64,000 nucleotides of DNA from the NCBI GenBank assembly GCA_905339405.1, contig CAJPGC010000016.1, positions 1-64,000 on the forward strand, in the 5' to 3' direction. Each line of letters begins with the position of its first letter. Within the stretch, counting starts at the first letter, position 1. This DNA is from an uncultured bacterium (GTDB taxonomy: Bacteria; Desulfobacterota; GWC2-55-46). The notes beneath the pieces were generated by a model. It was not told where the DNA came from. It was given only the letters and a program-made list of their open reading frames with translations, and searched no databases. Below, in pieces: positions 1-64,000 of this stretch. The position numbers and the translations under genes were made by a program.

Positions 1-77
1 TATCTTTCCTGTTTTCATCGTTCGATAATATAACACGCCGTTATCATTGTAAATATTTTTTCTCCAACCGCCCAACG

Positions 78-106
78 AAAAAAGGCGGACCCTTACAGGG
101 CCCGCC
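78..106 (-). terminator. Rho-independent terminator, minus strand
   Basis: A stem of GGCGG/CCGCC with an inner CCC/GGG pairing is followed, on the minus strand, by a run of T (the A run at 78-83). It lies downstream of the minus-strand gene ending at 296, with three more hairpins in between. Confidence 0.6.
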
Positions 107-133
107 TCTGGATAACAGCATATGGAGAACCTT

Positions 134-285
134 TTGAGAGAGCCTTTTTGTAAAAAGGTTCTCTCAAACTCTCTCCAAAAACTTATAGTTCTTCCTGAGA
201 GTGCCCCCTTATGGGGGCACTCTCAGGAACTTAAAGTCTTTGAAGGGGGTTTGGGGGAGAACTTTCTACAGAAAGTTTCCCCCAA
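134..285. repeat. Three tandem hairpins
   Basis: Three separate inverted repeats follow one another. 134-167 is a 16-17 bp stem with one mismatch. 193-228 is a perfect 16 bp stem with a 4-base loop (TTAT). 251-285 is a stem of about 15 bp with one bulged base. They sit immediately 3' of the Gln-rich gene (read on the minus strand) and before its terminator. The outer two resemble the purine-rich/pyrimidine-rich hairpins that are common between genes in deltaproteobacteria. No coding function is supported here. Confidence 0.75.
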
Positions 286-295
286 GAAGTCCTCC

Positions 296-745
296 TTATC
301 TGCTTTCAGTACCGCCGCCCATGCCGCCTGAGGTGCCGCGTTCAGAGCCCGGGGTAGTGCGCTGCTGCTGGCTGTCGTCCATCTTCTGCTGGTCCTGCAT
401 GGTGCCGGAAGTTCCCTGGTACATGCGGGCGTGTTCCAGGGTCTTCTGGGCGTTTTCAATGGCTTCCTTGGCGTTCGAGACGGCCTCTCTCAGGTGTTCG
501 TCTTCTTTGGCCTGCTGCTGGGCCTGCTCGAAGTTCCTGAGAGCGCTCCTTAAGTTGTCTATCGCGGACTGGGTCTGCTTTATGGCGCGCTGCTGCTGCT
601 TGGAGACCTCCTGCTGGCCTGATTTCTGTTGCTGGGTCTGCTGGCCCTGTGCGGCGGCCTGCTGGTCCTGGGCGGCAAAGACCGGGGCAGCGGTAACGCT
701 CAGAAGAAATGAGAATGCTGCTGCGGAAAGGGCTAACCTCTTCAT
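296..745 (-). CDS. Gln-rich periplasmic helical protein
   Basis: Predicted 149-residue secreted protein of unknown function. Residues 1-24 form a clear Sec signal peptide (MKRLALSAAAF..., cleavage after AFA). The mature part starts with a Gln/Ala-rich stretch, continues as a long charged helix or coiled coil with many Q, K, E and A residues (about 45-120), and ends in a Gly/Ser/Gln-rich tail. The start at 745 is chosen because AGGAGG lies 6 bases upstream; longer in-frame extensions lack a ribosome site. It stands alone, divergent from the DUF3108 gene. It resembles small periplasmic stress or scaffold proteins only in composition, so no function is assigned. Confidence 0.75.
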   Translation of the reverse strand: MKRLALSAAAFSFLLSVTAAPVFAAQDQQAAAQGQQTQQQKSGQQEVSKQQQRAIKQTQSAIDNLRSALRNFEQAQQQAKEDEHLREAVSNAKEAIENAQKTLEHARMYQGTSGTMQDQQKMDDSQQQRTTPGSERGTSGGMGGGTESR

Positions 746-919
746 TTGTTTCCTCCTTGAAGGTTTGGTTTTTACGGCTTTGAGTTTGAGGGACCAAAGA
801 TAGGCGGGTTTGACAGAACGGTTTGTCCCTTTTTTTGAGTATACAGGAACTTCCCTGCGGCGCAACCGCGAGCCCTATGTATTTCTATTTACTTGATTTT
901 ACGTCTCTTTTTTCCTACA

Positions 920-1822
920 ATGATTGCCATGTACGCTTTGTTTACCAAAACTTTCGCCGCTTTTTTTCTTCTGCTTGTCCTTGCCTTTCCAGCGCCCCTT
1001 ATCGCAGACCAGGCCGTTCAGCCGCCTCAGGCGTCCCCCGGGGACTACGCATCGTCCATAGGAGACGCTTTTGTTGGCGAGGAGCTGGCTTACGACATAG
1101 GGTTCTGGTTTTTCAGCGGCGTTGCCGAAAGCAGGCTGGTCCTCAAGGAGGATGGCCCGGGCAGGTACGTGGCTACCCTGTCGGCCAAAACGAACGGCGT
1201 TGTCGATACGATTTTGAAGCACCGGCGCGACAGGTATGTGGCGAGGTTCAGGGTCTCGGAGGACGGCAGGAGGTTTTTGACCGAGAGTTTCGAAAAAGAG
1301 GTCGAGATAGACGGCAAGGGCATAAGGAGGAGCGTCCACACGGTCGATTATGGCGCACGTACGGTGAGTTCGAGGAGCTGGGGAGGGGGCAAGCCTGAAA
1401 AGAACACCTTCGACAAGATACCCGACGGAATGTACACGGACGACCCGCTGGCCGCTTTCTATAACTTCAGGTTCGGGGTATACGGCAGCATAGACGAGGG
1501 GAAAGACTACAAGATACTGACTCTGCCCAAAGACGACAGGATACCGGAGATACTGATACGCGTAGCGCATGAAAAAGAGCTTCGCAGGAAGTCGGGGAGG
1601 ACGGATGCCGCCATCCTTGCCGACGCCAAGATAGACAAAGAGCTTTTCGGCTCCAAGAACGGCGACATAGAGATACTCTTCACCAGGGAGATGCTCCCGG
1701 TGCAGGCCATAGCCAAAGGCATATTGCTTTTCGGCGACGTGAAAGGAAAGCTCCGCGAGGTGGTCTCCGGCGGGGCCGCTAAAAAGACGTCCATCCAGCC
1801 GTCAGTTTCTTCCAACCCTTAA
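920..1822 (+). CDS. DUF3108 domain secreted protein
   Basis: Predicted exported protein of about 300 residues matching the DUF3108 family (function unknown, often envelope-related). The N-terminal 29 residues are strongly hydrophobic and end in a signal peptidase-like site (PLIA/DQ). The following domain has the family features: a GEELAYDIGFW segment, then alternating beta-strands with a DPLAAFYNFR segment in the middle. The start is uncertain: ATG 920 or ATG 929 are both possible, a TTG at 893 is less likely, and none has a good ribosome site. The last 21 bases overlap the convergent MFS gene. Confidence 0.75.
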   Translation: MIAMYALFTKTFAAFFLLLVLAFPAPLIADQAVQPPQASPGDYASSIGDAFVGEELAYDIGFWFFSGVAESRLVLKEDGPGRYVATLSAKTNGVVDTILKHRRDRYVARFRVSEDGRRFLTESFEKEVEIDGKGIRRSVHTVDYGARTVSSRSWGGGKPEKNTFDKIPDGMYTDDPLAAFYNFRFGVYGSIDEGKDYKILTLPKDDRIPEILIRVAHEKELRRKSGRTDAAILADAKIDKELFGSKNGDIEILFTREMLPVQAIAKGILLFGDVKGKLREVVSGGAAKKTSIQPSVSSNP

Positions 1823-3001
1823 TAACACGAAAAGAAGGGCCGCTATGGCGGACATGAGCGCCCCGTAGAAGAAGGTGGCGCCAGGGCCGATGCTGTCCCA
1901 CAGGTGGCCGGCTATTATGCTCGCCGGGAGGAGCATCAGCCCGGCTACGGTATGGTATACGCCGAAGGCGGTAGCCTTCTGCCGGGCTGGGGCAAGGGTT
2001 GCCAGGTACGCCCGGAGGTTGCCTTCGCTCATGCCCTTGTATACGCCGTATATGGGAAAGAGTATCCATATGTGCGCCGCGCTGGTCGACAGCCCGACGA
2101 GCAGGTATATGACGGAGTAGACCACGAACCCCGCCATCACCATGTGTTTGAGGCCGATTTTGTCGGCAAGTACGCCCATCGGAACGGCCGAGGCAGCGAA
2201 GACGACATTATATGCGAGGTAGACTATCGGTATGAGTTCGCTCCTTATCCCCAGGTTTTCGGCCTGGAGGACGAGGAACGCGTCTGCGAAGCTGCCGAGC
2301 GAAAAGACGCCGATTACCACGAGATAGCGCCTGAACTGACCGTCAAAGGACGAGATGGACAGCTTCGGGAGGCTTGAGGCGGCGTCCTGCTCGTCCCTGC
2401 TCCTCCTTTTTTCCTTGATGAATACGATGATGAGAACGACTGCCAGGACGGCCGGTATGGTCGAGGCGAAAAAGACGAGGCGCAGGTTGCCGGTGAAAAA
2501 ATACAGGAGCGCGAAGGCTATTCCCGGGCCCAGGACGGCCCCGACGGTATCCATCGAGCGGTGGAAGCCGAAGGCCAGCCCGAGCCTCGATTTGTCGGTA
2601 GATTCGGCTATTATGGCGTCTCTCGGGGCAGTCCTTACGCCCTTGCCGAACCTGTCGATGAACCTGGCCGTCAGTACCTGAAACCACGTGCCTGATACGG
2701 CTATGACAGGGCGGCTCAAGGCCGAAGTGCCGTAACCTATCGCCATCAGTAGTTTTTTTCTGCCGAACCGGTCTGCGAGCCAGCCTGAGAAGACTTTGAG
2801 GAGGGAGGCGGTCGCTTCGGCTATCCCTTCGATGACGCCTACGGCTGTCTTCGTGGCCCCTATGACGTTGGTGAGGAAAAGCGGCACGAGCGGGTAGACC
2901 ATCTCCGAGGAGATGTCCATGAAAAGGCTCACCAGGCCCGTGAAAAAGACGTTCCTGGACAAGCCTAAGCGGTAGGGCTTTTCTGTGCCGTTTTGTTCCA
3001 T
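1802..3001 (-). CDS. MFS transporter
   Basis: Twelve-helix major facilitator superfamily permease of 399 residues. It carries the loop 2-3 signature GWLADRFGRKK (73-83), followed by RFGKGVRTAPRDA (117-129), typical of a bacterial MFS subgroup annotated as drug or small-solute exporters. Hydrophobic helices run the full length and the size is normal, so it appears intact. The substrate cannot be told from sequence. Its 3' end overlaps the convergent DUF3108 gene by 21 bases, and its start is divergent from rplU. Confidence 0.85.
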   Translation of the reverse strand: MEQNGTEKPYRLGLSRNVFFTGLVSLFMDISSEMVYPLVPLFLTNVIGATKTAVGVIEGIAEATASLLKVFSGWLADRFGRKKLLMAIGYGTSALSRPVIAVSGTWFQVLTARFIDRFGKGVRTAPRDAIIAESTDKSRLGLAFGFHRSMDTVGAVLGPGIAFALLYFFTGNLRLVFFASTIPAVLAVVLIIVFIKEKRRSRDEQDAASSLPKLSISSFDGQFRRYLVVIGVFSLGSFADAFLVLQAENLGIRSELIPIVYLAYNVVFAASAVPMGVLADKIGLKHMVMAGFVVYSVIYLLVGLSTSAAHIWILFPIYGVYKGMSEGNLRAYLATLAPARQKATAFGVYHTVAGLMLLPASIIAGHLWDSIGPGATFFYGALMSAIAALLFVLLRVGRN

Positions 3002-3065
3002 ACACCTTGAGTCTTCCCGATTTCAGGCTCTTTTTCAAGACGGACGCCCAAATGTCACAAAGCTC

Positions 3066-3094
3066 TTGACACGCAGTTGCAAAACCTATAATAT
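3066..3094 (+). promoter_or_regulatory. Sigma-70 promoter for rplU-rpmA
   Basis: A perfect -35 TTGACA (3066-3071) is followed by the overlapping -10 candidates TATAAT (3087-3092, 15-base spacer) and TAATAT (3089-3094, 17-base spacer). It lies about 35-60 bases upstream of the rplU start, as expected for a strong ribosomal-protein promoter. Confidence 0.7.
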
Positions 3095-3127
3095 TTAACA
3101 TTCAATATTCTCGAAGGAGCAAAAGAG

Positions 3128-3439
3128 ATGTACGCGGTTATAAAGACAGGCGGAAAGCAGTACAGGGTCACGGAAGGCGACGTAGTAAATATTGAGAAGC
3201 TCGCAGGCGAGCCCGGTTCCAAGGTGGAGCTCTCAGAGGTGCTGGCCATAGGCGAAGGTGAAGGCATAAAGATAGGCACCCCCGTTGTTGAGGGCGCCAG
3301 GGTCGTTGCCGAGATACTCGCGCAGGACAAGGGCAAGAAGGTCATCATCTACAAGAAGAAGAGGAGGAAGGGCTACGACAAGAGGCAGGGCCACCGTCAG
3401 CTCTTCACCAGCATAAAGATACAGGAAATAAAGGGCTAA
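3128..3439 (+). CDS. rplU: Ribosomal protein L21
   Basis: Large-subunit ribosomal protein bL21, 103 residues, the normal length. It begins MYAVIKTGGKQYRV and contains the Lys/Arg-rich KRRKGYDKRQGHRQ segment near the C-terminus that contacts 23S rRNA. A GAAGGAG ribosome site precedes the ATG. It is the first gene of the conserved rplU-rpmA-obgE-proB group, with a strong promoter upstream. Confidence 0.97.
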   Translation: MYAVIKTGGKQYRVTEGDVVNIEKLAGEPGSKVELSEVLAIGEGEGIKIGTPVVEGARVVAEILAQDKGKKVIIYKKKRRKGYDKRQGHRQLFTSIKIQEIKG

Positions 3440-3532
3440 TAATAAGGACACTGGATAAAGCCCGAGGCTTTGCATGGGATTTTTCAGCGACCTTATAAAG
3501 AAAAGTAGAGATTATTCAGGAGGGGTTTCAAC

Positions 3533-3784
3533 GTGGCACATAAAAAGGCAGGCGGAAGCTCAAGGAACGGCAGGGACTCTAACGGTCAGAGAAGGGGCGT
3601 CAAGGCCTTCTCCGGACAGGTCGTCTCCGGCGGCTCCATAATAGTGCGTCAGGTCGGCAGCAGGATACACCCCGGCACCAACGCCGGCATGGGCAGGGAC
3701 TACACGATATTCGCCAAGATAAGCGGCGTAGTGCAGTTCGAGGACAAGGGAGCGAAGAAGGTCGTTAACATCCTTCCTCAGTAA
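3533..3784 (+). CDS. rpmA: Ribosomal protein L27
   Basis: Large-subunit protein bL27, 83 residues. The N-terminus [16 protein letters not shown] is the conserved tail that reaches toward the peptidyl transferase centre; no cleavable N-terminal extension of the Firmicutes type is present. It starts at GTG 3533 behind AGGAGGGG. It follows rplU by 93 bases and is closed by a terminator at 3807-3850. Confidence 0.97.
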
Positions 3785-3806
3785 GTCGCCAAAGCTAAAA
3801 AAATAA

Positions 3807-3850
3807 AAGGGCGGACTGGAGAGCCAAAAGGTCTTTCCGCCGCCCTTTTT
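3807..3850 (+). terminator. Terminator after rpmA
   Basis: GGGCGG pairs with CCGCCC across a loop of about 20 bases that can itself pair further, and TTTTT follows. It separates rplU-rpmA from obgE. Confidence 0.65.
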
Positions 3851-3868
3851 TATTTTAAAAAAAATAGA

Positions 3869-3912
3869 TCTTTTTTCTGAACTCTGTGTCAGTCCGTAAA
3901 TAAAAACGCTCA
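3869..3912 (+). repeat. 44-bp dispersed repeat, copy 1
   Basis: This segment matches 11232-11275 at 39 of 44 positions without gaps. The core is TCTTTTTTCTGA-N-CTCTGTGTCAG. Both copies lie upstream of a gene (obgE here, mogA/moaB at copy 2). Nothing else is apparent in the 3851-4003 spacer. Confidence 0.75.
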
Positions 3913-4003
3913 CATATCACTCATATATTTTGCGCTTTTTATTTTCGTCCTTCCTTGATTTCAGAAAAAATATCTAATTTTTTGTGGACAGGATAATTGA
4001 TAA

Positions 4004-6159
<2,156 letters not shown>

Positions 6160-6278
6160 TTTTTTATTTAATTTTAAGGGGTTTCCTTCCGATAGTAGCG
6201 TTAAGGGCATGAGGGGCGGTTTCCCTCGTGCCGGGGGTGCCCCTGCTTCAGACGACAAAGTTTCCGAAGGAGCATCCG

Positions 6279-7535
6279 ATGTCAGTGAAGGATGATGTTA
6301 TAGCGATAGCGAAGGCCGCTAGGGAGGCCTCGATAGGCCTGGCGAGGCTCGATAGCGGCGTTAAGAACGCGGCCCTTCACAAGATGGCCGAAGGGCTGTT
6401 GAAGAACGCGGCCTTCTTGAAGGAAGAGAACGCGAAGGACCTTGCCGCCGGCGAGAGGAAAAGCCTCACCAAGGCCATGCTTGAGCGGCTCGCTCTTTCC
6501 GACAAGGTACTTGCTTCGATGGCCGAAGGACTCAAAGAGGTCGCCTCCCTGCCGGACCCAATAGGCGAGGTCACGAAGATGTGGAAGAGGCCGAACGGCC
6601 TCATGGTCGGGCGGATGAGGATACCCATCGGCGTCATCGGCATCATCTTCGAGTCCAGGCCCAACGTCACGGCGGACGCCGCGGGGCTCTGCCTGAAATC
6701 AGGTAACGCCGTTATCCTCCGCGGAGGGAGCGAGGCGATTCATTCGAACAACGCGATAGCGAAGGTATTGAACAGGGCCTGTGTTGAGGCAGGGGTTCCT
6801 TCTAACGCGGTGCAGGTAATACCCACGACTGACAGGGAAGCGGTCCTTGAGATGCTCCGGCTCGAAGAGTTCATAGACCTCATAATACCCAGGGGCGGCG
6901 AGGGGCTCATAAGGTTCGTCGTCGAGAACTCGAAGATCCCGGTCATCAAGCATTACAAGGGCGTATGCCATGTGTTCGTGGACGCCTCGGCGGATGCGCG
7001 GATGGCAATCGACATCGCCTTCAACGCGAAGGTGCAGAGGCCGGGCGTGTGCAACTCGATGGAAACTCTCCTCGTCCATAAGGACATAGCGGCAAGTTTC
7101 CTTCCGGCGGTACATGAGAAGTACATGGAAGCCGGAGTCGAGCTGAGGGGCTGCGAGCGGACAAGGGCGGTATTGAAAGACATAAAAGCGGCGGCCGAAG
7201 AGGACTGGCATGCCGAATACCTCGACCTCATACTCGCGGTCAAGGTGGTGGACGATATGGACAGCGCTATAGCCCACATCAACAGGTACGGCTCGCTCCA
7301 CACCGAATCGATAGTGACGAAAGACTACGCCAATGCCCAGAGGTTTTTGCGCGAGGTCAACTCCTCCACGGTAGTGGTGAACGCCTCGACGAGGTTCTCC
7401 GACGGCCATCAGCTCGGCCTGGGCGCGGAGATAGGCATCTCCACTACCAAAATACATGCCTTCGGCCCGATGGGATTAGAGGAGCTTACGACCCAGAAGT
7501 TCATAATCTACGGGGACGGCCAGATAAGGCAATAA
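6279..7535 (+). CDS. proA: Glutamate-5-semialdehyde dehydrogenase
   Basis: Gamma-glutamyl phosphate reductase, 418 residues, reducing the ProB product with NADPH to glutamate semialdehyde for proline synthesis. The catalytic cysteine is in GVCNSME (Cys258). [15 protein letters not shown] and the C-terminal [17 protein letters not shown] block are typical of ProA. ATG 6279 is chosen because AAGGAG lies 6 bases upstream; an in-frame start at 6228 has no ribosome site. Nothing else is visible in the 6160-6278 spacer. Confidence 0.96.
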
Positions 7536-7626
7536 GGGCGCACCGTCAAATGTAATAGATAATTTAATCGTTTTGGTGTAAAATTAAGGGCAATATTCAT
7601 GGGGAGACCTCCCCGGGGAGCCTTGC

Positions 7627-8034
7627 ATGGGTGTCAAGGGACGGCTCAAGGACATGGGCCTTGTAGACATAATCCAGATATTCAACGCCGAGCGCAAGAC
7701 CGTAGCGGTCCACCTCGGCTCTGAGCTGGGTTACGGAAGGGTCTACATAAAAGACGGTGCGATAGTCCACTCCGCCTACAGGGAGTTCACCGGCCCTGAC
7801 GCCTTTTTCCAGCTCCTCGCGTGGCACGACGGCGAGTTCGAGGTCGAGCCCGACGCTATTGCCCCCGAGCGCACCATAAACGAATCTCCCGAGGGGCTCA
7901 TACTCGAAGGCCTCAGGAGGCTCGACGAGGCGCGCGGCAAGGGCTCTTCCCCCGGCGGGAACGTCGGCGACCTCGAGTCGATAAGGCTCATGAACAGATT
8001 GATCGAGCTCGGAATAATCGAGAAGGCTAACTGA
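7627..8034 (+). CDS. DUF4388 (PATAN-like) protein
   Basis: A 135-residue single-domain protein of the DUF4388/PATAN type, a module found in bacterial signalling proteins and response regulators. Visible features are an N-terminal GxLKDMGLVDIIQIF helix, the beta-hairpin GYGRVYIKDGAIVHS and a helix containing DAFFQLLAWHDGEFEVEP, all characteristic of the family. It has no receiver or output domain. Its stop codon overlaps the next start (TGATG), so it is probably made with the large GAF protein and acts in the same pathway. Function unknown. Confidence 0.8.
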   Translation: MGVKGRLKDMGLVDIIQIFNAERKTVAVHLGSELGYGRVYIKDGAIVHSAYREFTGPDAFFQLLAWHDGEFEVEPDAIAPERTINESPEGLILEGLRRLDEARGKGSSPGGNVGDLESIRLMNRLIELGIIEKAN

Positions 8035-10373
8035 TGTCGGCGGAAGTCAAGAACATAGCCATAATCGGGGCGAACAAGGAAGGCTTGAAGCTCCTGCCGG
8101 TGCTCCTAGGGGACACGAGGACGAAGGTGTGCGTCATCGCCGACCCCAATAAAGACGCGATGCTCTTCAAGCTCAAGGAGCTCGGTTACCGCATCGCGCC
8201 CAGTCACAAGGTAAACGTCACAACCGACCTCAACGAGATAAAAAAGATACAGGGGCTCGACATAATCGTCAACGCGCTCCAGGACCAGGCCACGGAGAAG
8301 TTTCTCGAGGCCCCCGAATTCAAGGACATCGAAAAGCTCGGCCCGCTTTCCACGAGGCTCATCTGGGGAGTGCGCGCCTCTGCCCCGCACGAAGGTCTCG
8401 GAGAGGACAAGAGCCACGAGCAGACCAATCTCCTCACCTCCTTCCGCGAGATAGTCGACGCCGTAAGGCTCACCATCGACAGGAAAGAGCTCCTCTCAGT
8501 CATATTGAAGCTCGCAACCGAATCGACCCGCGCCGAAAGGGGCTCCATAATGCTCCTTACAGACGAGCGCATGCTTAGAGTAGAGATAGCCAAGGGCATG
8601 GACGACGAGGTCATAAGGAAGATACGCGTCCCGATGGGGGAGGGCATATCCGGAAGGGTCGCCTTGAGCGGCAAGCCTCTTCTCATCTCCGGCAAGGCCC
8701 GCACCGAAGAGTTCTCCCGGCCCATGGAACGCAGCGACGTCAAGAGCGCGATGTGCGTCCCGCTGGTCGTCAACGGCGAGATAATCGGCGTCATAAACGT
8801 AAGCTCGTCGGAGTCGACACACGTCTTCACGAACGAGGACCTGCATTTCCTCACGAGCCTCGCGGGACTGGCGGCCGAGGTCATCCACCGCTCGAACGAA
8901 TACGAAAAACTGAGGGTCGACTCAGCCAAGTTCTCTTTCTGGAAAGAGGTCGACTCTCTCATGTCGTCCCACCTTCCGCTGGACAAGAGGCTCACTGCGG
9001 TCGCCAGGAAGCTCGTGGACATAGTGCCGGGGCTTACCTGCTTCATCTACATTTTCGACGACGATTCCGGAAGGCTCATGCTCCAGGCGTCGAGCATAAG
9101 GGACAGCAAGGGGCTCGGCCACCTGAGCCTCAGGTCGGGCGAAGGGCTCGAAGGGGCTTCCTTCGAGACCATGTCCGACGTCTTCCTCGTCGACAGGACC
9201 GAGCACGGCCAGATAAAGAGGGTCTATCTTACCCTGCCGATGATAACGAAGGGCCAGCTCGTGGGCACGCTGAACGGGCAGGTCATCTCGCCAAAGGGGC
9301 TGTCGGTCTACCACGAGTCGTTCCTCAAGGACATTAGGACGCTTCTGGCCGAGAGCGTATGGAAGCACAAGCAGAACGAGAGCGAGAAGATGCGCTCCAG
9401 GAAGATGTTCGCGGTCGACGAGGCAGGCCTCGAGACCATATCGATAAAAGACCCGAAAAAGCTCTTGACGATAATAGCGACGACCCCGGCGGCCATACTA
9501 GGCGCGGAAGGCTCGCTCCTGCGCATAAAGCAGGCCGGCTCCAAGAGGTTCCAGACGGCTGCGACCTTCGGGCTCGACGACAAGAGCGTCAGGGAGTACT
9601 TCCTGCCCTTTGAGAAAGAGACGGTGATGGAGGTCCTGAGGCGGAAGGAGCCTGTCTGCCGCGAGTTCTCCGAGGAGGCGAGCCCGTACATACGCTCGAT
9701 ACTTTCGAGGCCTTTGCTCATCAACGACGAGGTCGTCGGCGTCCTTTCTATGTTCAACAAGACCGGTGACAATACGCTTTTCGCCAGCGCCTTTTCAAAG
9801 CACGACATGGACATACTCGCGAGGTTTTCGGTCTACGCCGAAAAGGGGCTCGCCAACGCCTTGACGCCCGCGCCCAGGGAAGTGAAAAGGGACAGCCTCG
9901 AGGCGGTCCCGTCCCCCATCTCCATCTTCGAGCAGAAGGTCGAGCAGGAGCTCAACAGGGCCAGGAGGATTGACAAGGGCCTGGTGCTCGCGACCGTCAG
10001 GATCGCGGGGCTCAAGGACATGGGGCCTGAAAGGGCGGCCTTCGAGGCTGGCATAATCGGGAACATCAGGAAGAAGACCAGGAGCTTCGACGTGGTCATC
10101 AGGCTCAACGAGGAGACCTTCGGCTTCCTTTTCCTCGACACCGACGAGAAGGTGCCGAGGCTTTTAAGCTCGATAACCGAGATAGTCTCGGTCGACGACA
10201 ACTTCCGCAAGATATTCGGCGACGGCAAGGCGGACGTGCTTTACGGCTTCGCCATGTTCCCCAGGGAAGGGGACTCTTTCGCGGAGCTCTTCGCGAAGGC
10301 TTCAAACCGGGTCAAGCTTGACATGAACAGGCAGGACGCCGAGATAGACAGGCTGGGAAAATGGTTACAGTAA
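8034..10373 (+). CDS. Rossmann-GAF-GAF-GAF-degenerate GGDEF protein
   Basis: A 779-residue cytoplasmic signalling protein without membrane segments. Residues about 1-125 look like a Rossmann NAD-binding domain (IAIIGANKEG start; a VCVIADPN strand end). Three GAF-type sensory domains follow (about 140-290, 300-450 and 465-620). The C-terminal part (about 640-775) keeps the GGDEF-domain layout (EQELNRARR..., VIRLNEETFGFLF) but has no GGDEF motif, so cyclase activity is unlikely. It is coupled to the upstream DUF4388 gene and overlaps moaD by 13 bases. The role is not known; it may sense a small ligand or redox state. Confidence 0.75.
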   Translation: MSAEVKNIAIIGANKEGLKLLPVLLGDTRTKVCVIADPNKDAMLFKLKELGYRIAPSHKVNVTTDLNEIKKIQGLDIIVNALQDQATEKFLEAPEFKDIEKLGPLSTRLIWGVRASAPHEGLGEDKSHEQTNLLTSFREIVDAVRLTIDRKELLSVILKLATESTRAERGSIMLLTDERMLRVEIAKGMDDEVIRKIRVPMGEGISGRVALSGKPLLISGKARTEEFSRPMERSDVKSAMCVPLVVNGEIIGVINVSSSESTHVFTNEDLHFLTSLAGLAAEVIHRSNEYEKLRVDSAKFSFWKEVDSLMSSHLPLDKRLTAVARKLVDIVPGLTCFIYIFDDDSGRLMLQASSIRDSKGLGHLSLRSGEGLEGASFETMSDVFLVDRTEHGQIKRVYLTLPMITKGQLVGTLNGQVISPKGLSVYHESFLKDIRTLLAESVWKHKQNESEKMRSRKMFAVDEAGLETISIKDPKKLLTIIATTPAAILGAEGSLLRIKQAGSKRFQTAATFGLDDKSVREYFLPFEKETVMEVLRRKEPVCREFSEEASPYIRSILSRPLLINDEVVGVLSMFNKTGDNTLFASAFSKHDMDILARFSVYAEKGLANALTPAPREVKRDSLEAVPSPISIFEQKVEQELNRARRIDKGLVLATVRIAGLKDMGPERAAFEAGIIGNIRKKTRSFDVVIRLNEETFGFLFLDTDEKVPRLLSSITEIVSVDDNFRKIFGDGKADVLYGFAMFPREGDSFAELFAKASNRVKLDMNRQDAEIDRLGKWLQ

Positions 10374-10609
10374 GGTTTTTCGCCATGCTGAGGGGGCTGG
10401 CAAAGGCGGAAGTGAAGGAATACGAGATCGGCTCTCCCATCACGGTAGGCGAGCTGAAAGAGATGATAAAAAAAGACTTCCCGGCGCTCACGGGTCTCAT
10501 CGACAGCCGCTCGCTCCTCGTCTCGGTCAATCAGGAATTCGCCAACAGGGATACCGCCGTGAAGGACGGCGACGAAGTGGGCTTCCTGCCGCCTTTCTCG
10601 GGCGGGTAA
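10361..10609 (+). CDS. moaD: Molybdopterin synthase sulfur carrier MoaD
   Basis: Small ubiquitin-like sulfur carrier, 82 residues, ending in the required Gly-Gly (PPFSGG) where the thiocarboxylate forms. It supplies sulfur to MoaE for converting precursor Z to molybdopterin. It begins inside the end of the GAF gene (13-base overlap). A 120-base palindromic repeat separates it from moaE. Confidence 0.93.
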   Translation: MVTVRFFAMLRGLAKAEVKEYEIGSPITVGELKEMIKKDFPALTGLIDSRSLLVSVNQEFANRDTAVKDGDEVGFLPPFSGG

Positions 10610-10638
10610 TGCAATTTATTGTAGTCGTGAATAACCTC

Positions 10639-10758
10639 AGGTTGCTCAAAAAGGTCCAGCTGCAAGGCGTCGAGTATCGAGGAGTGAGGCGTACTTTCTG
10701 TACGCCGCAATGACGAGAGACGAAGACAACGAAGCAGATGGACTTTTTTGAGCAACCT
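10639..10758. repeat. 120-bp palindromic intergenic element
   Basis: The terminal 25-base arms (10639-10663 and 10734-10758) are inverted copies with two mismatches, each carrying GGTTGCTCAAAAA at the outer end. An inner hairpin GGCGTAC/GTACGCC (10688-10706) sits at the centre. The layout matches the widespread 'GCTCAAAAAGG...TTTTTGAGCA' interspersed palindromes seen between genes in many deltaproteobacteria (recollection of the family, not a search). It carries no protein and is inserted between moaD and moaE. Confidence 0.8.
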
Positions 10759-10780
10759 TAATAAAAAAGGATACTACACA

Positions 10781-11203
10781 GTGCAGCTTGTAAGGATACA
10801 GCTTGAAGACTTCTCCATCGACCAGGAAGTGAAAAATGTCATGGCCGCCTCCAACGGCATCGGCGGAGTGACAATATTTTTAGGCGCGGCCCGCGATTTT
10901 TCAAAGGGTGAGTCGATAACCGGCCTCGATTTCGAGCACTACCCCGGCATGGCCGAAAAAAAGCTCCTCGACATAAGGGAGAGAGCCCTCAATAACTTCA
11001 ATATAATCGAGATGGGCATAGTCCACAGGGTCGGGAAGATAGACATAGGCGAGAACATCGTCCTCATCGTCGCGGCCTCCGCTCACAGGAACGACGCATT
11101 CATGGCGTGCGAATGGGCGATAACCGAGTTGAAGAGAGTGACCCCGATCTGGAAACGCGAGACTACCGGTAAAGGCGACGTCTGGGTTTCGGAGACACCG
11201 TAG
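10781..11203 (+). CDS. moaE: Molybdopterin synthase catalytic subunit MoaE
   Basis: Large subunit of molybdopterin synthase, about 140 residues. Family features are GGVTIFLGAARDFSKG, a GLDFEHYPGMAEK segment and the C-terminal KRVTPIWKRE block that holds the active-site lysines. The start is placed at GTG 10781, ten bases after AAGG. An in-frame TTG at 10748 lies inside the palindromic repeat and is unlikely. It pairs with moaD upstream. Confidence 0.92.
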   Translation: MQLVRIQLEDFSIDQEVKNVMAASNGIGGVTIFLGAARDFSKGESITGLDFEHYPGMAEKKLLDIRERALNNFNIIEMGIVHRVGKIDIGENIVLIVAASAHRNDAFMACEWAITELKRVTPIWKRETTGKGDVWVSETP

Positions 11204-11231
11204 TTTTTTGTAAAGTTGCTCTGAAAATTGC

Positions 11232-11275
11232 TCTTTTTTCTGATCTCTGTGTCAGGGCGTAAAGAAAAATGCTCA
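11232..11275 (+). repeat. 44-bp dispersed repeat, copy 2
   Basis: Matches 3869-3912 at 39 of 44 positions. It lies between moaE and the mogA/moaB-like gene, about 95 bases before the latter's start. Confidence 0.75.
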
Positions 11276-11368
11276 TTTTTAGGCAATCGTAAACTTTTTT
11301 CGAGATTGAACGAGCTTAAATCAACGGCTCCGCTTTTAGAGCGGAGAGTCATCAAGTCAGAGGCGCAT

Positions 11369-11860
11369 ATGGTAACTGTAGGAATAATAACGATGAGCGA
11401 CAAAGGCTCGCGCGGCGAGAGGGAAGACCTCTCCGGGCGCGAGATAGAACGCATGATAAAGGAGCTTCCGGCTGACGTGCTCGCCTACGAGGTCATCCCC
11501 GACGAGACCGCTGTAATAAAGGCGAAGCTCATCGAGTACGCCGACGTAAAAAAGCTCGACCTCATACTGACGACCGGCGGGACCGGCGTGACCCCGAGGG
11601 ACGTCACTCCCGAGGCCACGAAGGCGGTCATCGAAAGGGAGCTTCCCGGGATGTCCGAGGCCATGAGGGCCGAAAGCCTCAAGAAGACGCCGAACGCCAT
11701 GATATCGAGGGCAGTCTGCGGCATAAGGAAAGAGTCTTTAATCATAAACCTTCCCGGAAGCCCGAAGGCAGTAAGGGAGAACCTCGCGGTCGTTATGCCA
11801 GCGTTGAACCACACGATAGAGAAGATAAAGGGTAGCCCCTCGGAGTGCGCAACGGCGTGA
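11369..11860 (+). CDS. Molybdopterin adenylyltransferase (MogA/MoaB family)
   Basis: A 163-residue MoCF-biosynthesis-domain protein that binds or adenylates molybdopterin ahead of molybdate insertion. It has the signature TTGGTGVTPRDVTPEA and a NLPGSPKAVREN block. Sequence alone does not separate MogA from MoaB; the MogA-type role is favoured because moaD and moaE are adjacent. ATG 11369 is preferred (AGAGG about 7 bases upstream) over a longer in-frame extension that would run through the dispersed repeat. Confidence 0.88.
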   Translation: MVTVGIITMSDKGSRGEREDLSGREIERMIKELPADVLAYEVIPDETAVIKAKLIEYADVKKLDLILTTGGTGVTPRDVTPEATKAVIERELPGMSEAMRAESLKKTPNAMISRAVCGIRKESLIINLPGSPKAVRENLAVVMPALNHTIEKIKGSPSECATA

Positions 11861-11907
11861 TATTCGCGAGCGCGGCCCTTATAAAAGATTGCAAGGAGGC
11901 AAAAAAA

Positions 11908-12165
11908 ATGACATATGGCGACATACTCATAGAGGCGATGGCAGAAGCCACCGGTGAATCGAAGGAAGAGCTGACTTTCCTCCTCGGCGTCTTCAGAAAG
12001 CAGTTCCCGAAGGCGAACATAGACCAGGAGCTTTCGGACGAGGAGGCCAATGCCCTCCTTGAAAAGCTCCGCAAGGACAAGGACAGCATAAGGGATTTCT
12101 TTACCACCGGCGAGTTTCCTCAGGGCGACTGCGGTTCAGGGGACTGCAAGGGCGGGCACTCGTAA
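11908..12165 (+). CDS. Small acidic protein with C-terminal Cys pair
   Basis: An 85-residue cytoplasmic protein behind a strong AAGGAGG site, in line with the molybdopterin genes. It is helical and acidic (SDEEANALLEKLRKDKD) and ends with GDCGSGDCKGGHS, a flexible tail with two cysteines and a histidine that could bind metal or form a disulfide. I do not recognise a family. Confidence 0.75.
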   Translation: MTYGDILIEAMAEATGESKEELTFLLGVFRKQFPKANIDQELSDEEANALLEKLRKDKDSIRDFFTTGEFPQGDCGSGDCKGGHS

Positions 12166-12271
12166 ATCCCGGGACAATTTCGCGGCAAGGCAACGTCTAA
12201 TCGTCTTCTAACCTCTCTTTTGCTACCATGGTTTTAACAAGCAGCGCAAACCTTAAAGGGAGGGTGCCGTG

Positions 12272-12364
12272 ATGAAGACCATAGCGAAGACAAACGGATT
12301 TCTTGAAGTTGCCGTGAACGTGGGCGTGGTGCTCCTTATGGCTTCCGCCTTCCTCATGTACTGA
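12272..12364 (+). CDS. 30-residue single-pass membrane peptide
   Basis: ATG 12272 follows GGGAGG by 7 bases and opens a 30-codon frame. The product starts MKTIAKTNG and continues with one hydrophobic helix (VAVNVGVVLLMASAFLM), ending in Tyr. A strong terminator follows 20 bases later, so this is a complete small transcription unit. Function unknown. Confidence 0.55.
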   Translation: MKTIAKTNGFLEVAVNVGVVLLMASAFLMY

Positions 12365-12381
12365 AATAAAAGTGAAAGCAA

Positions 12382-12415
12382 AAGGGGGAAGCCGCAAGGC
12401 TCCCCCCTTTTTTTG
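12382..12415 (+). terminator. Strong Rho-independent terminator
   Basis: GGGGG-AGCC, loop GCAA, GGCT-CCCCC, then seven T. It closes the plus-strand unit ending with the 30-residue peptide. Confidence 0.85.
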
Positions 12416-12485
12416 TCTTCTTTGAAGAGGGCGGTGAGATTATGTTAGAATCCCATTCAGTCCTTTTAGAAAATGAGAAGACGCT

Positions 12486-13337
12486 TCACCTCTCAAAGAT
12501 ATTCTTCAGCACGAACCAGACGTTCTCTTTCCTCTCCCGCAGCCTTCTTATCGTGTACGGCAGCCAGTTTTTTCCGTACGGTATGTAGACCCTGACTTGG
12601 TATCCCTCTGAGGCGAGTTTTTTTTGCAGCTCCCTTTTTATCCCGAGCAGCATCTCAAAGTCGAACGACTCTTTCGCCAGCCCCTTTTCGGCTGCGAACC
12701 TCTTCGCCTCGTTCACGAGCCTTTCGTCGTGGGTGGCTATGGCAGGGCGTGTGCCGCTTAAGAGAAGCTCCTTCATGATGGCCTCATAGTTCGAGTCCAC
12801 GTCTTTCTTCTCCTTAAACGCGATGGACGGCGGTTCCTTGTACGCTCCTTTCACGAGCCTCACGGAGCCGCCTTTTGAAGCTATGAGCCTGGCGTCCTCC
12901 TTGCTTTTGAGGAGAGAGCTCTGTATGGCAATGCCGGCGTTAGGGTACTTCCGCCTCAGCTTGAGAAAGGCATCTATGGTTTTCTGCGTGTATGCGGAGC
13001 CTTCCATGTCGAGACGGACGAAGTTGCCGTTCGTGGCAGCCTTTTTGATTATTATTTCGGCGTTTTTGAAGGCGAGTTCTTCTGAGATGTCCAGGCCGAG
13101 GTGGGTGAGTTTCAGTGCGACCGTTGAATCGGCCCCTGAGAGTTTTATGCCGTCGAGGAGGGCGAGGTATTCTTCAACAGACTCTTCGGCCTCTTGGCCG
13201 CTTTTGACGTTCTCGCCGAGGTTGTCGATTATCGCGCCTATGCCAGCCCTGTTAAGATCGAGGGCCGCGCGTATGGCGTTCTGCCTTTCGCTTCCGGCTA
13301 TGTACCTTTTAGCGAAAAAGAAAAGGAGCCTTTTCAC
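12486..13337 (-). CDS. Proline dehydrogenase
   Basis: FAD-dependent proline oxidase, 283 residues, the length of stand-alone monofunctional ProDH (not a PutA fusion). It shows the barrel strands of the family: VRLDMEGSAYT, AIQSSLLKS, VRLVKGAYKEP, ATHDERLV and the C-terminal RVYIPYGKNWLPYTIRRLRE. It converts proline to pyrroline-5-carboxylate and passes electrons to quinone. GTG 13337 overlaps the stop of the upstream GTPase gene (GTGA). A specific P5C dehydrogenase is not adjacent; the aldehyde dehydrogenase at 19036 is a possible partner. Confidence 0.92.
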   Translation of the reverse strand: MKRLLFFFAKRYIAGSERQNAIRAALDLNRAGIGAIIDNLGENVKSGQEAEESVEEYLALLDGIKLSGADSTVALKLTHLGLDISEELAFKNAEIIIKKAATNGNFVRLDMEGSAYTQKTIDAFLKLRRKYPNAGIAIQSSLLKSKEDARLIASKGGSVRLVKGAYKEPPSIAFKEKKDVDSNYEAIMKELLLSGTRPAIATHDERLVNEAKRFAAEKGLAKESFDFEMLLGIKRELQKKLASEGYQVRVYIPYGKNWLPYTIRRLRERKENVWFVLKNIFER

Positions 13338-14647
13338 TTGAGGCCCTTCACGAAACCTTCGACGATTGCACCCAGCCCAGGGCTTTCAATCTCCTCTATC
13401 TCATAGCTGACCCTCGCGGAAGGCTTGTCTATCTTGATGACGCGCTTGAGGTCGATGGGCGTTGCAATCAGCACCAAATCCGCAGGGGTCCTGTTGATGG
13501 TTTCCTCGAGCTCTTTTTTCTGGGAGTCCGAGTAACCCATCGCCGGAAGGAGCGGCCCGAGGTGGGCGTACTTGCCGAAGGTCTCTTTTATCGTGCCGAC
13601 GGAATAAGGCCTCGGGTCGACAGGCACAGCGCCGTGTTCATTTGCGGCCGCCCCGCCAGCCCCGAAGCTCATGCCCCCGTGGGTGAGCGTCGGGCCGTCC
13701 TCGACGACGAGGACGCTCTTGCCCTTTATGTCCGCGTCTACTCTCACGACAGAGGCTGTCTTTACTATGGCGGCGTGTTCGTTTACCTTGCGGATATTCT
13801 CCGTGACTGCGCGTATCGAGGCTGCAGGCGCGCTGTTCGCCTTGTTTATGACCGCTACGTCGGCACGCTTGAGGTTGGCTTCTCCCGGATAATAGAGCAG
13901 TTCGTGGCCGGGACGAAGCGGGTCTGTGACGACTATCTCGAGGCCTGGCAGGACAAAGGGCAGGTCGTTGTTGCCGCCGTCCCAAATGATGATATCACCC
14001 TCTTTTTCGGCCTCTTTGAGTATCGCGCCGTAGTCCACACCTGCGTAGACCACGAGTCCGGCTGCGATATGCGGCTCGTACTCTTCCATCTCCTCGATGG
14101 TGCATCGGTGCGTTACAAGGTCCTCGAGGCTTGCGAAACGTTGTACCCTCTGCGAGGCGAGGTCGCCGTAGGGCATTGGGTGGCGTATGACTACAGGCTT
14201 TCTGCCCAACTTGCGTAGGAGCCTTCCGATGTAGCGCGATATGCCGCTCTTGCCGCAGCCGGTGCGCACGGCTGAGATCGATACGACAGGCCTCGTGGAT
14301 TTCAGCATGGTCTTTGCGGCAGAGGGCAGGACGAAGTCCGCTCCGAGCGCGGCGCACCTGGACGCGAGGCGCATCACGTAATCGTATGAAACGTCGCTGT
14401 AGGAAAAAACTACTTCCTCGATTGAGCGCTCCTTTATGAGCCGCTCCAGTTCTTCTTCGGGGAATATGGGTATGCCTTCGGGATAGAGCGGGCCTGCAAG
14501 GGCAGGGGGGTAGGTCCTCTTCTCGATGAACGGTATCTGGGCCGCCGTGAACGCGACGACCTCCGCGCCGGGGTTTTCCCTGTAAAGGACGTTGAAGTTA
14601 TGGAAGTCCCTTCCAGCGGCTCCCATTATGACGACCCGTTTTCTCAA
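13334..14647 (-). CDS. COG2403-type GTPase (cyclic 2,3-DPG synthetase-like)
   Basis: A 437-residue protein of the family named after archaeal cyclic 2,3-diphosphoglycerate synthetase; the bacterial members' substrate is not established. An N-terminal Rossmann-like part (MRKRVVIMGAAGRDFHNFN) is followed by a P-loop in SAVRTGCGKSGISRYIGRLL and GGNNDLPF/INKANSA GTPase-type motifs. TTG 14647 is used, close behind GGAGG. It overlaps proline dehydrogenase by 4 bases, suggesting coupled translation with amino-acid catabolism. Confidence 0.82.
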   Translation of the reverse strand: MRKRVVIMGAAGRDFHNFNVLYRENPGAEVVAFTAAQIPFIEKRTYPPALAGPLYPEGIPIFPEEELERLIKERSIEEVVFSYSDVSYDYVMRLASRCAALGADFVLPSAAKTMLKSTRPVVSISAVRTGCGKSGISRYIGRLLRKLGRKPVVIRHPMPYGDLASQRVQRFASLEDLVTHRCTIEEMEEYEPHIAAGLVVYAGVDYGAILKEAEKEGDIIIWDGGNNDLPFVLPGLEIVVTDPLRPGHELLYYPGEANLKRADVAVINKANSAPAASIRAVTENIRKVNEHAAIVKTASVVRVDADIKGKSVLVVEDGPTLTHGGMSFGAGGAAANEHGAVPVDPRPYSVGTIKETFGKYAHLGPLLPAMGYSDSQKKELEETINRTPADLVLIATPIDLKRVIKIDKPSARVSYEIEEIESPGLGAIVEGFVKGLK

Positions 14648-14694
14648 AGCGCCTCCGCTGTAAAGAGGGATGCCAGGACTGGGGGTAATCTCAG

Positions 14695-16866
14695 CTATTT
14701 CAGCTTGAAACGCGGCGTTCCTTCTGTCCCGAGGAGAATGTAGTCGCCCCTTGAATCGAGGACCTTGAAGCCGTATGGCTTGAGCTCTTCGAGTTTCGAC
14801 GGGGTGGTTATTATCATGAGCGGCGTGCTTCTGCCCAGCTCGCCGAGCCTCTGGACGTTTGTCTTGTCGGATTTAAGGACCCCGCGCCTGGCGTAAAAGG
14901 CTATTGAAGGCTTGTTTATCTCGTAGGTGGCGAGCACGCCGTTCGAAGGCAGGTTACCTCTTGCGAACCTCGAGTAATCAAAGAGCGTCTTCTGGAGGTA
15001 TATGTTCGCCGGGGGCAGGGCGTAGAGTCTCAGGAATACTATGAGTACGAGAGAGACGGCCGAAAGCCCCATGATGGCGGAAAAGGGCCTGTAGAGGGCG
15101 CCGATTGAAAGCGCCGCCGAGAGAGCGAACAAGGCCGCGAGGACGTAGAAGAACTTCGGCGGGTAATTGATGTCCATCTCGAGCCCGAGCGACGGTATTA
15201 CGAGCAGGGCCGAGGCAAAGAGGCCGGCTATGAACAGGAGCGTAAGGACTGCCGCCTTCGAGCGGCGACCCCCTTCGACCATTTCGGCCATGACGAGGCC
15301 CGTGAGTATCGCGGCAGCCGGGAAGAGCGGGAATATATAGTTGGGGAGTTTGGTCCTCGATATCGAGAAGAATACGAAGACGAAAAGAACCCAGAAGGCG
15401 CAAAGGAGGTACAGGCCAGAAGAGCGCTCGAGCCGCTCTTTCAAGCCCCTGTATATGCCGGGTACGAGAAACGCCACCCACGGAAAAAAACCTGCGAGCA
15501 GCACGAGGACATAATAGTAGAACGGGCCGCCGTGGCTGGAGATTACGCCAGAGTACCTTTTGATGTGGTGTTTGACGATGAAGGCGTCAAAGAACTCCCA
15601 TCCGTTGACCATGAACTGCACTATGAACCACGGGGCAGAGATGAGGAGGAAAAGCCCTATGTACGACGGTCTAAGAAGCTGTCTTATTAGCTCTGTCCTT
15701 TTCGAAAGGAGTATGAAGCCCCCCGCGATGACAGCCGGGAAAAGAAGGCCCACTACTCCCTTCGTGAGCACCGCGAGTGCTGAAGCGGCCCAGAACCACA
15801 GGAACCAGCGTTCCTTGCCGTGGTGCGCCCCGAGGTAGAAGGCGTATAGCGAGGCCGTTATGAAAAAAGCCAGAGTCATGTCGGTGACTGCCGAATGCGA
15901 GTATACGAAGAACTCGAGGTTGAGAAGTAAAGCCAGCACCGCCAGGAGCGCGGGCAGGAGGCCTTTGACGTCCTTCACGAAAAAGAAGGTCATGAGGCTC
16001 AAAAGCGTGCCGAAGACCCCGGAGGTGAAACGGGCCGCGAACTCCGTCGTGCCGAAGAGCTTGTAAGCTATCGACATGAACCAGTAGATGAGTATCGGCT
16101 TGTCGTAGCGGGGCTCGTAGTTGTAGGTCGGAGTGATATAGTCGCCGGTCTCGACCATCTCCCTGGCCGCTTCCGAGAAGACCGCTTCGTCAACGTCAAA
16201 CAGGAGAAAGCCGCCGGATTTGAAGAAGGTCACGAACAGGACGAGTATGGCCACTCCTGCGGTAATCCATCTTTCAGATACACGGGTATTGGCGAGTAGC
16301 AGGTAGCCGGAGGTCACGCCGAGAAAGGCCCCGGCCAGCACGTCGGTAGGGTAGTGAGAGCCGAGGTAGACCCGCGAAACGCCAACGAGAAACGCTACGA
16401 GATAAATTGGAAGCGCGAACCTCGGGAACCTTTTCGCCAGCACGTACGCTACCGCGAAGCTCGCCGTAGTATGGCCAGAAGGGAAAGAGTTGTACTTGCC
16501 CGTAAGGTCGAAGACGAAAGGGTTCTGGAGGAAGTAGTCTATGGCATCGAGGCCACGGCCTATCCTCGGCCTCTCGAAAGAGGCCTTGAGGAGGTGGACG
16601 AAAAGGCTCGAAAGGAGCAGGGCGAGTACGCCTTCTTTCGCCGACGACTTCAGGTAGCCGTCTCCCTTGAGCATCCCTGCGGCATAGAGGGCCGCGCAGG
16701 CGAGGAACAGGAAGACGCCGTTGCCTATCGTGCTGAAGAGTTTCGAAATTGAGGCCGCGGCCGGGAACTGAGGGACGCTTCCGGCCAGCAGGTAGTCGAG
16801 CCTTACGGAGAAAGCGACGAGCACGGCGATGGAAACGAGTACTACGAAAAGCTTTTCGGATTTCAA
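14695..16866 (-). CDS. PAP2 phosphatase-ArnT glycosyltransferase fusion
   Basis: A 723-residue polytopic membrane protein. Residues about 1-200 are a PAP2 lipid phosphatase with all three motifs: KASFERPR (94-101), PSGHTTASF (129-137) and SRVYLGSHYPTD (164-175). Residues about 220-723 are a GT-C transferase of the ArnT/PMT type, beginning with FDVDEAVFSEAAREM, then EPRYDKPILIYW and many helices. ArnT-type enzymes move sugars from undecaprenyl phosphate to lipid A. TTG 16866 is chosen because GAGGAGG lies 7 bases upstream and TTGA overlaps the aminotransferase stop; longer versions start within the aminotransferase. Confidence 0.85.
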   Translation of the reverse strand: MKSEKLFVVLVSIAVLVAFSVRLDYLLAGSVPQFPAAASISKLFSTIGNGVFLFLACAALYAAGMLKGDGYLKSSAKEGVLALLLSSLFVHLLKASFERPRIGRGLDAIDYFLQNPFVFDLTGKYNSFPSGHTTASFAVAYVLAKRFPRFALPIYLVAFLVGVSRVYLGSHYPTDVLAGAFLGVTSGYLLLANTRVSERWITAGVAILVLFVTFFKSGGFLLFDVDEAVFSEAAREMVETGDYITPTYNYEPRYDKPILIYWFMSIAYKLFGTTEFAARFTSGVFGTLLSLMTFFFVKDVKGLLPALLAVLALLLNLEFFVYSHSAVTDMTLAFFITASLYAFYLGAHHGKERWFLWFWAASALAVLTKGVVGLLFPAVIAGGFILLSKRTELIRQLLRPSYIGLFLLISAPWFIVQFMVNGWEFFDAFIVKHHIKRYSGVISSHGGPFYYYVLVLLAGFFPWVAFLVPGIYRGLKERLERSSGLYLLCAFWVLFVFVFFSISRTKLPNYIFPLFPAAAILTGLVMAEMVEGGRRSKAAVLTLLFIAGLFASALLVIPSLGLEMDINYPPKFFYVLAALFALSAALSIGALYRPFSAIMGLSAVSLVLIVFLRLYALPPANIYLQKTLFDYSRFARGNLPSNGVLATYEINKPSIAFYARRGVLKSDKTNVQRLGELGRSTPLMIITTPSKLEELKPYGFKVLDSRGDYILLGTEGTPRFKLK

Positions 16867-18134
16867 GAAAGCGCCTCCTCGAATATCGAGAGGCCCTTGT
16901 CCATCTCTTCTTTTGTGATCGTTAGCGGCGGCATTATCCTGGCTATGTTCTTGTCGACTCCGCATTCTATTATGACGAGCCCCGCTTCCAGACATTTTTT
17001 CATGACGCCATCTAACCTTGCCTTGTCAGGGCTGCCGTCGGGCCTTATGAACTCGACGCCTATCATGAGGCCGAGCCCGCGCGCGTCCCCTATGCCCTTT
17101 GTCCTGTTCTTTATCTCGAGGACCCGGCCCATGGCGTACTCGCCCATCCTGGCAGCTTTCTCCAGAAGTCCGTCCCTTTCAATCGTGTCTATGGTGGCGC
17201 AAGCCGCGGCGCATGAGACCGGGTTGCCGCCGAAGGTGGTGCCGTGAGAGCCCGGGGGCCATTTCGACATCAGTTCTTTCGAAGCCCCGAACGCGCTCAG
17301 CGGAAAGCCCGAGGCTATGCCCTTTGCCATCGTTATTATGTCCGGCTTGAGGCCGAAGTGCTCAGAGGCGAACCATTTGCCTGTGCGGCCGAAGCCGCTC
17401 TGTACTTCGTCGGCTATAAGAAGGATGCCGTGCCTGGTGCAAAGCTCCCTTAATTTTCGCATGAAGTCGGCTGGCGGCACTATGTAGCCGCCTTCGCCGA
17501 GGACCGGCTCTATTATCATGCAGGCGACTTCCTCGGGCGTTATCTGGTATCTCAATATGCGCTCGAGGTATTCCATGCATTCGGTCTCGCAGCTCGTCCT
17601 GTCCATGCCCATGTGGCAGCGGAAGCAGTACGGGTAGGGCGCGTGGTAGACCGAAGGCAGCAGCGGGTGGAAGCCCTTCCTGTACCGGGCGGTTGAGGTC
17701 GTGAGGCTCAAGGCACCCATCGTCCTTCCGTGAAAGCAGCCCATGAAGCCGATGATGCCCTGGCGGCCGGTGGCATGCCTGGCGAGCTTTATCGCCCCTT
17801 CGACAGCCTCTGCCCCGCCGTTGGCGAAGAAGAACATCTCTATGCCTTCGGGCGTTATCCTGGCGAGCCTCTCCGCTAACTCCACCTCTGAGGCGTAGCG
17901 GAAGATGCAGCCCGAGTGGACCATCTCGTCCATCTGGCGTTTTGCCGCTTTCAGCACTTCTGGCGGGCAATGGCCTATGTTGACGGTCGCCAGCCCCGAG
18001 GAGAAGTCCAGGTACCGCTTCCCCTCGACAGACTCGACGTACACGCCTTCGGCCTTCTTTACGATTATGTCTGTATGGAAGGAGAGGGCAGGGGTCAATC
18101 TCTCCTGCCCTCTCCTTATGAGGTCGTTGCCCAT
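16863..18134 (-). CDS. Class III aminotransferase (GabT-like)
   Basis: PLP-dependent transaminase of 423 residues, nearest in pattern to 4-aminobutyrate or other omega-amino-acid aminotransferases. Features are FANGGAEAVEGAIKLAR, GFMGCFHGRTMGALSLT, LIADEVQSGFGRTGKWF (cofactor Asp) and ITMAKGIASGFPLSA with the PLP lysine near residue 280. An insert with clustered Cys residues (YCFRCHMGMDRTSCETEC) is shared by one GabT-like subgroup. It is translationally coupled to the PAP2-ArnT gene. The substrate is unknown; with the nearby aldehyde dehydrogenase it could form a GABA or lysine degradation pair. Confidence 0.88.
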   Translation of the reverse strand: MGNDLIRRGQERLTPALSFHTDIIVKKAEGVYVESVEGKRYLDFSSGLATVNIGHCPPEVLKAAKRQMDEMVHSGCIFRYASEVELAERLARITPEGIEMFFFANGGAEAVEGAIKLARHATGRQGIIGFMGCFHGRTMGALSLTTSTARYRKGFHPLLPSVYHAPYPYCFRCHMGMDRTSCETECMEYLERILRYQITPEEVACMIIEPVLGEGGYIVPPADFMRKLRELCTRHGILLIADEVQSGFGRTGKWFASEHFGLKPDIITMAKGIASGFPLSAFGASKELMSKWPPGSHGTTFGGNPVSCAAACATIDTIERDGLLEKAARMGEYAMGRVLEIKNRTKGIGDARGLGLMIGVEFIRPDGSPDKARLDGVMKKCLEAGLVIIECGVDKNIARIMPPLTITKEEMDKGLSIFEEALS

Positions 18135-18144
18135 TTATCCCCTG

Positions 18145-18396
18145 TTATTCCCCGTCTATGGGCGCGGGCTCGCAGAGGAGGGAGTCGTATATGGCGAGCC
18201 TGCCGCACTTTTTGCAGATGTACTCGAATTTTTCAAGCATCGGCGTGCAGACGTGCCTCGGGTCGCCAGTCTCCTTTTTGCAGAACTCGCAAACGTAGGG
18301 CAGCCCTTCGGTCCTCGGGTGGCAGAGGTGCCCCCTGCCGCTGGCGAGGCCCCCGCAGGTATTGCAGCTGTAGGTTTTCACATACTGGGTCGTCAT
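18145..18396 (-). CDS. Triple-repeat Cys-rich mini-protein
   Basis: An 83-residue protein made of three tandem units with an exact 25-residue period. Each unit has C-x2-C-x10-C-x-P: Cys 11/14/25, 36/39/50 and 61/64/75. Units 1 and 2 also place His two residues before the third Cys. Zinc or iron binding is likely, rubredoxin- or ribbon-like, but the fold is not one I can name. It lies 16 bases downstream of the ferritin-like gene and 10 bases upstream of the aminotransferase, in one minus-strand run. Confidence 0.8.
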   Translation of the reverse strand: MTTQYVKTYSCNTCGGLASGRGHLCHPRTEGLPYVCEFCKKETGDPRHVCTPMLEKFEYICKKCGRLAIYDSLLCEPAPIDGE

Positions 18397-18412
18397 GGCG
18401 GCTCCTTGTCGC

Positions 18413-18913
18413 TTATTTGCTGCCGAACAGCATGTTCTGGAGGTTCGTGAGCTTCCTTACGTGCTCTTTTTCCTGATCGATAAGGGACTCTATAACCTTC
18501 TTGTCCTTCTCCCTTATCATCCTTTCAAGCTCGTAGTAGAAAAGGAGCGAGTCCTTTTCCATGCCTATCGCCATTGAGATTGCTTCCTGCTCGTCTTTGA
18601 TCGACCGGGCCGCTTCCTTCCCTGCGTCAGGGTTCGTGAAGACCTCTGTGTCGGCCATGGATTTGAGGTACTGCTGCGCGTCCTCGAGGTAGGGGTCGAA
18701 GCCGGCAGTTTCGTCGTCGCCCACAAGGGCCTTCTTGAGCTCGAGGAACATCTTTATATGGGTGCCTTCTTCTTCAGAGAGAACCCTGAAAAGGTCTTTC
18801 AATTGATTGGACTTCGCCGCCTTGGAAGCGTCAGCGTAAAACCTCATGCCGTTCTCTTCTATCCTGACGGCCATATCCAGGACTTCTTTACCTGTGAAAT
18901 GCACTGGGTCCAT
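18413..18913 (-). CDS. Ferritin-like (rubrerythrin-type) protein
   Basis: A 166-residue four-helix bundle protein. Two ferritin-type Glu motifs are visible: EENGMRFY...EEEGTH in the first half and EQEAISMA...EKDSLLFYYELE...QEKEHVRKL in the second, giving the E/ExxH ligands of a di-iron centre. There is no rubredoxin domain at the C-terminus, but the next gene encodes a Cys-rich partner. It is probably an oxidative-stress or iron-handling protein in the cytoplasm. It starts at ATG 18913 with GGAGG upstream and a possible -10 TATAAT further up. Confidence 0.85.
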   Translation of the reverse strand: MDPVHFTGKEVLDMAVRIEENGMRFYADASKAAKSNQLKDLFRVLSEEEGTHIKMFLELKKALVGDDETAGFDPYLEDAQQYLKSMADTEVFTNPDAGKEAARSIKDEQEAISMAIGMEKDSLLFYYELERMIREKDKKVIESLIDQEKEHVRKLTNLQNMLFGSK

Positions 18914-18942
18914 GCCCTCCTCCTGACAAGATTTTGTGGCGG

Positions 18943-18948
18943 ATTATA
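18943..18948 (-). promoter_or_regulatory. Probable -10 element of ferritin-like operon
   Basis: Read on the minus strand, TATAAT lies 30 bases before the ATG. A poor -35 (TGTAAA) is 17 bases upstream. Support is modest. Confidence 0.35.
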
Positions 18949-19035
18949 ACAGAAAGGCAGTGTGATTTACAGAAGATTTGAAGGCGGCGAGGGCGAAAAA
19001 AGCGGGGCGCGCCACGGCCCGGTATGCCAGCGGCT

Positions 19036-20523
19036 TCAGTCTATCTGCGCCTTCTGCAGCCGTCCGCTGAAGTCCCTGTAGATGACCTTCCACTTTGTGA
19101 ACATGTCCAGCGCCCCGCCGCGCCCGCCCGCCTCTTTCCTGCCGAGCCCGCTTTTTTTCGTCCCGCCGAACGGCAGCTGTATTTCCGCGCCTATCGTGGG
19201 GGCGTTTATGTAGACTATCCCCGCGTCGAGGTCCCGCTCGGCTATCGCCGAATTGTTGACGTCCTGCGTGTATATGGAGGAAGAGAGACCGTATTTGACG
19301 CCGTTGGCAATATTTATGGCATCACTAAGGTCTGCCGCCTTTATGACCGCGGCAACCGGGCCGAATATCTCTTCCTGGGCTATTCTCATCGCAGCTTTCA
19401 CGTCAGTGAAGACCGTCGGCTTTATGAAAAAGCCCTTTGCGTGCGCGCCTTCTTTCATGGCCATGCCGCCGAGGGCCAGTTTCGCGCCTTCTTTTTTGCC
19501 GATTTCGATGTAGTCGAGCACCTTTTTCATCTGCTGCTCGTTTATTACGGGTCCCATGTGAATGCCCGGGGCGAGCCCGTCTCCGACCTTGAGCTTTCGG
19601 GCGGAGTCAAGGAACATCTCCAGGAAGCGGCCGTGGACTTTCTCATGGACGATGAGCCTGCTCGCGGCGGTGCACCTCTGGCCCGAGGTGCCGAACGCGC
19701 CCCACAGAGCGCCTTCGACGGCGAGGTCGAGCTTCGCGTCGTCCATGACGATTATGGGGTTTTTCCCGCCCATCTCGCACGATATCTCCTTGTCGAGGCC
19801 GCCGCAGAGCTTCGCGAGCTTCTCGCCGACTGCCGTCGAGCCGGTAAAGGAAACTCCGTCTATGCCGGGGTGGGTCGCCAGGTACTCGCCTGTAGAATCC
19901 CCGGTGCCGTGCACGAGGTTAAGGACGCCAGGGGGAAGCCCTGCTTCTACAATAAGCTCGACCAGGCGGGTAGCCGCCACAGGCGTGTAGCTCGAAGGCT
20001 TGAACACCGCCGTGTTCCCGGCTATGAGGCAGGGGAATATCTTCCACGCTGGTATCGCGGTCGGGAAGTTCCAGGGCGTTATGAGGGCGAACACGCCTAT
20101 TGGAGAGCGCACTGATTTGCAGTCTTTGGCGTAAAGCTCTGAGGGGACAGTCTCGCCGGAAAGCCTCCTGCCTTCTCCGGCCATGTAATAGGCCATGTCG
20201 ATGGCCTCCTGCACGTCTCCGAGCCCCTCGGGAAGTATCTTTCCCATCTCGGCCGTCACAAGGCGTCCGAGCTCGTCCTTATGTTCGAGCAGGAGTTCAG
20301 CCGCCCTGAAGAGCACTTCGCCGCGCTTTGGCGCCGGGGTTGTCTTCCAGCCCTGGAAGGCCGCTTTAGCCGCCTCGACGGCCCTGTCTATGTCGTCTTT
20401 GCCGGAAGCTGGCACCGTCCCGATTATTCTGGAAGCGTCGGCTGGGTTTTGGCTTTCGATAGTCTTCCCTGAAGCCGCGCTTACCCACTTGCCGTTTATG
20501 AGGTTCTGGAAGCTTTCAGGCAT
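19036..20523 (-). CDS. NAD(P)-dependent aldehyde dehydrogenase
   Basis: ALDH superfamily enzyme, 495 residues, full length. Catalytic Cys284 is in SGQRCTAAS and the general base Glu250 is in SCEMGGKNP. The Rossmann motif FTGSTAVG, TPWNFP and the C-terminal IQLPFGGTKKSG block are present. The substrate cannot be fixed. Succinate semialdehyde or another semialdehyde fits the transaminase nearby; glutamate semialdehyde from proline dehydrogenase is another option. AGGAGG-like GGAGGT lies directly upstream of ATG 20523. Confidence 0.9.
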   Translation of the reverse strand: MPESFQNLINGKWVSAASGKTIESQNPADASRIIGTVPASGKDDIDRAVEAAKAAFQGWKTTPAPKRGEVLFRAAELLLEHKDELGRLVTAEMGKILPEGLGDVQEAIDMAYYMAGEGRRLSGETVPSELYAKDCKSVRSPIGVFALITPWNFPTAIPAWKIFPCLIAGNTAVFKPSSYTPVAATRLVELIVEAGLPPGVLNLVHGTGDSTGEYLATHPGIDGVSFTGSTAVGEKLAKLCGGLDKEISCEMGGKNPIIVMDDAKLDLAVEGALWGAFGTSGQRCTAASRLIVHEKVHGRFLEMFLDSARKLKVGDGLAPGIHMGPVINEQQMKKVLDYIEIGKKEGAKLALGGMAMKEGAHAKGFFIKPTVFTDVKAAMRIAQEEIFGPVAAVIKAADLSDAINIANGVKYGLSSSIYTQDVNNSAIAERDLDAGIVYINAPTIGAEIQLPFGGTKKSGLGRKEAGGRGGALDMFTKWKVIYRDFSGRLQKAQID

Positions 20524-20650
20524 CTTACCTCCATCTGTCCTATACTCAGAACAGGATGAGTATATCAGAGCGGTATCGGCCGGGCAAGAAAGGGCAGTGT
20601 TGGCAGTGTTGTGGATAACTCTGTGGATAGAAATGTTGGTAAGTCGCCAG

Positions 20651-20668
20651 ATGTGACTTTGGTCACAT
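20651..20668. promoter_or_regulatory. CRP-like palindromic operator
   Basis: A perfect 18-base palindrome with TGTGA-N6-TCACA (20652-20667), exactly the half-sites of CRP-family cAMP receptor sites. It is 65 bases before the SH3-like gene and 128 bases before the divergent aldehyde dehydrogenase start, so either could be controlled. The rest of the 20524-20732 spacer shows nothing clear. Confidence 0.6.
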
Positions 20669-20732
20669 GGAAAAGTTTGTAAAAACAGCTGGTTTTGCTA
20701 AAGTTCTCATAAACTACGACGAAGTATAAGAC

Positions 20733-21200
20733 ATGAGAAGGACTCTCAGCATATTTTTCTGTGTCCTTGTGTTCGCCTCCGGCGCGTGGGCAAGTTGCGT
20801 CGAGCACGCCGTACTGCGCGACACCGACTACTTCAGCTCCAGGTACAGGTGGTCCAACGGCAAGATGGACATAAAGATATGGGACTCTTCCTCGATGATC
20901 AGGATAGTGGGCGTCCTCACGCCGGGCGCGCACGTCAAAATACTTGATAAACAAGGTAATTTCCTGAAGATAAAGGCCCCTGAGGAGCAGGGTGGGCAGA
21001 CCGGCTGGATAAGCTTCGCGCTCGTCGAGATGACCTTTCAGCAGCCTGTCGAGGGCTCCGGCGCGGAGTGCGGAGTTGCCGTCGCGGTCGAGCCTGAGCC
21101 GGAAAAAGCGGTGCAGACTGCGAGGGACAGGAAGGCGGAAGGCACGAGCCTCCAGGCGCTGACATCTGTAGAGGACGCAGAAGATACAAAGGTAGAATAG
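20733..21200 (+). CDS. Secreted SH3-like protein
   Basis: A 155-residue exported protein with a signal peptide (1-20, ending GAWA/SC). Residues about 45-105 look like a bacterial SH3-type fold (IVGVLTPGAHVKILDKQGNFLKI...GQTGWISFALVE), a module that binds envelope peptides or glycans. The C-terminal third is Glu/Ala-rich and disordered. A CRP-like site lies upstream. Exact role unknown. Confidence 0.7.
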   Translation: MRRTLSIFFCVLVFASGAWASCVEHAVLRDTDYFSSRYRWSNGKMDIKIWDSSSMIRIVGVLTPGAHVKILDKQGNFLKIKAPEEQGGQTGWISFALVEMTFQQPVEGSGAECGVAVAVEPEPEKAVQTARDRKAEGTSLQALTSVEDAEDTKVE

Positions 21201-21222
21201 ATGGAATAAACCCGATATTTTC

Positions 21223-21251
21223 TTGACTACGCCCAGCTTATCAGGTATTTT
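21223..21251 (+). promoter_or_regulatory. Probable tRNA promoter
   Basis: TTGACT and TATTTT with a 17-base spacer end 22 bases before the mature tRNA-Gly 5' end. The -10 is weak. Confidence 0.45.
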
Positions 21252-21273
21252 TATACATCTTGCGGCGTACCCG

Positions 21274-21347
21274 GCGGGCGTAGTTCAATGGTAGAATGAA
21301 AGCTTCCCAAGCTTTAGACGTGGGTTCGATTCCCATCGCCCGCTCCA
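21274..21347 (+). tRNA. tRNA-Gly (anticodon CCC)
   Basis: A complete cloverleaf: acceptor GCGGGCG/CGCCCGC, D arm GTTC...GAAT, anticodon stem AAAGC/GCTTT with loop TTCCCAA (anticodon CCC, reads GGG), T arm with TTCGATT loop. The discriminator base T and an encoded CCA follow. Confidence 0.95.
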
Positions 21348-21356
21348 AAAATAACA

Positions 21357-21390
21357 AAAGCCGGTCAGGTCTTTCCTGACCGGCTTTCTT
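21357..21390 (+). terminator. Terminator after tRNA-Gly
   Basis: A stem of AAAGCCGGTCAGG with its complement across a short TCTTT loop, then TTTCTTATTTT. Confidence 0.8.
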
Positions 21391-21466
21391 ATTTTCAGCC
21401 TGCGTGTATGCAGGAATGAAGCTCACCTATCCGTTCCCCGTAAATTCTCCAGATCGAGGAGAACGT

Positions 21467-21592
21467 TTACCAGATTGCGAAATAGCCGATTATCATGGCA
21501 AGCGTCAGGGCGATGACTATCGCGAGGTAGACCTCGTCGGCATGCCTGAATTCTGGATCATGCCAATCGAACATCCTTGTTGAGTATGGCAT
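21467..21592 (-). CDS. 41-residue membrane protein
   Basis: A small open frame on the minus strand behind an excellent GGAGGTGAG ribosome site, 4 bases before ATG 21592. The product has a polar, charged first half (MFDWHDPEFRHADE) and one membrane helix (VYLAIVIALTLAMIIGYFAIW) that ends the protein. It resembles in shape the tiny subunits of respiratory or transport complexes. No family is recognised. Confidence 0.6.
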   Translation of the reverse strand: MPYSTRMFDWHDPEFRHADEVYLAIVIALTLAMIIGYFAIW

Positions 21593-21713
21593 AAATCTCA
21601 CCTCCAAAATAATTATAGCATTTATTGAGGTTTGAGTCAGAACCCGTTGATTTTACAACGAAAGTTGGTGGATGGGCTGGGGTGGGGTGAGTGCCGCCGG
21701 GGCGGGAAAGAAA

Positions 21714-21741
21714 AAGGCCGGCTTTTTCAAGCCGGCCTTAG
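21714..21741 (-). terminator. Terminator after 226-residue orphan gene
   Basis: AAGGCCGGCTTTTTCAAGCCGGCCTT forms a strong hairpin just downstream of the minus-strand gene. The T-rich side on the minus strand is supplied by CTTTTTCTTTC. Confidence 0.7.
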
Positions 21742-21747
21742 ATGCGT

Positions 21748-22428
21748 TTATTCGCTTTCCTGCCTCGTTGGCGGTTTGTACTCGGGCACAGGCGGGAACA
21801 GGTGCGCGAGCTGCTCTTCGAAGGCAAGGAGTATCTCCCATGCCATATGGCGGGTGGAAGCGAACTCGATGTGCTGGAGGGTTGACCTTTTGGTGCCCTT
21901 TTTCTCGTTGACCCAGCCTACTGGCTTGTCGAGGATGAGCCGGTTGAACTCCTGGTTCAATTTGGGCCTGACGGACGAATCTCCGTAGGTGTTCGCCACG
22001 GCTTCGATTATCTGCTGCCTCGTAAGGTTTATGCCCTGGCTCTCGTCAATGACGACGACCTTGTTCCACCATTCATCGTAAGAGGTCTTTTTTATCGGCA
22101 CTCCGGGGTTTCTGCCCATCCTCGGCGAGTACGCTTCCTTGCCCTTGATGGGCGCGTAGAGCGCCAGGCCAGAGTAGGGGAGGTTCATGGCGGGCTTGTA
22201 CTCCGGCGTGTTGTCGTAAAGATAGTATTCCTTTTCGAGTTTCTTAAGGAGCGGCCCTGTGCCGTCCGGCCCCTCGAAAAGTACGCGTATGACCACGGCG
22301 AGCCTTTGCGCCTCGCCCTCGAAGCCCATGTCGTAGGCCAGAGTAGATTCGAGCATGAAATGGATCAAAGCCTTGAGGTACGCCTCGGCGTCCTCTTTTG
22401 TCTTGAGTTCGATGGAGTTGTTTTTCAT
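21748..22428 (-). CDS. Unrecognised 226-residue protein
   Basis: A soluble protein with no signal peptide or membrane helix. The first half is helical (DAEAYLKALIHFMLESTLAYDMGFEGEAQRLAVVIRVLF, written here only in part: DAEAYLKALIHF). The second half includes DEWWNKVVVIDE and ends in EFASTRHMAWEILLAFEEQL. It stands as a single gene with its own terminator between tRNA-Gly and dut, a position often used by acquired genes, although base composition matches the surroundings. Not identified. Confidence 0.65.
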   Translation of the reverse strand: MKNNSIELKTKEDAEAYLKALIHFMLESTLAYDMGFEGEAQRLAVVIRVLFEGPDGTGPLLKKLEKEYYLYDNTPEYKPAMNLPYSGLALYAPIKGKEAYSPRMGRNPGVPIKKTSYDEWWNKVVVIDESQGINLTRQQIIEAVANTYGDSSVRPKLNQEFNRLILDKPVGWVNEKKGTKRSTLQHIEFASTRHMAWEILLAFEEQLAHLFPPVPEYKPPTRQESE

Positions 22429-22521
22429 AGTCCGGTGATTTTATAACAAGTCGGCGGCCCATTACAATATACTTTTGCGGGCGGCTCTTTTTTTGTGATA
22501 TTTTATCCGCCGGAGGGCTGT

Positions 22522-22962
22522 ATGATGGTGAAGCTTGATGTGCGGGTAAAATTGTTGAACGGACAGGCGAGAGTTCCGGCAAAGGCCCATTCAGGTGATG
22601 CGGGCTGGGATATATTCGCCTCAGAGCCTTGCGAAGTCGGCCCCGGCGAGACGAAAATAATAAAGACGGGCATCGCCCTCGAGATACCTTCCGGCTGGTA
22701 CGGCCAGATAAAGTCACGGAGCGGGCTCGGGGCCAGGGGCCTCATCGTCACGGCAGGGGTCGTGGACTCGGGCTACAGGGGCGAGGTCGGCGTAGTGGTG
22801 GTAAACGGCAACAGGGGGCCCGAAGGCTCGTTTACATTCAGGGCTGGGGACAAGATAGCGCAGATGGTATTCCTTCCGGTGCCGGAAGTGGAGATAAACC
22901 TGACGGAAGCGCTTAACGGCTCGGCAAGGTGGCACGGCGGGTTCGGGAGTACGGGGGCCTGA
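22522..22962 (+). CDS. dut: dUTP diphosphatase
   Basis: Trimeric dUTPase of 146 residues that hydrolyses dUTP to dUMP and pyrophosphate. All five motifs are visible: SGDAGWDI, KSRSGLGARG, GVVDSGYRGE, RAGDKIAQM and RWHGGFGSTG. ATG 22522 or ATG 22525 can serve as start; GGAGGG is 4-7 bases upstream. Confidence 0.96.
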   Translation: MMVKLDVRVKLLNGQARVPAKAHSGDAGWDIFASEPCEVGPGETKIIKTGIALEIPSGWYGQIKSRSGLGARGLIVTAGVVDSGYRGEVGVVVVNGNRGPEGSFTFRAGDKIAQMVFLPVPEVEINLTEALNGSARWHGGFGSTGA

Positions 22963-22976
22963 GCAGGGTGCCTTAA

Positions 22977-23066
22977 ACTCCCTCTCCCCTTGTGGGAGAG
23001 GGCAGGGGAGAGGGGGAGCCAATTTTGTTGGGTTACGCTCCGCTAACCTAATCTACAAGGCTACAC
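22977..23066. repeat. Dispersed intergenic repeat remnants
   Basis: Two sequence types common between genes in many bacteria are adjacent: the CCCTCTCCCCTTGTGGGAGAGGG-type palindrome (about 22981-23020) and a GTTGGGTTACGCTCCGCTAACC-type segment (about 23028-23051). They fill the spacer between the convergent dut and ABC permease genes. Recognition is from memory of these families. Confidence 0.55.
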
Positions 23067-23069
23067 GGC

Positions 23070-24236
23070 TCACCCCGTCCTCAGCGCGTCCACGATGTTC
23101 ATTCTCGAAGCCTTGACCGCTGGCAGCAGCCCTCCGGCGAGCCCCATGACGAGAGCCACTACGAGCGACTGCGCCGCTATCCTGAAGGTAAGCGTAAAGG
23201 AGAAGGCAAGCTCGGCGAAGGTCTGGAAGTTCATGGTCGAGATTGTAAGGAATTGCAGGAACGAGGCCATTACAAGCCCCAACGCCCCGCCCACGACGCC
23301 TATGAAGAGGGATTCAAGCAGGAACGCCGAAAGTATGCTAGCCCTGGCGAAGCCCAGGGCGCGTAGCGTCCCTATCTCCGAGACCCTGTTCGCCACCGCA
23401 GAGTACATCGTTATCATGGCGCCTATGACGGCGCCAAGTGAGAATATCAGGGTAAGGCTCGTCCCGAGCACGCGGAGGAACGTCGAGAGTGCCTTTGACT
23501 GGTCCGCGTAAAAGACCGTCTCCCTTTTCGCCTCTACGGTGAGCCTCGGGTCGTTCTCTATCCCGTTTTTGATTTGCTGAAAACTGCCCTGGTCTGACAT
23601 CCTGAATATCACGATGGAGTAGACCGGCCTCCTGAACGCCTGCATTAGGGTGTCGACGTCGCCCCATATCTCCGAGGAGAAGCCGGTGGAGCCAGCGTCG
23701 AAAAGCCCGACCACCTTCCAGTCTCTCATGGCGAACCTTATCGTCTCGCCGAGCCCGGCCCCCTCGAACCTCCTTGAGACGGACGAGCCGGCCATTATCT
23801 CGTTCGTGCCCGGCCTCGGCATCCTCCCTTCGGTGAGCCTTACCTGCGGCTTCAGCACAAGGGAGACTGGAGAAACCCCCCTTATGACCACGTGCGAGGG
23901 CTTGTCGGTCCCCCTCTTGGAAAGGGAGATGAGCACCACGAGCTCTTTCGCCGCCAGCAGCCGCCCGTCACGCCCTGTGGCGACCCCGGGCCATGTCTCG
24001 AGTATTGCTGCCTGGTCCCTTGATATGCCGCTTTGCACCTCTGAGACGGCCCCTTTCCTTACGATTGCGACGTTCTCGGCGGAGCCCGTCTCAACGAGCG
24101 TCTTTTCGAGCCCTTCTGCGAGCATGGCTATCGCTGCGAAAACGAAGACCACCAGCGCCATGCCCACTGCCGTCAACGCCGTCGTGAGCCTCCTCGTCCA
24201 CAGCGACCTGTAGCTGTACATGAACGGGACGGCCAT
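23070..24236 (-). CDS. ABC transporter permease (MacB/FtsX type) 2
   Basis: A 388-residue permease with one N-terminal helix, a large periplasmic MacB-type domain (about 45-250) and three C-terminal helices (FtsX domain, including IGTLRALGFARASI). Its start overlaps the stop of permease 1 (TGATG). With the other permease, the ATPase and the HlyD adaptor it forms a MacAB-like exporter. The substrate is unknown. Confidence 0.88.
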   Translation of the reverse strand: MAVPFMYSYRSLWTRRLTTALTAVGMALVVFVFAAIAMLAEGLEKTLVETGSAENVAIVRKGAVSEVQSGISRDQAAILETWPGVATGRDGRLLAAKELVVLISLSKRGTDKPSHVVIRGVSPVSLVLKPQVRLTEGRMPRPGTNEIMAGSSVSRRFEGAGLGETIRFAMRDWKVVGLFDAGSTGFSSEIWGDVDTLMQAFRRPVYSIVIFRMSDQGSFQQIKNGIENDPRLTVEAKRETVFYADQSKALSTFLRVLGTSLTLIFSLGAVIGAMITMYSAVANRVSEIGTLRALGFARASILSAFLLESLFIGVVGGALGLVMASFLQFLTISTMNFQTFAELAFSFTLTFRIAAQSLVVALVMGLAGGLLPAVKASRMNIVDALRTG

Positions 24237-25393
24237 CAGACGGCCCTCCTCAACGCCGAGTTGATTGGGGCGGTTGCCGCCCTGAAGGCCGGAACCACCG
24301 CCGATACGAGAGAGACCACGAGCGCGGCGCCCAGATCCAGCCAGATGGTCGTAGCTTTCACGATGAAGATGGGGAAGAACTGGCCGAGCTCAGACCTGAA
24401 GAGGCCCGCTGCCGGGAACGTCAGGGCCACCCCGGCGAGCGCGCCCGTGAAGGTGATGACAGCCGACTCGCCGAATATGAGGAGGAAGACCGTACCCGCG
24501 CCGAAGCCGAGCGTCCGCATGGTGGCGTACTCAGCGAGACGCTCGCGCACGGACATCGCCATCGTGTTGGCTGAAACGGCCATTATTATGGCTATGACTA
24601 CTACCGAGACGAGCTGGATGGCCATCATTATGGCCTCTGTCATGGAAACGAAGCTCAGCTGGAAGGCCCGCTCTGTTTCGGTGAGCGTCTCCGCGAGCGA
24701 GTTCTTGAAGATGGCGTCTATGCGGCCCGAGACGGCAGCGGCCATCTCCGGCCTTTCTATCTCGATGATGTAAAAACCCGCCTGGTCAGCCTCCATCGGG
24801 TTTTGGACTTTCATCCTCTCGTTGAAGTAGTCCCAGTGGAACAGGAATATGCTCTCGTCTACCGTCTCGTCCCGCCCCATGTAGATGCCCTTCAGTACGA
24901 AGTCCCAGTCGCCCGGGTATATCGTGCCCTTCAGGGTTATGATATCGCCGATCTTCCAGCCGAACCTCTCGGCGAGCTTTCTTCCGGCTATCGCGCCGCG
25001 CCTGTCCTTGAAGTATTCAGACTTCTCCGCCGGGTCGAGGATGAGCTCGTCCACTATCTCGAGATGGCTTTTCGGGTCGACCGCCATGTTGGCGAAAAAG
25101 TTCTTTTCTTCCTTGTAGTACGCGCCGAACCAGTTGCCCCATGAGACCTTCTCGACCCCTTCGGTCTGGCGTATCTTTTCTGCGTAGGAGATGGGTAAAG
25201 AGAAGGTGAGGGAGATGGCGTTCCTGGTGATGAGCCTGTTCGCCTGCGAGGCCTCGACCCCGGCGTACCAGGCGTCCACGACAGTGCGGAGGATGCCGAA
25301 GGCGAGTATGGCTATAGTCATTCCGAGTATCGTGAGTATTGTGCGGAGCTTGTGGCGGAAGGCGTTCCTGAAGAGTATCTTAAGGAGCAGCAT
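24236..25393 (-). CDS. ABC transporter permease (MacB/FtsX type) 1
   Basis: A 385-residue permease with the same layout: N-terminal helix (LRTILTILGMTIAI), periplasmic domain, then FtsX helices with EYATMRTLGFGAGTV. ATG 25393 is preferred, overlapping the ATPase stop region by 14 bases; TTG 25411 is possible but less likely. Two distinct permeases suggest a heterodimeric exporter rather than the MacB homodimer, which carries its own ATPase. Confidence 0.87.
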   Translation of the reverse strand: MLLLKILFRNAFRHKLRTILTILGMTIAILAFGILRTVVDAWYAGVEASQANRLITRNAISLTFSLPISYAEKIRQTEGVEKVSWGNWFGAYYKEEKNFFANMAVDPKSHLEIVDELILDPAEKSEYFKDRRGAIAGRKLAERFGWKIGDIITLKGTIYPGDWDFVLKGIYMGRDETVDESIFLFHWDYFNERMKVQNPMEADQAGFYIIEIERPEMAAAVSGRIDAIFKNSLAETLTETERAFQLSFVSMTEAIMMAIQLVSVVVIAIIMAVSANTMAMSVRERLAEYATMRTLGFGAGTVFLLIFGESAVITFTGALAGVALTFPAAGLFRSELGQFFPIFIVKATTIWLDLGAALVVSLVSAVVPAFRAATAPINSALRRAV

Positions 25394-26063
25394 TAAGGTA
25401 CCCCTTCTCAAGGTGCCTTATGACGTGGGCCCTTTCAGCGGACTTGGGGTCGTGCGTGACCATCACGATGACTTTTTTGAACTCGCGGTTGAGCTTCTCC
25501 ATGAGCTCGAGGACCTCTTCGGCAGAGCGCCTGTCGAGGTCGCCGGTGGGTTCGTCCGCCACGAGCAACAAAGGGTCAGTCACCATGGCCCTTGCAATGG
25601 CGACCCTCTGCTGCTCTCCTCCTGAGAGCTGGCCGGGGTAGTGGTCTGTCCTCTCCGAGAGATTTACAAGGCCGAGGAAGAAAGCGGCCCGCTCCTTCCT
25701 TTCCTTGCGGGAAAGTCCCTGTAGAACGAGCGGCAGCTCGACGTTCTCAAGGGCCGTAAGGACCGGGACTAGGTTATAGAACTGGAATATGAACCCTACG
25801 TTGTCCGACCTCCATGCCGTGAGCTCGGCTTCAGTAAGGGACGTTATCTCGACGCCGCCTATCTCTATGGTGCCGGTGTCCGCATTGTCTATCCCGGCCA
25901 TGAGGTTCAGTAGGGTGCTCTTGCCCGAACCGGACGGGCCCATGAGCGCGAGGAACTCGCCTTCGGCGACGTCTATGTCGATGCCGGCCAGCACCGGGAC
26001 CTGCCTGCCGCCCCTCCAGTAGCTCTTGCTGAGGTTCCTTATCTTGACGAAGGGCTCGGCCAT
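25380..26063 (-). CDS. ABC transporter ATPase (LolD/MacB type)
   Basis: A 227-residue ATPase with Walker A GPSGSGKST, the Q-loop in FIFQFYNLVP, signature LSGGEQQRVAIARA and Walker B LLVADEPTGDLD. The pattern is that of the LolD/MacB/FtsE family that powers FtsX-type permeases. It lies between the adaptor and permease genes, with almost no spacing. Confidence 0.93.
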   Translation of the reverse strand: MAEPFVKIRNLSKSYWRGGRQVPVLAGIDIDVAEGEFLALMGPSGSGKSTLLNLMAGIDNADTGTIEIGGVEITSLTEAELTAWRSDNVGFIFQFYNLVPVLTALENVELPLVLQGLSRKERKERAAFFLGLVNLSERTDHYPGQLSGGEQQRVAIARAMVTDPLLLVADEPTGDLDRRSAEEVLELMEKLNREFKKVIVMVTHDPKSAERAHVIRHLEKGYLNAAP

Positions 26064-27272
26064 TTATTCCTCCAGGACTTTTATCTTCCTGCCGTCCTGA
26101 AGCCCCTCCGGCGGGTCAAGGACTATTGGCTGCCCGTCTTTGAGCCCTTCGACTTCGACCGACTCTCCCAGCTTCTTTCCGGTTTTGACGGCGGTCCTCT
26201 TTGCCCTGCCGTCCTCTATCAGGAATACGTGGCTGCCTTCGCTGCCGGTTACTATCGCCGTGGCGGGCACAGTCGTCACCGGCGCGTCTTCGCCGTCCGC
26301 GAGCTCTCTTGTGAGAAAAGCGACCTTCGCGCTCATGTCCGGGAGAATCCCCGGCGTCTTCTCCTCGAAGCGCACCTTGACCAGCACGGAAGCTTTTGTC
26401 CTGTCTGCGGTCGGCACTATCATGTGCACCTTGCCCGGAAACCTCTTGTCCGGGAAGGCGTCGAGCTGTATCTCTGCGGGCATGCCCTTTTTGACCTTGC
26501 TGATGTTCGACTCGGCAACGTCGACCTCGACCTGCAGGGTCTCGAGGTCGGCTATGGTGACGACCGCGGCCTTGGCGTTCGCAGCCGCGCCGAGCGGACT
26601 CAAAATGTCGCCTATGTCGGCGTTCTTCGTAAGCACCACGGCGCTGAAAGGGGCCCTTATGAATGTATAATCCAGGGAGGCCTCCGCGCCCCTGGCCGCG
26701 GCCCTTCCCGCGTTGACCTGCGCTCTTGCGGCCTTAACGCCCGCTTCGGCCTTCTTGAGCCTTGCCTCTGCCTGGTCGAACGCGCTTTTTGTTATGAACC
26801 CCCTGTCGAGAAGGGTCTTTTTCCTGTTGAAGTCAGCCTTCGCGTCGTCCAGCTCTGCCATGGTTGCCTGAAGGTTCTCCTGCGAGGCCCTGAGCCCGGC
26901 CTCTGTCTGGGCAAGGGCAGCCGAGAGGTCTTCGTTCTCGAGCCTTGCTACTACCTGCCCCTTTTCCACGCGGCTGCCTTCCTCGACGCCGAGCCAGACG
27001 AGCCTGCCGGTTGTCTTTGAGGCCAGAGCGGCCTTTCTTTCGGCAACGACATATCCGCTGACGTTGAGGGCGGTTATCGCCTGGGAGGGATACGTAAGGC
27101 TTACCGTTCCGGAGCGGACCTCCTCGACCCCGGCCGCCTTCATGACCAGGTACAGGACTATGACGGCGGCAAGGATGAACGCGCCGCGATATAGCCATTT
27201 TTTCGAGCGTCTGCCGTACTTTTTACGTTCTGTCTTGTCGAGCCTCAGCTTGGAGATCTCTTCCTGTGCCAT
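26064..27272 (-). CDS. HlyD/MacA-type periplasmic adaptor
   Basis: A 402-residue membrane fusion protein. One membrane anchor (about 25-45), a lipoyl-like part (YVVAERKAALASKTTGR...GVEEGSRVEKGQVVARLE), a long alpha-helical hairpin (about 115-190), then beta-barrel and C-terminal domains. It links the inner-membrane ABC exporter to an outer-membrane channel, and is first in the operon. ATG 27272 is chosen because GAGGAG lies 6 bases before it. Confidence 0.88.
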   Translation of the reverse strand: MAQEEISKLRLDKTERKKYGRRSKKWLYRGAFILAAVIVLYLVMKAAGVEEVRSGTVSLTYPSQAITALNVSGYVVAERKAALASKTTGRLVWLGVEEGSRVEKGQVVARLENEDLSAALAQTEAGLRASQENLQATMAELDDAKADFNRKKTLLDRGFITKSAFDQAEARLKKAEAGVKAARAQVNAGRAAARGAEASLDYTFIRAPFSAVVLTKNADIGDILSPLGAAANAKAAVVTIADLETLQVEVDVAESNISKVKKGMPAEIQLDAFPDKRFPGKVHMIVPTADRTKASVLVKVRFEEKTPGILPDMSAKVAFLTRELADGEDAPVTTVPATAIVTGSEGSHVFLIEDGRAKRTAVKTGKKLGESVEVEGLKDGQPIVLDPPEGLQDGRKIKVLEE

Positions 27273-27292
27273 CAGCTTCTCCTCAATTGGCA

Positions 27293-27298
27293 ATTATA
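27293..27298 (-). promoter_or_regulatory. Possible -10 of the ABC exporter operon
   Basis: Minus-strand TATAAT, 20 bases before ATG 27272; no convincing -35. A second TATAAT at 27354-27359 on the plus strand faces the divergent kinase gene, also without a clear -35. Confidence 0.3.
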
Positions 27299-27408
27299 GC
27301 TTATTCAGCGGAAAATGACAGCATTGACTATGGCCATTCTGAAGGGATTGTGATATAATGCTCACCGCTTGTTGATTTTCTGTTTTTTTTTGAGCGGCGG
27401 AGGCGTAA

Positions 27409-29232
27409 ATGTCACGGGAATTCCTCAGGATGTACGAGCGTATAATAGCGCCGGCCCCGGACCACATCTCGATCGTGAGCCGGGATTACGAATACCTCGT
27501 CGTTAATGACGCCTACCTCAGGTGCCACGGGAAGAAAAGGGCGGATATCGTTGGCCGGAAGGTCCCTGACCTGCTGGGCGAGCGGATTTTCAATGAAAAG
27601 GTCAAGGCAAACCTCGACAGGTGTTTTGCCGGGGAGACGGTCAATTACAGGGAGTGGTTCGAGTTCCCGGCCTCCGGAAGAAGGTTCATGAACGTCGTTT
27701 ATTACCCTTATGTCATGGAAGGGGCAATAGAAGGGGCCGTCGTAGTCTCGAGGGACATAACCGAGTACAGGGCTGCCGAAAAGAGGCTCGAGGAGTCTGA
27801 AGAGAAGTACAGGCACCTTTTCGAGAACCTCAACGACGCGGCTTTTCTTGCCGACTGCGAAACAGGGCTGATAATCCAGACGAACATAAAGGGCGAAGCC
27901 CTTTTAGGCATGACTAGGGAAGAGATAATCGGCATGCACCAGAAGATGCTCCATCCTCCGGCGAAAGCCCTGGAGTACGCCGAAAAGTTCGCCGTTCACA
28001 TCGCCAAAGGCAAATCCGCCGACTATGAGGGCGAGGCAGTGCGAAAGGACGGGACAATCGTGCCTGTTTTCATAAGCGCCGCTCCGGTCGACATCGGCGG
28101 AAAGAAGCTCATACTCGGCCTTTTCAGGGACATCACCGCGCAAAAGCGCTCGGAAGCCGCGCTGACGGAAAGCAAAATGTTCTCTGAAAGCATAATAGCT
28201 TCGATGCAGGACGGCTTTTCAGTCTTCGACCCCCAAAGGAAGTTCATTGACGGCAACCCGGCGTTTTTCACGATGACGGGGTACACGAGGGAGGAACTCG
28301 CCGGGCTCGCCCCTCCTTTTCCGTACTGGCCCGTGAAAGAAGCCGGGGAAATCGGGCGGGCGTTCGACGACCTTGAAAAAGGCGTGCGCAGGGACTACGA
28401 GTTCAGCTTCGTTAGAAAGGACGGCACCGTTTTCCCGGTCCTCATGAGCCCCTCCCAGCTCACCGGCAAAAACGGGAAGGTCCTGAATTATTTCGCCATT
28501 TTGAAGGACATCTCCTTGAGAAAGAAGATGGAATCCGAGCTTATGAAGGCGCAGAAGCTCGACTCCCTCGGCAAGCTCGGCGGAGGGCTGGCCCATGACT
28601 TCAACAACATCCTCACGGGCATACTGAGCAACATCTCTCTGGCCATCTACTACGGACAGGGTGAGCAGCCCCTCAAGAGGCTGGAGGCGGCAGAGAAGGC
28701 CGCCCTGCGGGCGAAGGAGCTCATGAGGCAGTTCCTGACCTTCGCGAGGGGCAACGCGTCGGCTAAAAAGACCATTGACCTGCGCCCACTCATTGCCGAA
28801 TGGCCCGGCCTGGCCCTCGCGGGGTCTAACGTCAGATGCGAGGTGTCGATAGAAGAAGGGCTCCTTCCCGTGGATGGCGACGTGGAGATGCTCTCGCAGG
28901 CCATACGGAACGTCGTCGCTAACGCTGCCGAGGCCATGCCGGGCGGAGGCACAGTTAAAATAACGGCTAGCAATTTCAATGACGGCGCGCCGATGAAGGC
29001 CCCTTCAGTTATCATAAGTATAGAGGACAGCGGGACGGGCATCGCTGAAAACGACATCGACAAGATTTTCGACCCTTATTTCACTACCAAGGAAGGGGCC
29101 AGCGGGCTCGGGCTTGCCACCGCCTATTCTGTCATAGACGACCACGGCGGCCTCATCGAGGTCGACTCCAGGCCTTCAATCGGCACTACCGTCTCGATTC
29201 GCCTGCCTGCAGCTCCGGTGGTGCTGCACTAA
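27409..29232 (+). CDS. Triple-PAS sensor histidine kinase
   Basis: A 607-residue soluble kinase with three PAS domains (about 5-125, 135-250 and 265-380), a HisKA helix with phospho-acceptor His396 in LAHDFNNIL, and an ATP-binding domain with NVVANAAEAM, DSGTGI and SGLGLATAYSVI. No membrane segments and no receiver domain. A cognate regulator is not adjacent, so the partner is likely elsewhere. The ligand of the PAS domains is not inferable. Confidence 0.9.
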   Translation: MSREFLRMYERIIAPAPDHISIVSRDYEYLVVNDAYLRCHGKKRADIVGRKVPDLLGERIFNEKVKANLDRCFAGETVNYREWFEFPASGRRFMNVVYYPYVMEGAIEGAVVVSRDITEYRAAEKRLEESEEKYRHLFENLNDAAFLADCETGLIIQTNIKGEALLGMTREEIIGMHQKMLHPPAKALEYAEKFAVHIAKGKSADYEGEAVRKDGTIVPVFISAAPVDIGGKKLILGLFRDITAQKRSEAALTESKMFSESIIASMQDGFSVFDPQRKFIDGNPAFFTMTGYTREELAGLAPPFPYWPVKEAGEIGRAFDDLEKGVRRDYEFSFVRKDGTVFPVLMSPSQLTGKNGKVLNYFAILKDISLRKKMESELMKAQKLDSLGKLGGGLAHDFNNILTGILSNISLAIYYGQGEQPLKRLEAAEKAALRAKELMRQFLTFARGNASAKKTIDLRPLIAEWPGLALAGSNVRCEVSIEEGLLPVDGDVEMLSQAIRNVVANAAEAMPGGGTVKITASNFNDGAPMKAPSVIISIEDSGTGIAENDIDKIFDPYFTTKEGASGLGLATAYSVIDDHGGLIEVDSRPSIGTTVSIRLPAAPVVLH

Positions 29233-29244
29233 GGCGGCCCGTTC

Positions 29245-29868
29245 TCACCCCGGAGAGTAGTCCGGGTCCATCGTATCTTTTGTCTCGGCTTCCATGAACC
29301 TCAGCCCCCGCGTATACGGGTGCTGCTCGCCGTTGGCGTAAGCCTTCGCTATGTCAGCGTACATCTCCCTTGCCTCCTCTACGTTCCGCCTGTTCGTGAT
29401 TATGTCGTGTGCGAGGTTCAATGCCAGGAAGTTCATGGCCTCGCTCTGGCTCCTCGATGAGAGGGTGCCGGCCGTCCTCTCGGCTATGATGCTGCCGTCG
29501 AACCTAGCCAGGTCGCTGAACTTCTCCTCAGGCACTTCATAAGCGACCACCTGCTCGAGCGTGTCCCTGTGCGGGCTCGGGAAACTGTGGTCTATCACGT
29601 CCCTTCTTACCGTCATCTCCAGCCAGGGCCCGGCGTCGTGCCATGTGAGGAGTTGGCCGGTGATGCCGTCGGGAGCGCCGTATTTCGCGAGCATGGCGTC
29701 GGCCGCAGCCGCGGCTTCCTTTGGCCAGGAGGAGGCGGCGTCTTTTGCCGTCTTCACCGTGAAAGAGACCTCCGGGCGGGCGGCCGCGCCTATTGAACAA
29801 TCAAAAAACATCAGCGAGAACGTTGCGGCTGACAGGGCAGCCAGCAGGAATATCTTTTTTCTTTTCAT
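29245..29868 (-). CDS. Periplasmic protein of unknown family
   Basis: A 207-residue exported protein. The N-terminal segment MKRKKIFLLAALSAATF...DCSIGAAA is a signal peptide; Cys at about 24 is not in a clear lipobox. The mature part contains WHDAGPWLEMTVRRDVIDHSFP and a helical end with ALNLAHDIITNRR. ATG 29868 is picked because GGAGG lies 7 bases upstream; the long upstream extension has no ribosome site. It is convergent with the kinase gene. I do not recognise its function. Confidence 0.7.
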   Translation of the reverse strand: MKRKKIFLLAALSAATFSLMFFDCSIGAAARPEVSFTVKTAKDAASSWPKEAAAAADAMLAKYGAPDGITGQLLTWHDAGPWLEMTVRRDVIDHSFPSPHRDTLEQVVAYEVPEEKFSDLARFDGSIIAERTAGTLSSRSQSEAMNFLALNLAHDIITNRRNVEEAREMYADIAKAYANGEQHPYTRGLRFMEAETKDTMDPDYSPG

Positions 29869-30100
29869 GGATTTTCCTCCCATGTTCCTGCAATAAAGCA
29901 TAACACCTGCGCCCGGCGGCGCAAGCAGGGTTGAAAAAAACCGGGCCCGGGAGTGGCGGAACGGAAAAACCCGGGTATACTTTTCCCTATCCAATCCAGA
30001 GTTGCAGTAAAACTGGTACGCGCCGTATGGCCAACGGCCGCGCAATAGGGGAGGGGCATGAAGCCGATGGAAAAAACAGACCACCTGGAGATGAACGCCT

Positions 30101-30727
30101 ATGGAGAAAGCGCCACGTTCAAGCTTCATGGAAAAAGCGGAAAGCCGGGGGCGCTTAAGGTCCGGAGCCGCCCTGCTGCTCATTCTGATCGCTGCCGTAT
30201 TCAACCTGCCGGGGTCCGTGGCAAAGTTCGTGATGCTGGAGAAAGCGGTGATGAACGCCGTCTCAGGAGAGGACATAGCTGAAGCGGGCAGGCGTGAGAT
30301 TGAAAAAAGCCTCGCGGAAAGACATTACTGGGGGGGCATGGTCGCGGCCGTGAACCCGTCGCTTACGAGCTTCGAGGTCAACGAGATAGGCCGGGCCATC
30401 ATAAGGTACAGCGGCCAGTACGGCCTTTCTCCGAGGCTCATAGTGGCCATCATCATGGTCGAGTCGAACGGCAGGGTCTACGCCGAAAGCCCGAAGGGGG
30501 CGCAGGGGCTCATGCAGGTGATGCCCTTCTGGAAAAACGAGCTTGGCATCAAGGGCACGCTTTTCGACATCGACACCAATATCCGGGCCGGCACGCACAT
30601 CCTCGCGGAGAACATAAAGGAGAGGGGCTTCGAGGACGGGATAGCGCTTTACTACCGCGGGAACCTTCCGGTAAGCGGGGCTTCCTATCTCGGTAAGGTG
30701 CAAAAAGCGATGCAGTCCATAAGCTGA
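30101..30727 (+). CDS. Lytic transglycosylase (SLT domain)
   Basis: A 208-residue murein-cleaving protein. Residues about 20-45 are a signal anchor. The SLT domain holds the catalytic Glu in IIMVESNGRVYAESPKGAQG, followed by GLMQVMP and the DIDTNIRAGTHIL block, all of the Slt/MltC-type fold. It ends soon after ALYYRGN. ATG 30101 has GGAG 10 bases upstream; ATG 30128 is an alternative. The 29869-30100 spacer shows nothing else. Confidence 0.88.
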   Translation: MEKAPRSSFMEKAESRGRLRSGAALLLILIAAVFNLPGSVAKFVMLEKAVMNAVSGEDIAEAGRREIEKSLAERHYWGGMVAAVNPSLTSFEVNEIGRAIIRYSGQYGLSPRLIVAIIMVESNGRVYAESPKGAQGLMQVMPFWKNELGIKGTLFDIDTNIRAGTHILAENIKERGFEDGIALYYRGNLPVSGASYLGKVQKAMQSIS

Positions 30728-30804
30728 CTCTTGATTTCATTTGCCACTCAGGGCCCTGTATTATATGATGATAAGATTAGAAAACAGGGTAAAAGGAGCG
30801 GGAG

Positions 30805-31227
30805 ATGAAACTCAGGATCCAGGTCGGCCAGCCCAAGGGCTTTGACGCGGGGGACGGCACGAATTCCTTCATAGCAACGGTAGTAGAGGGTCTTAGCGGT
30901 TCCAGGGAGGTCGACGCGCTCGCGCGTGCCGCGGACGTGCTGGCGGGAAACAAGACCGTCGAGAAGCTCACTGAGCACTGGTTCGTTTTGAGCTGCTCTC
31001 CGATAAAGTACATGGACAGCGTCATCACGAGCCTTCTTTTGATACCCAGGTACAAGACAAAGGTCTCCCCGCTTGATACGCTCGCAGGGGGTGAGAGGCT
31101 CGTGTTCAACGTGGTCTGGAGGCAGGACGGCCAGCCCTGGGACAACGAGTCGGTGAGGGCCGCGCAGAACGACGGCATCGAGATAGGCGGCATGCTGGTC
31201 GCCAACGCGGAGATGGTAAAAGAGTAG
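30805..31227 (+). CDS. Hypothetical protein, 140 residues
   Basis: A soluble protein with no signal peptide or membrane helix, preceded by GGAGCGGGAG. Blocks include MKLRIQVGQPKGFDAGDG and ERLVFNVVWRQDGQPWDNE. It forms its own small unit ended by a terminator. No family recognised. Confidence 0.65.
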   Translation: MKLRIQVGQPKGFDAGDGTNSFIATVVEGLSGSREVDALARAADVLAGNKTVEKLTEHWFVLSCSPIKYMDSVITSLLLIPRYKTKVSPLDTLAGGERLVFNVVWRQDGQPWDNESVRAAQNDGIEIGGMLVANAEMVKE

Positions 31228-31246
31228 GATTATATTGATAGTACAG

Positions 31247-31280
31247 AAAGCCAGGGCCGTCCGGCCCTGGCTTTTTTTTA
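31247..31280 (+). terminator. Rho-independent terminator
   Basis: AAAGCCAGGGCCG pairs with CGGCCCTGGCTTT across two bases, followed by eight T. Confidence 0.88.
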
Positions 31281-31356
31281 TTTACTTCCGGCGGCTGTAT
31301 AATAATATTGTCTGCTGATTCTGATATGCTGAGGATATTCCGTAAAGGAGCGCTGA

Positions 31357-32418
31357 ATGGCTGTGAAGGCATTTAAACCCGCGATAGCCGCTTTTTTGCT
31401 GGCACTGGCTGCCGCGATATATTTCTATTACGCCAGGGAAGGCAAGCCGCCGGGGTATATCGAGACAACCGGCGTAATCGAGGCGGCCGAGGCCGAGCTC
31501 TCATCTAAAATTGCGGGCAGGATAAGCTGGCTCTGCTGCGTTGAAGGGGGACGCGTGGAAGCTGGCGCGGCCGCCGTCAGGCTGGAAGCGTCCGAGCTTG
31601 AGGCAAGGCTCCTCGAAGCGCGCGCGGATGCAGTGGCTGCTGCCGAGGCGGTCAGCGAAGCAAGGATTGGCGCGGAGAACGCGGCCGTCGAGAGGGAAGC
31701 TTCCGCTTCAGTTGTAGAGGCCGCGGCAGCGGAAACCGACAGGGCGGCTGCCCTCGAAAAGGAAGCGAGCGAGAACTACAAGCGGGCCCAAAACCTTTTC
31801 GACGGCGGGTACATATCAAGGCGCGACCTCGACAGCGCACGGGCCGCTTATGAGTCGAACCTCGGGCTTTTGAATTCCGCACGCGCCCGCTCTAAGAGCT
31901 CGCAGGCTGACTTGAGGGGCGCTGGAGTGGCCATAAGGGGCGCGAAGGCCCGTATAGCGTCGGCAATGGCCAGAAAGGAAGCAGCTGAAGCCCAGGTCGA
32001 GGTGATCGCCTCGCAGCTCAGGGACACGGAGATAGTCTCGCCGGTTTCCGGCATAGTCTCGTACAAGGCCTTCGAGGCCGGCGAGTACTTAACGCCAGGG
32101 GATGCCGTTTATACGATCTACAACCCGTCTCAAATTTGGGCGAGGGTCGATATAGAAGAGAGCAGGGTAAGTGATATAAGGCTCGGGAGCCGCGCGGCGA
32201 TAACCCCTTCGGGAGGCGGCCGCTCGTTCGATGGGCGCGTCATGGAGATAGGCGAGCTCGGCGGCTTCGCGACCCAGCGGGACGTAACCAGGGGAAGGCC
32301 GGACATAAAGACCTTCAGGGTAAAGGTCAGGGCAGATGCCTTGGAAGGCTTTCTGAAGCCGGGCATGACCGTGAACGTGAGGATATACCTCGACGATGGG
32401 CAACGTGAAGGCGATTGA
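31357..32418 (+). CDS. HlyD-type adaptor of ABC-2 exporter
   Basis: A 353-residue membrane fusion protein: one N-terminal anchor (about 8-25), a lipoyl-like segment (GRISWLCCVEGGRVEAG), a very long Ala/Glu-rich helical hairpin (about 80-215), then beta-barrel strands (VSPVSGIVSYKAFEAGEYL). The layout is like YbhG. It ends inside the ATPase gene, overlapping by 23 bases. Confidence 0.86.
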   Translation: MAVKAFKPAIAAFLLALAAAIYFYYAREGKPPGYIETTGVIEAAEAELSSKIAGRISWLCCVEGGRVEAGAAAVRLEASELEARLLEARADAVAAAEAVSEARIGAENAAVEREASASVVEAAAAETDRAAALEKEASENYKRAQNLFDGGYISRRDLDSARAAYESNLGLLNSARARSKSSQADLRGAGVAIRGAKARIASAMARKEAAEAQVEVIASQLRDTEIVSPVSGIVSYKAFEAGEYLTPGDAVYTIYNPSQIWARVDIEESRVSDIRLGSRAAITPSGGGRSFDGRVMEIGELGGFATQRDVTRGRPDIKTFRVKVRADALEGFLKPGMTVNVRIYLDDGQREGD

Positions 32419-33406
32419 GACGGTAGACCTCGTTAAGAGGTACGGCACGCTTACGGCGCTCGGCGGCGTGAGCCTTGAGGTGCCGGAAGGGGAGTTCTTC
32501 GGTCTCCTCGGCCCTAACGGCGCAGGCAAGACGACTCTTATAAGGATACTTACGACGCTTCTCAACCCTACTTCGGGCACTGCCCGGGTCATGGGGCTCG
32601 ACGTGGTTAAAGAGAGTTCCAACGTAAGGGGGCTCATCGGGGTGGTCCCGCAGGCCATGACGAGCGATCTGGACCTCACCGGCTACGAGACAATGGACAT
32701 ATACGCGAGGTTCTACGGCATGCACAGGGCCGAGCGGCGCGCCAGGATAGACGAGCTCCTCGACATGGTGGGCTTAAGGGACAGGGCAGGCGACCTTGTG
32801 GCCACCTACTCGGGAGGAATGCGCCGGAGACTCGAGATTGCCCGGGGCCTCGTGCACAAACCTTCGCTTCTCATCCTCGACGAGCCTACGATCGGGCTTG
32901 ACCCGCAGTCCCGCCACGTCGTCTGGGAGCTTCTAGAGCGCTTCAGGAAGGCCGACAGGCTTACGATCCTTCTTACCACCCATTACATGGAAGAGGCCGA
33001 ATCGCTCTGCGACCGGGTCGCCATAATAGACTACGGAAAGATAGTCGCCCTCGATACGGTGCCCGGCCTCAAGAAGGCCATCCCACAGAAAGACTCGATC
33101 GAGCTTGGAGTGGCGGGCGTTGATATGGACAGGGCAGTCGAATGGGTCAAAAAGCTCCCGGGCGTTACTTCAGCCTCTTTCGCCGAGTCGACCCTGACCG
33201 TCTTCTCCGAGCACGGGGCCGAAGCGATCCCCGCTTTGATGGAAGGGCTGAGGGGTATTGGCGGGCGCGTTACAAAGGTGACTCTCAAGGAACTGTCGCT
33301 CGAGGACGTCTTCATACATTATACCGGCAGGCCCATAAGGGAAGAGGAGGCGAAAAAAGTGAGCTTCCTTCTCGGAGCGGGCGTGCCTTCGAAGTGGGGC
33401 AAGTAG
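32396..33406 (+). CDS. ABC-2 exporter ATPase (DrrA/YbhF-like)
   Basis: A 336-residue nucleotide-binding subunit with Walker A GPNGAGKTT, signature YSGGMRRRLEIARG, Walker B LLILDEPTIGLDP and switch His in LLTTHYMEEA. The C-terminal 100 residues are the extension usual in drug or polyketide exporters of the DrrA type. The start at ATG 32396 lies inside the adaptor gene; GTG 32405 is an alternative. Confidence 0.92.
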   Translation: MGNVKAIETVDLVKRYGTLTALGGVSLEVPEGEFFGLLGPNGAGKTTLIRILTTLLNPTSGTARVMGLDVVKESSNVRGLIGVVPQAMTSDLDLTGYETMDIYARFYGMHRAERRARIDELLDMVGLRDRAGDLVATYSGGMRRRLEIARGLVHKPSLLILDEPTIGLDPQSRHVVWELLERFRKADRLTILLTTHYMEEAESLCDRVAIIDYGKIVALDTVPGLKKAIPQKDSIELGVAGVDMDRAVEWVKKLPGVTSASFAESTLTVFSEHGAEAIPALMEGLRGIGGRVTKVTLKELSLEDVFIHYTGRPIREEEAKKVSFLLGAGVPSKWGK

Positions 33407-33409
33407 CCC

Positions 33410-34531
33410 ATGCACAGGTTCCTCGCCATCTTTGAAAGGGACTTGAGGAAGTTCATCCGCAATCCGCTCGTCGTGGCGATGAGCCTCCTCATGCCCATTA
33501 TCTATCTCGTCATACTCGGCAACTCGTTCCAGGGTGAGCTGAAGAACCTCCCGGTCGCCGTCGTTGACCTCGACTCCGGCCCTTATTCCAGAAAGATCAT
33601 GGAGCTTCTGGCAGCGGTAGAGGCGGGCCCGGCGACCCTCGAGCTTGTGAGGGTCGCTGACCAGGGCTTCGCAATGGAGGGGTTGAGGCAGGGCGTATTC
33701 AAGGCCGCAATCGTCATACCGGGGGGCTTTTCGCGCGACGTAATGAGGCGGCGCTTGAGCGAGGTAGGCCTGTACCTCGACAACGCCGAGACTATCTCCG
33801 CCATGACAATAAGGGCGTCTGTCACGGCCGCGCTTTCGGAATTAAGGGACGAGTTCGTCTCCATCAGGGAGGAGAGGGGAGAGTTTCGCCTCCGTGACAT
33901 GGAGCTCTACAGGAAAATCGACTACGACCAGACGCTTATACCGGGCGTGGTGATAATGGCGATCTTCCTGGGGGCGATGACGACCGGCGCGTTCAACATG
34001 GTCATGGACAAGTTCCTCGGGGTGGAGGAGAGCTACTTCCTCACCCCTCTCTCCAAGACCGATATCGTGATGGGGCTCATCGCCAGCGGCCTTCTCATCA
34101 CGACCGTCCTCGCTCTCGTCGTGCTTTTTCTGGGCTCCCTCATGTCGGGGCTTTTCTTCTGGGGAGGGATGACATTCATGACTTTCGTCCTGATGCTGGC
34201 CGTCATCGTCCTTTCCACTCTCGGCCTTCAAGGGCTCATGTTCATGATAATGGGCAGGATAAACCACCCGAGGATAGTCGGCGTGCTCGGCGGCTTCTTG
34301 AACGTGATACTCTTTTTCCCGAGCGGGGCCATCTACCCCATCGAGAGCTTCCCGGGCTGGCTCAAGGCCTTTGCCGCCGTAAACCCCGAGACATATTCAG
34401 TCCACGCCATGAGGGCGCTCCTCTTCAAGGGCGCAGGGCTCCAGGCAGTGCAGGGCGACCTGGTATTTCTTGCGGTCTTCGCGGTCTTTTCGGTCCTTTT
34501 CGGCATGCTCGCCTTCAAGAGGGCCCTGTAG
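33410..34531 (+). CDS. ABC-2 type permease
   Basis: A 373-residue ABC-2 membrane subunit. One N-terminal helix (VVAMSLLMPIIYLVI), an extracytoplasmic region (about 50-170) and a bundle of five helices with VEESYFLTPLSKTD and FPSGAIYPIESFPGW. It completes the adaptor-ATPase-permease unit; the spacing to the ATPase is 3 bases. The substrate is unknown. Only one permease is present, so it likely acts as a homodimer. Confidence 0.9.
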   Translation: MHRFLAIFERDLRKFIRNPLVVAMSLLMPIIYLVILGNSFQGELKNLPVAVVDLDSGPYSRKIMELLAAVEAGPATLELVRVADQGFAMEGLRQGVFKAAIVIPGGFSRDVMRRRLSEVGLYLDNAETISAMTIRASVTAALSELRDEFVSIREERGEFRLRDMELYRKIDYDQTLIPGVVIMAIFLGAMTTGAFNMVMDKFLGVEESYFLTPLSKTDIVMGLIASGLLITTVLALVVLFLGSLMSGLFFWGGMTFMTFVLMLAVIVLSTLGLQGLMFMIMGRINHPRIVGVLGGFLNVILFFPSGAIYPIESFPGWLKAFAAVNPETYSVHAMRALLFKGAGLQAVQGDLVFLAVFAVFSVLFGMLAFKRAL

Positions 34532-34539
34532 GGGGCGCG

Positions 34540-34569
34540 TTGAAAAAAAGAGCGGGGCTGTGATATATT
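34540..34569 (+). promoter_or_regulatory. Probable promoter of fprA
   Basis: TTGAAA (34540-34545) and TATATT (34564-34569) with an 18-base spacer, about 50 bases before the start codon. Confidence 0.45.
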
Positions 34570-34615
34570 TTTCATATAGCCGCTGTAAACTTGCCTTTTC
34601 GGAAGGAGTTCTGTC

Positions 34616-35794
34616 ATGGAGCCGAGAAAGATAACAGAAGGCGTTTTCTGGGTAGGGGCCGTGGACTGGGACAGGAGGCTCTTCGACTCTCTCATCCCTC
34701 TTCCAGACGGCACGAGTTATAACGCGTATCTTATAAAAGGCACGGGCAAGACCGCGCTCCTCGATACCGTCGACCCGGCCATGACAGGCGTACTCATGGC
34801 CAACCTCGCTGGAGTCGAGAAGATAGACTACGTAGTAGTGCACCACGCAGAGCAGGACCATTCGGGCTCTTTGCCCGCCGTGCTTGAGAAATACCCGCTG
34901 GCGAAGGCCGTTTGCAATGCCAAGTGCAAAGATTTCCTCATGGACCTCCTGCACCTGCCGGAGGACAGGATAGTCACCGTGGCAGACGGCGAACTCCTCG
35001 ATTTGGGCGGCAAAACTCTCGAGTTCATATTCACGCCATGGGTGCACTGGCCCGAGACTACGTCGACCTTCCTCCGCGAGGACGGCATACTTTTCAGCTG
35101 CGACCTCTTCGGGTCGCACCTGTCGTTCCCGGGCCTGTACGTCGATGACGAGCAGAAGGTCTGCGAGGCCTCGAAGAGGTACTTCGCCGAGGTCATGATG
35201 CCCTTCAGGCCCACGATCAAAAAACATCTCGAGAGGCTTTCCGGGTTCGCCATTAAGACGATAGCCCCTAGCCACGGCCCGCTTTATAAAGACCCTTCCT
35301 GCATCATGGACTCGCACAGGTACTGGGTCTCGGACAAGGTCTCCAATACGGTCATTATACCGTTCGCCACGATGCACGGCTCGACCGAGATGATGGTCGA
35401 GCGCCTCGCTGGGAGCCTGTACAGGCGCGGGATAAAGGTCGAAAGGTTCAACCTCGCCAATGCGGATACAGGCAGGCTAACGATGGCGCTCGTCGACGCG
35501 GCAACAGTTGTGTTCGCCTCGCCGACGGTCCTCGGCGGGGCACATCCGCTCGTCATATCGGCCGCCTTCCTCATAAACGCGTTGAGGCCCAAGCTCAGGT
35601 ATTCGGCCATAATAGGTTCTCTAGGATGGGGCGGGAAGATGGCCGAGCAGGTGTCGGCCAACATCGGCGGCCTAAAGGCCGAGAGCCTCGGAACGATACT
35701 CGTCAAGGGCAGGCCGAGGCAGGACGACCTCGCGAAGATAGATTCTCTCGCGGAACTGATAGAGGCGAAGCATAAAGAGAGCGGAATACACTGA
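34616..35794 (+). CDS. A-type flavoprotein (FprA / flavo-diiron protein)
   Basis: Flavo-diiron protein, 392 residues, reducing O2 to water or NO to N2O in anaerobes and microaerobes. The metallo-beta-lactamase-like half has di-iron ligands in HAEQDHSG (77-84), then CDLFGSH and SHGP; the C-terminal flavodoxin half starts near residue 250 ([13 protein letters not shown]). There is no fused rubredoxin, so an electron donor must come from elsewhere. It fits an oxygen-defence role in a mostly anaerobic host. Confidence 0.93.
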
Positions 35795-35811
35795 CAACCG
35801 GGAGGGCACAC

Positions 35812-36231
35812 TTGAAATCGTTCCGCAAAGAGCTTTTTTTTGAAATCCCCGCCAGGGTAGGCTTCGTCAACATCACGCCGCAGGTAGAGCAGTGCCTCAA
35901 GGAGAGCGGCGTGAAGGAAGGGCTCGTCCTCGTCAACTCCATGCACATAACCTCTTCGGTCTTCATCAACGACGACGAGAGGGGGCTCCACAAGGACTTT
36001 GTCGCCTGGCTCGAGGAGCTCGCCCCGCACGAGCCTGTCTCGCAATACAGGCACAACGACACCGGCGAGGACAACGCCGACGCCCACTTGAAGAGGACTG
36101 TCATGGGCAGGGAAGTGGTCGTGGCCGTCACGGGCGGCAGGCTTGACTTCGGCACATGGGAGCAGATATTCTACGGGGAGTTCGACGGCAGGCGAAAAAA
36201 GCGCGTGCTCGTCAAAATAATCGGGGAGTAG
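35812..36231 (+). CDS. YjbQ/UPF0047 family protein
   Basis: A 139-residue protein of the YjbQ family (some members are reported with weak thiamine phosphate synthase activity). Family blocks are [21 protein letters not shown], shortened here to [13 protein letters not shown], then [15 protein letters not shown] and [19 protein letters not shown]. It starts at TTG 35812, six bases after GGGAGG. It follows the flavoprotein by 17 bases. Confidence 0.88.
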
Positions 36232-36237
36232 CTCTCG

Positions 36238-37433
36238 TTGCTGGAAAAGCTGATATCGCTGGCCGGTCTCGCAATATTTCTCGCCATTGGCCTTGCCCTG
36301 TGCTCTGACAGAAAACGGATAAACTGGCGGCTCGTCGCCTGGGGCGTCGGCCTGCAGTTCGTATTCGCCGTATTAATCCTCAAGACCTACCCCGGCCTTG
36401 TCGCCTTCGACGCGGCAAGGCTCGCCATGACGTCCGTCCTCGACTTCAGCGACATAGGCTCGCGCTTTTTCTTCGGCACTCTCGTCAGCGACGTCAACAT
36501 CGGCGCCATCTTCGCCTTCAAGGTCCTTCCGGTCATAATCTTCGTCTCATCCCTCATGGGCGTACTCTTTCATCTCGGCGTAATCCAGCTCATCGTGCGC
36601 GCGATGGCGTGGGTGATGGAGAGGACCATGAAGGCCTCGGGCGTTGAGGCCCTGATGGCGGCCATGTTCGTCTTCATGGGGATTGAGGCCACGACGAGCG
36701 TGAAAGAGTACCTCCGCAAGATGACCACCTCGGAGATGTTCACGGTAATGACCGCCTTCATGTCGACCATCGCCGGGTCTGTAATGGCTGTTTACGTCAG
36801 CTTCGGGGCGTCTGCCGGGCATTTGCTTGCGGCTTCCGTCATGAGCGCGCCCGCGGCCATAGTCATATCCAAGCTCATGCTGCCCGAGAGCGAGGCAATA
36901 AGCGTGAACGAAGGCAGGGGCCTGCTGAAGACGGCGACGTAAACATAATCGAGGCCGCCGCCAACGGCGCGTCAGACGGACTTCGCCTCGCCGCCACGAT
37001 AGGCGCGATGATGCTCGCCTTCGTCGCGCTCATCGGCATGATGAACCACTTTTTCTCTTACGCTGCCACTTCCTTTGAGCAGATATCAGGATACGTCTTC
37101 ATGCCGTTTGCCTGGCTTATGGGCGTGCCCTGGGAGGACTGCGGCAAGGTAGGCGAGCTTCTGGGAATAAAGGTCGTCTTCAACGAGTTCATCTCGTACC
37201 AGAAGATGCAGGGGATGATAGAAGCTGGCGTTCTTCAGCCGAGGTCGGTGACGATCGCCACTTACGCCCTTTGCAGCTTCGCGAACTTCGGGTCGATTGC
37301 CATTTTAATCGGCGGTATCGGGTCGATTGCGCCGGAGAGGAAAAAGGAGATTGCGCGCCTCAGCCTCAAGGCCTTGCTCGCCGGGGTGCTGGCGAGCTTC
37401 ATGACCGCGACGATAGCGGGGCTGCTGGTGTAA
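36238..37433 (+). pseudogene. nupC-like nucleoside transporter, frameshifted
   Basis: Concentrative nucleoside transporter family. Frame one (TTG 36238 to TAA 36942, 234 residues) covers the N-terminal half including GVIQLIVRAMAWVMERTMK and MFVFMGIEATTSVKEYL. The second half resumes in another frame from about 36915, reading EDGDVNIIEAAANGASDGL and continuing through NEFISYQKMQ and CSFANFGSIAILIGG to 37433. One missing G in the GGGG run near 36918-36921 restores a product of about 398 residues, the family norm. This is a genuine mutation or an assembly error; no slippery heptamer suggests programmed shifting. Confidence 0.88.
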
Positions 37434-37437
37434 GTTT

Positions 37438-37466
37438 GTCATTCTGAGCGGAGCGAAGAATCTCGT
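37438..37466. repeat. Left inverted flank of AT-rich island
   Basis: A 29-base copy of the common GTCATTCTGAGCG...GAAGAATCTCGT repeat, starting five bases after the nupC stop. Its reverse complement recurs at 39084-39112 (26 of 29 matching). Confidence 0.8.
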
Positions 37467-37487
37467 CTATACCGCTTGGGCAGTTGG

Positions 37488-37560
37488 GTAGGGTGAGCTG
37501 TGCCCACCAATTAAGATGAGATTTTCACATCGCGGAAACGATGGGCGGAGCACACCTTAC
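37488..37560. repeat. 73-bp imperfect palindrome
   Basis: GTAGGGTGAGCTGTGCCCACC at the left is matched by the inverted GATGGGCGGAGCACACCTTAC at the right. This is a typical small interspersed palindrome. A partial copy of its arm (GTAGGGTGTGCACCGTCCACC, 39116-39136) lies at the far side of the island. Confidence 0.7.
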
Positions 37561-37578
37561 AAGACTTAGGAGAGGGAA

Positions 37579-37920
37579 ATGAAAGTAGAAGAACTCATTA
37601 ATGCGCAATTACATGCTCCAGAAGGAACCAGCTTACCCAAAGATAATGAAATAGTCACTTCCTGCCCCAAATGTCATGAAAACCAAAATTTGGGAGAAGC
37701 AAAGATTGTAGATGCGGACCAGGAAACCATTTATATATGTAAAAATGGATGTCAACCTATTATTATAGTTGGATTGCCTGGGGGAACTTCCTGGCCTGGT
37801 CGGGGATTCCGTTTGGGGAGTCATGTTATTCGAAATATAAGCGAAGTTTTTATTCCTCTCATAGGTTCTGACGGTGGTATCAAGATACCAGCAAGTCCTG
37901 ACGCGCTTGATAGGCACTAA
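37579..37920 (+). CDS. Zinc-ribbon-like protein of AT-rich island
   Basis: A 113-residue soluble protein behind AGGAGAGG. It has a CPKCHE...ICKNGC arrangement (Cys 29/32 and 54/58) suggestive of a zinc ribbon, then a Gly-rich GLPGGTSWPGRGFRLG segment and a beta-rich end. Codons are AT-rich, unlike the neighbours. It is 48 bases upstream of the next island gene and probably co-transcribed. No family recognised. Confidence 0.7.
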   Translation: MKVEELINAQLHAPEGTSLPKDNEIVTSCPKCHENQNLGEAKIVDADQETIYICKNGCQPIIIVGLPGGTSWPGRGFRLGSHVIRNISEVFIPLIGSDGGIKIPASPDALDRH

Positions 37921-37968
37921 ATAGTTTCGAGGGCGATATCTACATTAGAAGCGTTTTTAGGAGTTGAT

Positions 37969-38640
37969 ATGGAATATTTGAACTTACTAAGACAAGAATG
38001 GCACCAACTATCGTCTGCACCAATTTCATTTCTTATCCTCACTATAGCAGCTTTTGTTGCGGGATATTTTGTTGCGAGATGGCGCTATGAAGCAATAGTT
38101 GCGTTAATGGGTGAGCGGATTGAGGTACAAAAAGACCGTTTGACTGCTAAAGACGACCAGTTAAGTGTATATAGGGAAAGGCTACATCTTATACCGACTG
38201 AGACGAACACATTTACAAGACTCTCGAATAATGAGATTAAAAAAAGGACTTTGGACCTGATAAAAAAAATTCGTGAATTTTTAAAGGATCGAGGAGACCG
38301 TCATATGGAATTTGTATTCGTATCCTCGAATGGGCGAAATAATAGCGAAATAGGTGAACAAGAAAAACGTAAGATATGGGAACAAGAAACACAAGCTATG
38401 CTGAGAAATTTTTCTAAAATGTGTTCAGATTATAATACATTATTTAAGGTGGATACCATTTTGCTTCGCGATGAACTTCTCTCTCGTCTCCCCTCTTCCG
38501 CAAAGAGAGAGCAAGAATACCGAACTTATGAATATCCGACTAACCTTATTGGCATGACTGCAGTCGCCGATGATTTAGAAAGATTGGCCAAGAGTCTTCC
38601 CATCAGCCATGAGGAAGATAAAAGAAGTCCGGTTTTATAG
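37969..38640 (+). CDS. Membrane-anchored coiled-coil protein of AT-rich island
   Basis: A 223-residue protein with one N-terminal membrane helix (about 19-36, FLILTIAAFVAGYFVA), then a coiled coil (about 40-75) and a soluble C-terminal domain with DLIKKIREFLKDRG, EFVFVSSNGRNN and VDTILLRDELLSRLP. The first 60 bases of 37981-38040 hold 23 G+C, against 40 of 60 in nearby nupC. The function is unknown; membrane anchor plus coiled coil is also seen in accessory defence and stress proteins, but that is only a shape argument. Confidence 0.7.
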   Translation: MEYLNLLRQEWHQLSSAPISFLILTIAAFVAGYFVARWRYEAIVALMGERIEVQKDRLTAKDDQLSVYRERLHLIPTETNTFTRLSNNEIKKRTLDLIKKIREFLKDRGDRHMEFVFVSSNGRNNSEIGEQEKRKIWEQETQAMLRNFSKMCSDYNTLFKVDTILLRDELLSRLPSSAKREQEYRTYEYPTNLIGMTAVADDLERLAKSLPISHEEDKRSPVL

Positions 38641-38683
38641 CAGGTGCGTTTTGCACACAATTGAATTTTTGCCATTCCTTTGG

Positions 38684-38768
38684 CGGGTTCAGGTTTGTAA
38701 CCTGAACCCGAACATTTCGGACCAGTTGCCAGTTTGAACTAAAAGGTTCAGGGTGCAACCCTGAACCT
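38684..38768. repeat. Two hairpins after island gene 2
   Basis: 38684-38710 is a 12-bp perfect stem with a TGT loop; 38744-38768 is an 11-bp perfect stem with a GCA loop. Both stems share GGTTCAGG. They follow the island's second gene and may end its transcript, though no clear T run follows directly. Confidence 0.7.
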
Positions 38769-38789
38769 GCAAAAAGTTTTTTGTCTTTA

Positions 38790-39083
38790 CCCATGCGCCG
38801 TAACATGCGGAGCGCGCCTAAGGGATGAAGGGCGAATCGCGACGGGGAAGCTGGGAGCGAAGCGACCTTGGGGGAGCGATTCGCGGGTAGGAGAGGCGGA
38901 AAGCGTGCGACATTTTTTGCAGGGACAGCAAAAATTGAACTTAGAGCGTAAGCGAGAAGGCCCGGAGGGGCGAGCCCCAGGGATGGGGCGAGATAAGCAT
39001 GTTACAGAGAGCGGCGGCAGCCGCGTTACATGGTATTTAAGAAATAACAACTTTGAGCGGCAGCGCGCTTGGTCGAATAAAGA
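38790..39083. other. Structured GC-rich non-coding stretch
   Basis: No convincing gene is present. Inverted repeats are visible (GCGAATCGC / GCGATTCGC around 38830-38890; TGTTAC / GTTACA around 39000-39030). It may be a degraded mobile repeat or structured RNA remnant. A minus-strand frame here beginning MHTLPCHSERSEES is a translation of the flanking repeat and not a gene. Confidence 0.45.
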
Positions 39084-39112
39084 ACGAGATTCTTCACTTC
39101 GTTCAGAATGAC
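39084..39112. repeat. Right inverted flank of AT-rich island
   Basis: The reverse complement matches 37438-37466 in 26 of 29 bases, so the island is framed by inverted copies. Confidence 0.8.
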
Positions 39113-39147
39113 AGGGTAGGGTGTGCACCGTCCACCAGTTTCAGCAA

Positions 39148-40281
39148 TTACCGCCTCTCCACCTCGAACCTCGGCTCTCCCTCGACGAGTATCTCTATTT
39201 TCTCCTCGCCTCTTACGACCTCCATGTTCGGTCTGAAGAAGATGAAGTCCTGGTGAAAGGGCACGCTCACTTTGCCGCCGAATGATGAGTTGTCGCCGAG
39301 CGCGATGTGCACCGTGCCGAGTATCTTTTCTGTCTCAAGTATGTTGTCCGGCCTAGAGGCCTTGTCGTTCGTGCCTATGCCGAGTTCTGCTATGTTGCCG
39401 CAGAGCGGGTTTTTGGCTATCCTGTCGCGCAGGTCCCGCGAGAACTCGTCGTTGCCGACAACTTCCACGACCTGCCCTTTTTTCACGATGAGCTCGACAG
39501 GGTTATGGAACTTGCCGGTCGGAGCCCATTCGAGCACCATTATACCGTCGGCAGTGCCTTCGACCGGCGCTAAGAATGCTTCCCCGGCGGGGAGGTTGCC
39601 AAATGAGCCGCGCTCCGTCAATATCCCGGTGTCGGGCAGGACCGCCCTGCCTTTCATGGAAAAGCTGATGGACGTACCGTTGCCGGAGGTGATGACGACT
39701 GTCTCAGCCCCCGACATCATGGAGACGAGCCTTTTTGTTCTTCTTTCGACCTCGGTCCAGTCTGCGGTCATCGCGCCCTCCAGCATGAAACGCTCGAAAA
39801 GAGGCATGCTGGCGTACCTGACGCCTTTGACCCTGGTGAGGAAGTCCCTGAACCTCGTGTGCGAGGTCGAGTAGTTCGAAAGTGCTATTATCGCGTCCGG
39901 CGAGGTCGCGTGCTTCTTTATTATCTCTTCAGCCGCCTTGAGCGCGTCCGCGTTTGCCTTCTTGGAGAGCACCGGCTCGAGCAGGCCCGACTCGTCGAGC
40001 ATATTAACCGCCTTCGGCCCGAAGCACGCTTCCCAGAGCTCCCTGGGTGGTTCCTTGCCGTGGCTCCCGGCTGCCTTGAACTTGAGGAGGTCGACTTTGC
40101 AGAGGCCCTCCCCGGCGTCGGCAACGTCGCGGGCTATGCCGACGAGGGCGACCCTTCTGCCCCTTTCATCTTCGGTTATATCCTCGTCCTCCCCGACGAG
40201 GTCGGTAAATACTATGACCCTTTCGCCTGGCTTGACCCCGAGGTTTACGGTGTATATGCGTTTGAGTGATTCTGACGGCAT
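39148..40281 (-). CDS. Aminopeptidase-like metallopeptidase (M29-like)
   Basis: A 377-residue protein of the thermophilic aminopeptidase (M29)-like group. It has the C-terminal metal-site style motifs ELGIGTND, GTVHIALGDNSSFGG and SVPFHQDFIF, and a central domain with SGNGTSISFSMKGR and LPAGEAFLAPVEG. The soluble, N-terminal half is diverged. It is probably a cytoplasmic peptidase; the exact substrate is unknown. It is divergent from the NtrC-type regulator. Confidence 0.8.
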   Translation of the reverse strand: MPSESLKRIYTVNLGVKPGERVIVFTDLVGEDEDITEDERGRRVALVGIARDVADAGEGLCKVDLLKFKAAGSHGKEPPRELWEACFGPKAVNMLDESGLLEPVLSKKANADALKAAEEIIKKHATSPDAIIALSNYSTSHTRFRDFLTRVKGVRYASMPLFERFMLEGAMTADWTEVERRTKRLVSMMSGAETVVITSGNGTSISFSMKGRAVLPDTGILTERGSFGNLPAGEAFLAPVEGTADGIMVLEWAPTGKFHNPVELIVKKGQVVEVVGNDEFSRDLRDRIAKNPLCGNIAELGIGTNDKASRPDNILETEKILGTVHIALGDNSSFGGKVSVPFHQDFIFFRPNMEVVRGEEKIEILVEGEPRFEVERR

Positions 40282-40385
40282 TCGACACTCCTTGTTAGAC
40301 AGCCTTAATTGTTACCCTCAATATATCATCGGCCCCTTTTTTGTCAATCCGCCGACTCGTGCGCTGTCTTCCCGTGTTCAAAATA

Positions 40386-40415
40386 TTGACATGGTAAGTA
40401 CCTCTAAGATATAAT
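40386..40415 (+). promoter_or_regulatory. Sigma-70 promoter of NtrC-type regulator
   Basis: Perfect TTGACA (40386-40391) and TATAAT (40410-40415) with an 18-base spacer, 45 bases before the start codon. The master-type regulator is therefore probably vegetatively expressed, unlike the sigma-54 operons downstream. Confidence 0.8.
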
Positions 40416-40459
40416 GCGAGTCAAAATCGCCCCTTGCATCTCACCAGGAGACCGGTCAC

Positions 40460-41893
40460 ATGGGAATCTGCACTATCCTTCTCGTTGAGGACGAAGAGTA
40501 CATCAGGGAGTCCCTGAAAGAAATTCTCGAGATGAACGGCTACAAGGTCACGACAGCCCATAACGGAGAAACGGGCATAGAGGCCGCCTCGAAATCGAGT
40601 TTCGACATACTCATAACCGATTTGAAGCTCCCCGGCACAGACGGCATCGGGGTCATACGTGCTGTAAAATCCAAATCGCCGGACACGGCCTGCATTGTCC
40701 TCACCGGGTACGCCTCTGTCGAGACGGCCGTAGAGGCCATGAGGGTCGGCGCGTTCACTTATCTCAAAAAGCCCCTCAACAAGGACGAGCTCCTCGTAAT
40801 CCTCGAGAAAGCGAAGGAATTCCATTCGCTCAAAGAGGAGAACTCCAAGCTCAAGGACGAGATAAAAAAGAGCTGCACCACGGCCATCCTTGGCACCAGC
40901 TCTGAGATACAGTCTGTCCGCGACATAATCGACAAGATAGCCGACACCGACTCTACCGTCCTCATCCTCGGCGAGAGCGGTACAGGCAAGGAGCTCGTGG
41001 CCAGGGCTCTCCATTACGGCAGCACCCGCAGCAAGAAGCCCTTCGTGCCCATCAACTGCGGGGCAATTCCAGAAGACCTCCTCGAAAGCGAGCTTTTCGG
41101 TTATGAAAAAGGCGCCTTTACCGGAGCTATAGCCACGAAGATAGGCAGGTTCGAGGCGGCCGACCAGGGTACCGTCTTCCTCGACGAGATAGGCGACATG
41201 AGCCCGGGCCTCCAGGTCAAGATACTGAGGGTCCTTCAGGAAAAGGAGTTCGAGAGGGTAGGTGGCAGGAACACCATAAAGGTCGACGTCAGGGTCGTGG
41301 CCGCGACCAACCAGGACCTCGAAAAGGCGGTCGAGGAGAAAAAATTCAGGAACGACCTGTACTACAGGCTCAACGTAATACCCATCCACCTGCCGCCTTT
41401 GAGGGCCCGCAGGGAAGACATCCCCGTCCTTGTCGAGCATTTCATCGAAAAGATGGAAAAAAGAAAGAAGAAATCGATAAAAGGCGTGAGCCAGGAGGCT
41501 TTGAGGTCCTTTGAGGCGCACGATTGGCCGGGCAACATAAGGGAGCTTGAAAACCTCATGGAAAGGCTCATAGTCCTCAAGGAGGAGGGCAGCTTCATAA
41601 CGCCTAAGGACCTGCCGGAGAAGATAAGGCAGTCCAAGAGCGCCTCTGCCGCCGCTTCAGTGAACCTCCCGGCCGACGGGGTCGATTTCAACGAGGCCGT
41701 CGACAACTACGAGCGCGAGCTCATCATAAGCGCCCTGCAGCGGGTCAACGGCATAAAGAAGAAGGCAGCCGAGTACCTGAACCTCAACAGGACAACACTC
41801 ATCGAAAAGATGAAAAGAAAGGGGCTGCTCGACCAGTACGACACCGCAGAGACCTCCGAAACAAATGAGGCGAACGACCTCGCAAGGTCATGA
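40460..41893 (+). CDS. Sigma-54-dependent response regulator (NtrC family)
   Basis: A 477-residue transcription activator: receiver domain with phospho-acceptor Asp54 (ILITDLKLPG), AAA+ domain with Walker A GESGTGKE, GAFTGA loop (contacts sigma-54) and an arginine-rich end, then a HTH_8 domain (NGIKKKAAEYLNLNRTTL). The partner kinase is not adjacent on its 5' side. Position before the flagellar cluster suggests control of flagella, but another target is possible. Confidence 0.93.
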   Translation: MGICTILLVEDEEYIRESLKEILEMNGYKVTTAHNGETGIEAASKSSFDILITDLKLPGTDGIGVIRAVKSKSPDTACIVLTGYASVETAVEAMRVGAFTYLKKPLNKDELLVILEKAKEFHSLKEENSKLKDEIKKSCTTAILGTSSEIQSVRDIIDKIADTDSTVLILGESGTGKELVARALHYGSTRSKKPFVPINCGAIPEDLLESELFGYEKGAFTGAIATKIGRFEAADQGTVFLDEIGDMSPGLQVKILRVLQEKEFERVGGRNTIKVDVRVVAATNQDLEKAVEEKKFRNDLYYRLNVIPIHLPPLRARREDIPVLVEHFIEKMEKRKKKSIKGVSQEALRSFEAHDWPGNIRELENLMERLIVLKEEGSFITPKDLPEKIRQSKSASAAASVNLPADGVDFNEAVDNYERELIISALQRVNGIKKKAAEYLNLNRTTLIEKMKRKGLLDQYDTAETSETNEANDLARS

Positions 41894-42044
41894 TTTTGAC
41901 GCGAGAGGCCTGACCGGCGTCATGGCTTCAGGAAATGACGGCCGGACTATCTTTATGAGACCTCTCCACTTGTAAGCCCAAACGCCTGTTTTTCCAATCC
42001 TTTTCTTCGCAATCCCTTCGTAGTTACAAGCCCGTCCAAGTGCT

Positions 42045-42061
42045 TTGGCACGCTTGTTGCT
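42045..42061 (+). promoter_or_regulatory. Sigma-54 promoter of TPR-flrBC-like unit
   Basis: TTGGCACGCTTGTTGCT matches the -24/-12 consensus with correct 12-base GG-to-GC spacing. The predicted start is near 42072, at the edge of the hairpin described for this leader. Confidence 0.88.
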
Positions 42062-42072
42062 TCTGTGTCTTG

Positions 42073-42098
42073 TCCGTAATACCAGAAAACATTACGGA
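42073..42098 (+). promoter_or_regulatory. Leader hairpin at predicted 5' end
   Basis: TCCGTAAT and ATTACGGA pair perfectly across a 10-base loop. The stem starts at the predicted transcript start and ends at the A of ATG 42098, leaving no free ribosome site before that ATG. Confidence 0.55.
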
Positions 42099-44407
42099 TG
42101 GACCTGATGTGGCTTAAGACCATGCTCCTCATAGCTTTCCTGCTTTCGTTCGCCTCGCTTGCCGAAGCGGCCGAGGTCGTCGCCATGCGCGCCTACGACC
42201 ACAAGGAATTCCACAGGCTTACCTTGATCATCTCCCAGGACGTCGTCTTTACCGCTGAAAAGGGTGATGAGAAGCTCGTCCTCAAGCTGCGGGAGCTTTC
42301 CGTGAAGCCTTTAAAGGAGCTTCCCTCGACCGAGGCCATAAAGGTCATGAGTTTCAGGCAGTCAACAGACGAAGCCGGGGCTTACGCCGCCCTCGAGGTC
42401 GCCATGCCAGCCGGTTCCACCGTAAAGCAGACCATAAAGGCCGGTCCTTTCAGGCTTATCCTCGACATATACCCTCCGGCCGGTTACGCCAGGAAAAAAG
42501 AGATGGCCCCTCAAGTGAAGGTGGCCCTCATGGAGCAGGACGCCTCGGCGGTGCTGGCGTTCAACGATTCATGGCGGTGGGTATACAGGAAAAAGATGAT
42601 CGACACGCTGAGGGCCGACCTCTATTCCGACGGCGCTGCAGAGGCCTTCAGGGCCAGTCTCGGTTTTGATGCCATAGACTCAATAGCTGTCGAGACGCAG
42701 GCGGCAGGCCATATCGCCCGGCTCAAGGGCAATGGCCGCGAGGACGACGCGGCCCTTCTCTCAGAGGTCATGCGCTTTTACTCGTCCGGGCAGGAGACGG
42801 GCCTCGAGAATACCCTCAGGGGCGCGTCAAACAAAACCATAAAGGGGCTAGGCTACTTCCTTCTGGCAGAGCATTACGAGAAAAAGGGCTTTTTCCCGGA
42901 GGCGTCCGGTTATTACACGCTCGCGGGCAGGTCGGCGAAGGACTCTCTCGGCAAGCTCGTCATGTTCCGGAAGGCGAGGCTTGTTTTTTTCAACCATAAA
43001 TATTCAGAGGCAAAGGACCTTTTCAAAAAGGCGCTTGACGCCGGTTACACCGACGCCAGGGGCTGGCTTGCCACAACCTGCATCATAAAGGGCGAGCTCG
43101 AACTGGCGTGGGATACTTTCGTCGGGCTCAGGACCTCAGGGGAGCTCGACCCGGTGACTTCGCTCGGGCTCGCAGACATGCTCCTGGTGAAGGGCAAGTA
43201 CCAGGAGGCGCGCTTCATATTCGCCTCGATGAGGGCAAGATACCCCAAAGAAGGGCTTCTCAGCATCTATCTCGTCTCGAGGGAAGCCGACGCCTACTTC
43301 CTGGAAGGGAAGAGGCGTGAAGCGATCGACCTGTATACAAAAACAAAAGAGAAGCTCAAGGGCGAGCCGTGGGCCATCGCGACACTTTCGCTCGCTGACG
43401 CCTACTTTGTCATCGCCACGCGCGAGGAGATGGAAAGGGCCGAGAAGATGTACCTGGCGATCGCTTCCGGCGGCTTCGAGGGTTCCGCCATTGCGAACAT
43501 GAGGCTTGTGGCCTCGCGCATGGCCCTCGGCAGGCACAGCCAGGCGTATGAGGTGATAAAGAATTTCCATGCCAAATACCCTACAAGCCCCTTGAGGCAG
43601 GACATGAACAGGGTCTCATCGGCCCTTTTTTACAGCTGGATAGATTCCCTGATTGAAAAAGAAGACCACCTGGGCGCCGTCAAGCTCTATACCGAGACGC
43701 CACTTACCGTGCCTTTCGGTAAAAAAGCCGAGGTCAGCCTCAAGATAGCCAAATCGTGCAGAAAAATAGGCCTTTTGAGCGAGGCAGTAAGGCACCTCGA
43801 TATTGCCGTGAAGATAGGTGACGGGGCCACAGCCGAGGAAGCTATGCTCCTTCTTGCGGGCATATACCTCGACCAGAACGATGGCAACGCCGCCGGGAGG
43901 CTCATGAAGGCTTTTGGCAACCGCTTCCCCAGGACGAAAAGGACCGCTGACGTAGAGAGGCTTGCCGCGCGGCTTGCCTTCATCAACAAGGACTACCAGA
44001 AGAGCGCCGGGCTTTCCAGCGACGGTGGTAACGCGGCCCTCATATCCATGAAAGCCGATTCGCTTTCAAAAACCGGAAAGCCGAAAGAAGCAACCCAAAA
44101 CTTCGAGAACGCGGCCCGCACGTACTCGGACGCTGGCGAGACGGACGCGGCCTCGAACGCGTGGCTCCGGAGCGCCGACTCCAGGTTCTCCTCCGGCGAC
44201 TACCGTGGGGCAGCAGAGGCTTACAGAAAAGGGATGGACTCGGCCGGCAAGGACGACAGGTCCTGGGCCCTGTACAGGCTCGCGAGGTGCTACGCGAACC
44301 TCGGCTTGAAAGACGAGGAAGCAGAGGCGCAGAAGGAATTGAAGGCCATGGGCGGGGAGTTCGGCGAGTGGTCAGAGAAGATTTTCGAAAAGGCGAAAAG
44401 CCTCTAG
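42098..44407 (+). CDS. Secreted AMIN-like/TPR repeat protein
   Basis: A 769-residue protein with a signal peptide (1-24, ending AEAAE), an AMIN-like beta domain (about 25-130, including YDHKEFHRLTLIISQDV and GPFRLILDIYPPAG), then a long array of TPR helices (about 200-760; LGLADMLLVKGKYQEARFIF, DGATAEEAMLLLAGIYLDQN style repeats). Such proteins often bind peptidoglycan through AMIN and act as periplasmic assembly scaffolds. ATG 42098 or ATG 42107 are candidate starts. It heads the sigma-54-driven unit with the FlrBC-like pair. Confidence 0.82.
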   Translation: MDLMWLKTMLLIAFLLSFASLAEAAEVVAMRAYDHKEFHRLTLIISQDVVFTAEKGDEKLVLKLRELSVKPLKELPSTEAIKVMSFRQSTDEAGAYAALEVAMPAGSTVKQTIKAGPFRLILDIYPPAGYARKKEMAPQVKVALMEQDASAVLAFNDSWRWVYRKKMIDTLRADLYSDGAAEAFRASLGFDAIDSIAVETQAAGHIARLKGNGREDDAALLSEVMRFYSSGQETGLENTLRGASNKTIKGLGYFLLAEHYEKKGFFPEASGYYTLAGRSAKDSLGKLVMFRKARLVFFNHKYSEAKDLFKKALDAGYTDARGWLATTCIIKGELELAWDTFVGLRTSGELDPVTSLGLADMLLVKGKYQEARFIFASMRARYPKEGLLSIYLVSREADAYFLEGKRREAIDLYTKTKEKLKGEPWAIATLSLADAYFVIATREEMERAEKMYLAIASGGFEGSAIANMRLVASRMALGRHSQAYEVIKNFHAKYPTSPLRQDMNRVSSALFYSWIDSLIEKEDHLGAVKLYTETPLTVPFGKKAEVSLKIAKSCRKIGLLSEAVRHLDIAVKIGDGATAEEAMLLLAGIYLDQNDGNAAGRLMKAFGNRFPRTKRTADVERLAARLAFINKDYQKSAGLSSDGGNAALISMKADSLSKTGKPKEATQNFENAARTYSDAGETDAASNAWLRSADSRFSSGDYRGAAEAYRKGMDSAGKDDRSWALYRLARCYANLGLKDEEAEAQKELKAMGGEFGEWSEKIFEKAKSL

Positions 44408-44420
44408 GGAGGGTTCCGTT

Positions 44421-45251
44421 ATGAACGAGCAGCTGCCGGTAGAGCTACTGAACGACGCTTTCAACGGCTTCAGGGACGCGTCGAGGAAACTCGAAGAGCA
44501 GTACGCGCTTCTCGAGGACAGGATAGACGAGCTCTCCCAGGAACTCGCCGAGAAGAACAGGGCCCTTGAAAGGACGAGGCGGCTGGCCGCGATGGGAGAG
44601 ATGGCCGCCAGGGTGGCCCACGAGATAAGGAACCCGCTGGGCTCGATGGCGATATTCGCAACCATACTCGAAAGGGAGCTGGGGGCCGAGCCGGAAAAAC
44701 AGCGGCTCGCCAACCACATATCTACGGGCATAAAGTCGCTCGACAACCTGCTTTCAAACATGCTCCTGTTCGCAAGCTCCCCTGAAGCCAAACTGAAGCC
44801 TGTAGACGTAAGAAAGGTCCTGGAAGAGGCTCTCCTGCTTGCCAGGGGGCACGAGAAAGAGGACGTCTCGGTTAAGGCCGAGTTCTGCGGACAGACGTCA
44901 ATCATGGCAGACCCGGTGCTCCTGAGGCAGCTCTTCCTGAACCTCATTATAAACGCGATAGACGCCATGGACAGAGGCGGCGTGCTGAAGGTGCGCACGA
45001 AGGTGATCGATGACAGGCAGAGGTATATGGAGATAAAGTTTGCCGACACCGGCAGAGGCATAGGCAAAGAGCACATCGACAGGGTCTTTGACCCGTTCTT
45101 TTCGACTAAAGACCGGGGAACCGGCCTCGGGCTCGCCATAGTCTCGACGGTCGTGAACGCCCACGGCGGCTTCATAGACGTCGATTCAGTCAAGGGCGAG
45201 GGGACGGCCTTTACGATAGGCCTCCCGATGATGAGGGAGTACAGGATATGA
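44421..45251 (+). CDS. FlrB/FleS-like histidine kinase
   Basis: A 276-residue cytoplasmic kinase without membrane helices. N-terminal coiled coil (about 15-55), phospho-acceptor His67 in VAHEIRNPLGS, and an ATP domain with NLIINAIDAMD, FADTGRGIG and GTGLGLAIVS. This layout and the 4-base overlap with the next gene fit FlrB/FleS, which phosphorylates the flagellar activator FlrC/FleR. Confidence 0.9.
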   Translation: MNEQLPVELLNDAFNGFRDASRKLEEQYALLEDRIDELSQELAEKNRALERTRRLAAMGEMAARVAHEIRNPLGSMAIFATILERELGAEPEKQRLANHISTGIKSLDNLLSNMLLFASSPEAKLKPVDVRKVLEEALLLARGHEKEDVSVKAEFCGQTSIMADPVLLRQLFLNLIINAIDAMDRGGVLKVRTKVIDDRQRYMEIKFADTGRGIGKEHIDRVFDPFFSTKDRGTGLGLAIVSTVVNAHGGFIDVDSVKGEGTAFTIGLPMMREYRI

Positions 45252-46627
45252 GGCGCGTTCTTGTAGTCGACGACGAGCCGGGTATGAGGCTCGCGATAAA
45301 GGAGGCCCTCACGCGCAGGGGCTACGAGGTAGGCCTGGCCTCCAACGGCCGCGAGGCGCTGGCCGAGTTCTCCCTGTCAAGCTACGGCATGGTGATAAGC
45401 GACATGAACATGCCCGGCATGGGCGGCATGGAAGTCCTCCGCGGAGTCAAAAAGGCGGCCCCCCACGTGCCGGTCCTCCTCATAACAGCTTTCGGCACGA
45501 TAGAGACGGCGGTCGAAGCCGTAAAGGAAGGCGCAATCGATTTCATCTTGAAGCCCTTCACTCTCGAATTCCTCGAGCAGACAGTCGAGAAGTCTTTCAG
45601 CACAAGGGAAGCCGTCTCGGACTTCGAGGCGAAGGGCAAGGCGATGCTCGCCCGGGGCCCCGTGATGCAGAAGGTCGTGTCGATGGCGACGGTCGGCGCT
45701 TCAAGCGACGCGACAGTCCTCATATCCGGCGAGAGCGGCACAGGAAAGGAGCTCCTGGCGAGGTTCATACACGAGATGAGCCCGAGGAGGGAGCGTCCCT
45801 TCGTTGCAGTGAACTGCGCCTCCATACCCGAGGGCCTGCTTGAAAGCGAGCTCTTCGGCCACGAAAAGGGGGCCTTCACCGGCGCGCACTCCTCGAGACA
45901 GGGCAAATTCGAGCAGGCGAACACGGGCACCATACTGCTGGACGAGATAAGCGAGATGGACCTGAAGCTCCAGGCAAAGCTCCTTCGCGTGATACAGGAG
46001 AAGGAAGTAGAGAAGATAGGCGGCAAAGGGCCCATCGCGCTCGATATAAGGATAATAGCGACTACCAACAGGGACATGAAAAAAGAGGTGGCAGAGGGCC
46101 GCTTCAGGGAGGACCTTTTCTACAGGCTCAACATATTCCCGGTAACTCTCCCGCCGCTTCGCGAACGCGCTGAAGACCTCGTGCACCTCGCTGGCCACTT
46201 CATGCGCAAGTTCAGCTCCAAGTACAACCGCAGGGTCGAGGAGATATCCGCGGAGGCCATGGAGCTAATAAAAAGGTGCGAGTGGCGCGGCAACATCCGC
46301 GAGATGGAAAATACCATCGAAAGGGCGGTGCTCCTTAGCCAGGGGGCTGCCCTGGAGCCCGAACACCTCCTCATGTGCCAGGAGCTTCCGGGCGCGGAGG
46401 ATACCGCAGTCAAACCGGCTGGCGAGGAAGAAACGTCCGGGTGCTGCCAGACGGTTGTCAGCGAGAGCGCCAATTTGATGACGCTTTGGGAGATGGAGAA
46501 GGGGCTCATAACGAAAACCCTCGGTGAAGTTGACGGGAACAGGACCCAGGCTGCCAGGATACTCGGGATATCGGTGAGGACTCTAAGAAATAAACTCAAG
46601 GAATACGGGCAGATGCTGCCGGCGTAG
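45248..46627 (+). CDS. FlrC/FleR-like sigma-54 activator
   Basis: A 459-residue NtrC-family regulator: receiver Asp52 (MVISDMNMPG), AAA+ with GESGTGKE, GAFTGAHSSRQGKF, and a HTH with NRTQAARILGISVRTLRNKL. The ATP site and GAFTGA loop are intact. It is coupled to the kinase, and is the likely activator of the four sigma-54 promoters of the cluster. A hairpin at 46648-46667 follows. Confidence 0.92.
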   Translation: MRRVLVVDDEPGMRLAIKEALTRRGYEVGLASNGREALAEFSLSSYGMVISDMNMPGMGGMEVLRGVKKAAPHVPVLLITAFGTIETAVEAVKEGAIDFILKPFTLEFLEQTVEKSFSTREAVSDFEAKGKAMLARGPVMQKVVSMATVGASSDATVLISGESGTGKELLARFIHEMSPRRERPFVAVNCASIPEGLLESELFGHEKGAFTGAHSSRQGKFEQANTGTILLDEISEMDLKLQAKLLRVIQEKEVEKIGGKGPIALDIRIIATTNRDMKKEVAEGRFREDLFYRLNIFPVTLPPLRERAEDLVHLAGHFMRKFSSKYNRRVEEISAEAMELIKRCEWRGNIREMENTIERAVLLSQGAALEPEHLLMCQELPGAEDTAVKPAGEEETSGCCQTVVSESANLMTLWEMEKGLITKTLGEVDGNRTQAARILGISVRTLRNKLKEYGQMLPA

Positions 46628-46647
46628 ATGATTTTCGAAAAAAAAGA

Positions 46648-46670
46648 GGGCTGGTAGATACCAGCCCTTT
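46648..46670 (+). terminator. Hairpin after flrC-like gene
   Basis: GGGCTGGTA and TACCAGCCC pair perfectly around two bases; only three T follow, so termination may be partial. Confidence 0.55.
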
Positions 46671-46675
46671 GTACT

Positions 46676-46692
46676 TTGGTACGGAAATTGCT
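46676..46692 (+). promoter_or_regulatory. Sigma-54 promoter of flgB operon
   Basis: TTGGTACGGAAATTGCT has GG and GC 12 bases apart; one deviation (T for C) from the -24 box. The predicted start is near 46703, 33 bases before flgB. Confidence 0.8.
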
Positions 46693-46735
46693 TTTATCTA
46701 ATTGCGAACGCTTTTGAACTGAAAGGAGATAGAGC

Positions 46736-47152
46736 ATGGCAGGCGGGATGTTCGACAGAACGATAAACCTTTTAGGCAACAGTATGGACCTCCGTGCCAA
46801 CAGGCACAAGCTCCTTTCAGCCAACATCGCCAACCAGGAGACGCCCGGCTACAGGGCCGTCGACATCAATTTCGAGCAGGAGATGAAAAAAGCCGAAGGC
46901 TCCGTGCCCTCGGGCCAGCCCCTTGCGGCCACGAACGCCATGCACATCTCAACCGGCGGGGGCCCTTCGGCCCTGGTGCCGACGGTGGTCGACAGGGTAA
47001 CGGACCTGGAGGGCTACGACAGGAACTCCGTAGGCATAGAGGGAGAGATGGCGAGGCTTTCCGAGAACACCATCATGTACAAGACTTCGGCCCAGCTCTT
47101 GAAGCACAAATTCGGTCTCCTCATGACAGCGATAAGGGAAGGAGGAAGGTAA
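46736..47152 (+). CDS. flgB: Flagellar basal-body rod protein FlgB
   Basis: Proximal rod subunit of 138 residues exported through the flagellar secretion system. Typical N-terminus (NLLGNSMDLRANRHKLLSANIANQETPGYRA) reduced here to SANIANQETPGYRA, and a C-terminal helix with NTIMYKTSAQLLKHKF. First gene of the rod and MS-ring run, behind AAAGGAG. Confidence 0.95.
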   Translation: MAGGMFDRTINLLGNSMDLRANRHKLLSANIANQETPGYRAVDINFEQEMKKAEGSVPSGQPLAATNAMHISTGGGPSALVPTVVDRVTDLEGYDRNSVGIEGEMARLSENTIMYKTSAQLLKHKFGLLMTAIREGGR

Positions 47153-47155
47153 AAA

Positions 47156-47581
47156 ATGGCTGATCTTTTTTCGGTAAGCGCTTCCGGCATGGAGGCGCAG
47201 AGATTCAGGATGAACATAATCGCGAGCAACCTCGCGAACGTAGAGACTACAAGGACTGAAAGCGGCGGCGCCTACAGGAGAAAAGACATTGTCTTCGCCG
47301 CTCAGGGAGAGGGCTTCGGCGGCTTCCTGAAGCAGGCGATGGACGGGGCAGCGCCCGGGGTCAAGATAGCCGGAGTGATAGAGGACGCCAGGCCCCTTAA
47401 GCACGTATATGAGCCCGCCCACCCGGACGCCAACGCCGAAGGGTACGTTGCTTTCCCCAACATCAACGTGGCCGAGGAGATGGTCAACATGATTGCCGCC
47501 TCGAGAAGCTATGAAGCCAACGTCTCCGCCTTCAAGGCGACAAGAGAGATGGCGCTGAAGGCGCTCGAATTAGGGCAGTAA
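47156..47581 (+). CDS. flgC: Flagellar basal-body rod protein FlgC
   Basis: Rod subunit of 141 residues. SASGMEAQRFRMNIIASNLA and NVETTRTESGGAYRRKDIVF form the conserved N-terminus, and NINVAEEMVNMIAASRSYEA the conserved C-terminus. It follows flgB by 3 bases. Confidence 0.95.
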   Translation: MADLFSVSASGMEAQRFRMNIIASNLANVETTRTESGGAYRRKDIVFAAQGEGFGGFLKQAMDGAAPGVKIAGVIEDARPLKHVYEPAHPDANAEGYVAFPNINVAEEMVNMIAASRSYEANVSAFKATREMALKALELGQ

Positions 47582-47605
47582 GGAAATAACCGGGAGGACT
47601 GACCA

Positions 47606-47905
47606 ATGGTCGATTCGATAAGAGGTTCGATAAACACGGGTATGGACATCGCCTCCGCCGGCAAGCAGACGGCGGGCGTCAAGGAAAGCGGCTTCGCGGA
47701 CGTCCTCAAGGATTCCATCGAGAAGGTCAACAGCATCCAGAGCGAGGCGGACCAGGCCATAAAGGGGCTTTCGACCGGGCAGGTCAACAACATACACGAG
47801 ACGATGATTGCCATAGAGAAGGCGAACTTGTCCTTCAACATGATGGTGCAGGTGAGGAACAAGCTCGTCAGCGCGTACGAGGAAATAATGAGGACGCAGG
47901 TATAA
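47606..47905 (+). CDS. fliE: Flagellar hook-basal body protein FliE
   Basis: A 99-residue adaptor between the MS ring and rod. The C-terminal half has the family helix (IHETMIAIEKANLSFNMMVQ) and VRNKLVSAYEEIMRTQV end. It is 3 bases from fliF. Confidence 0.94.
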   Translation: MVDSIRGSINTGMDIASAGKQTAGVKESGFADVLKDSIEKVNSIQSEADQAIKGLSTGQVNNIHETMIAIEKANLSFNMMVQVRNKLVSAYEEIMRTQV

Positions 47906-47908
47906 GGC

Positions 47909-49477
47909 ATGCAGAAGCTGATCGAACAGATAAAGGCCTTCGCAAAGGAAAAGCCGCTCATAATATTCGGCGGGGCCGCTCTGGCAGCCGCCCTTATAGC
48001 GGTAGTCCTCCTGATGAACCAGGGGCCCGAGTACCAGTCGCTCTACACGCAGCTCTCGCCTGAAGACTCAGGGGCGGTCATCGAAAAGCTCAAGGAGAAG
48101 AGGGTCCCCTACAAGGTCGACGGCTCCACCATAAGCGTACCGGCGGACAAGGTCTACGAGACGAGGATGGAGCTCGCCGGAGAGGGCCTGCCGCAGGGCG
48201 GCGGCGTCGGCTTCGAGATATTCGACAAGACCGCTTTCGGAGTGACCGACTTCGTCCAGAAGATCAATTACAAAAGGGCCCTCCAGGGAGAGCTCTCAAG
48301 GACGATAACCCAGATAAAGGAAATAGACACGGCCCGCGTTCACCTTGCCCTGCCCGAAAAGGGGGTTTTCCTCGACGAGCAGAAAAAGGCGCGCGCTTCC
48401 GTCATCGTGAAGCTCAAGCCGGGCAAGCAGCTCACACAGGGACAGGTCAGCTCGATAGTCCACCTCGTCGCAAACAGCACAGACAACTTGAAGCCCGAGG
48501 ACGTCGCAGTCGTCGACACCGCCGGGAAGATGTGGACGAGGGAGGCGGACGAGGACTCCGGCATGATGCTTTCGGCGACCCAGCTCGAGTACAAGAGGTC
48601 GCTGGAGAAGGATTACGAATACAGGGTACAGTCGATGCTCGAGAAGGCCGTGGGCATGGACAACGTCGTGGCCAGGGTCGCTGCGGACGTCGACACCAGG
48701 CACGTCGAGAGGACCGAGGAGAGGTACGACCCGGACGGACAGGTCGTACGGAGCGAGCAGAAGAGCAAGGAAAGCTCTGTCGGCGGCATCGCGGCCCTCG
48801 GAGTCCCGGGCGTGCTTTCGAATATGCCCGAGACGGCGCAGGCTAACAAGGCTCAGGTAAGCGCAGCTCCCCCGAGCAGCCACAGGCAAAACGACATCGT
48901 GAACTACGAGATAAGCAAGGTCACGAGCCACGTCGTGGAGCCTACCGGCGCGGTAAAGAGGCTCACGGTATCGGTCCTTGTCGACGGCACCTATCAGGCC
49001 GCTTCCGGCGCTGAGGCCGGTGCTGCCAAGAACTACGTCCCCAGGACCGAGGAAGAGCTCGCGAAGTTCACTGAGATGGTCAAGGCGGCAGTAGGCTTCA
49101 ACGAGGGCAGGGGAGACGTCATAAGCGTCGTCAGCACGCCTTTTGAGCAGGGATTGACCGACGCCGAGCTCGCGCCTGAAAAAGCGCCGCTCGTGCCGGA
49201 GCAGCTCATCCCGGTGATTTTGAAGTACGCGACGATAGTAATCATAACGCTCATCCTGATGCTGTTCGTAGTGCGCCCGGTCTTGAAGAGGCTCACGAGC
49301 GAGAAGAAGGCCCTGGAAGAGATACAGAGGAGCATCCCGGCTTTGGGCGGCGGCGCGGAGTACGCGCTCGAGGCAGGGCAGAAAGACATCGATTCGGTCG
49401 ACCGGCTGAAGCGTGTTGTCCGCGAGAACCCGCAGCAGGTCGCGATGGTCCTCAAGGGCTGGATAAAGGAGAAATAG
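47909..49477 (+). CDS. fliF: Flagellar M-ring protein FliF
   Basis: MS-ring protein of 522 residues, forming the inner-membrane base of the motor. One helix near the N-terminus (about 22-41) and one near the C-terminus (about 438-458), between them RBM-type ring-building domains (NQGPEYQSLYTQLSPEDSGA; FQQ-like YKRALQGELSRTI). The C-terminal cytoplasmic tail contacts FliG. Confidence 0.95.
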   Translation: MQKLIEQIKAFAKEKPLIIFGGAALAAALIAVVLLMNQGPEYQSLYTQLSPEDSGAVIEKLKEKRVPYKVDGSTISVPADKVYETRMELAGEGLPQGGGVGFEIFDKTAFGVTDFVQKINYKRALQGELSRTITQIKEIDTARVHLALPEKGVFLDEQKKARASVIVKLKPGKQLTQGQVSSIVHLVANSTDNLKPEDVAVVDTAGKMWTREADEDSGMMLSATQLEYKRSLEKDYEYRVQSMLEKAVGMDNVVARVAADVDTRHVERTEERYDPDGQVVRSEQKSKESSVGGIAALGVPGVLSNMPETAQANKAQVSAAPPSSHRQNDIVNYEISKVTSHVVEPTGAVKRLTVSVLVDGTYQAASGAEAGAAKNYVPRTEEELAKFTEMVKAAVGFNEGRGDVISVVSTPFEQGLTDAELAPEKAPLVPEQLIPVILKYATIVIITLILMLFVVRPVLKRLTSEKKALEEIQRSIPALGGGAEYALEAGQKDIDSVDRLKRVVRENPQQVAMVLKGWIKEK

Positions 49478-49478
49478 G

Positions 49479-50486
49479 ATGGCAAGGGACCCGAAACTCA
49501 CCGGCTCTGAAAAAGCGGCTATCCTCCTCATGAACATAGGCGAGGACCTCGCCGCCGACGTCCTGAAGTTCATGACCCCGGCCGAGATGCAGCTCCTCGG
49601 CGGCATGATGGTCAGGAAAGAGTCGGTTTCCCTCCAGATGGGACGCCAGGTAGTCGGAGAGTTCATAGAGTCGATAGACAAGGGCGACGTCTTCGTCGAG
49701 GGGCTCGAGTTCGCCAAAAGCGTCATGATAAAGACTCTCGGCGCTGAAAAGGCACAGTTCATACTAGACCAGATAACCCGCGAGATGGGCGGCGGCGGCA
49801 TAGAGTCCCTTAAATGGATGGACCCGGCCATCGTCGCCAACATCATAAAAAGCGAGCACCCGCAGATAATCGCCATAATCCTCGCGCACCTCGAGCCCGA
49901 CAGGGCGGCCCAGGTCCTCCTGCATCTGCCGGAGGAGAGGGTTAGGGGCGAGATAATGCTTAGGGTGGCAAACCTCAAGAGAATACCGCAGGCCGCGGTC
50001 AAGGACCTGGAGATGCTCATAAGCGAGCAGATGCTCTCGGCAGAGACGGCCCAAGGCTCTTCGGTCGAAGGCGTCAAGCTCGCGGCCGAGATAATGAACC
50101 AGATAGACTCGAAGGCCGAGGGCGAGATAATGGACATCATCGAGAAGGCGAGCCCGGACCTCGCGGTGCGCATACAGGAGAAGATGTTCGTATTCTCCGA
50201 CCTCATGGGCGTGGACGACAGGAGCATGCAGCTCATCGTGAAGGAGCTCTCTGGAGAGATACTCGGAATCGCACTGAAGGGCTCGGAGGAGCAGATAAAG
50301 GAGAAGTTCCTCAGGAACATGTCCGAACGCGCCGCCGAGATGCTGAGGGAAGACATGGACGCAAAGGGGCCGGTGAAGCTCTCGGACGTGGAAAAATCGC
50401 AGCAGGAAATAATAAAGATAGCGCGCAGGCTCGAGCAGGAAGGCAAGCTCGTAAGGTCTGGAAGGGGCGGCGATGTACTCATCTAG
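49479..50486 (+). CDS. fliG: Flagellar motor switch protein FliG
   Basis: A 335-residue C-ring protein that couples torque and direction. EHPQ motif at 126-129 (SEHPQIIAIILAHL), middle ARM helices, and a C-terminal domain with RSMQLIVKELSGEILGIALK and charged torque-helix residues. It overlaps fliH by 14 bases. Confidence 0.95.
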   Translation: MARDPKLTGSEKAAILLMNIGEDLAADVLKFMTPAEMQLLGGMMVRKESVSLQMGRQVVGEFIESIDKGDVFVEGLEFAKSVMIKTLGAEKAQFILDQITREMGGGGIESLKWMDPAIVANIIKSEHPQIIAIILAHLEPDRAAQVLLHLPEERVRGEIMLRVANLKRIPQAAVKDLEMLISEQMLSAETAQGSSVEGVKLAAEIMNQIDSKAEGEIMDIIEKASPDLAVRIQEKMFVFSDLMGVDDRSMQLIVKELSGEILGIALKGSEEQIKEKFLRNMSERAAEMLREDMDAKGPVKLSDVEKSQQEIIKIARRLEQEGKLVRSGRGGDVLI

Positions 50487-51114
50487 CGTCTTTAAAGACA
50501 ACGCGGTCCTGCTGCACGCGGAGCCTTTCGAGCTCGGCGGCGTAGAGGCACTCGAGGAGATAATGCCGGAGCCCGGCCATTCCGAGGACATCGGGTCGAG
50601 GATAGAGGCCCTCGAAAGGGAGGCCTACGAAAAGGGTTTCCACGCTGGAGAGAAGGCGGGGTACGAGTTCGGCCGCCAGAAGGCCGACGTCATCTTCAGC
50701 GGCATCGAAGGCGTCCTGAACGAATTGACGGACTTCAAGGGGACGCTCTTTTCAAAGTGTGAAAAAGAGATGGTCGAGCTCTGCCTGGCGGTAGCTAAAA
50801 AAGTCATACAGAGGGAGACGGTCATAAAGGAAGACGGCGTGCTCGAATGCCTCAGGGCGGCCCTGAAGGCCGTCGTGGCCGGAGGGCAGATCTCGATAAG
50901 AGTCAACGCCAAGGACCTCGACGTGGTGAACGCCAACAGGACGGAGCTTTCCCGTTTCTGCGGCGGGGTGAAAGGCATGAGCGTAGAATCTGACGAGACG
51001 ATATCGAGAGGCGGCTGCGCCATATCGACGAACTACGGCGAGATTGACGCCACCATTGAAACGGCTTTGCAGGAAGTAGAGGAAAAGCTTAAAGATGCAT
51101 ACAGCGGTAATTGA
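50473..51114 (+). CDS. fliH: Flagellar assembly protein FliH
   Basis: A 213-residue regulator of the FliI ATPase. An N-terminal low-complexity part, a helical middle (EALEREAYEKGFHAGEKAGY), then a C-terminal domain with ELCLAVAKKVIQRE and RGGCAISTNYGEIDATIETA typical of FliH/HrpE. It overlaps fliI by 20 bases. Confidence 0.9.
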   Translation: MYSSSVFKDNAVLLHAEPFELGGVEALEEIMPEPGHSEDIGSRIEALEREAYEKGFHAGEKAGYEFGRQKADVIFSGIEGVLNELTDFKGTLFSKCEKEMVELCLAVAKKVIQRETVIKEDGVLECLRAALKAVVAGGQISIRVNAKDLDVVNANRTELSRFCGGVKGMSVESDETISRGGCAISTNYGEIDATIETALQEVEEKLKDAYSGN

Positions 51115-52426
51115 ATCACTGGGGCGCCGCAGGCGCACCGTCGACGAGGTAAGCTCCGTGAGGGTTAACGGCAGGGTGACGCGCGTCGTAGGCCTTGTCA
51201 TGGAAGGCATCGGCCCGGGCTCCTCCGTCGGCGAGTTCTGCCACGTATTCCCGAAGGACAGCGCAGAGCCCATCCAGTGCGAGGTCGTCGGTTTCTCGGA
51301 CGACAAGATACTCCTCATGCCGCTGGGCGAAGTGCGCGGCATAGGCCCGGGCAGCAGGATAGTGGCTAAAAGGGTGAGCGCGTCAGTAAGGGTCGGCGGC
51401 AGGCTTCTCGGCAGGACGCTCGACGGGCTCGGCTGCCCGATGGACGGACTCGGCCCGCTTGACTCTGAAAAAGATTACCCGCTCTATTCGACCCCGCCGA
51501 ACCCGCTCACGAGAAAAAGGATAGAAAGCCCGCTGAACGTCGGCATAAGGGCGATAAACGGGCTTCTCACCGTCGGCAAAGGGCAGAGGATAGGCATATT
51601 CGCGGGAAGCGGCGTTGGTAAAAGCGTGCTCATGGGCATGATGGCGAGGAACACCGAAGCTGACATTAACGTCATCTGCCTTGTCGGCGAAAGGGGCAGG
51701 GAGGTCAAGGAGTTCATTGAAAAAGACCTCGGGCCCGAAGGCCTCAAACGCTCGGTCATTGTTGTAGCGACCTCTGACCAGCCGCCTCTCATAAGGATGA
51801 GGGCGCCTCTGGTGGCAACGGCCATTGCCGAGTTCTTCAGGGACCAGGGCCAGGACGTCCTTCTCATGATGGACTCGATATCGAGGTTCTGCATGGCGCA
51901 GAGGGAGATAGGCCTGGCCATAGGCGAGCCACCGGCAACGAAAGGTTATCCGCCGTCTGTTTTCGCGCACCTTCCGAGGCTACTGGAGCGGGCCGGCACT
52001 TCAGCCGGGCGCGGCAGCATCACAGGCTTTTATACCATCCTCGCCGAGGGCGACGACGTGAACGACCCCGTTGCCGACGCTGCAAGGGCCATACTTGACG
52101 GGCACATCGTCCTCACGAGGGAGCTGGCTTCCCAGGGCCACTACCCGGCGATAGACATCCTCACCAGCATAAGCAGGGTAATGAACGACATAGTGAACCC
52201 GGAGCACAGGAAGGCCGCCATGGGCTTGAAGTCGGTCCTTTCGACCTACAAGAAGGCATACGACCTTGTGAGTATAGGGGCTTACAAGGAAGGCAGCGAC
52301 CCGAGGGTCGACCACGCCATCAAGTCCATAGATAAGATAACCGCGTACTTAAGGCAGGACATTAGCGAAGGCGTCGGCTACGACGACAGCCTCCAGGCCC
52401 TGTTCGGCCTGCCGGTGGCCGGATGA
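51095..52426 (+). CDS. fliI: Flagellar export ATPase FliI
   Basis: A 443-residue F1-beta-like ATPase energising export. Walker A FAGSGVGKS (around 169-178), CLVGERGREVKEFIE, DSISRFCMAQREIGLAIGEP (shortened: DSISRFCMAQ) and YPALDILTSISR-type block YPAIDILTSISR. It overlaps fliJ by 4 bases (ATGA). Confidence 0.96.
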   Translation: MHTAVIESLGRRRRTVDEVSSVRVNGRVTRVVGLVMEGIGPGSSVGEFCHVFPKDSAEPIQCEVVGFSDDKILLMPLGEVRGIGPGSRIVAKRVSASVRVGGRLLGRTLDGLGCPMDGLGPLDSEKDYPLYSTPPNPLTRKRIESPLNVGIRAINGLLTVGKGQRIGIFAGSGVGKSVLMGMMARNTEADINVICLVGERGREVKEFIEKDLGPEGLKRSVIVVATSDQPPLIRMRAPLVATAIAEFFRDQGQDVLLMMDSISRFCMAQREIGLAIGEPPATKGYPPSVFAHLPRLLERAGTSAGRGSITGFYTILAEGDDVNDPVADAARAILDGHIVLTRELASQGHYPAIDILTSISRVMNDIVNPEHRKAAMGLKSVLSTYKKAYDLVSIGAYKEGSDPRVDHAIKSIDKITAYLRQDISEGVGYDDSLQALFGLPVAG

Positions 52427-52875
52427 GCAGGTTCGTCTTCAACCTGGAGCCGCTTTACGCCTACAGGCAGCGCACCGAGGAGCTTTCCCAGAAGGAGTTC
52501 GCCGAAGTCAACCTCCGCCTCGGCGCGGAAGAAAGAAGGCTTACCGAGATGAACGAACTCTACAAAGCCTCTTCAAGCGAGATGGACGGCCTCAAGGAAA
52601 AAGGCGCTCCTGTTGCCGATATCGAGATGCACCAGAGATACCTTCAGGGGCTCAAGCGGCACATGAAGGCCCAGGAGGAAGCCGTAGTACATATAAGAAA
52701 ACTGCTGGAGAAAAAGCGCGCCGAGCTCATCGAGGCCTCCCGGAACACGAAAGTAATGGAGATAATGAAGGAGAGGTCCTTGAGCGCGCATAATCTGAAA
52801 GAAAGCAGGCTCGAGCAGAAAGAGGCAGACGACCTCACTTCTGCCAGGCTGCGGAGAAAAGGAAATGAAAATTAA
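52423..52875 (+). CDS. fliJ: Flagellar export chaperone FliJ
   Basis: A 150-residue coiled-coil protein that acts in the export gate, binding FliI and FlhA. It begins RFVFNLEPLYAYRQRTEELS and is almost wholly helical and charged, as expected for FliJ. It overlaps the next gene by 11 bases. Confidence 0.88.
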   Translation: MSRFVFNLEPLYAYRQRTEELSQKEFAEVNLRLGAEERRLTEMNELYKASSSEMDGLKEKGAPVADIEMHQRYLQGLKRHMKAQEEAVVHIRKLLEKKRAELIEASRNTKVMEIMKERSLSAHNLKESRLEQKEADDLTSARLRRKGNEN

Positions 52876-53404
52876 GGTACTGGCGGCTATCATAGCGGGG
52901 CTGTCGGCTGTCGTTGCTCTCTCATGGCTCTACGTCCTGGATATAAGGCCGGTCTTCGCCGAGCAGCCCCAAAGTGCCCCGGAAACCGCTACGGTTGCCT
53001 CCGCACCGGCGCCTGCGCCTGAAAAAGGCATACTCGCCGTTTTGAGCCGCAAGGAAAAGGAGCTCCAGGCAAGGGAAGAAGAGCTGGTGAGGAACGAGGA
53101 GCGGCTCAATATCGTCAAGGCAGACATTGAAAAGCGCCTTGGCGAGCTCAAGCGCGAACACGAGGAGATAGCCGCGCTCGTGAAGAAAATCGACGAGATA
53201 AACGACCAGAGGAACAAGAAGATAGTCAAGATATACGAATCGATGAACCCTGAAGAAGCGGCCGACCGCCTGGAGAAGCTCGACGAGGAGATGGCTGTCA
53301 TGATACTCGCCTCGATGAGCGAGCGGAAAGCTGCAAAGGTCCTGAGCTTTGTCGATATCTCCAAGTCGGCCAAGCTCAGCCAGTCGCTTCGCGTAAAAAA
53401 CTGA
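52865..53404 (+). CDS. MotE-like flagellar chaperone
   Basis: A 179-residue protein with one membrane helix (about 5-27), a Pro/Ala linker, a coiled coil (about 60-120) and a C-terminal MgtE-N-like part (KIYESMNPEEAADRLEKLDE, VMILASMSERKAAKVL). This is the arrangement of MotE, a periplasmic chaperone of the stator protein MotC in epsilonproteobacteria. The stator role here is inferred from family, not seen. Confidence 0.8.
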   Translation: MKIKVLAAIIAGLSAVVALSWLYVLDIRPVFAEQPQSAPETATVASAPAPAPEKGILAVLSRKEKELQAREEELVRNEERLNIVKADIEKRLGELKREHEEIAALVKKIDEINDQRNKKIVKIYESMNPEEAADRLEKLDEEMAVMILASMSERKAAKVLSFVDISKSAKLSQSLRVKN

Positions 53405-53521
53405 CAATCAAGGCCCGGCACATGGAACTTTTGACCGGCCTTATTAAGAGCAACAGGGAAAAAATTGCCGCCCTGGGATTTTAAAGCGGCTTCTGGAAAA
53501 CTTTCAGGGCGTTAAGCGGTG

Positions 53522-53538
53522 TTGGCACGGTGATTGCG
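53522..53538 (+). promoter_or_regulatory. Sigma-54 promoter of fliK-flgD-flgE
   Basis: TTGGCACGGTGATTGCG matches the -24/-12 consensus, GG to GC 12 bases. The start is predicted near 53549, 35 bases before fliK. Confidence 0.85.
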
Positions 53539-53583
53539 TAGTATTCATGCAGCACCACCGAAAAAGATGCGGAAAGGCTGATT

Positions 53584-55083
53584 GTGGAAATAGCTTTCTT
53601 ACCAGTACCTGAGTTGAAGACAACGCCGAACGGCGCGGCGCCTGCTTTGAGCGGCGAAGAGTTCTCCTTGTTGTTTGGCGCGATGCTGGACCCTTCACAT
53701 ACGGGCGAGCTCCTGAAGACTCCTCTGCCGGAGACCTCTGGGCAGCCTGTTGTTCTGGACGAAATGGCTGAGCAGGCACTTTCTGCGGCACCGGTTGAGG
53801 CCTTTGAAGCTGAAGAAGGCGAGGCTATCATCGAAAAAGGCGATGCCGTCCCGGAAGAAGCAGAGGAAGCAATAAGCGAGGCGTTTTTGACCGTGCTTCC
53901 GAAAGTCCCCACGGTTTTCGCCGCTCCCGCCGGACCGGCCACTGAAGCAGCTTTGAACGGGAAGGTTTCCGAAGAAGCATCCGAACCGGCCGTAAAGGAA
54001 ACCCCTGCGCCGGTTTCAACGAATATCTATTTCCCGGTCACCCCGGCATACACATACGTTGAAGGGGAAACGGCCCCCCAGGCGGCCATGAACCCCGAGG
54101 CACCCGCAAAGGCGCAAGCTTCAAACATTGCAGCGCCGCAGATAAACGATAAACAGACTGAAAAGAAGGAAGTACTCTCAACTTCTGACGGGAAGATAGA
54201 GCTCGCTGGCATTCCTTTGAAAGAAACTCCCCAGCAGGAGCATTTTGAAATAGAGATACCGGCTGAGGAAATTCTGAAACAGGCCCTCAAGGAGCCGGAA
54301 ACAGGGCCCGCGATTGCTGCCTCAGGGCCCAAAACCGAAGCCCCCGAAGAGAACGCCGGACGTGTGATGACCTTTGCGCCGGAGCCGGTAGAAAACCACG
54401 GCAAGCCGGAAAAGGCTGAAAAGTTGAATGAGGACGTGAAAAGCAACGTCGCGGAATTCTCCGGCTCTGCTTTCCAGGGCGCTGAAAACAAGGGCAGGGA
54501 AGAGCAGGGTGATTACGCGGGCGCGAACGCCGCGAGCGTACCTGAAACCAGCTCTTCAAAACCAGAGCAGATGATGAGCGCCGTGAGCTTCGATAAGTTC
54601 GTCGATTCCCCGGTAAAAGAGACTCCGGCCGCGCCTCAGAGGCTTACGCCTGTTGCCGCCGAGGTCCAGGAGAAGGTCCAGGCCGGTATAAAGGTCTCCG
54701 TCGAGCAGGGCGGCGGCGAAGTGAAGATGAAGCTCAACCCCGAGTCCCTCGGTGAAGTGCGCATAAAGCTTTCCGTCGCTTCCGGCGTCGTGAAGGCGGA
54801 GATAATAGTCGAAAACCCCGAGGTCAAGCGGATAATAGAGTCCGACACTTCGTTCTTAAGGGACTCTCTCGGATCCCACGGTCTTACCCTCGACAAATGC
54901 GTCGTCGAGGTCGGCAAGTCCCATGACGCCAGGGGAAGGGAGACCGGAAGCGAGCAGAGATTTTCCGGTGATGAACACAGGCCCATGAAAGACAGGGATG
55001 AAAAGGGCAACAGCGCCTGGCAGAGGAACTTCAGGCAAAAACAGCAGCGCCAGGCTGACGGCGGCGTGGATTTCTTTATCTAA
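53584..55083 (+). CDS. fliK: Flagellar hook-length control protein FliK
   Basis: A 499-residue secreted ruler protein. The first 370 residues are low-complexity, Glu/Pro/Ala-rich, as usual. The conserved C-terminal Flg_hook domain is at about 375-450 (EVKMKLNPESLGEVRIKL and SFLRDSLGSHGLTLDKCVVE). It starts at GTG 53584 behind AAAGG; it leads the fliK-flgD-flgE unit. Confidence 0.9.
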   Translation: MEIAFLPVPELKTTPNGAAPALSGEEFSLLFGAMLDPSHTGELLKTPLPETSGQPVVLDEMAEQALSAAPVEAFEAEEGEAIIEKGDAVPEEAEEAISEAFLTVLPKVPTVFAAPAGPATEAALNGKVSEEASEPAVKETPAPVSTNIYFPVTPAYTYVEGETAPQAAMNPEAPAKAQASNIAAPQINDKQTEKKEVLSTSDGKIELAGIPLKETPQQEHFEIEIPAEEILKQALKEPETGPAIAASGPKTEAPEENAGRVMTFAPEPVENHGKPEKAEKLNEDVKSNVAEFSGSAFQGAENKGREEQGDYAGANAASVPETSSSKPEQMMSAVSFDKFVDSPVKETPAAPQRLTPVAAEVQEKVQAGIKVSVEQGGGEVKMKLNPESLGEVRIKLSVASGVVKAEIIVENPEVKRIIESDTSFLRDSLGSHGLTLDKCVVEVGKSHDARGRETGSEQRFSGDEHRPMKDRDEKGNSAWQRNFRQKQQRQADGGVDFFI

Positions 55084-55105
55084 GGCTTAAAAGGAGAAGA
55101 GGGCG

Positions 55106-55756
55106 ATGATAGAAGGGTTAGGCGTATACGGTTCAGGGACCGGGAATATTCCAAAGACGAAGAGCGCGGACGCGGCAATGGGCAAAGACGCGTTCCTGAA
55201 GCTCCTCGTCACGCAGCTCGAGAACCAGGACCCGTTGAACCCCACCGAGAACACTGAATTCGTGGCCCAGCTCGCGCAGTTCAGCTCTCTGGAGGGTATA
55301 CAGAACCTCAACACCTCTCTGGGAGACATGAAGGGCGGCATCGACGCGCTCCAGCAGTTCGGTTCCGCTTCAGTCATCGGAAGGAACGCGAAGGCTGAGG
55401 GCTCCGCGTTCATATACGACGGCACGCCGAAAAAGCTCGGCTTCTCGCTCGGGGCGAATGCCCCCTCGGCGACCCTCGTCATATCTGAACCCTCAGGCAA
55501 GGTCGTAAAGGAAATAGACCTGGGACAGTTAAATGCCGGCTACAACGAAGCCGAATGGAACGGAGCGGGCAAATCAGGCCAGGCGGACCATGGGCTCTAC
55601 AGTTTCTCGATAGAGGCCAAGGGTGCGAACGACAAATCGATAGCTTCGAAGACCTTCATAAGGGGCGCGGTGACGGGCGTAAGCCTCGGAGCCAACCCGG
55701 CCCTCTATATAGACGGAATTGAGACTTCACGCGGACTTGTGACGGAAATATACTGA
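55106..55756 (+). CDS. flgD: Flagellar hook assembly protein FlgD
   Basis: A 216-residue hook cap. N-terminal FLKLLVTQLENQDPLNP and ENTEFVAQLAQFSSLEGIQN are diagnostic. The C-terminal part is the FlgD Ig/tudor-like domain (ISEPSGKVVKEIDLGQLNAG). Confidence 0.93.
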   Translation: MIEGLGVYGSGTGNIPKTKSADAAMGKDAFLKLLVTQLENQDPLNPTENTEFVAQLAQFSSLEGIQNLNTSLGDMKGGIDALQQFGSASVIGRNAKAEGSAFIYDGTPKKLGFSLGANAPSATLVISEPSGKVVKEIDLGQLNAGYNEAEWNGAGKSGQADHGLYSFSIEAKGANDKSIASKTFIRGAVTGVSLGANPALYIDGIETSRGLVTEIY

Positions 55757-55802
55757 CGAAACGAAAAAACAACAGGATTGAGAAAAAGGAGGATATAAAA
55801 AA

Positions 55803-57458
55803 ATGCAGTCATCCCTTTATACCGGAATAAGCGGCCTTAACGCCAACATGTCGAACCTCTCGGTCATCGGCAACAACATATCGAACGTCAACACAGTGGG
55901 CTTCAAGGGCAGCCGCGTCACCTTCGGCGACGTCCTGAGCCAGACTCTCTCCGGCGGGTCCGGTACGAACCAGATAGGTCTCGGCGTTCAGATGGGCAGC
56001 ATCCAGAAGGTCTTCAACCAGGGCGCGTTCGAGACGACCGGCAACACGCTGGACCTCGCCATCAGCGGCAACGGCTTCTACATGGTGACCGACCCGACCC
56101 TGAACACGACCTACTATTCCAGGGCCGGCCAGTTCTCCACCGACAAGGACGGCTTCATCACGAACCCCGAGGGTCTGAGACTCCAGGGCTACATGGCCAA
56201 TACCGCCGGGAACCTGCAGAACACCATCCAGGACCTCCAGCTCTCCACAAAGACCATCATGCCGAACGCCACGACGAGCGCGGTGCTTTACGCCAATTTG
56301 AACAATAACGCGCCGATAACCGGTTTTGCATTCACTTCCGGCACGAACGACCAGATAGCGTTCAACGTGGGAGGCACCGATTATACGGCGAGCCTCATAA
56401 CCGACGGCGGACTTGTTTCCGGCGGTGCCGCGACCGGCGACGAGGTGGCCTCAGCCATCAAGTCGGCGCTCCAGGCCCAGAACGGCAACAACGACACCTA
56501 TACCGTCGAATATGATGACCAGACCGGCATATTCACGATCGCCAACGATACCGGCAACGCAGCGGCCATAACAATCGATTGGAACGGGTCCAGCAGCCAG
56601 ACGCTCCTCGGCTACACCGGAGTAGCCTCTTCCAATATCGCCGTGAGCGCCAACGATTCAGCCGCGGCCAAAGTCGCTGGCGGGGCCTTCGACCTCAACG
56701 CGGCCGGAGACACCTCGAACTTCTCGACCCCGGTCACGGTTTACGACTCCCTCGGCAACGACCACGTCGTGACGCTGTACTTCAGGAAAGACAGCCTGGA
56801 TGCCACCGGCAACGCCTGGGAATGGTTCGGAGTGGTAGACGCAGCCGAATCGACGAGCGGGTCGACCGAGATACAGGCCCAGGGCTCTGTGACCTTCAAC
56901 ACCAGCGGAGCGCTGTACTCCGAAAGCGCGGTGACCTATCCCACCGGGGGCTTCAACTTCACAGGAGGCGCTCTCCAGAACCAGATGATATCCTTTGACT
57001 TCGGCACTTCCATCACCCAGGGCGGCACCGGGGCCGACGGAACGACCCAGGTCGACACCACTACCGGCGTAGGCAAGCTCATACAGGACGGCTACTCATC
57101 CGGCACCCTCCAGAGGGTAAGCGTCGACCAGGACGGAATTTTGAAGGGAATCTTCTCTAACGGCAACGACCTTGTCCTGGGCCAGGTCCTGCTGGCCGAT
57201 TTTTCGAGCCCAACCGGCCTCGAGAGCGCGGGCATGAACCTGTACAAGGAGACTTTTGACTCCGGCCAGCCTCTCATCGGCGGGGCGGGAAGCGCCGGAA
57301 GGGGCCTCATTAAGTCGAGCACCCTGGAGCTGTCGAACGTCGACATAGCCCGCGAGTTCGTTAACATGATAACCGCGCAGAGGGGCTTCCAGGCCAACTC
57401 GAAGATAATAACCACGACCGACGAGCTTCTGGCCGAGCTTGTGAACCTCAAGAGATAA
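55803..57458 (+). CDS. flgE: Flagellar hook protein FlgE
   Basis: A 551-residue hook subunit, longer than the enteric form (about 400) because of an inserted Thr/Asn/Gly-rich middle domain. N-terminal YTGISGLNANMSNLSVIGNN and C-terminal VDIAREFVNMITAQRGFQAN with NLKR end are conserved. A strong AGGAGG site precedes ATG 55803, and a terminator follows. Confidence 0.95.
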   Translation: MQSSLYTGISGLNANMSNLSVIGNNISNVNTVGFKGSRVTFGDVLSQTLSGGSGTNQIGLGVQMGSIQKVFNQGAFETTGNTLDLAISGNGFYMVTDPTLNTTYYSRAGQFSTDKDGFITNPEGLRLQGYMANTAGNLQNTIQDLQLSTKTIMPNATTSAVLYANLNNNAPITGFAFTSGTNDQIAFNVGGTDYTASLITDGGLVSGGAATGDEVASAIKSALQAQNGNNDTYTVEYDDQTGIFTIANDTGNAAAITIDWNGSSSQTLLGYTGVASSNIAVSANDSAAAKVAGGAFDLNAAGDTSNFSTPVTVYDSLGNDHVVTLYFRKDSLDATGNAWEWFGVVDAAESTSGSTEIQAQGSVTFNTSGALYSESAVTYPTGGFNFTGGALQNQMISFDFGTSITQGGTGADGTTQVDTTTGVGKLIQDGYSSGTLQRVSVDQDGILKGIFSNGNDLVLGQVLLADFSSPTGLESAGMNLYKETFDSGQPLIGGAGSAGRGLIKSSTLELSNVDIAREFVNMITAQRGFQANSKIITTTDELLAELVNLKR

Positions 57459-57480
57459 AACTGACCTGAACTGAGCAGCG

Positions 57481-57516
57481 AAAGGCGGGGGCCTGAAAAG
57501 CCCCCGCCTTTTTTTA
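57481..57516 (+). terminator. Terminator after flgE
   Basis: GGCGGGGGC and GCCCCCGCC pair across CTGAAAA, then seven T. It closes the fliK-flgDE unit. Confidence 0.9.
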
Positions 57517-57664
57517 TTTCCAAAGAATTTAGTCATTTTTCTGACGCCAACCCCTTCCAATATCTTGACCTCAGGGCGCAGCCCTGAAAGGCAAGGTCCT
57601 TGTCTCCGGCGATTTAATCAATACTTTCAGCTGGTTAGTTGCCATATGTAAACCCCGTCATCAT

Positions 57665-57681
57665 GTGGCACGGCCCTTGCA
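57665..57681 (+). promoter_or_regulatory. Sigma-54 promoter of fliL operon
   Basis: GTGGCACGGCCCTTGCA has GG and GC 12 bases apart. The predicted start is near 57692, 54 bases before fliL. The remaining 57517-57664 spacer shows nothing else. Confidence 0.85.
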
Positions 57682-57745
57682 AAAGCAATGTGCATCCGCG
57701 ACGCATACAGGCCTTATAGGGCCGCCAGAAAACAAGGAGGTAAGT

Positions 57746-58273
57746 ATGGCAGCTGAAGTAGAGAAAAAAGAGGAATCCACCGCCCCGGCCAAAAAGGGCA
57801 AGGGGCTGCTTATAGCGATAATCGCAGTTGCGATATTGGGAGCCGGAGCCGGGGCTTACTTTGTTTTCGGCGGCAAGGAAGGCGCGCCAGCGGCGGCCGA
57901 AGGACACGGAGCGACGGCTGAGGCTTCCGGGCAAGAAAGCGCACCAGCGGCACACGGAGAGCAGCCCCCCAAGGACACCATCTTCAACCTCGAGCCGTTT
58001 ATAGTGAACCTTCTGGACAACTCGGGCACCAGGTACCTGAAGCTCACGGTCAACCTCGAGCTCACGGAAGGGGCCAGCTCGGCCGACCTGAACGCCCAGT
58101 CTACCCAGATAAGGGACTCCCTCATCATACTCTTGAGCTCCAAGAGCTACACGGACATAGGCACGGTCGAGGGCAAGTACCTCATGAGGGACGAGATTGT
58201 GGCCAGGGTCAACCAGTTCCTCAAAAAAGGCAAGGTAAAGACGGCGTACTTCACCGAGTTCGTAATCCAGTAA
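57746..58273 (+). CDS. fliL: Flagellar basal body-associated protein FliL
   Basis: A 175-residue stator-linked membrane protein. One helix (about 20-40), an Ala/Glu-rich linker, and a periplasmic stomatin-like domain (NLEPFIVNLLDNSGTRYLKLT, NLELTEG..., LLSSKSYTDIGTVEGK, LVKFFITEF-like end). ATG 57746 follows AAGGAGG by a normal distance; an upstream in-frame GTG overlaps the promoter and is rejected. Confidence 0.94.
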   Translation: MAAEVEKKEESTAPAKKGKGLLIAIIAVAILGAGAGAYFVFGGKEGAPAAAEGHGATAEASGQESAPAAHGEQPPKDTIFNLEPFIVNLLDNSGTRYLKLTVNLELTEGASSADLNAQSTQIRDSLIILLSSKSYTDIGTVEGKYLMRDEIVARVNQFLKKGKVKTAYFTEFVIQ

Positions 58274-58286
58274 ACGGGACGGAACA

Positions 58287-59276
58287 ATGGCAGAGCAGAT
58301 ACTGACGCAGATAGAAGTCGACGCGCTCCTTCGCGGCCTTTCGAACGGCGACATAAAGACGGAGACCGAAAGGCCTGTCGAGGAGGATTACGGAGACGTC
58401 AAGCCCTACGACTTCGCCAGCCAGGACAGGGTCGTAAGGGGCAAGTTCCCCGCTCTGGAGATGATAAACGAGAAGTTCGCCAGGTCGCTTCGCAGCTCGG
58501 TGTTCAACCTACTGAGGCGCTCGGTGGACATCTTCTCCGAGGGCACCAGGACGGTGAAGTACGAGGAGTTCCTCCGTAACCTCCAGGTACCCTCGAGCCT
58601 CAACATATTCCAGCTCTATCCCTTCAGGGGCCACGGCCTTCTGGCCATCGACCCGTCGCTGGTATTCATAATCGTCGACAGCTACTTCGGCGGCGACGGC
58701 AGGTTCCACACCAGGATAGAGGGCAGGGACTTCACCAACGTCGAGCAGGCGGTTGTAAGGAAAGTCGTCGACGTCATCTTCCAGGAGATGAACGAGGTAT
58801 GGAAGTCGGTGCAGCCGGTTGACTTCAGGCTCACGAGGAGCGAGATGAACCCGCAGTTCGTGAACATCATCGGCCACAGCGAGCACGTCATCATATCCGC
58901 TTTCAGGATGGAGATCGAGTCGGCTTCCAACAGCTTTTTCTTCTGCCTGCCTTATTCGACCATCGAGCCCATAAGGGACAAGCTCCTCGGCACGCAGAGG
59001 ATAGACGCGACCGAGGTGGACACGAAGTGGACGGAAAACCTCAAGGAGCAGTTCTGCGGCGTCTCCCTGCAGCTTGGAGCAGATATTGGAAAGGCCGAGA
59101 TAAGCGTGAACGACCTCATGGGGCTCAAGGTCGGCGACATAATCCAGCTCGACAGGAAGGCCAAGGAGTTCCTCGAGGTCAGCATTGAGGGGATCCCGAG
59201 GCTCCTGGCGAAGCCGGGAGTGATGGACAGCCAGTACGCGGTAAAGGTGATGGACCTCATAAGGGAAAGGGGTTAG
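58287..59276 (+). CDS. fliM: Flagellar motor switch protein FliM
   Basis: A 329-residue C-ring protein binding CheY-P. N-terminal CheY-binding LTQIEVDALLRGL, a middle domain with FQLYPFRGHGLLAIDPSLVF, and a C-terminal SpoA domain (GKAEISVNDLMGLKVGDIIQLD). It is second in the fliL unit. Confidence 0.95.
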   Translation: MAEQILTQIEVDALLRGLSNGDIKTETERPVEEDYGDVKPYDFASQDRVVRGKFPALEMINEKFARSLRSSVFNLLRRSVDIFSEGTRTVKYEEFLRNLQVPSSLNIFQLYPFRGHGLLAIDPSLVFIIVDSYFGGDGRFHTRIEGRDFTNVEQAVVRKVVDVIFQEMNEVWKSVQPVDFRLTRSEMNPQFVNIIGHSEHVIISAFRMEIESASNSFFFCLPYSTIEPIRDKLLGTQRIDATEVDTKWTENLKEQFCGVSLQLGADIGKAEISVNDLMGLKVGDIIQLDRKAKEFLEVSIEGIPRLLAKPGVMDSQYAVKVMDLIRERG

Positions 59277-59278
59277 AG

Positions 59279-59740
59279 ATGAGCGAAGAGATGAATATGC
59301 AGGGCGGCAATTCGATAGACGACCAGTGGGGCGCGGCGTTCGCCGAAGAGAAACAGGCCCAGGAAAAGATACAGGAAAAGGCCCCGGCAGCGCCTCAGGC
59401 GCAGCCCCAGGCTCAGAAAAGGGACGTCGTCGTAAGGCCAGCGAGCTTCGGCAGCGTGAAAAGCGAAAGCAACGGCCAGATAGGCAACATGGATATGGTT
59501 TTAGACATACCCCTTTCGGTTTCGGTTGAACTGGGCAGGGCGAGGATGATGGTCAAGGACCTCCTGCAGCTCAGCCAGGGCGCGGTGGTCGAGCTCGAAA
59601 AGCTCGCCGGCGAGCCGATGGAGATACTCGTGAACGGCAGGCTCATCGCCAGGGGAGAGGCTGTAGTCGTAAATGAAAAATTCGGCGTGAAGCTCACCGA
59701 CATCGTAAGCCCGGCCGAAAGGATAAACAGGCTGAAATGA
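59279..59740 (+). CDS. fliN: Flagellar motor switch protein FliN
   Basis: A 153-residue C-ring protein. The N-terminal 65 residues are Gln/Ala/Glu-rich and disordered; the C-terminal SpoA domain (SVELGRARMMVKDLLQLSQGA, VNEKFGVKLTDIVSPAERI) is complete. It overlaps fliO by 4 bases. Confidence 0.94.
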   Translation: MSEEMNMQGGNSIDDQWGAAFAEEKQAQEKIQEKAPAAPQAQPQAQKRDVVVRPASFGSVKSESNGQIGNMDMVLDIPLSVSVELGRARMMVKDLLQLSQGAVVELEKLAGEPMEILVNGRLIARGEAVVVNEKFGVKLTDIVSPAERINRLK

Positions 59741-60087
59741 CCGACTCTTACCTGTACCTCCTCGTAAAATCCATACTGACCCTGCTGTTCGTGCTCGGAC
59801 TCATGGGGGCCGCTCTCTACGCCCTGAGGCTGTACATGAGAAAGTCCGGCAAGAGCGCCCCGAAAGGCGCGAAGGCGCCGGTGAGGGTCATCACGACGGC
59901 GTTCATGGGGCCCAAGAGGAACATAGCGGTCGTGGAGGTGGCAGGAGAGGTGCTGGTCTTGGGTCTTACCCCGCAGTCGATAACTTTCCTTACGAAGGTC
60001 GAGGACTCCGGGGCCAAAGAAGAGCTCAAAAAATTAGGCGAAAACAGGAAAAGGCCGCTTCTCGGGCTCCTGCAGGGCGGCATATAA
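59737..60087 (+). CDS. fliO: Flagellar biosynthesis protein FliO
   Basis: A 116-residue membrane protein that helps assemble FliP in the export gate. One helix (about 8-28), then a short cytoplasmic domain with KRNIAVVEVAGEVLVLGLTP characteristic of FliO. Confidence 0.88.
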   Translation: MTDSYLYLLVKSILTLLFVLGLMGAALYALRLYMRKSGKSAPKGAKAPVRVITTAFMGPKRNIAVVEVAGEVLVLGLTPQSITFLTKVEDSGAKEELKKLGENRKRPLLGLLQGGI

Positions 60088-60090
60088 GAG

Positions 60091-60846
60091 ATGAAAAGAA
60101 CCGGGTTCAAAATATTATTGACTGCAATTATGGTATCGGCAGCCGGGAGCGCTTTCGCCGCGGACGCGGTAGGCCTTCCGAATGTCAGCCTGACGTTAGG
60201 CGGGGAAAACTCACCCCAGGGGCTTGCGACCGCAATCCAGATAGTACTTCTCCTCACGGTCTTGACCCTCGCTCCCGCTATCCTGCTCATGATGACCTCG
60301 TTCACGAGGCTCATCATCGTCTTCTCCCTTCTGAGGCAGGCCCTCGGGGTGCAGCAGGCCCCGCCTAACCAGGTGCTCATCGGACTTTCGCTGTTCCTTA
60401 CTTTTTTCATAATGTCGCCGGCGTTCACAAAGATAAACACCACGGCCCTGCAGCCTTATATGCAGGGCGCGATCACGCAGGACGCGGCCCTCACCGGGGC
60501 CCTTGAGCCGCTCCGCGAATTCATGCTCAAGAACACGAGGGAGAAGGACATGGAGCTGTTTTTGAAGCTCTCGAAGTCCGAGGCCCCCAAGGTAAAGTCC
60601 GACATCCCGACGCTGGCCTTGATACCGGCGTTCGTTACAAGCGAACTGAAGACCGCGTTCCAGATAGGCTTTCTCATCTACCTGCCGTTCCTTGTCATAG
60701 ACATGGTGGTCGCGAGCGTCCTCATGTCGATGGGCATGATGATGCTGCCGCCGGTAATGGTCTCAATGCCGTTCAAACTCATGCTCTTCGTGCTGGTCGA
60801 CGGGTGGTATCTCCTGGTCGGCTCGCTCGTGCAGAGCTTCGGTTAG
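60091..60846 (+). CDS. fliP: Flagellar export gate protein FliP
   Basis: A 251-residue gate subunit. N-terminal signal, then [20 protein letters not shown]-like block [20 protein letters not shown] and the C-terminal [20 protein letters not shown] typical of FliP. Confidence 0.96.
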
Positions 60847-60855
60847 GAGAGGGCG

Positions 60856-61125
60856 ATGACCCCTGAATTCGTTACAGCCATAGGCAAGGAGACGATAGAG
60901 GTGATCCTGCTGGTCTCGGCGCCTGTTCTCATAGCCGGAATGGTCATAGGCCTCCTCATAAGCGTTTTCCAGGCTGTCACGCAGATACAGGAGATGACCC
61001 TTACGTTCGTGCCCAAGATAATAGTCGTCTTCCTGGTGCTGCTGGCCCTGGCCCCCTGGATGATGGAGATAATGCTCAAGTACACGAGCGACATATTCAC
61101 AAATATACCCAACTACATCAGGTAA
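60856..61125 (+). CDS. fliQ: Flagellar export gate protein FliQ
   Basis: An 89-residue two-helix gate subunit with ISVFQAVTQIQEMTLTFVPK. 11 of its 13 isoleucines are encoded by ATA, a good example of the window-wide codon bias. Confidence 0.95.
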   Translation: MTPEFVTAIGKETIEVILLVSAPVLIAGMVIGLLISVFQAVTQIQEMTLTFVPKIIVVFLVLLALAPWMMEIMLKYTSDIFTNIPNYIR

Positions 61126-61896
61126 ATGGACATAACACACTACATGCTGGCCAACTATTCGACCTTCATCTTCGTGCTCGCGCGCACCGGGTCGATAATG
61201 ATGACGGCTCCCATATTCGGGGCGTTCAACATCCCCATGCAGGTGAAGCTCGGCCTCACGCTTCTGCTCGCGCTCCTGCTTACGCCGCTCGCCCCGGTTG
61301 TGGCCGCCCCTCAGACGCTCACCGGCATAGTTTTGAGCCTTGCGGCGGAAGTCATGATAGGCGCGGCCATAGGGCTTGCCATAAAGTTCGTCTTCACCGG
61401 CATAGAGTACGCGGGCCAGGTGGCGAGCTTCCAGATGGGTATAGGCATGGCGAGCGCGTACGACCCGATCAACAGCGCGCAGGTCACAGTTCTCGGCAAG
61501 CTTCTGAGCATACTGACGCTCCTCATCTTCCTGACGGTCAACGGCCACCTCATGGTCATAATGGCCCTGAAGAAGAGCTTCGACGTGATACCCCCTTACG
61601 GCTTCACTCTCTCTGGAACCCTGATGGACAGCCTTATCGTTTTCTCAAGGGAGATATTCATACTGGGCCTCAAGTTCGCGGCCCCCGTCGTGGCGATACT
61701 CATCTTCGTCAATGTGGCCATGGGCATAATGGCCAGGACCGTCCCACAGCTCAACATGTTCGCAATCGGCTTCGCCGTGACCATATCGGTGGGCTTCGTG
61801 ATGATACTCATCTCCCTCCCTGTATTCGAGGACGCCGCGATAAGCGTCTTCGAGCGCATGTGGCAGGGCGTCGATAATCTTTTGAGGGTAATGTAA
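61126..61896 (+). CDS. fliR: Flagellar export gate protein FliR
   Basis: A 256-residue six-helix gate subunit; blocks GIEYAGQVASFQMGIGMASA and ARTVPQLNMFAIGFAVTISV are conserved. It abuts fliQ with no spacer and shares its stop with the flhB start. Confidence 0.95.
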   Translation: MDITHYMLANYSTFIFVLARTGSIMMTAPIFGAFNIPMQVKLGLTLLLALLLTPLAPVVAAPQTLTGIVLSLAAEVMIGAAIGLAIKFVFTGIEYAGQVASFQMGIGMASAYDPINSAQVTVLGKLLSILTLLIFLTVNGHLMVIMALKKSFDVIPPYGFTLSGTLMDSLIVFSREIFILGLKFAAPVVAILIFVNVAMGIMARTVPQLNMFAIGFAVTISVGFVMILISLPVFEDAAISVFERMWQGVDNLLRVM

Positions 61897-62951
61897 TGGC
61901 CGACAACGACCAGGAACGCACAGAACAAGCAACATCGCGCAGGCGGGACCAGGCCCGCCAGGAAGGCAACTTCGCCACCTCGAAGGAGGTCTCTACCCTT
62001 TTCATGGTGGGCGCGGGCGTCCTTGTCCTGTACTTTTCAGGCCTCTGGATGTTCTCCGGGCTTGCCGACGTCATGAGGAAGTGCTTCCACCTCTACAGGG
62101 GCGAGCTCACCGTGAAGGAGCTCCATACCATATTCAAGGACCTCTCCTTCAGCTTTCTCATGATAATCGCACCGGCGCTCCTCATACCCATACTGGGCGC
62201 GATATCCTACGTCCTCCAGAACGGCATCAACTTCACCGCAAAGCCGCTTACTCCGGACTTCAAGAAGATAGACCCGCTGTCCGGCTTCAAGAAGATAGTC
62301 TCGATAAACGCACTGGCGGAGCTCGTCAAATCCGTCCTCAAGATATCCATCCTCACTTACGTCGTCTTCGTGAACGTCAAGAAGGAATGGATGAACATGC
62401 CCATGCTCATCGACATGGACGTCGTGGCCTCGACGGCCTATATCGCCCAGGTCAGCTTCACTATCATGGTCAAGACGGTGTGGGTGCTCGTCGTCATAGC
62501 GGTCCTGGACTTCGCCTACCAGAAGTGGAACTTCGAGAAGGGCCTCAGGATGAGCAAGGAAGAGATTAAAGAGGAAATGAAGGAGACCGAGGGAGACCCC
62601 ATCATCAAGGCCAGGATCAAGTCCATGCAGAGGGAGATGGCCAGGAAGAGGATGATGGCTGACGTCCCCAAGGCCGACGTCGTAGTCACGAACCCGACGC
62701 ACATAGCCGTTGCCATCAGGTACGACAGGTCCAAGGGCAACGCCCCAATCGTCGTAGCCAAGGGCGCGGGCCATGTGGCGGAGAAGATAAGGGAGATCGC
62801 CAGGAAACACGGCGTTCCGGTCCTGGAGAACAAGCCGCTTGCCAGGACGCTTTACAAGACTGTAAAGATAGGGATGGAAATACCGGCAAGCCTTTACAAG
62901 GCGGTGGCAGAGGTGCTCGCCTATGTATACAAGCTGAGGAAGAGGAAATAA
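61896..62951 (+). CDS. flhB: Flagellar export switch protein FlhB
   Basis: A 351-residue gate protein that switches export from rod/hook to filament substrates. Four N-terminal helices, then a cytoplasmic domain with the autocleavage site NPTH at 266-269 intact. The N-terminus ERTEQATSRRRDQARQEGNF is typical. Confidence 0.96.
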   Translation: MADNDQERTEQATSRRRDQARQEGNFATSKEVSTLFMVGAGVLVLYFSGLWMFSGLADVMRKCFHLYRGELTVKELHTIFKDLSFSFLMIIAPALLIPILGAISYVLQNGINFTAKPLTPDFKKIDPLSGFKKIVSINALAELVKSVLKISILTYVVFVNVKKEWMNMPMLIDMDVVASTAYIAQVSFTIMVKTVWVLVVIAVLDFAYQKWNFEKGLRMSKEEIKEEMKETEGDPIIKARIKSMQREMARKRMMADVPKADVVVTNPTHIAVAIRYDRSKGNAPIVVAKGAGHVAEKIREIARKHGVPVLENKPLARTLYKTVKIGMEIPASLYKAVAEVLAYVYKLRKRK

Positions 62952-62954
62952 GAG

Positions 62955-64000
62955 ATGGCGGGAATAATGGACACAGCCATATTCAAGAGAGGGACCGACC
63001 TGGTGCTGCCTCTGGGCATAGTGGGGATACTGTTCGTTATGATCCTCCCCATGCCGCCGCTGTTGCTCGACCTTTTCCTTACTTTCAACATAACGGCTTC
63101 GATAATCATCCTGCTGGTGGCCGTATACGTCAAGAAGCCGCTGGATTTCTCGACGTTCCCGATACTGCTGCTGGTCACGACGCTTTTCAGGCTCTCGCTG
63201 AACGTCGCTTCCACGAGGCTCATCCTGCTGCACGGCGCGGAAGGGCCGGAAGCGGCTGGCGAGGTCATAAGGTCGTTCGGAAACTTCGTCGTGGGCGGCA
63301 ACTATGCCGTCGGCTTCGTCGTCTTCGCCATACTCGTCCTCATAAACTTCATGGTCATAACGAAAGGCGCCGGGCGCATAGCCGAGGTGGCCGCCAGGTT
63401 CACCCTTGACGCAATGCCCGGCAAGCAGATGGCCATAGACGCCGACCTCAACGCCGGCCTCATTGGCGACGAGGAAGCCAGGAAGAGAAGGAAGGACGTT
63501 GCCCTTGAGGCCGACTTCTACGGAGCCATGGACGGCGCAAGCAAATTCGTCAGGGGAGACGCCGTAGCTGGCATTCTCATTACCGTAATAAACATCGTAG
63601 GCGGCATCATCATAGGCGTCCTGCAGCAGGGCCTTCCGGTGGCTGATGCCGCGGGCACGTACACGCTCCTTACGGTCGGCGACGGCCTCGTGGCGCAGAT
63701 ACCCGCCCTCGTCATCTCGACCGCCGCAGGTATCGTGGTCTCGAACGTCAACTCAGGCTCGGGCCTCTCCGAGAGCATCGGCAAGCAGTTCGTCCTGAAC
63801 CCCAAGCCGATACTCATCGCCTCTGGCATCCTCTTCGTCTTCGGTCTCATTCCCGGCCTGCCGCACGTGGCTTTCCTCGTCCTTTCGATAGCCACAGGCG
63901 CGGTAGGCTACCTCGTCTACAAGAACGCAGAGGCGAAGGAAGCACAGGAGATATCCGAGAGGGAAAAAGCAGCTAAACCCGCGCCGAAAAAAGAAGGCGT
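62955..64000 (+). CDS. flhA: Flagellar export gate protein FlhA (partial)
   Basis: The first 348 codons of FlhA, cut by the window end (normal length about 690). It holds the eight-helix membrane part and the FHIPEP-signature region ([40 protein letters not shown]). The start ATG lies 4 bases after the flhB stop. Confidence 0.96.

Follow-up and report, generated by a model that had tools for sequence, protein, structure and literature searches.

The AT-rich gene pair described here, P1 and P2, is in all likelihood a horizontal acquisition, a lineage-specific arrival at a variable intergenic spot. On sequence comparison, P1 is the free-standing form of a domain found elsewhere as the C-terminus of TIR proteins. 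We tentatively favour, at somewhat short of even chances, the reading that the pair is an acquired operon of anti-phage type, in which a zinc-ribbon sensor or adaptor is joined to a membrane partner. The inverted 30-mers that frame the pair are resident, dispersed REP-like elements and not the ends of a cassette. By the window we mean the whole stretch of DNA analysed, 64,000 nucleotides of a contig from an uncultured bacterium.

Composition and setting of the gene pair

P1 (37579-37920, plus strand) is an open reading frame (ORF) of 113 aa with a zinc-ribbon-like domain, and P2 (37969-38640, plus strand) is an ORF of 223 aa with one N-terminal transmembrane segment followed by predicted helices of coiled-coil-like character. 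The two genes lie on the same strand with a gap of 48 bases, each is preceded by AGGAG, and they are likely to be co-transcribed. The initial annotation had described two genes that were AT-richer than their neighbours, and our recount of G+C (23/60 at 37981-38040 versus 40/60 at 36601-36660) agreed with this description, as did two further measures. G+C across P1-P2 was 39.6%, the minimum for the window, which had a mean of 56.9% and a standard deviation of 3.0 points (1060-base windows). GC3 was 30% in P1 and 33% in P2, compared with 83% in the UPF0047 gene and 81% in the N-terminal part of nupC. The composition of the pair is unlike that of the host, as expected of a horizontally acquired island. 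Of 1000 mononucleotide shuffles of this stretch, 23 contained an ORF of at least 113 aa and not one contained an ORF of at least 223 aa.

A genome of the same genus (G001) is collinear with the window over 32137-47977 at ~80-81% identity, with a single break (blastn; flanking blocks 32137-36232 and 39111-40298). The stretch that is absent from G001 (36233-39110) lies between the UPF0047 gene and a gene for an M29-like peptidase, and contains nupC, P1, P2, and repeats. In its place, G001 carries an unrelated ~0.86 kb with a membrane ORF of 36% G+C and other short palindromes around it. The product of this AT-rich gene (L023:2700-3275, on G001:C17) is a multi-pass membrane protein that matches nothing in Pfam, and GTAG-type palindromes lie on both sides of the gene. 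In a further genome of the genus (G003), the M29-like peptidase gene is flanked by other genes, and P2 was not found in any of the other three genomes of the genus, two of which are incomplete. Since the pair combines foreign GC3 with absence from a collinear genome of the same genus, we interpret it as a lineage-specific acquisition, which bears out the earlier view of a recently acquired cassette; the pair is not a fixture of this locus across relatives. Which foreign genes occupy this repeat-crowded intergenic spot appears to vary between strains, probably through recombination in or near repeats.

A frameshift near 36930-36940, which could be a mutation or an assembly error, divides the nupC-like nucleoside transporter gene within this stretch (36238-37433). 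The two resulting ORFs, 36238-36942 and 37008-37433, match the N and C parts of Nucleos_tra2.

Dispersed repeats around the pair

The pair is framed by a left REP-like 30-mer, TGTCATTCTGAGCGGAGCGAAGAATCTCGT, at 37437-37466 (plus strand) and an inverted right copy at 39084-39113 (minus strand), which are 90% complementary over 30 nt. The pattern is expected by chance zero times in the window. In the 2.65-Mb genome it has 30 copies within three mismatches, 15 per strand, compared with none for the reversed control pattern. We found no literature on this repeat sequence itself, but its layout, a TGTC tag and an AT-starting imperfect palindrome, is shared with the CGTC-type REP. GTAG- and CGTC-tagged REP classes are tagged short palindromes with many dispersed copies (PMC3733652), and the 30-mer has both properties.

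AT-rich stretches were not significantly enriched at the 30-mers over control windows. The lowest 600-base G+C fell below 42% near 5/31 copies, which represent about three independent sites, versus 10/107 control windows (Fisher p 0.33). The medians differed slightly, 0.495 near 30-mer copies versus 0.518 in controls (Mann-Whitney p 0.0002), a shift that an intergenic location would be expected to produce. Because the 30-mers are dispersed genome-wide and show no significant enrichment of AT-rich stretches, the frame does not define a mobile unit. The inverted repeats noted in the initial annotation are thus real, while their specificity to the island did not hold up. A discrete transposable unit ending in the 30-mers is a very improbable account of the island. 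Their inverted, closely complementary arrangement just outside the two genes would suit such a unit, but another inverted pair, 4 kb apart on contig C9, encloses host-like G+C, no transposase or recombinase ORF lies between the arms, the difference from G001 extends beyond the arms to include nupC, and the right-hand side is made up of a separate dispersed repeat family. More generally, inverted repeats that flank a foreign island may turn out to be resident REP elements.

The right-hand family is a dispersed composite repeat at 38777-39068 (plus strand), in which module A (38777-38905 plus 38996-39068; roughly 200 bases) is interrupted by a nested module B (38907-39000; roughly 93 bases). Module A without B and module B alone each occur separately. 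Dozens of copies or part-copies were present in this genome and in all three relatives searched, that is, in all four genomes of the genus. In G001, a lone module B sits within a REP-like CGTCATTGCGAGG...GCAATCTC repeat. The nested modules look like small non-autonomous elements across these genomes (G000-G003).

Short palindromes also flank the pair, GTAGGGTGAGCTGTGCCCACC at 37488-37508 (plus strand) on the left and GTAGGGTG...CACC at 39116-39136 in the same orientation on the right. These are most likely what had earlier been described as a small palindrome with a partial copy. Their build fits the GTAG-type REP (PMC3733652), a likeness by described layout and not by family consensus. GTAG-type palindromes were present here and at the G001/G003 site, and absent from 356 kb of sampled host sequence. 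Two perfect palindromes, GGGTTCAGGTT/AACCTGAACCC and AGGTTCAGGGT/ACCCTGAACCT, lie at 38683-38770 and can also form one long hairpin (-44.6 kcal/mol). The second of these was flagged as terminator-like on the minus strand, and no second copy of the palindrome pair appeared among the repeat-search matches in the genome. No Rfam family reached gathering level in the island; a mir-582 match over the palindromes was at chance level and was rejected.

Elsewhere in the genome, we observed a second AT-rich island (34-37% G+C; L039:8608-9503, on G000:C23) near a 30-mer repeat. Its ORFs encode a small cysteine-rich zinc-ribbon-like protein and a membrane-anchored protein, neither with a confident family.

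P1, its TIR-fused relatives and P2

P1 consists of a zinc-ribbon-like part (CPKC ... CKNGC) followed by a conserved QPIIIVGLPGGTSWPGRGFRLG..VIRN motif. No family match was found in Pfam, NCBIfam, PADLOC or PHROG. Weak Pfam matches over the cysteine region, to DUF6510 (15.2 bits) and Cys_rich_CPXG (12.7 bits), were well under the curated cut-offs (26.4 and 25.2, respectively) and left the second half of P1 uncovered. A profile search identified four relatives with 40-48% identity, all of which carry the domain as the C-terminal part behind a TIR_2 domain. One (L027) is a 275-aa TIR protein from a Robiginitomaculum MAG, with 45% identity to P1, found by genome-contig scan. The other three (L040, L042, and L045) were found among viral contigs by DNA patterns for the P1-type domain, not for TIR. 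Their TIR parts were recognized with E-values of 3.5e-15 (L027), 9e-16 (L040), 3.6e-11 (L042), and 8e-18 (L045). Alignment of P1 with these relatives gave 25 invariant columns, including four Cys and WPGRG, and the spacing of the Cys residues is common to all five sequences. P1 thus has the conserved CPxC ... CKxGC and WPGRG domain of TIR-zinc-ribbon proteins and lacks their N-terminal TIR; it gave no TIR match in its 113 aa, and no TIR ORF adjoins P1-P2. Judged by these alignments, the tie between P1 and the TIR proteins is solid as homology.

The P1-type domain is rare. No further convincing match came from the phylum of the window (395 genomes searched), nor from 398 genomes of the phylum and 381 of the class to which the Robiginitomaculum genome belongs, and neither P1 nor its relatives had a match in plasmid and phage collections. 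Weak matches (L029, a multi-haem-like protein, L030, L046, and L047) were discarded.

Three of the four relatives lie in viral or prophage-like contigs. We note that the names terminase, portal, and integrase were read from the sequences, not from a family search. L042 carries portal/terminase-like genes and a Vsr endonuclease, and the P1-type TIR gene of L045 adjoins a phage-type integrase gene. In L040, which also carries a large terminase gene, two TIR genes are adjacent and have a membrane-protein gene on either side. The four-gene run (L040:1886-5578) encodes, in order, a membrane protein, the TIR plus zinc-ribbon protein, a second TIR protein whose tail is also cysteine-rich but different, and another membrane protein. 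The two membrane proteins had no family match in Pfam or PADLOC; considered as candidate relatives of P2, they showed no similarity to it and were rejected.

P2 has its transmembrane segment at about residues 17-36 (hydropathy 2.12 at residue 17-18), and the remainder is predicted to be helical in a low-confidence all-helical model. No relatives were found in 395 + 398 genomes, genome contigs, viral contigs, plasmids or phages, where the contig scans used short exact peptide patterns that distant relatives could escape. Weak matches (L032 and L033) were rejected because their reading frames overlap other genes or run antisense to them (a mutL-like gene and one for a large membrane protein). 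No P2-like gene lies beside any of the four TIR-fused relatives of P1. The recurrence of the pair elsewhere, which had been put forward as a check, was thus not seen. The naming of a zinc-ribbon protein and a membrane coiled-coil protein holds at the sequence level, in the Cys pairs of all five P1-type proteins and the one hydrophobic segment of P2. P1 may well bind zinc. Predicted structures were too poor to use (pLDDT 42 for P1 and 46 for P2), and PDB sequence searches gave nothing useful.

Possible function of the pair

The TIR parts of P1's relatives resemble known defence proteins. All four match the PADLOC model PDC-S66, and three of four match models of ThsB, the TIR protein of Thoeris, whereas the window pair is without a TIR, without ThsA, and without a direct match to either system. 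Together with the shared zinc-ribbon plus WPGRG domain, which is fused behind TIR in the relatives but here forms a protein by itself beside a membrane protein, and with the prophage-like setting of three relatives, this gives a defence role, as our analysis weighs it, a little less than an even chance. The earlier proposal of a possible defence module gains indirect support in that all four relatives are TIR-fused and three are prophage-like, and loses some in that no defence model matches and P2 is an orphan. Since P2 is an orphan and is absent beside all of the TIR-fused proteins, the case for the pair as a system comes from a single locus.

The most likely model would be as follows. In the TIR proteins that travel as prophage cargo, the P1-type domain may be the C-terminal portion responsible for sensing or for binding a partner. 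The window pair lacks the TIR effector, and P1 is followed by the gene for the membrane-anchored, putatively helical P2. P1 would recognize an infection-linked ligand or protein and act through P2 at the membrane, with P2 as either effector or anchor. Under this model P1 and P2 presumably make contact, and the pair would be active in defence. A more specific form, in which the pair is a TIR-less two-part defence system that couples a sensing domain detached from a TIR family to an effector anchored in the membrane, seems to us doubtful. We detected a single TIR gene in this genome (G000:C1:614-913); it lies on a different contig, and its product has an unlike C-terminus. That P1 acts on this product in trans is only a guess.

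The main rival explanation is that P1 is a fragment of a TIR-protein gene without its effector, the TIR having been lost in transfer, with P2 an unrelated passenger and no joint function. P1 does begin exactly at the post-TIR linker of its relatives (MKVEELI aligned to VKVEDVF), the free-standing form was seen once, and P2 was never seen with relatives of P1. Yet P1 has a start and an AGGAG of its own, with an in-frame stop just upstream, no TIR remnant occurs in the 110 bases 5' of it, and all invariant residues of the domain are kept, so that we consider a mere remnant rather unlikely. An acquired regulator of membrane stress or housekeeping, in which the zinc-ribbon protein controls the membrane coiled-coil protein and has no part in defence, is unlikely as well. 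It would fit an operon without a TIR whose two proteins are not directly matched by any PADLOC defence model, a result that also counts against the pair as a defence system, but every known relative of P1 is joined to a TIR, mostly in prophage-like contigs, and bacterial antiviral TIR domains act via NAD depletion (review PMC10952713).

The P1-type domain is undescribed, being without a Pfam, NCBIfam or PADLOC model, and is linked to TIR proteins that prophages carry as cargo; the window provides one case in which it stands alone next to a membrane partner. If the TIR-less two-part reading is true, the zinc-ribbon domain would be an exchangeable sensor module. Should the pair prove protective against phage, the domain would be a portable sensor that can be used with different effectors.
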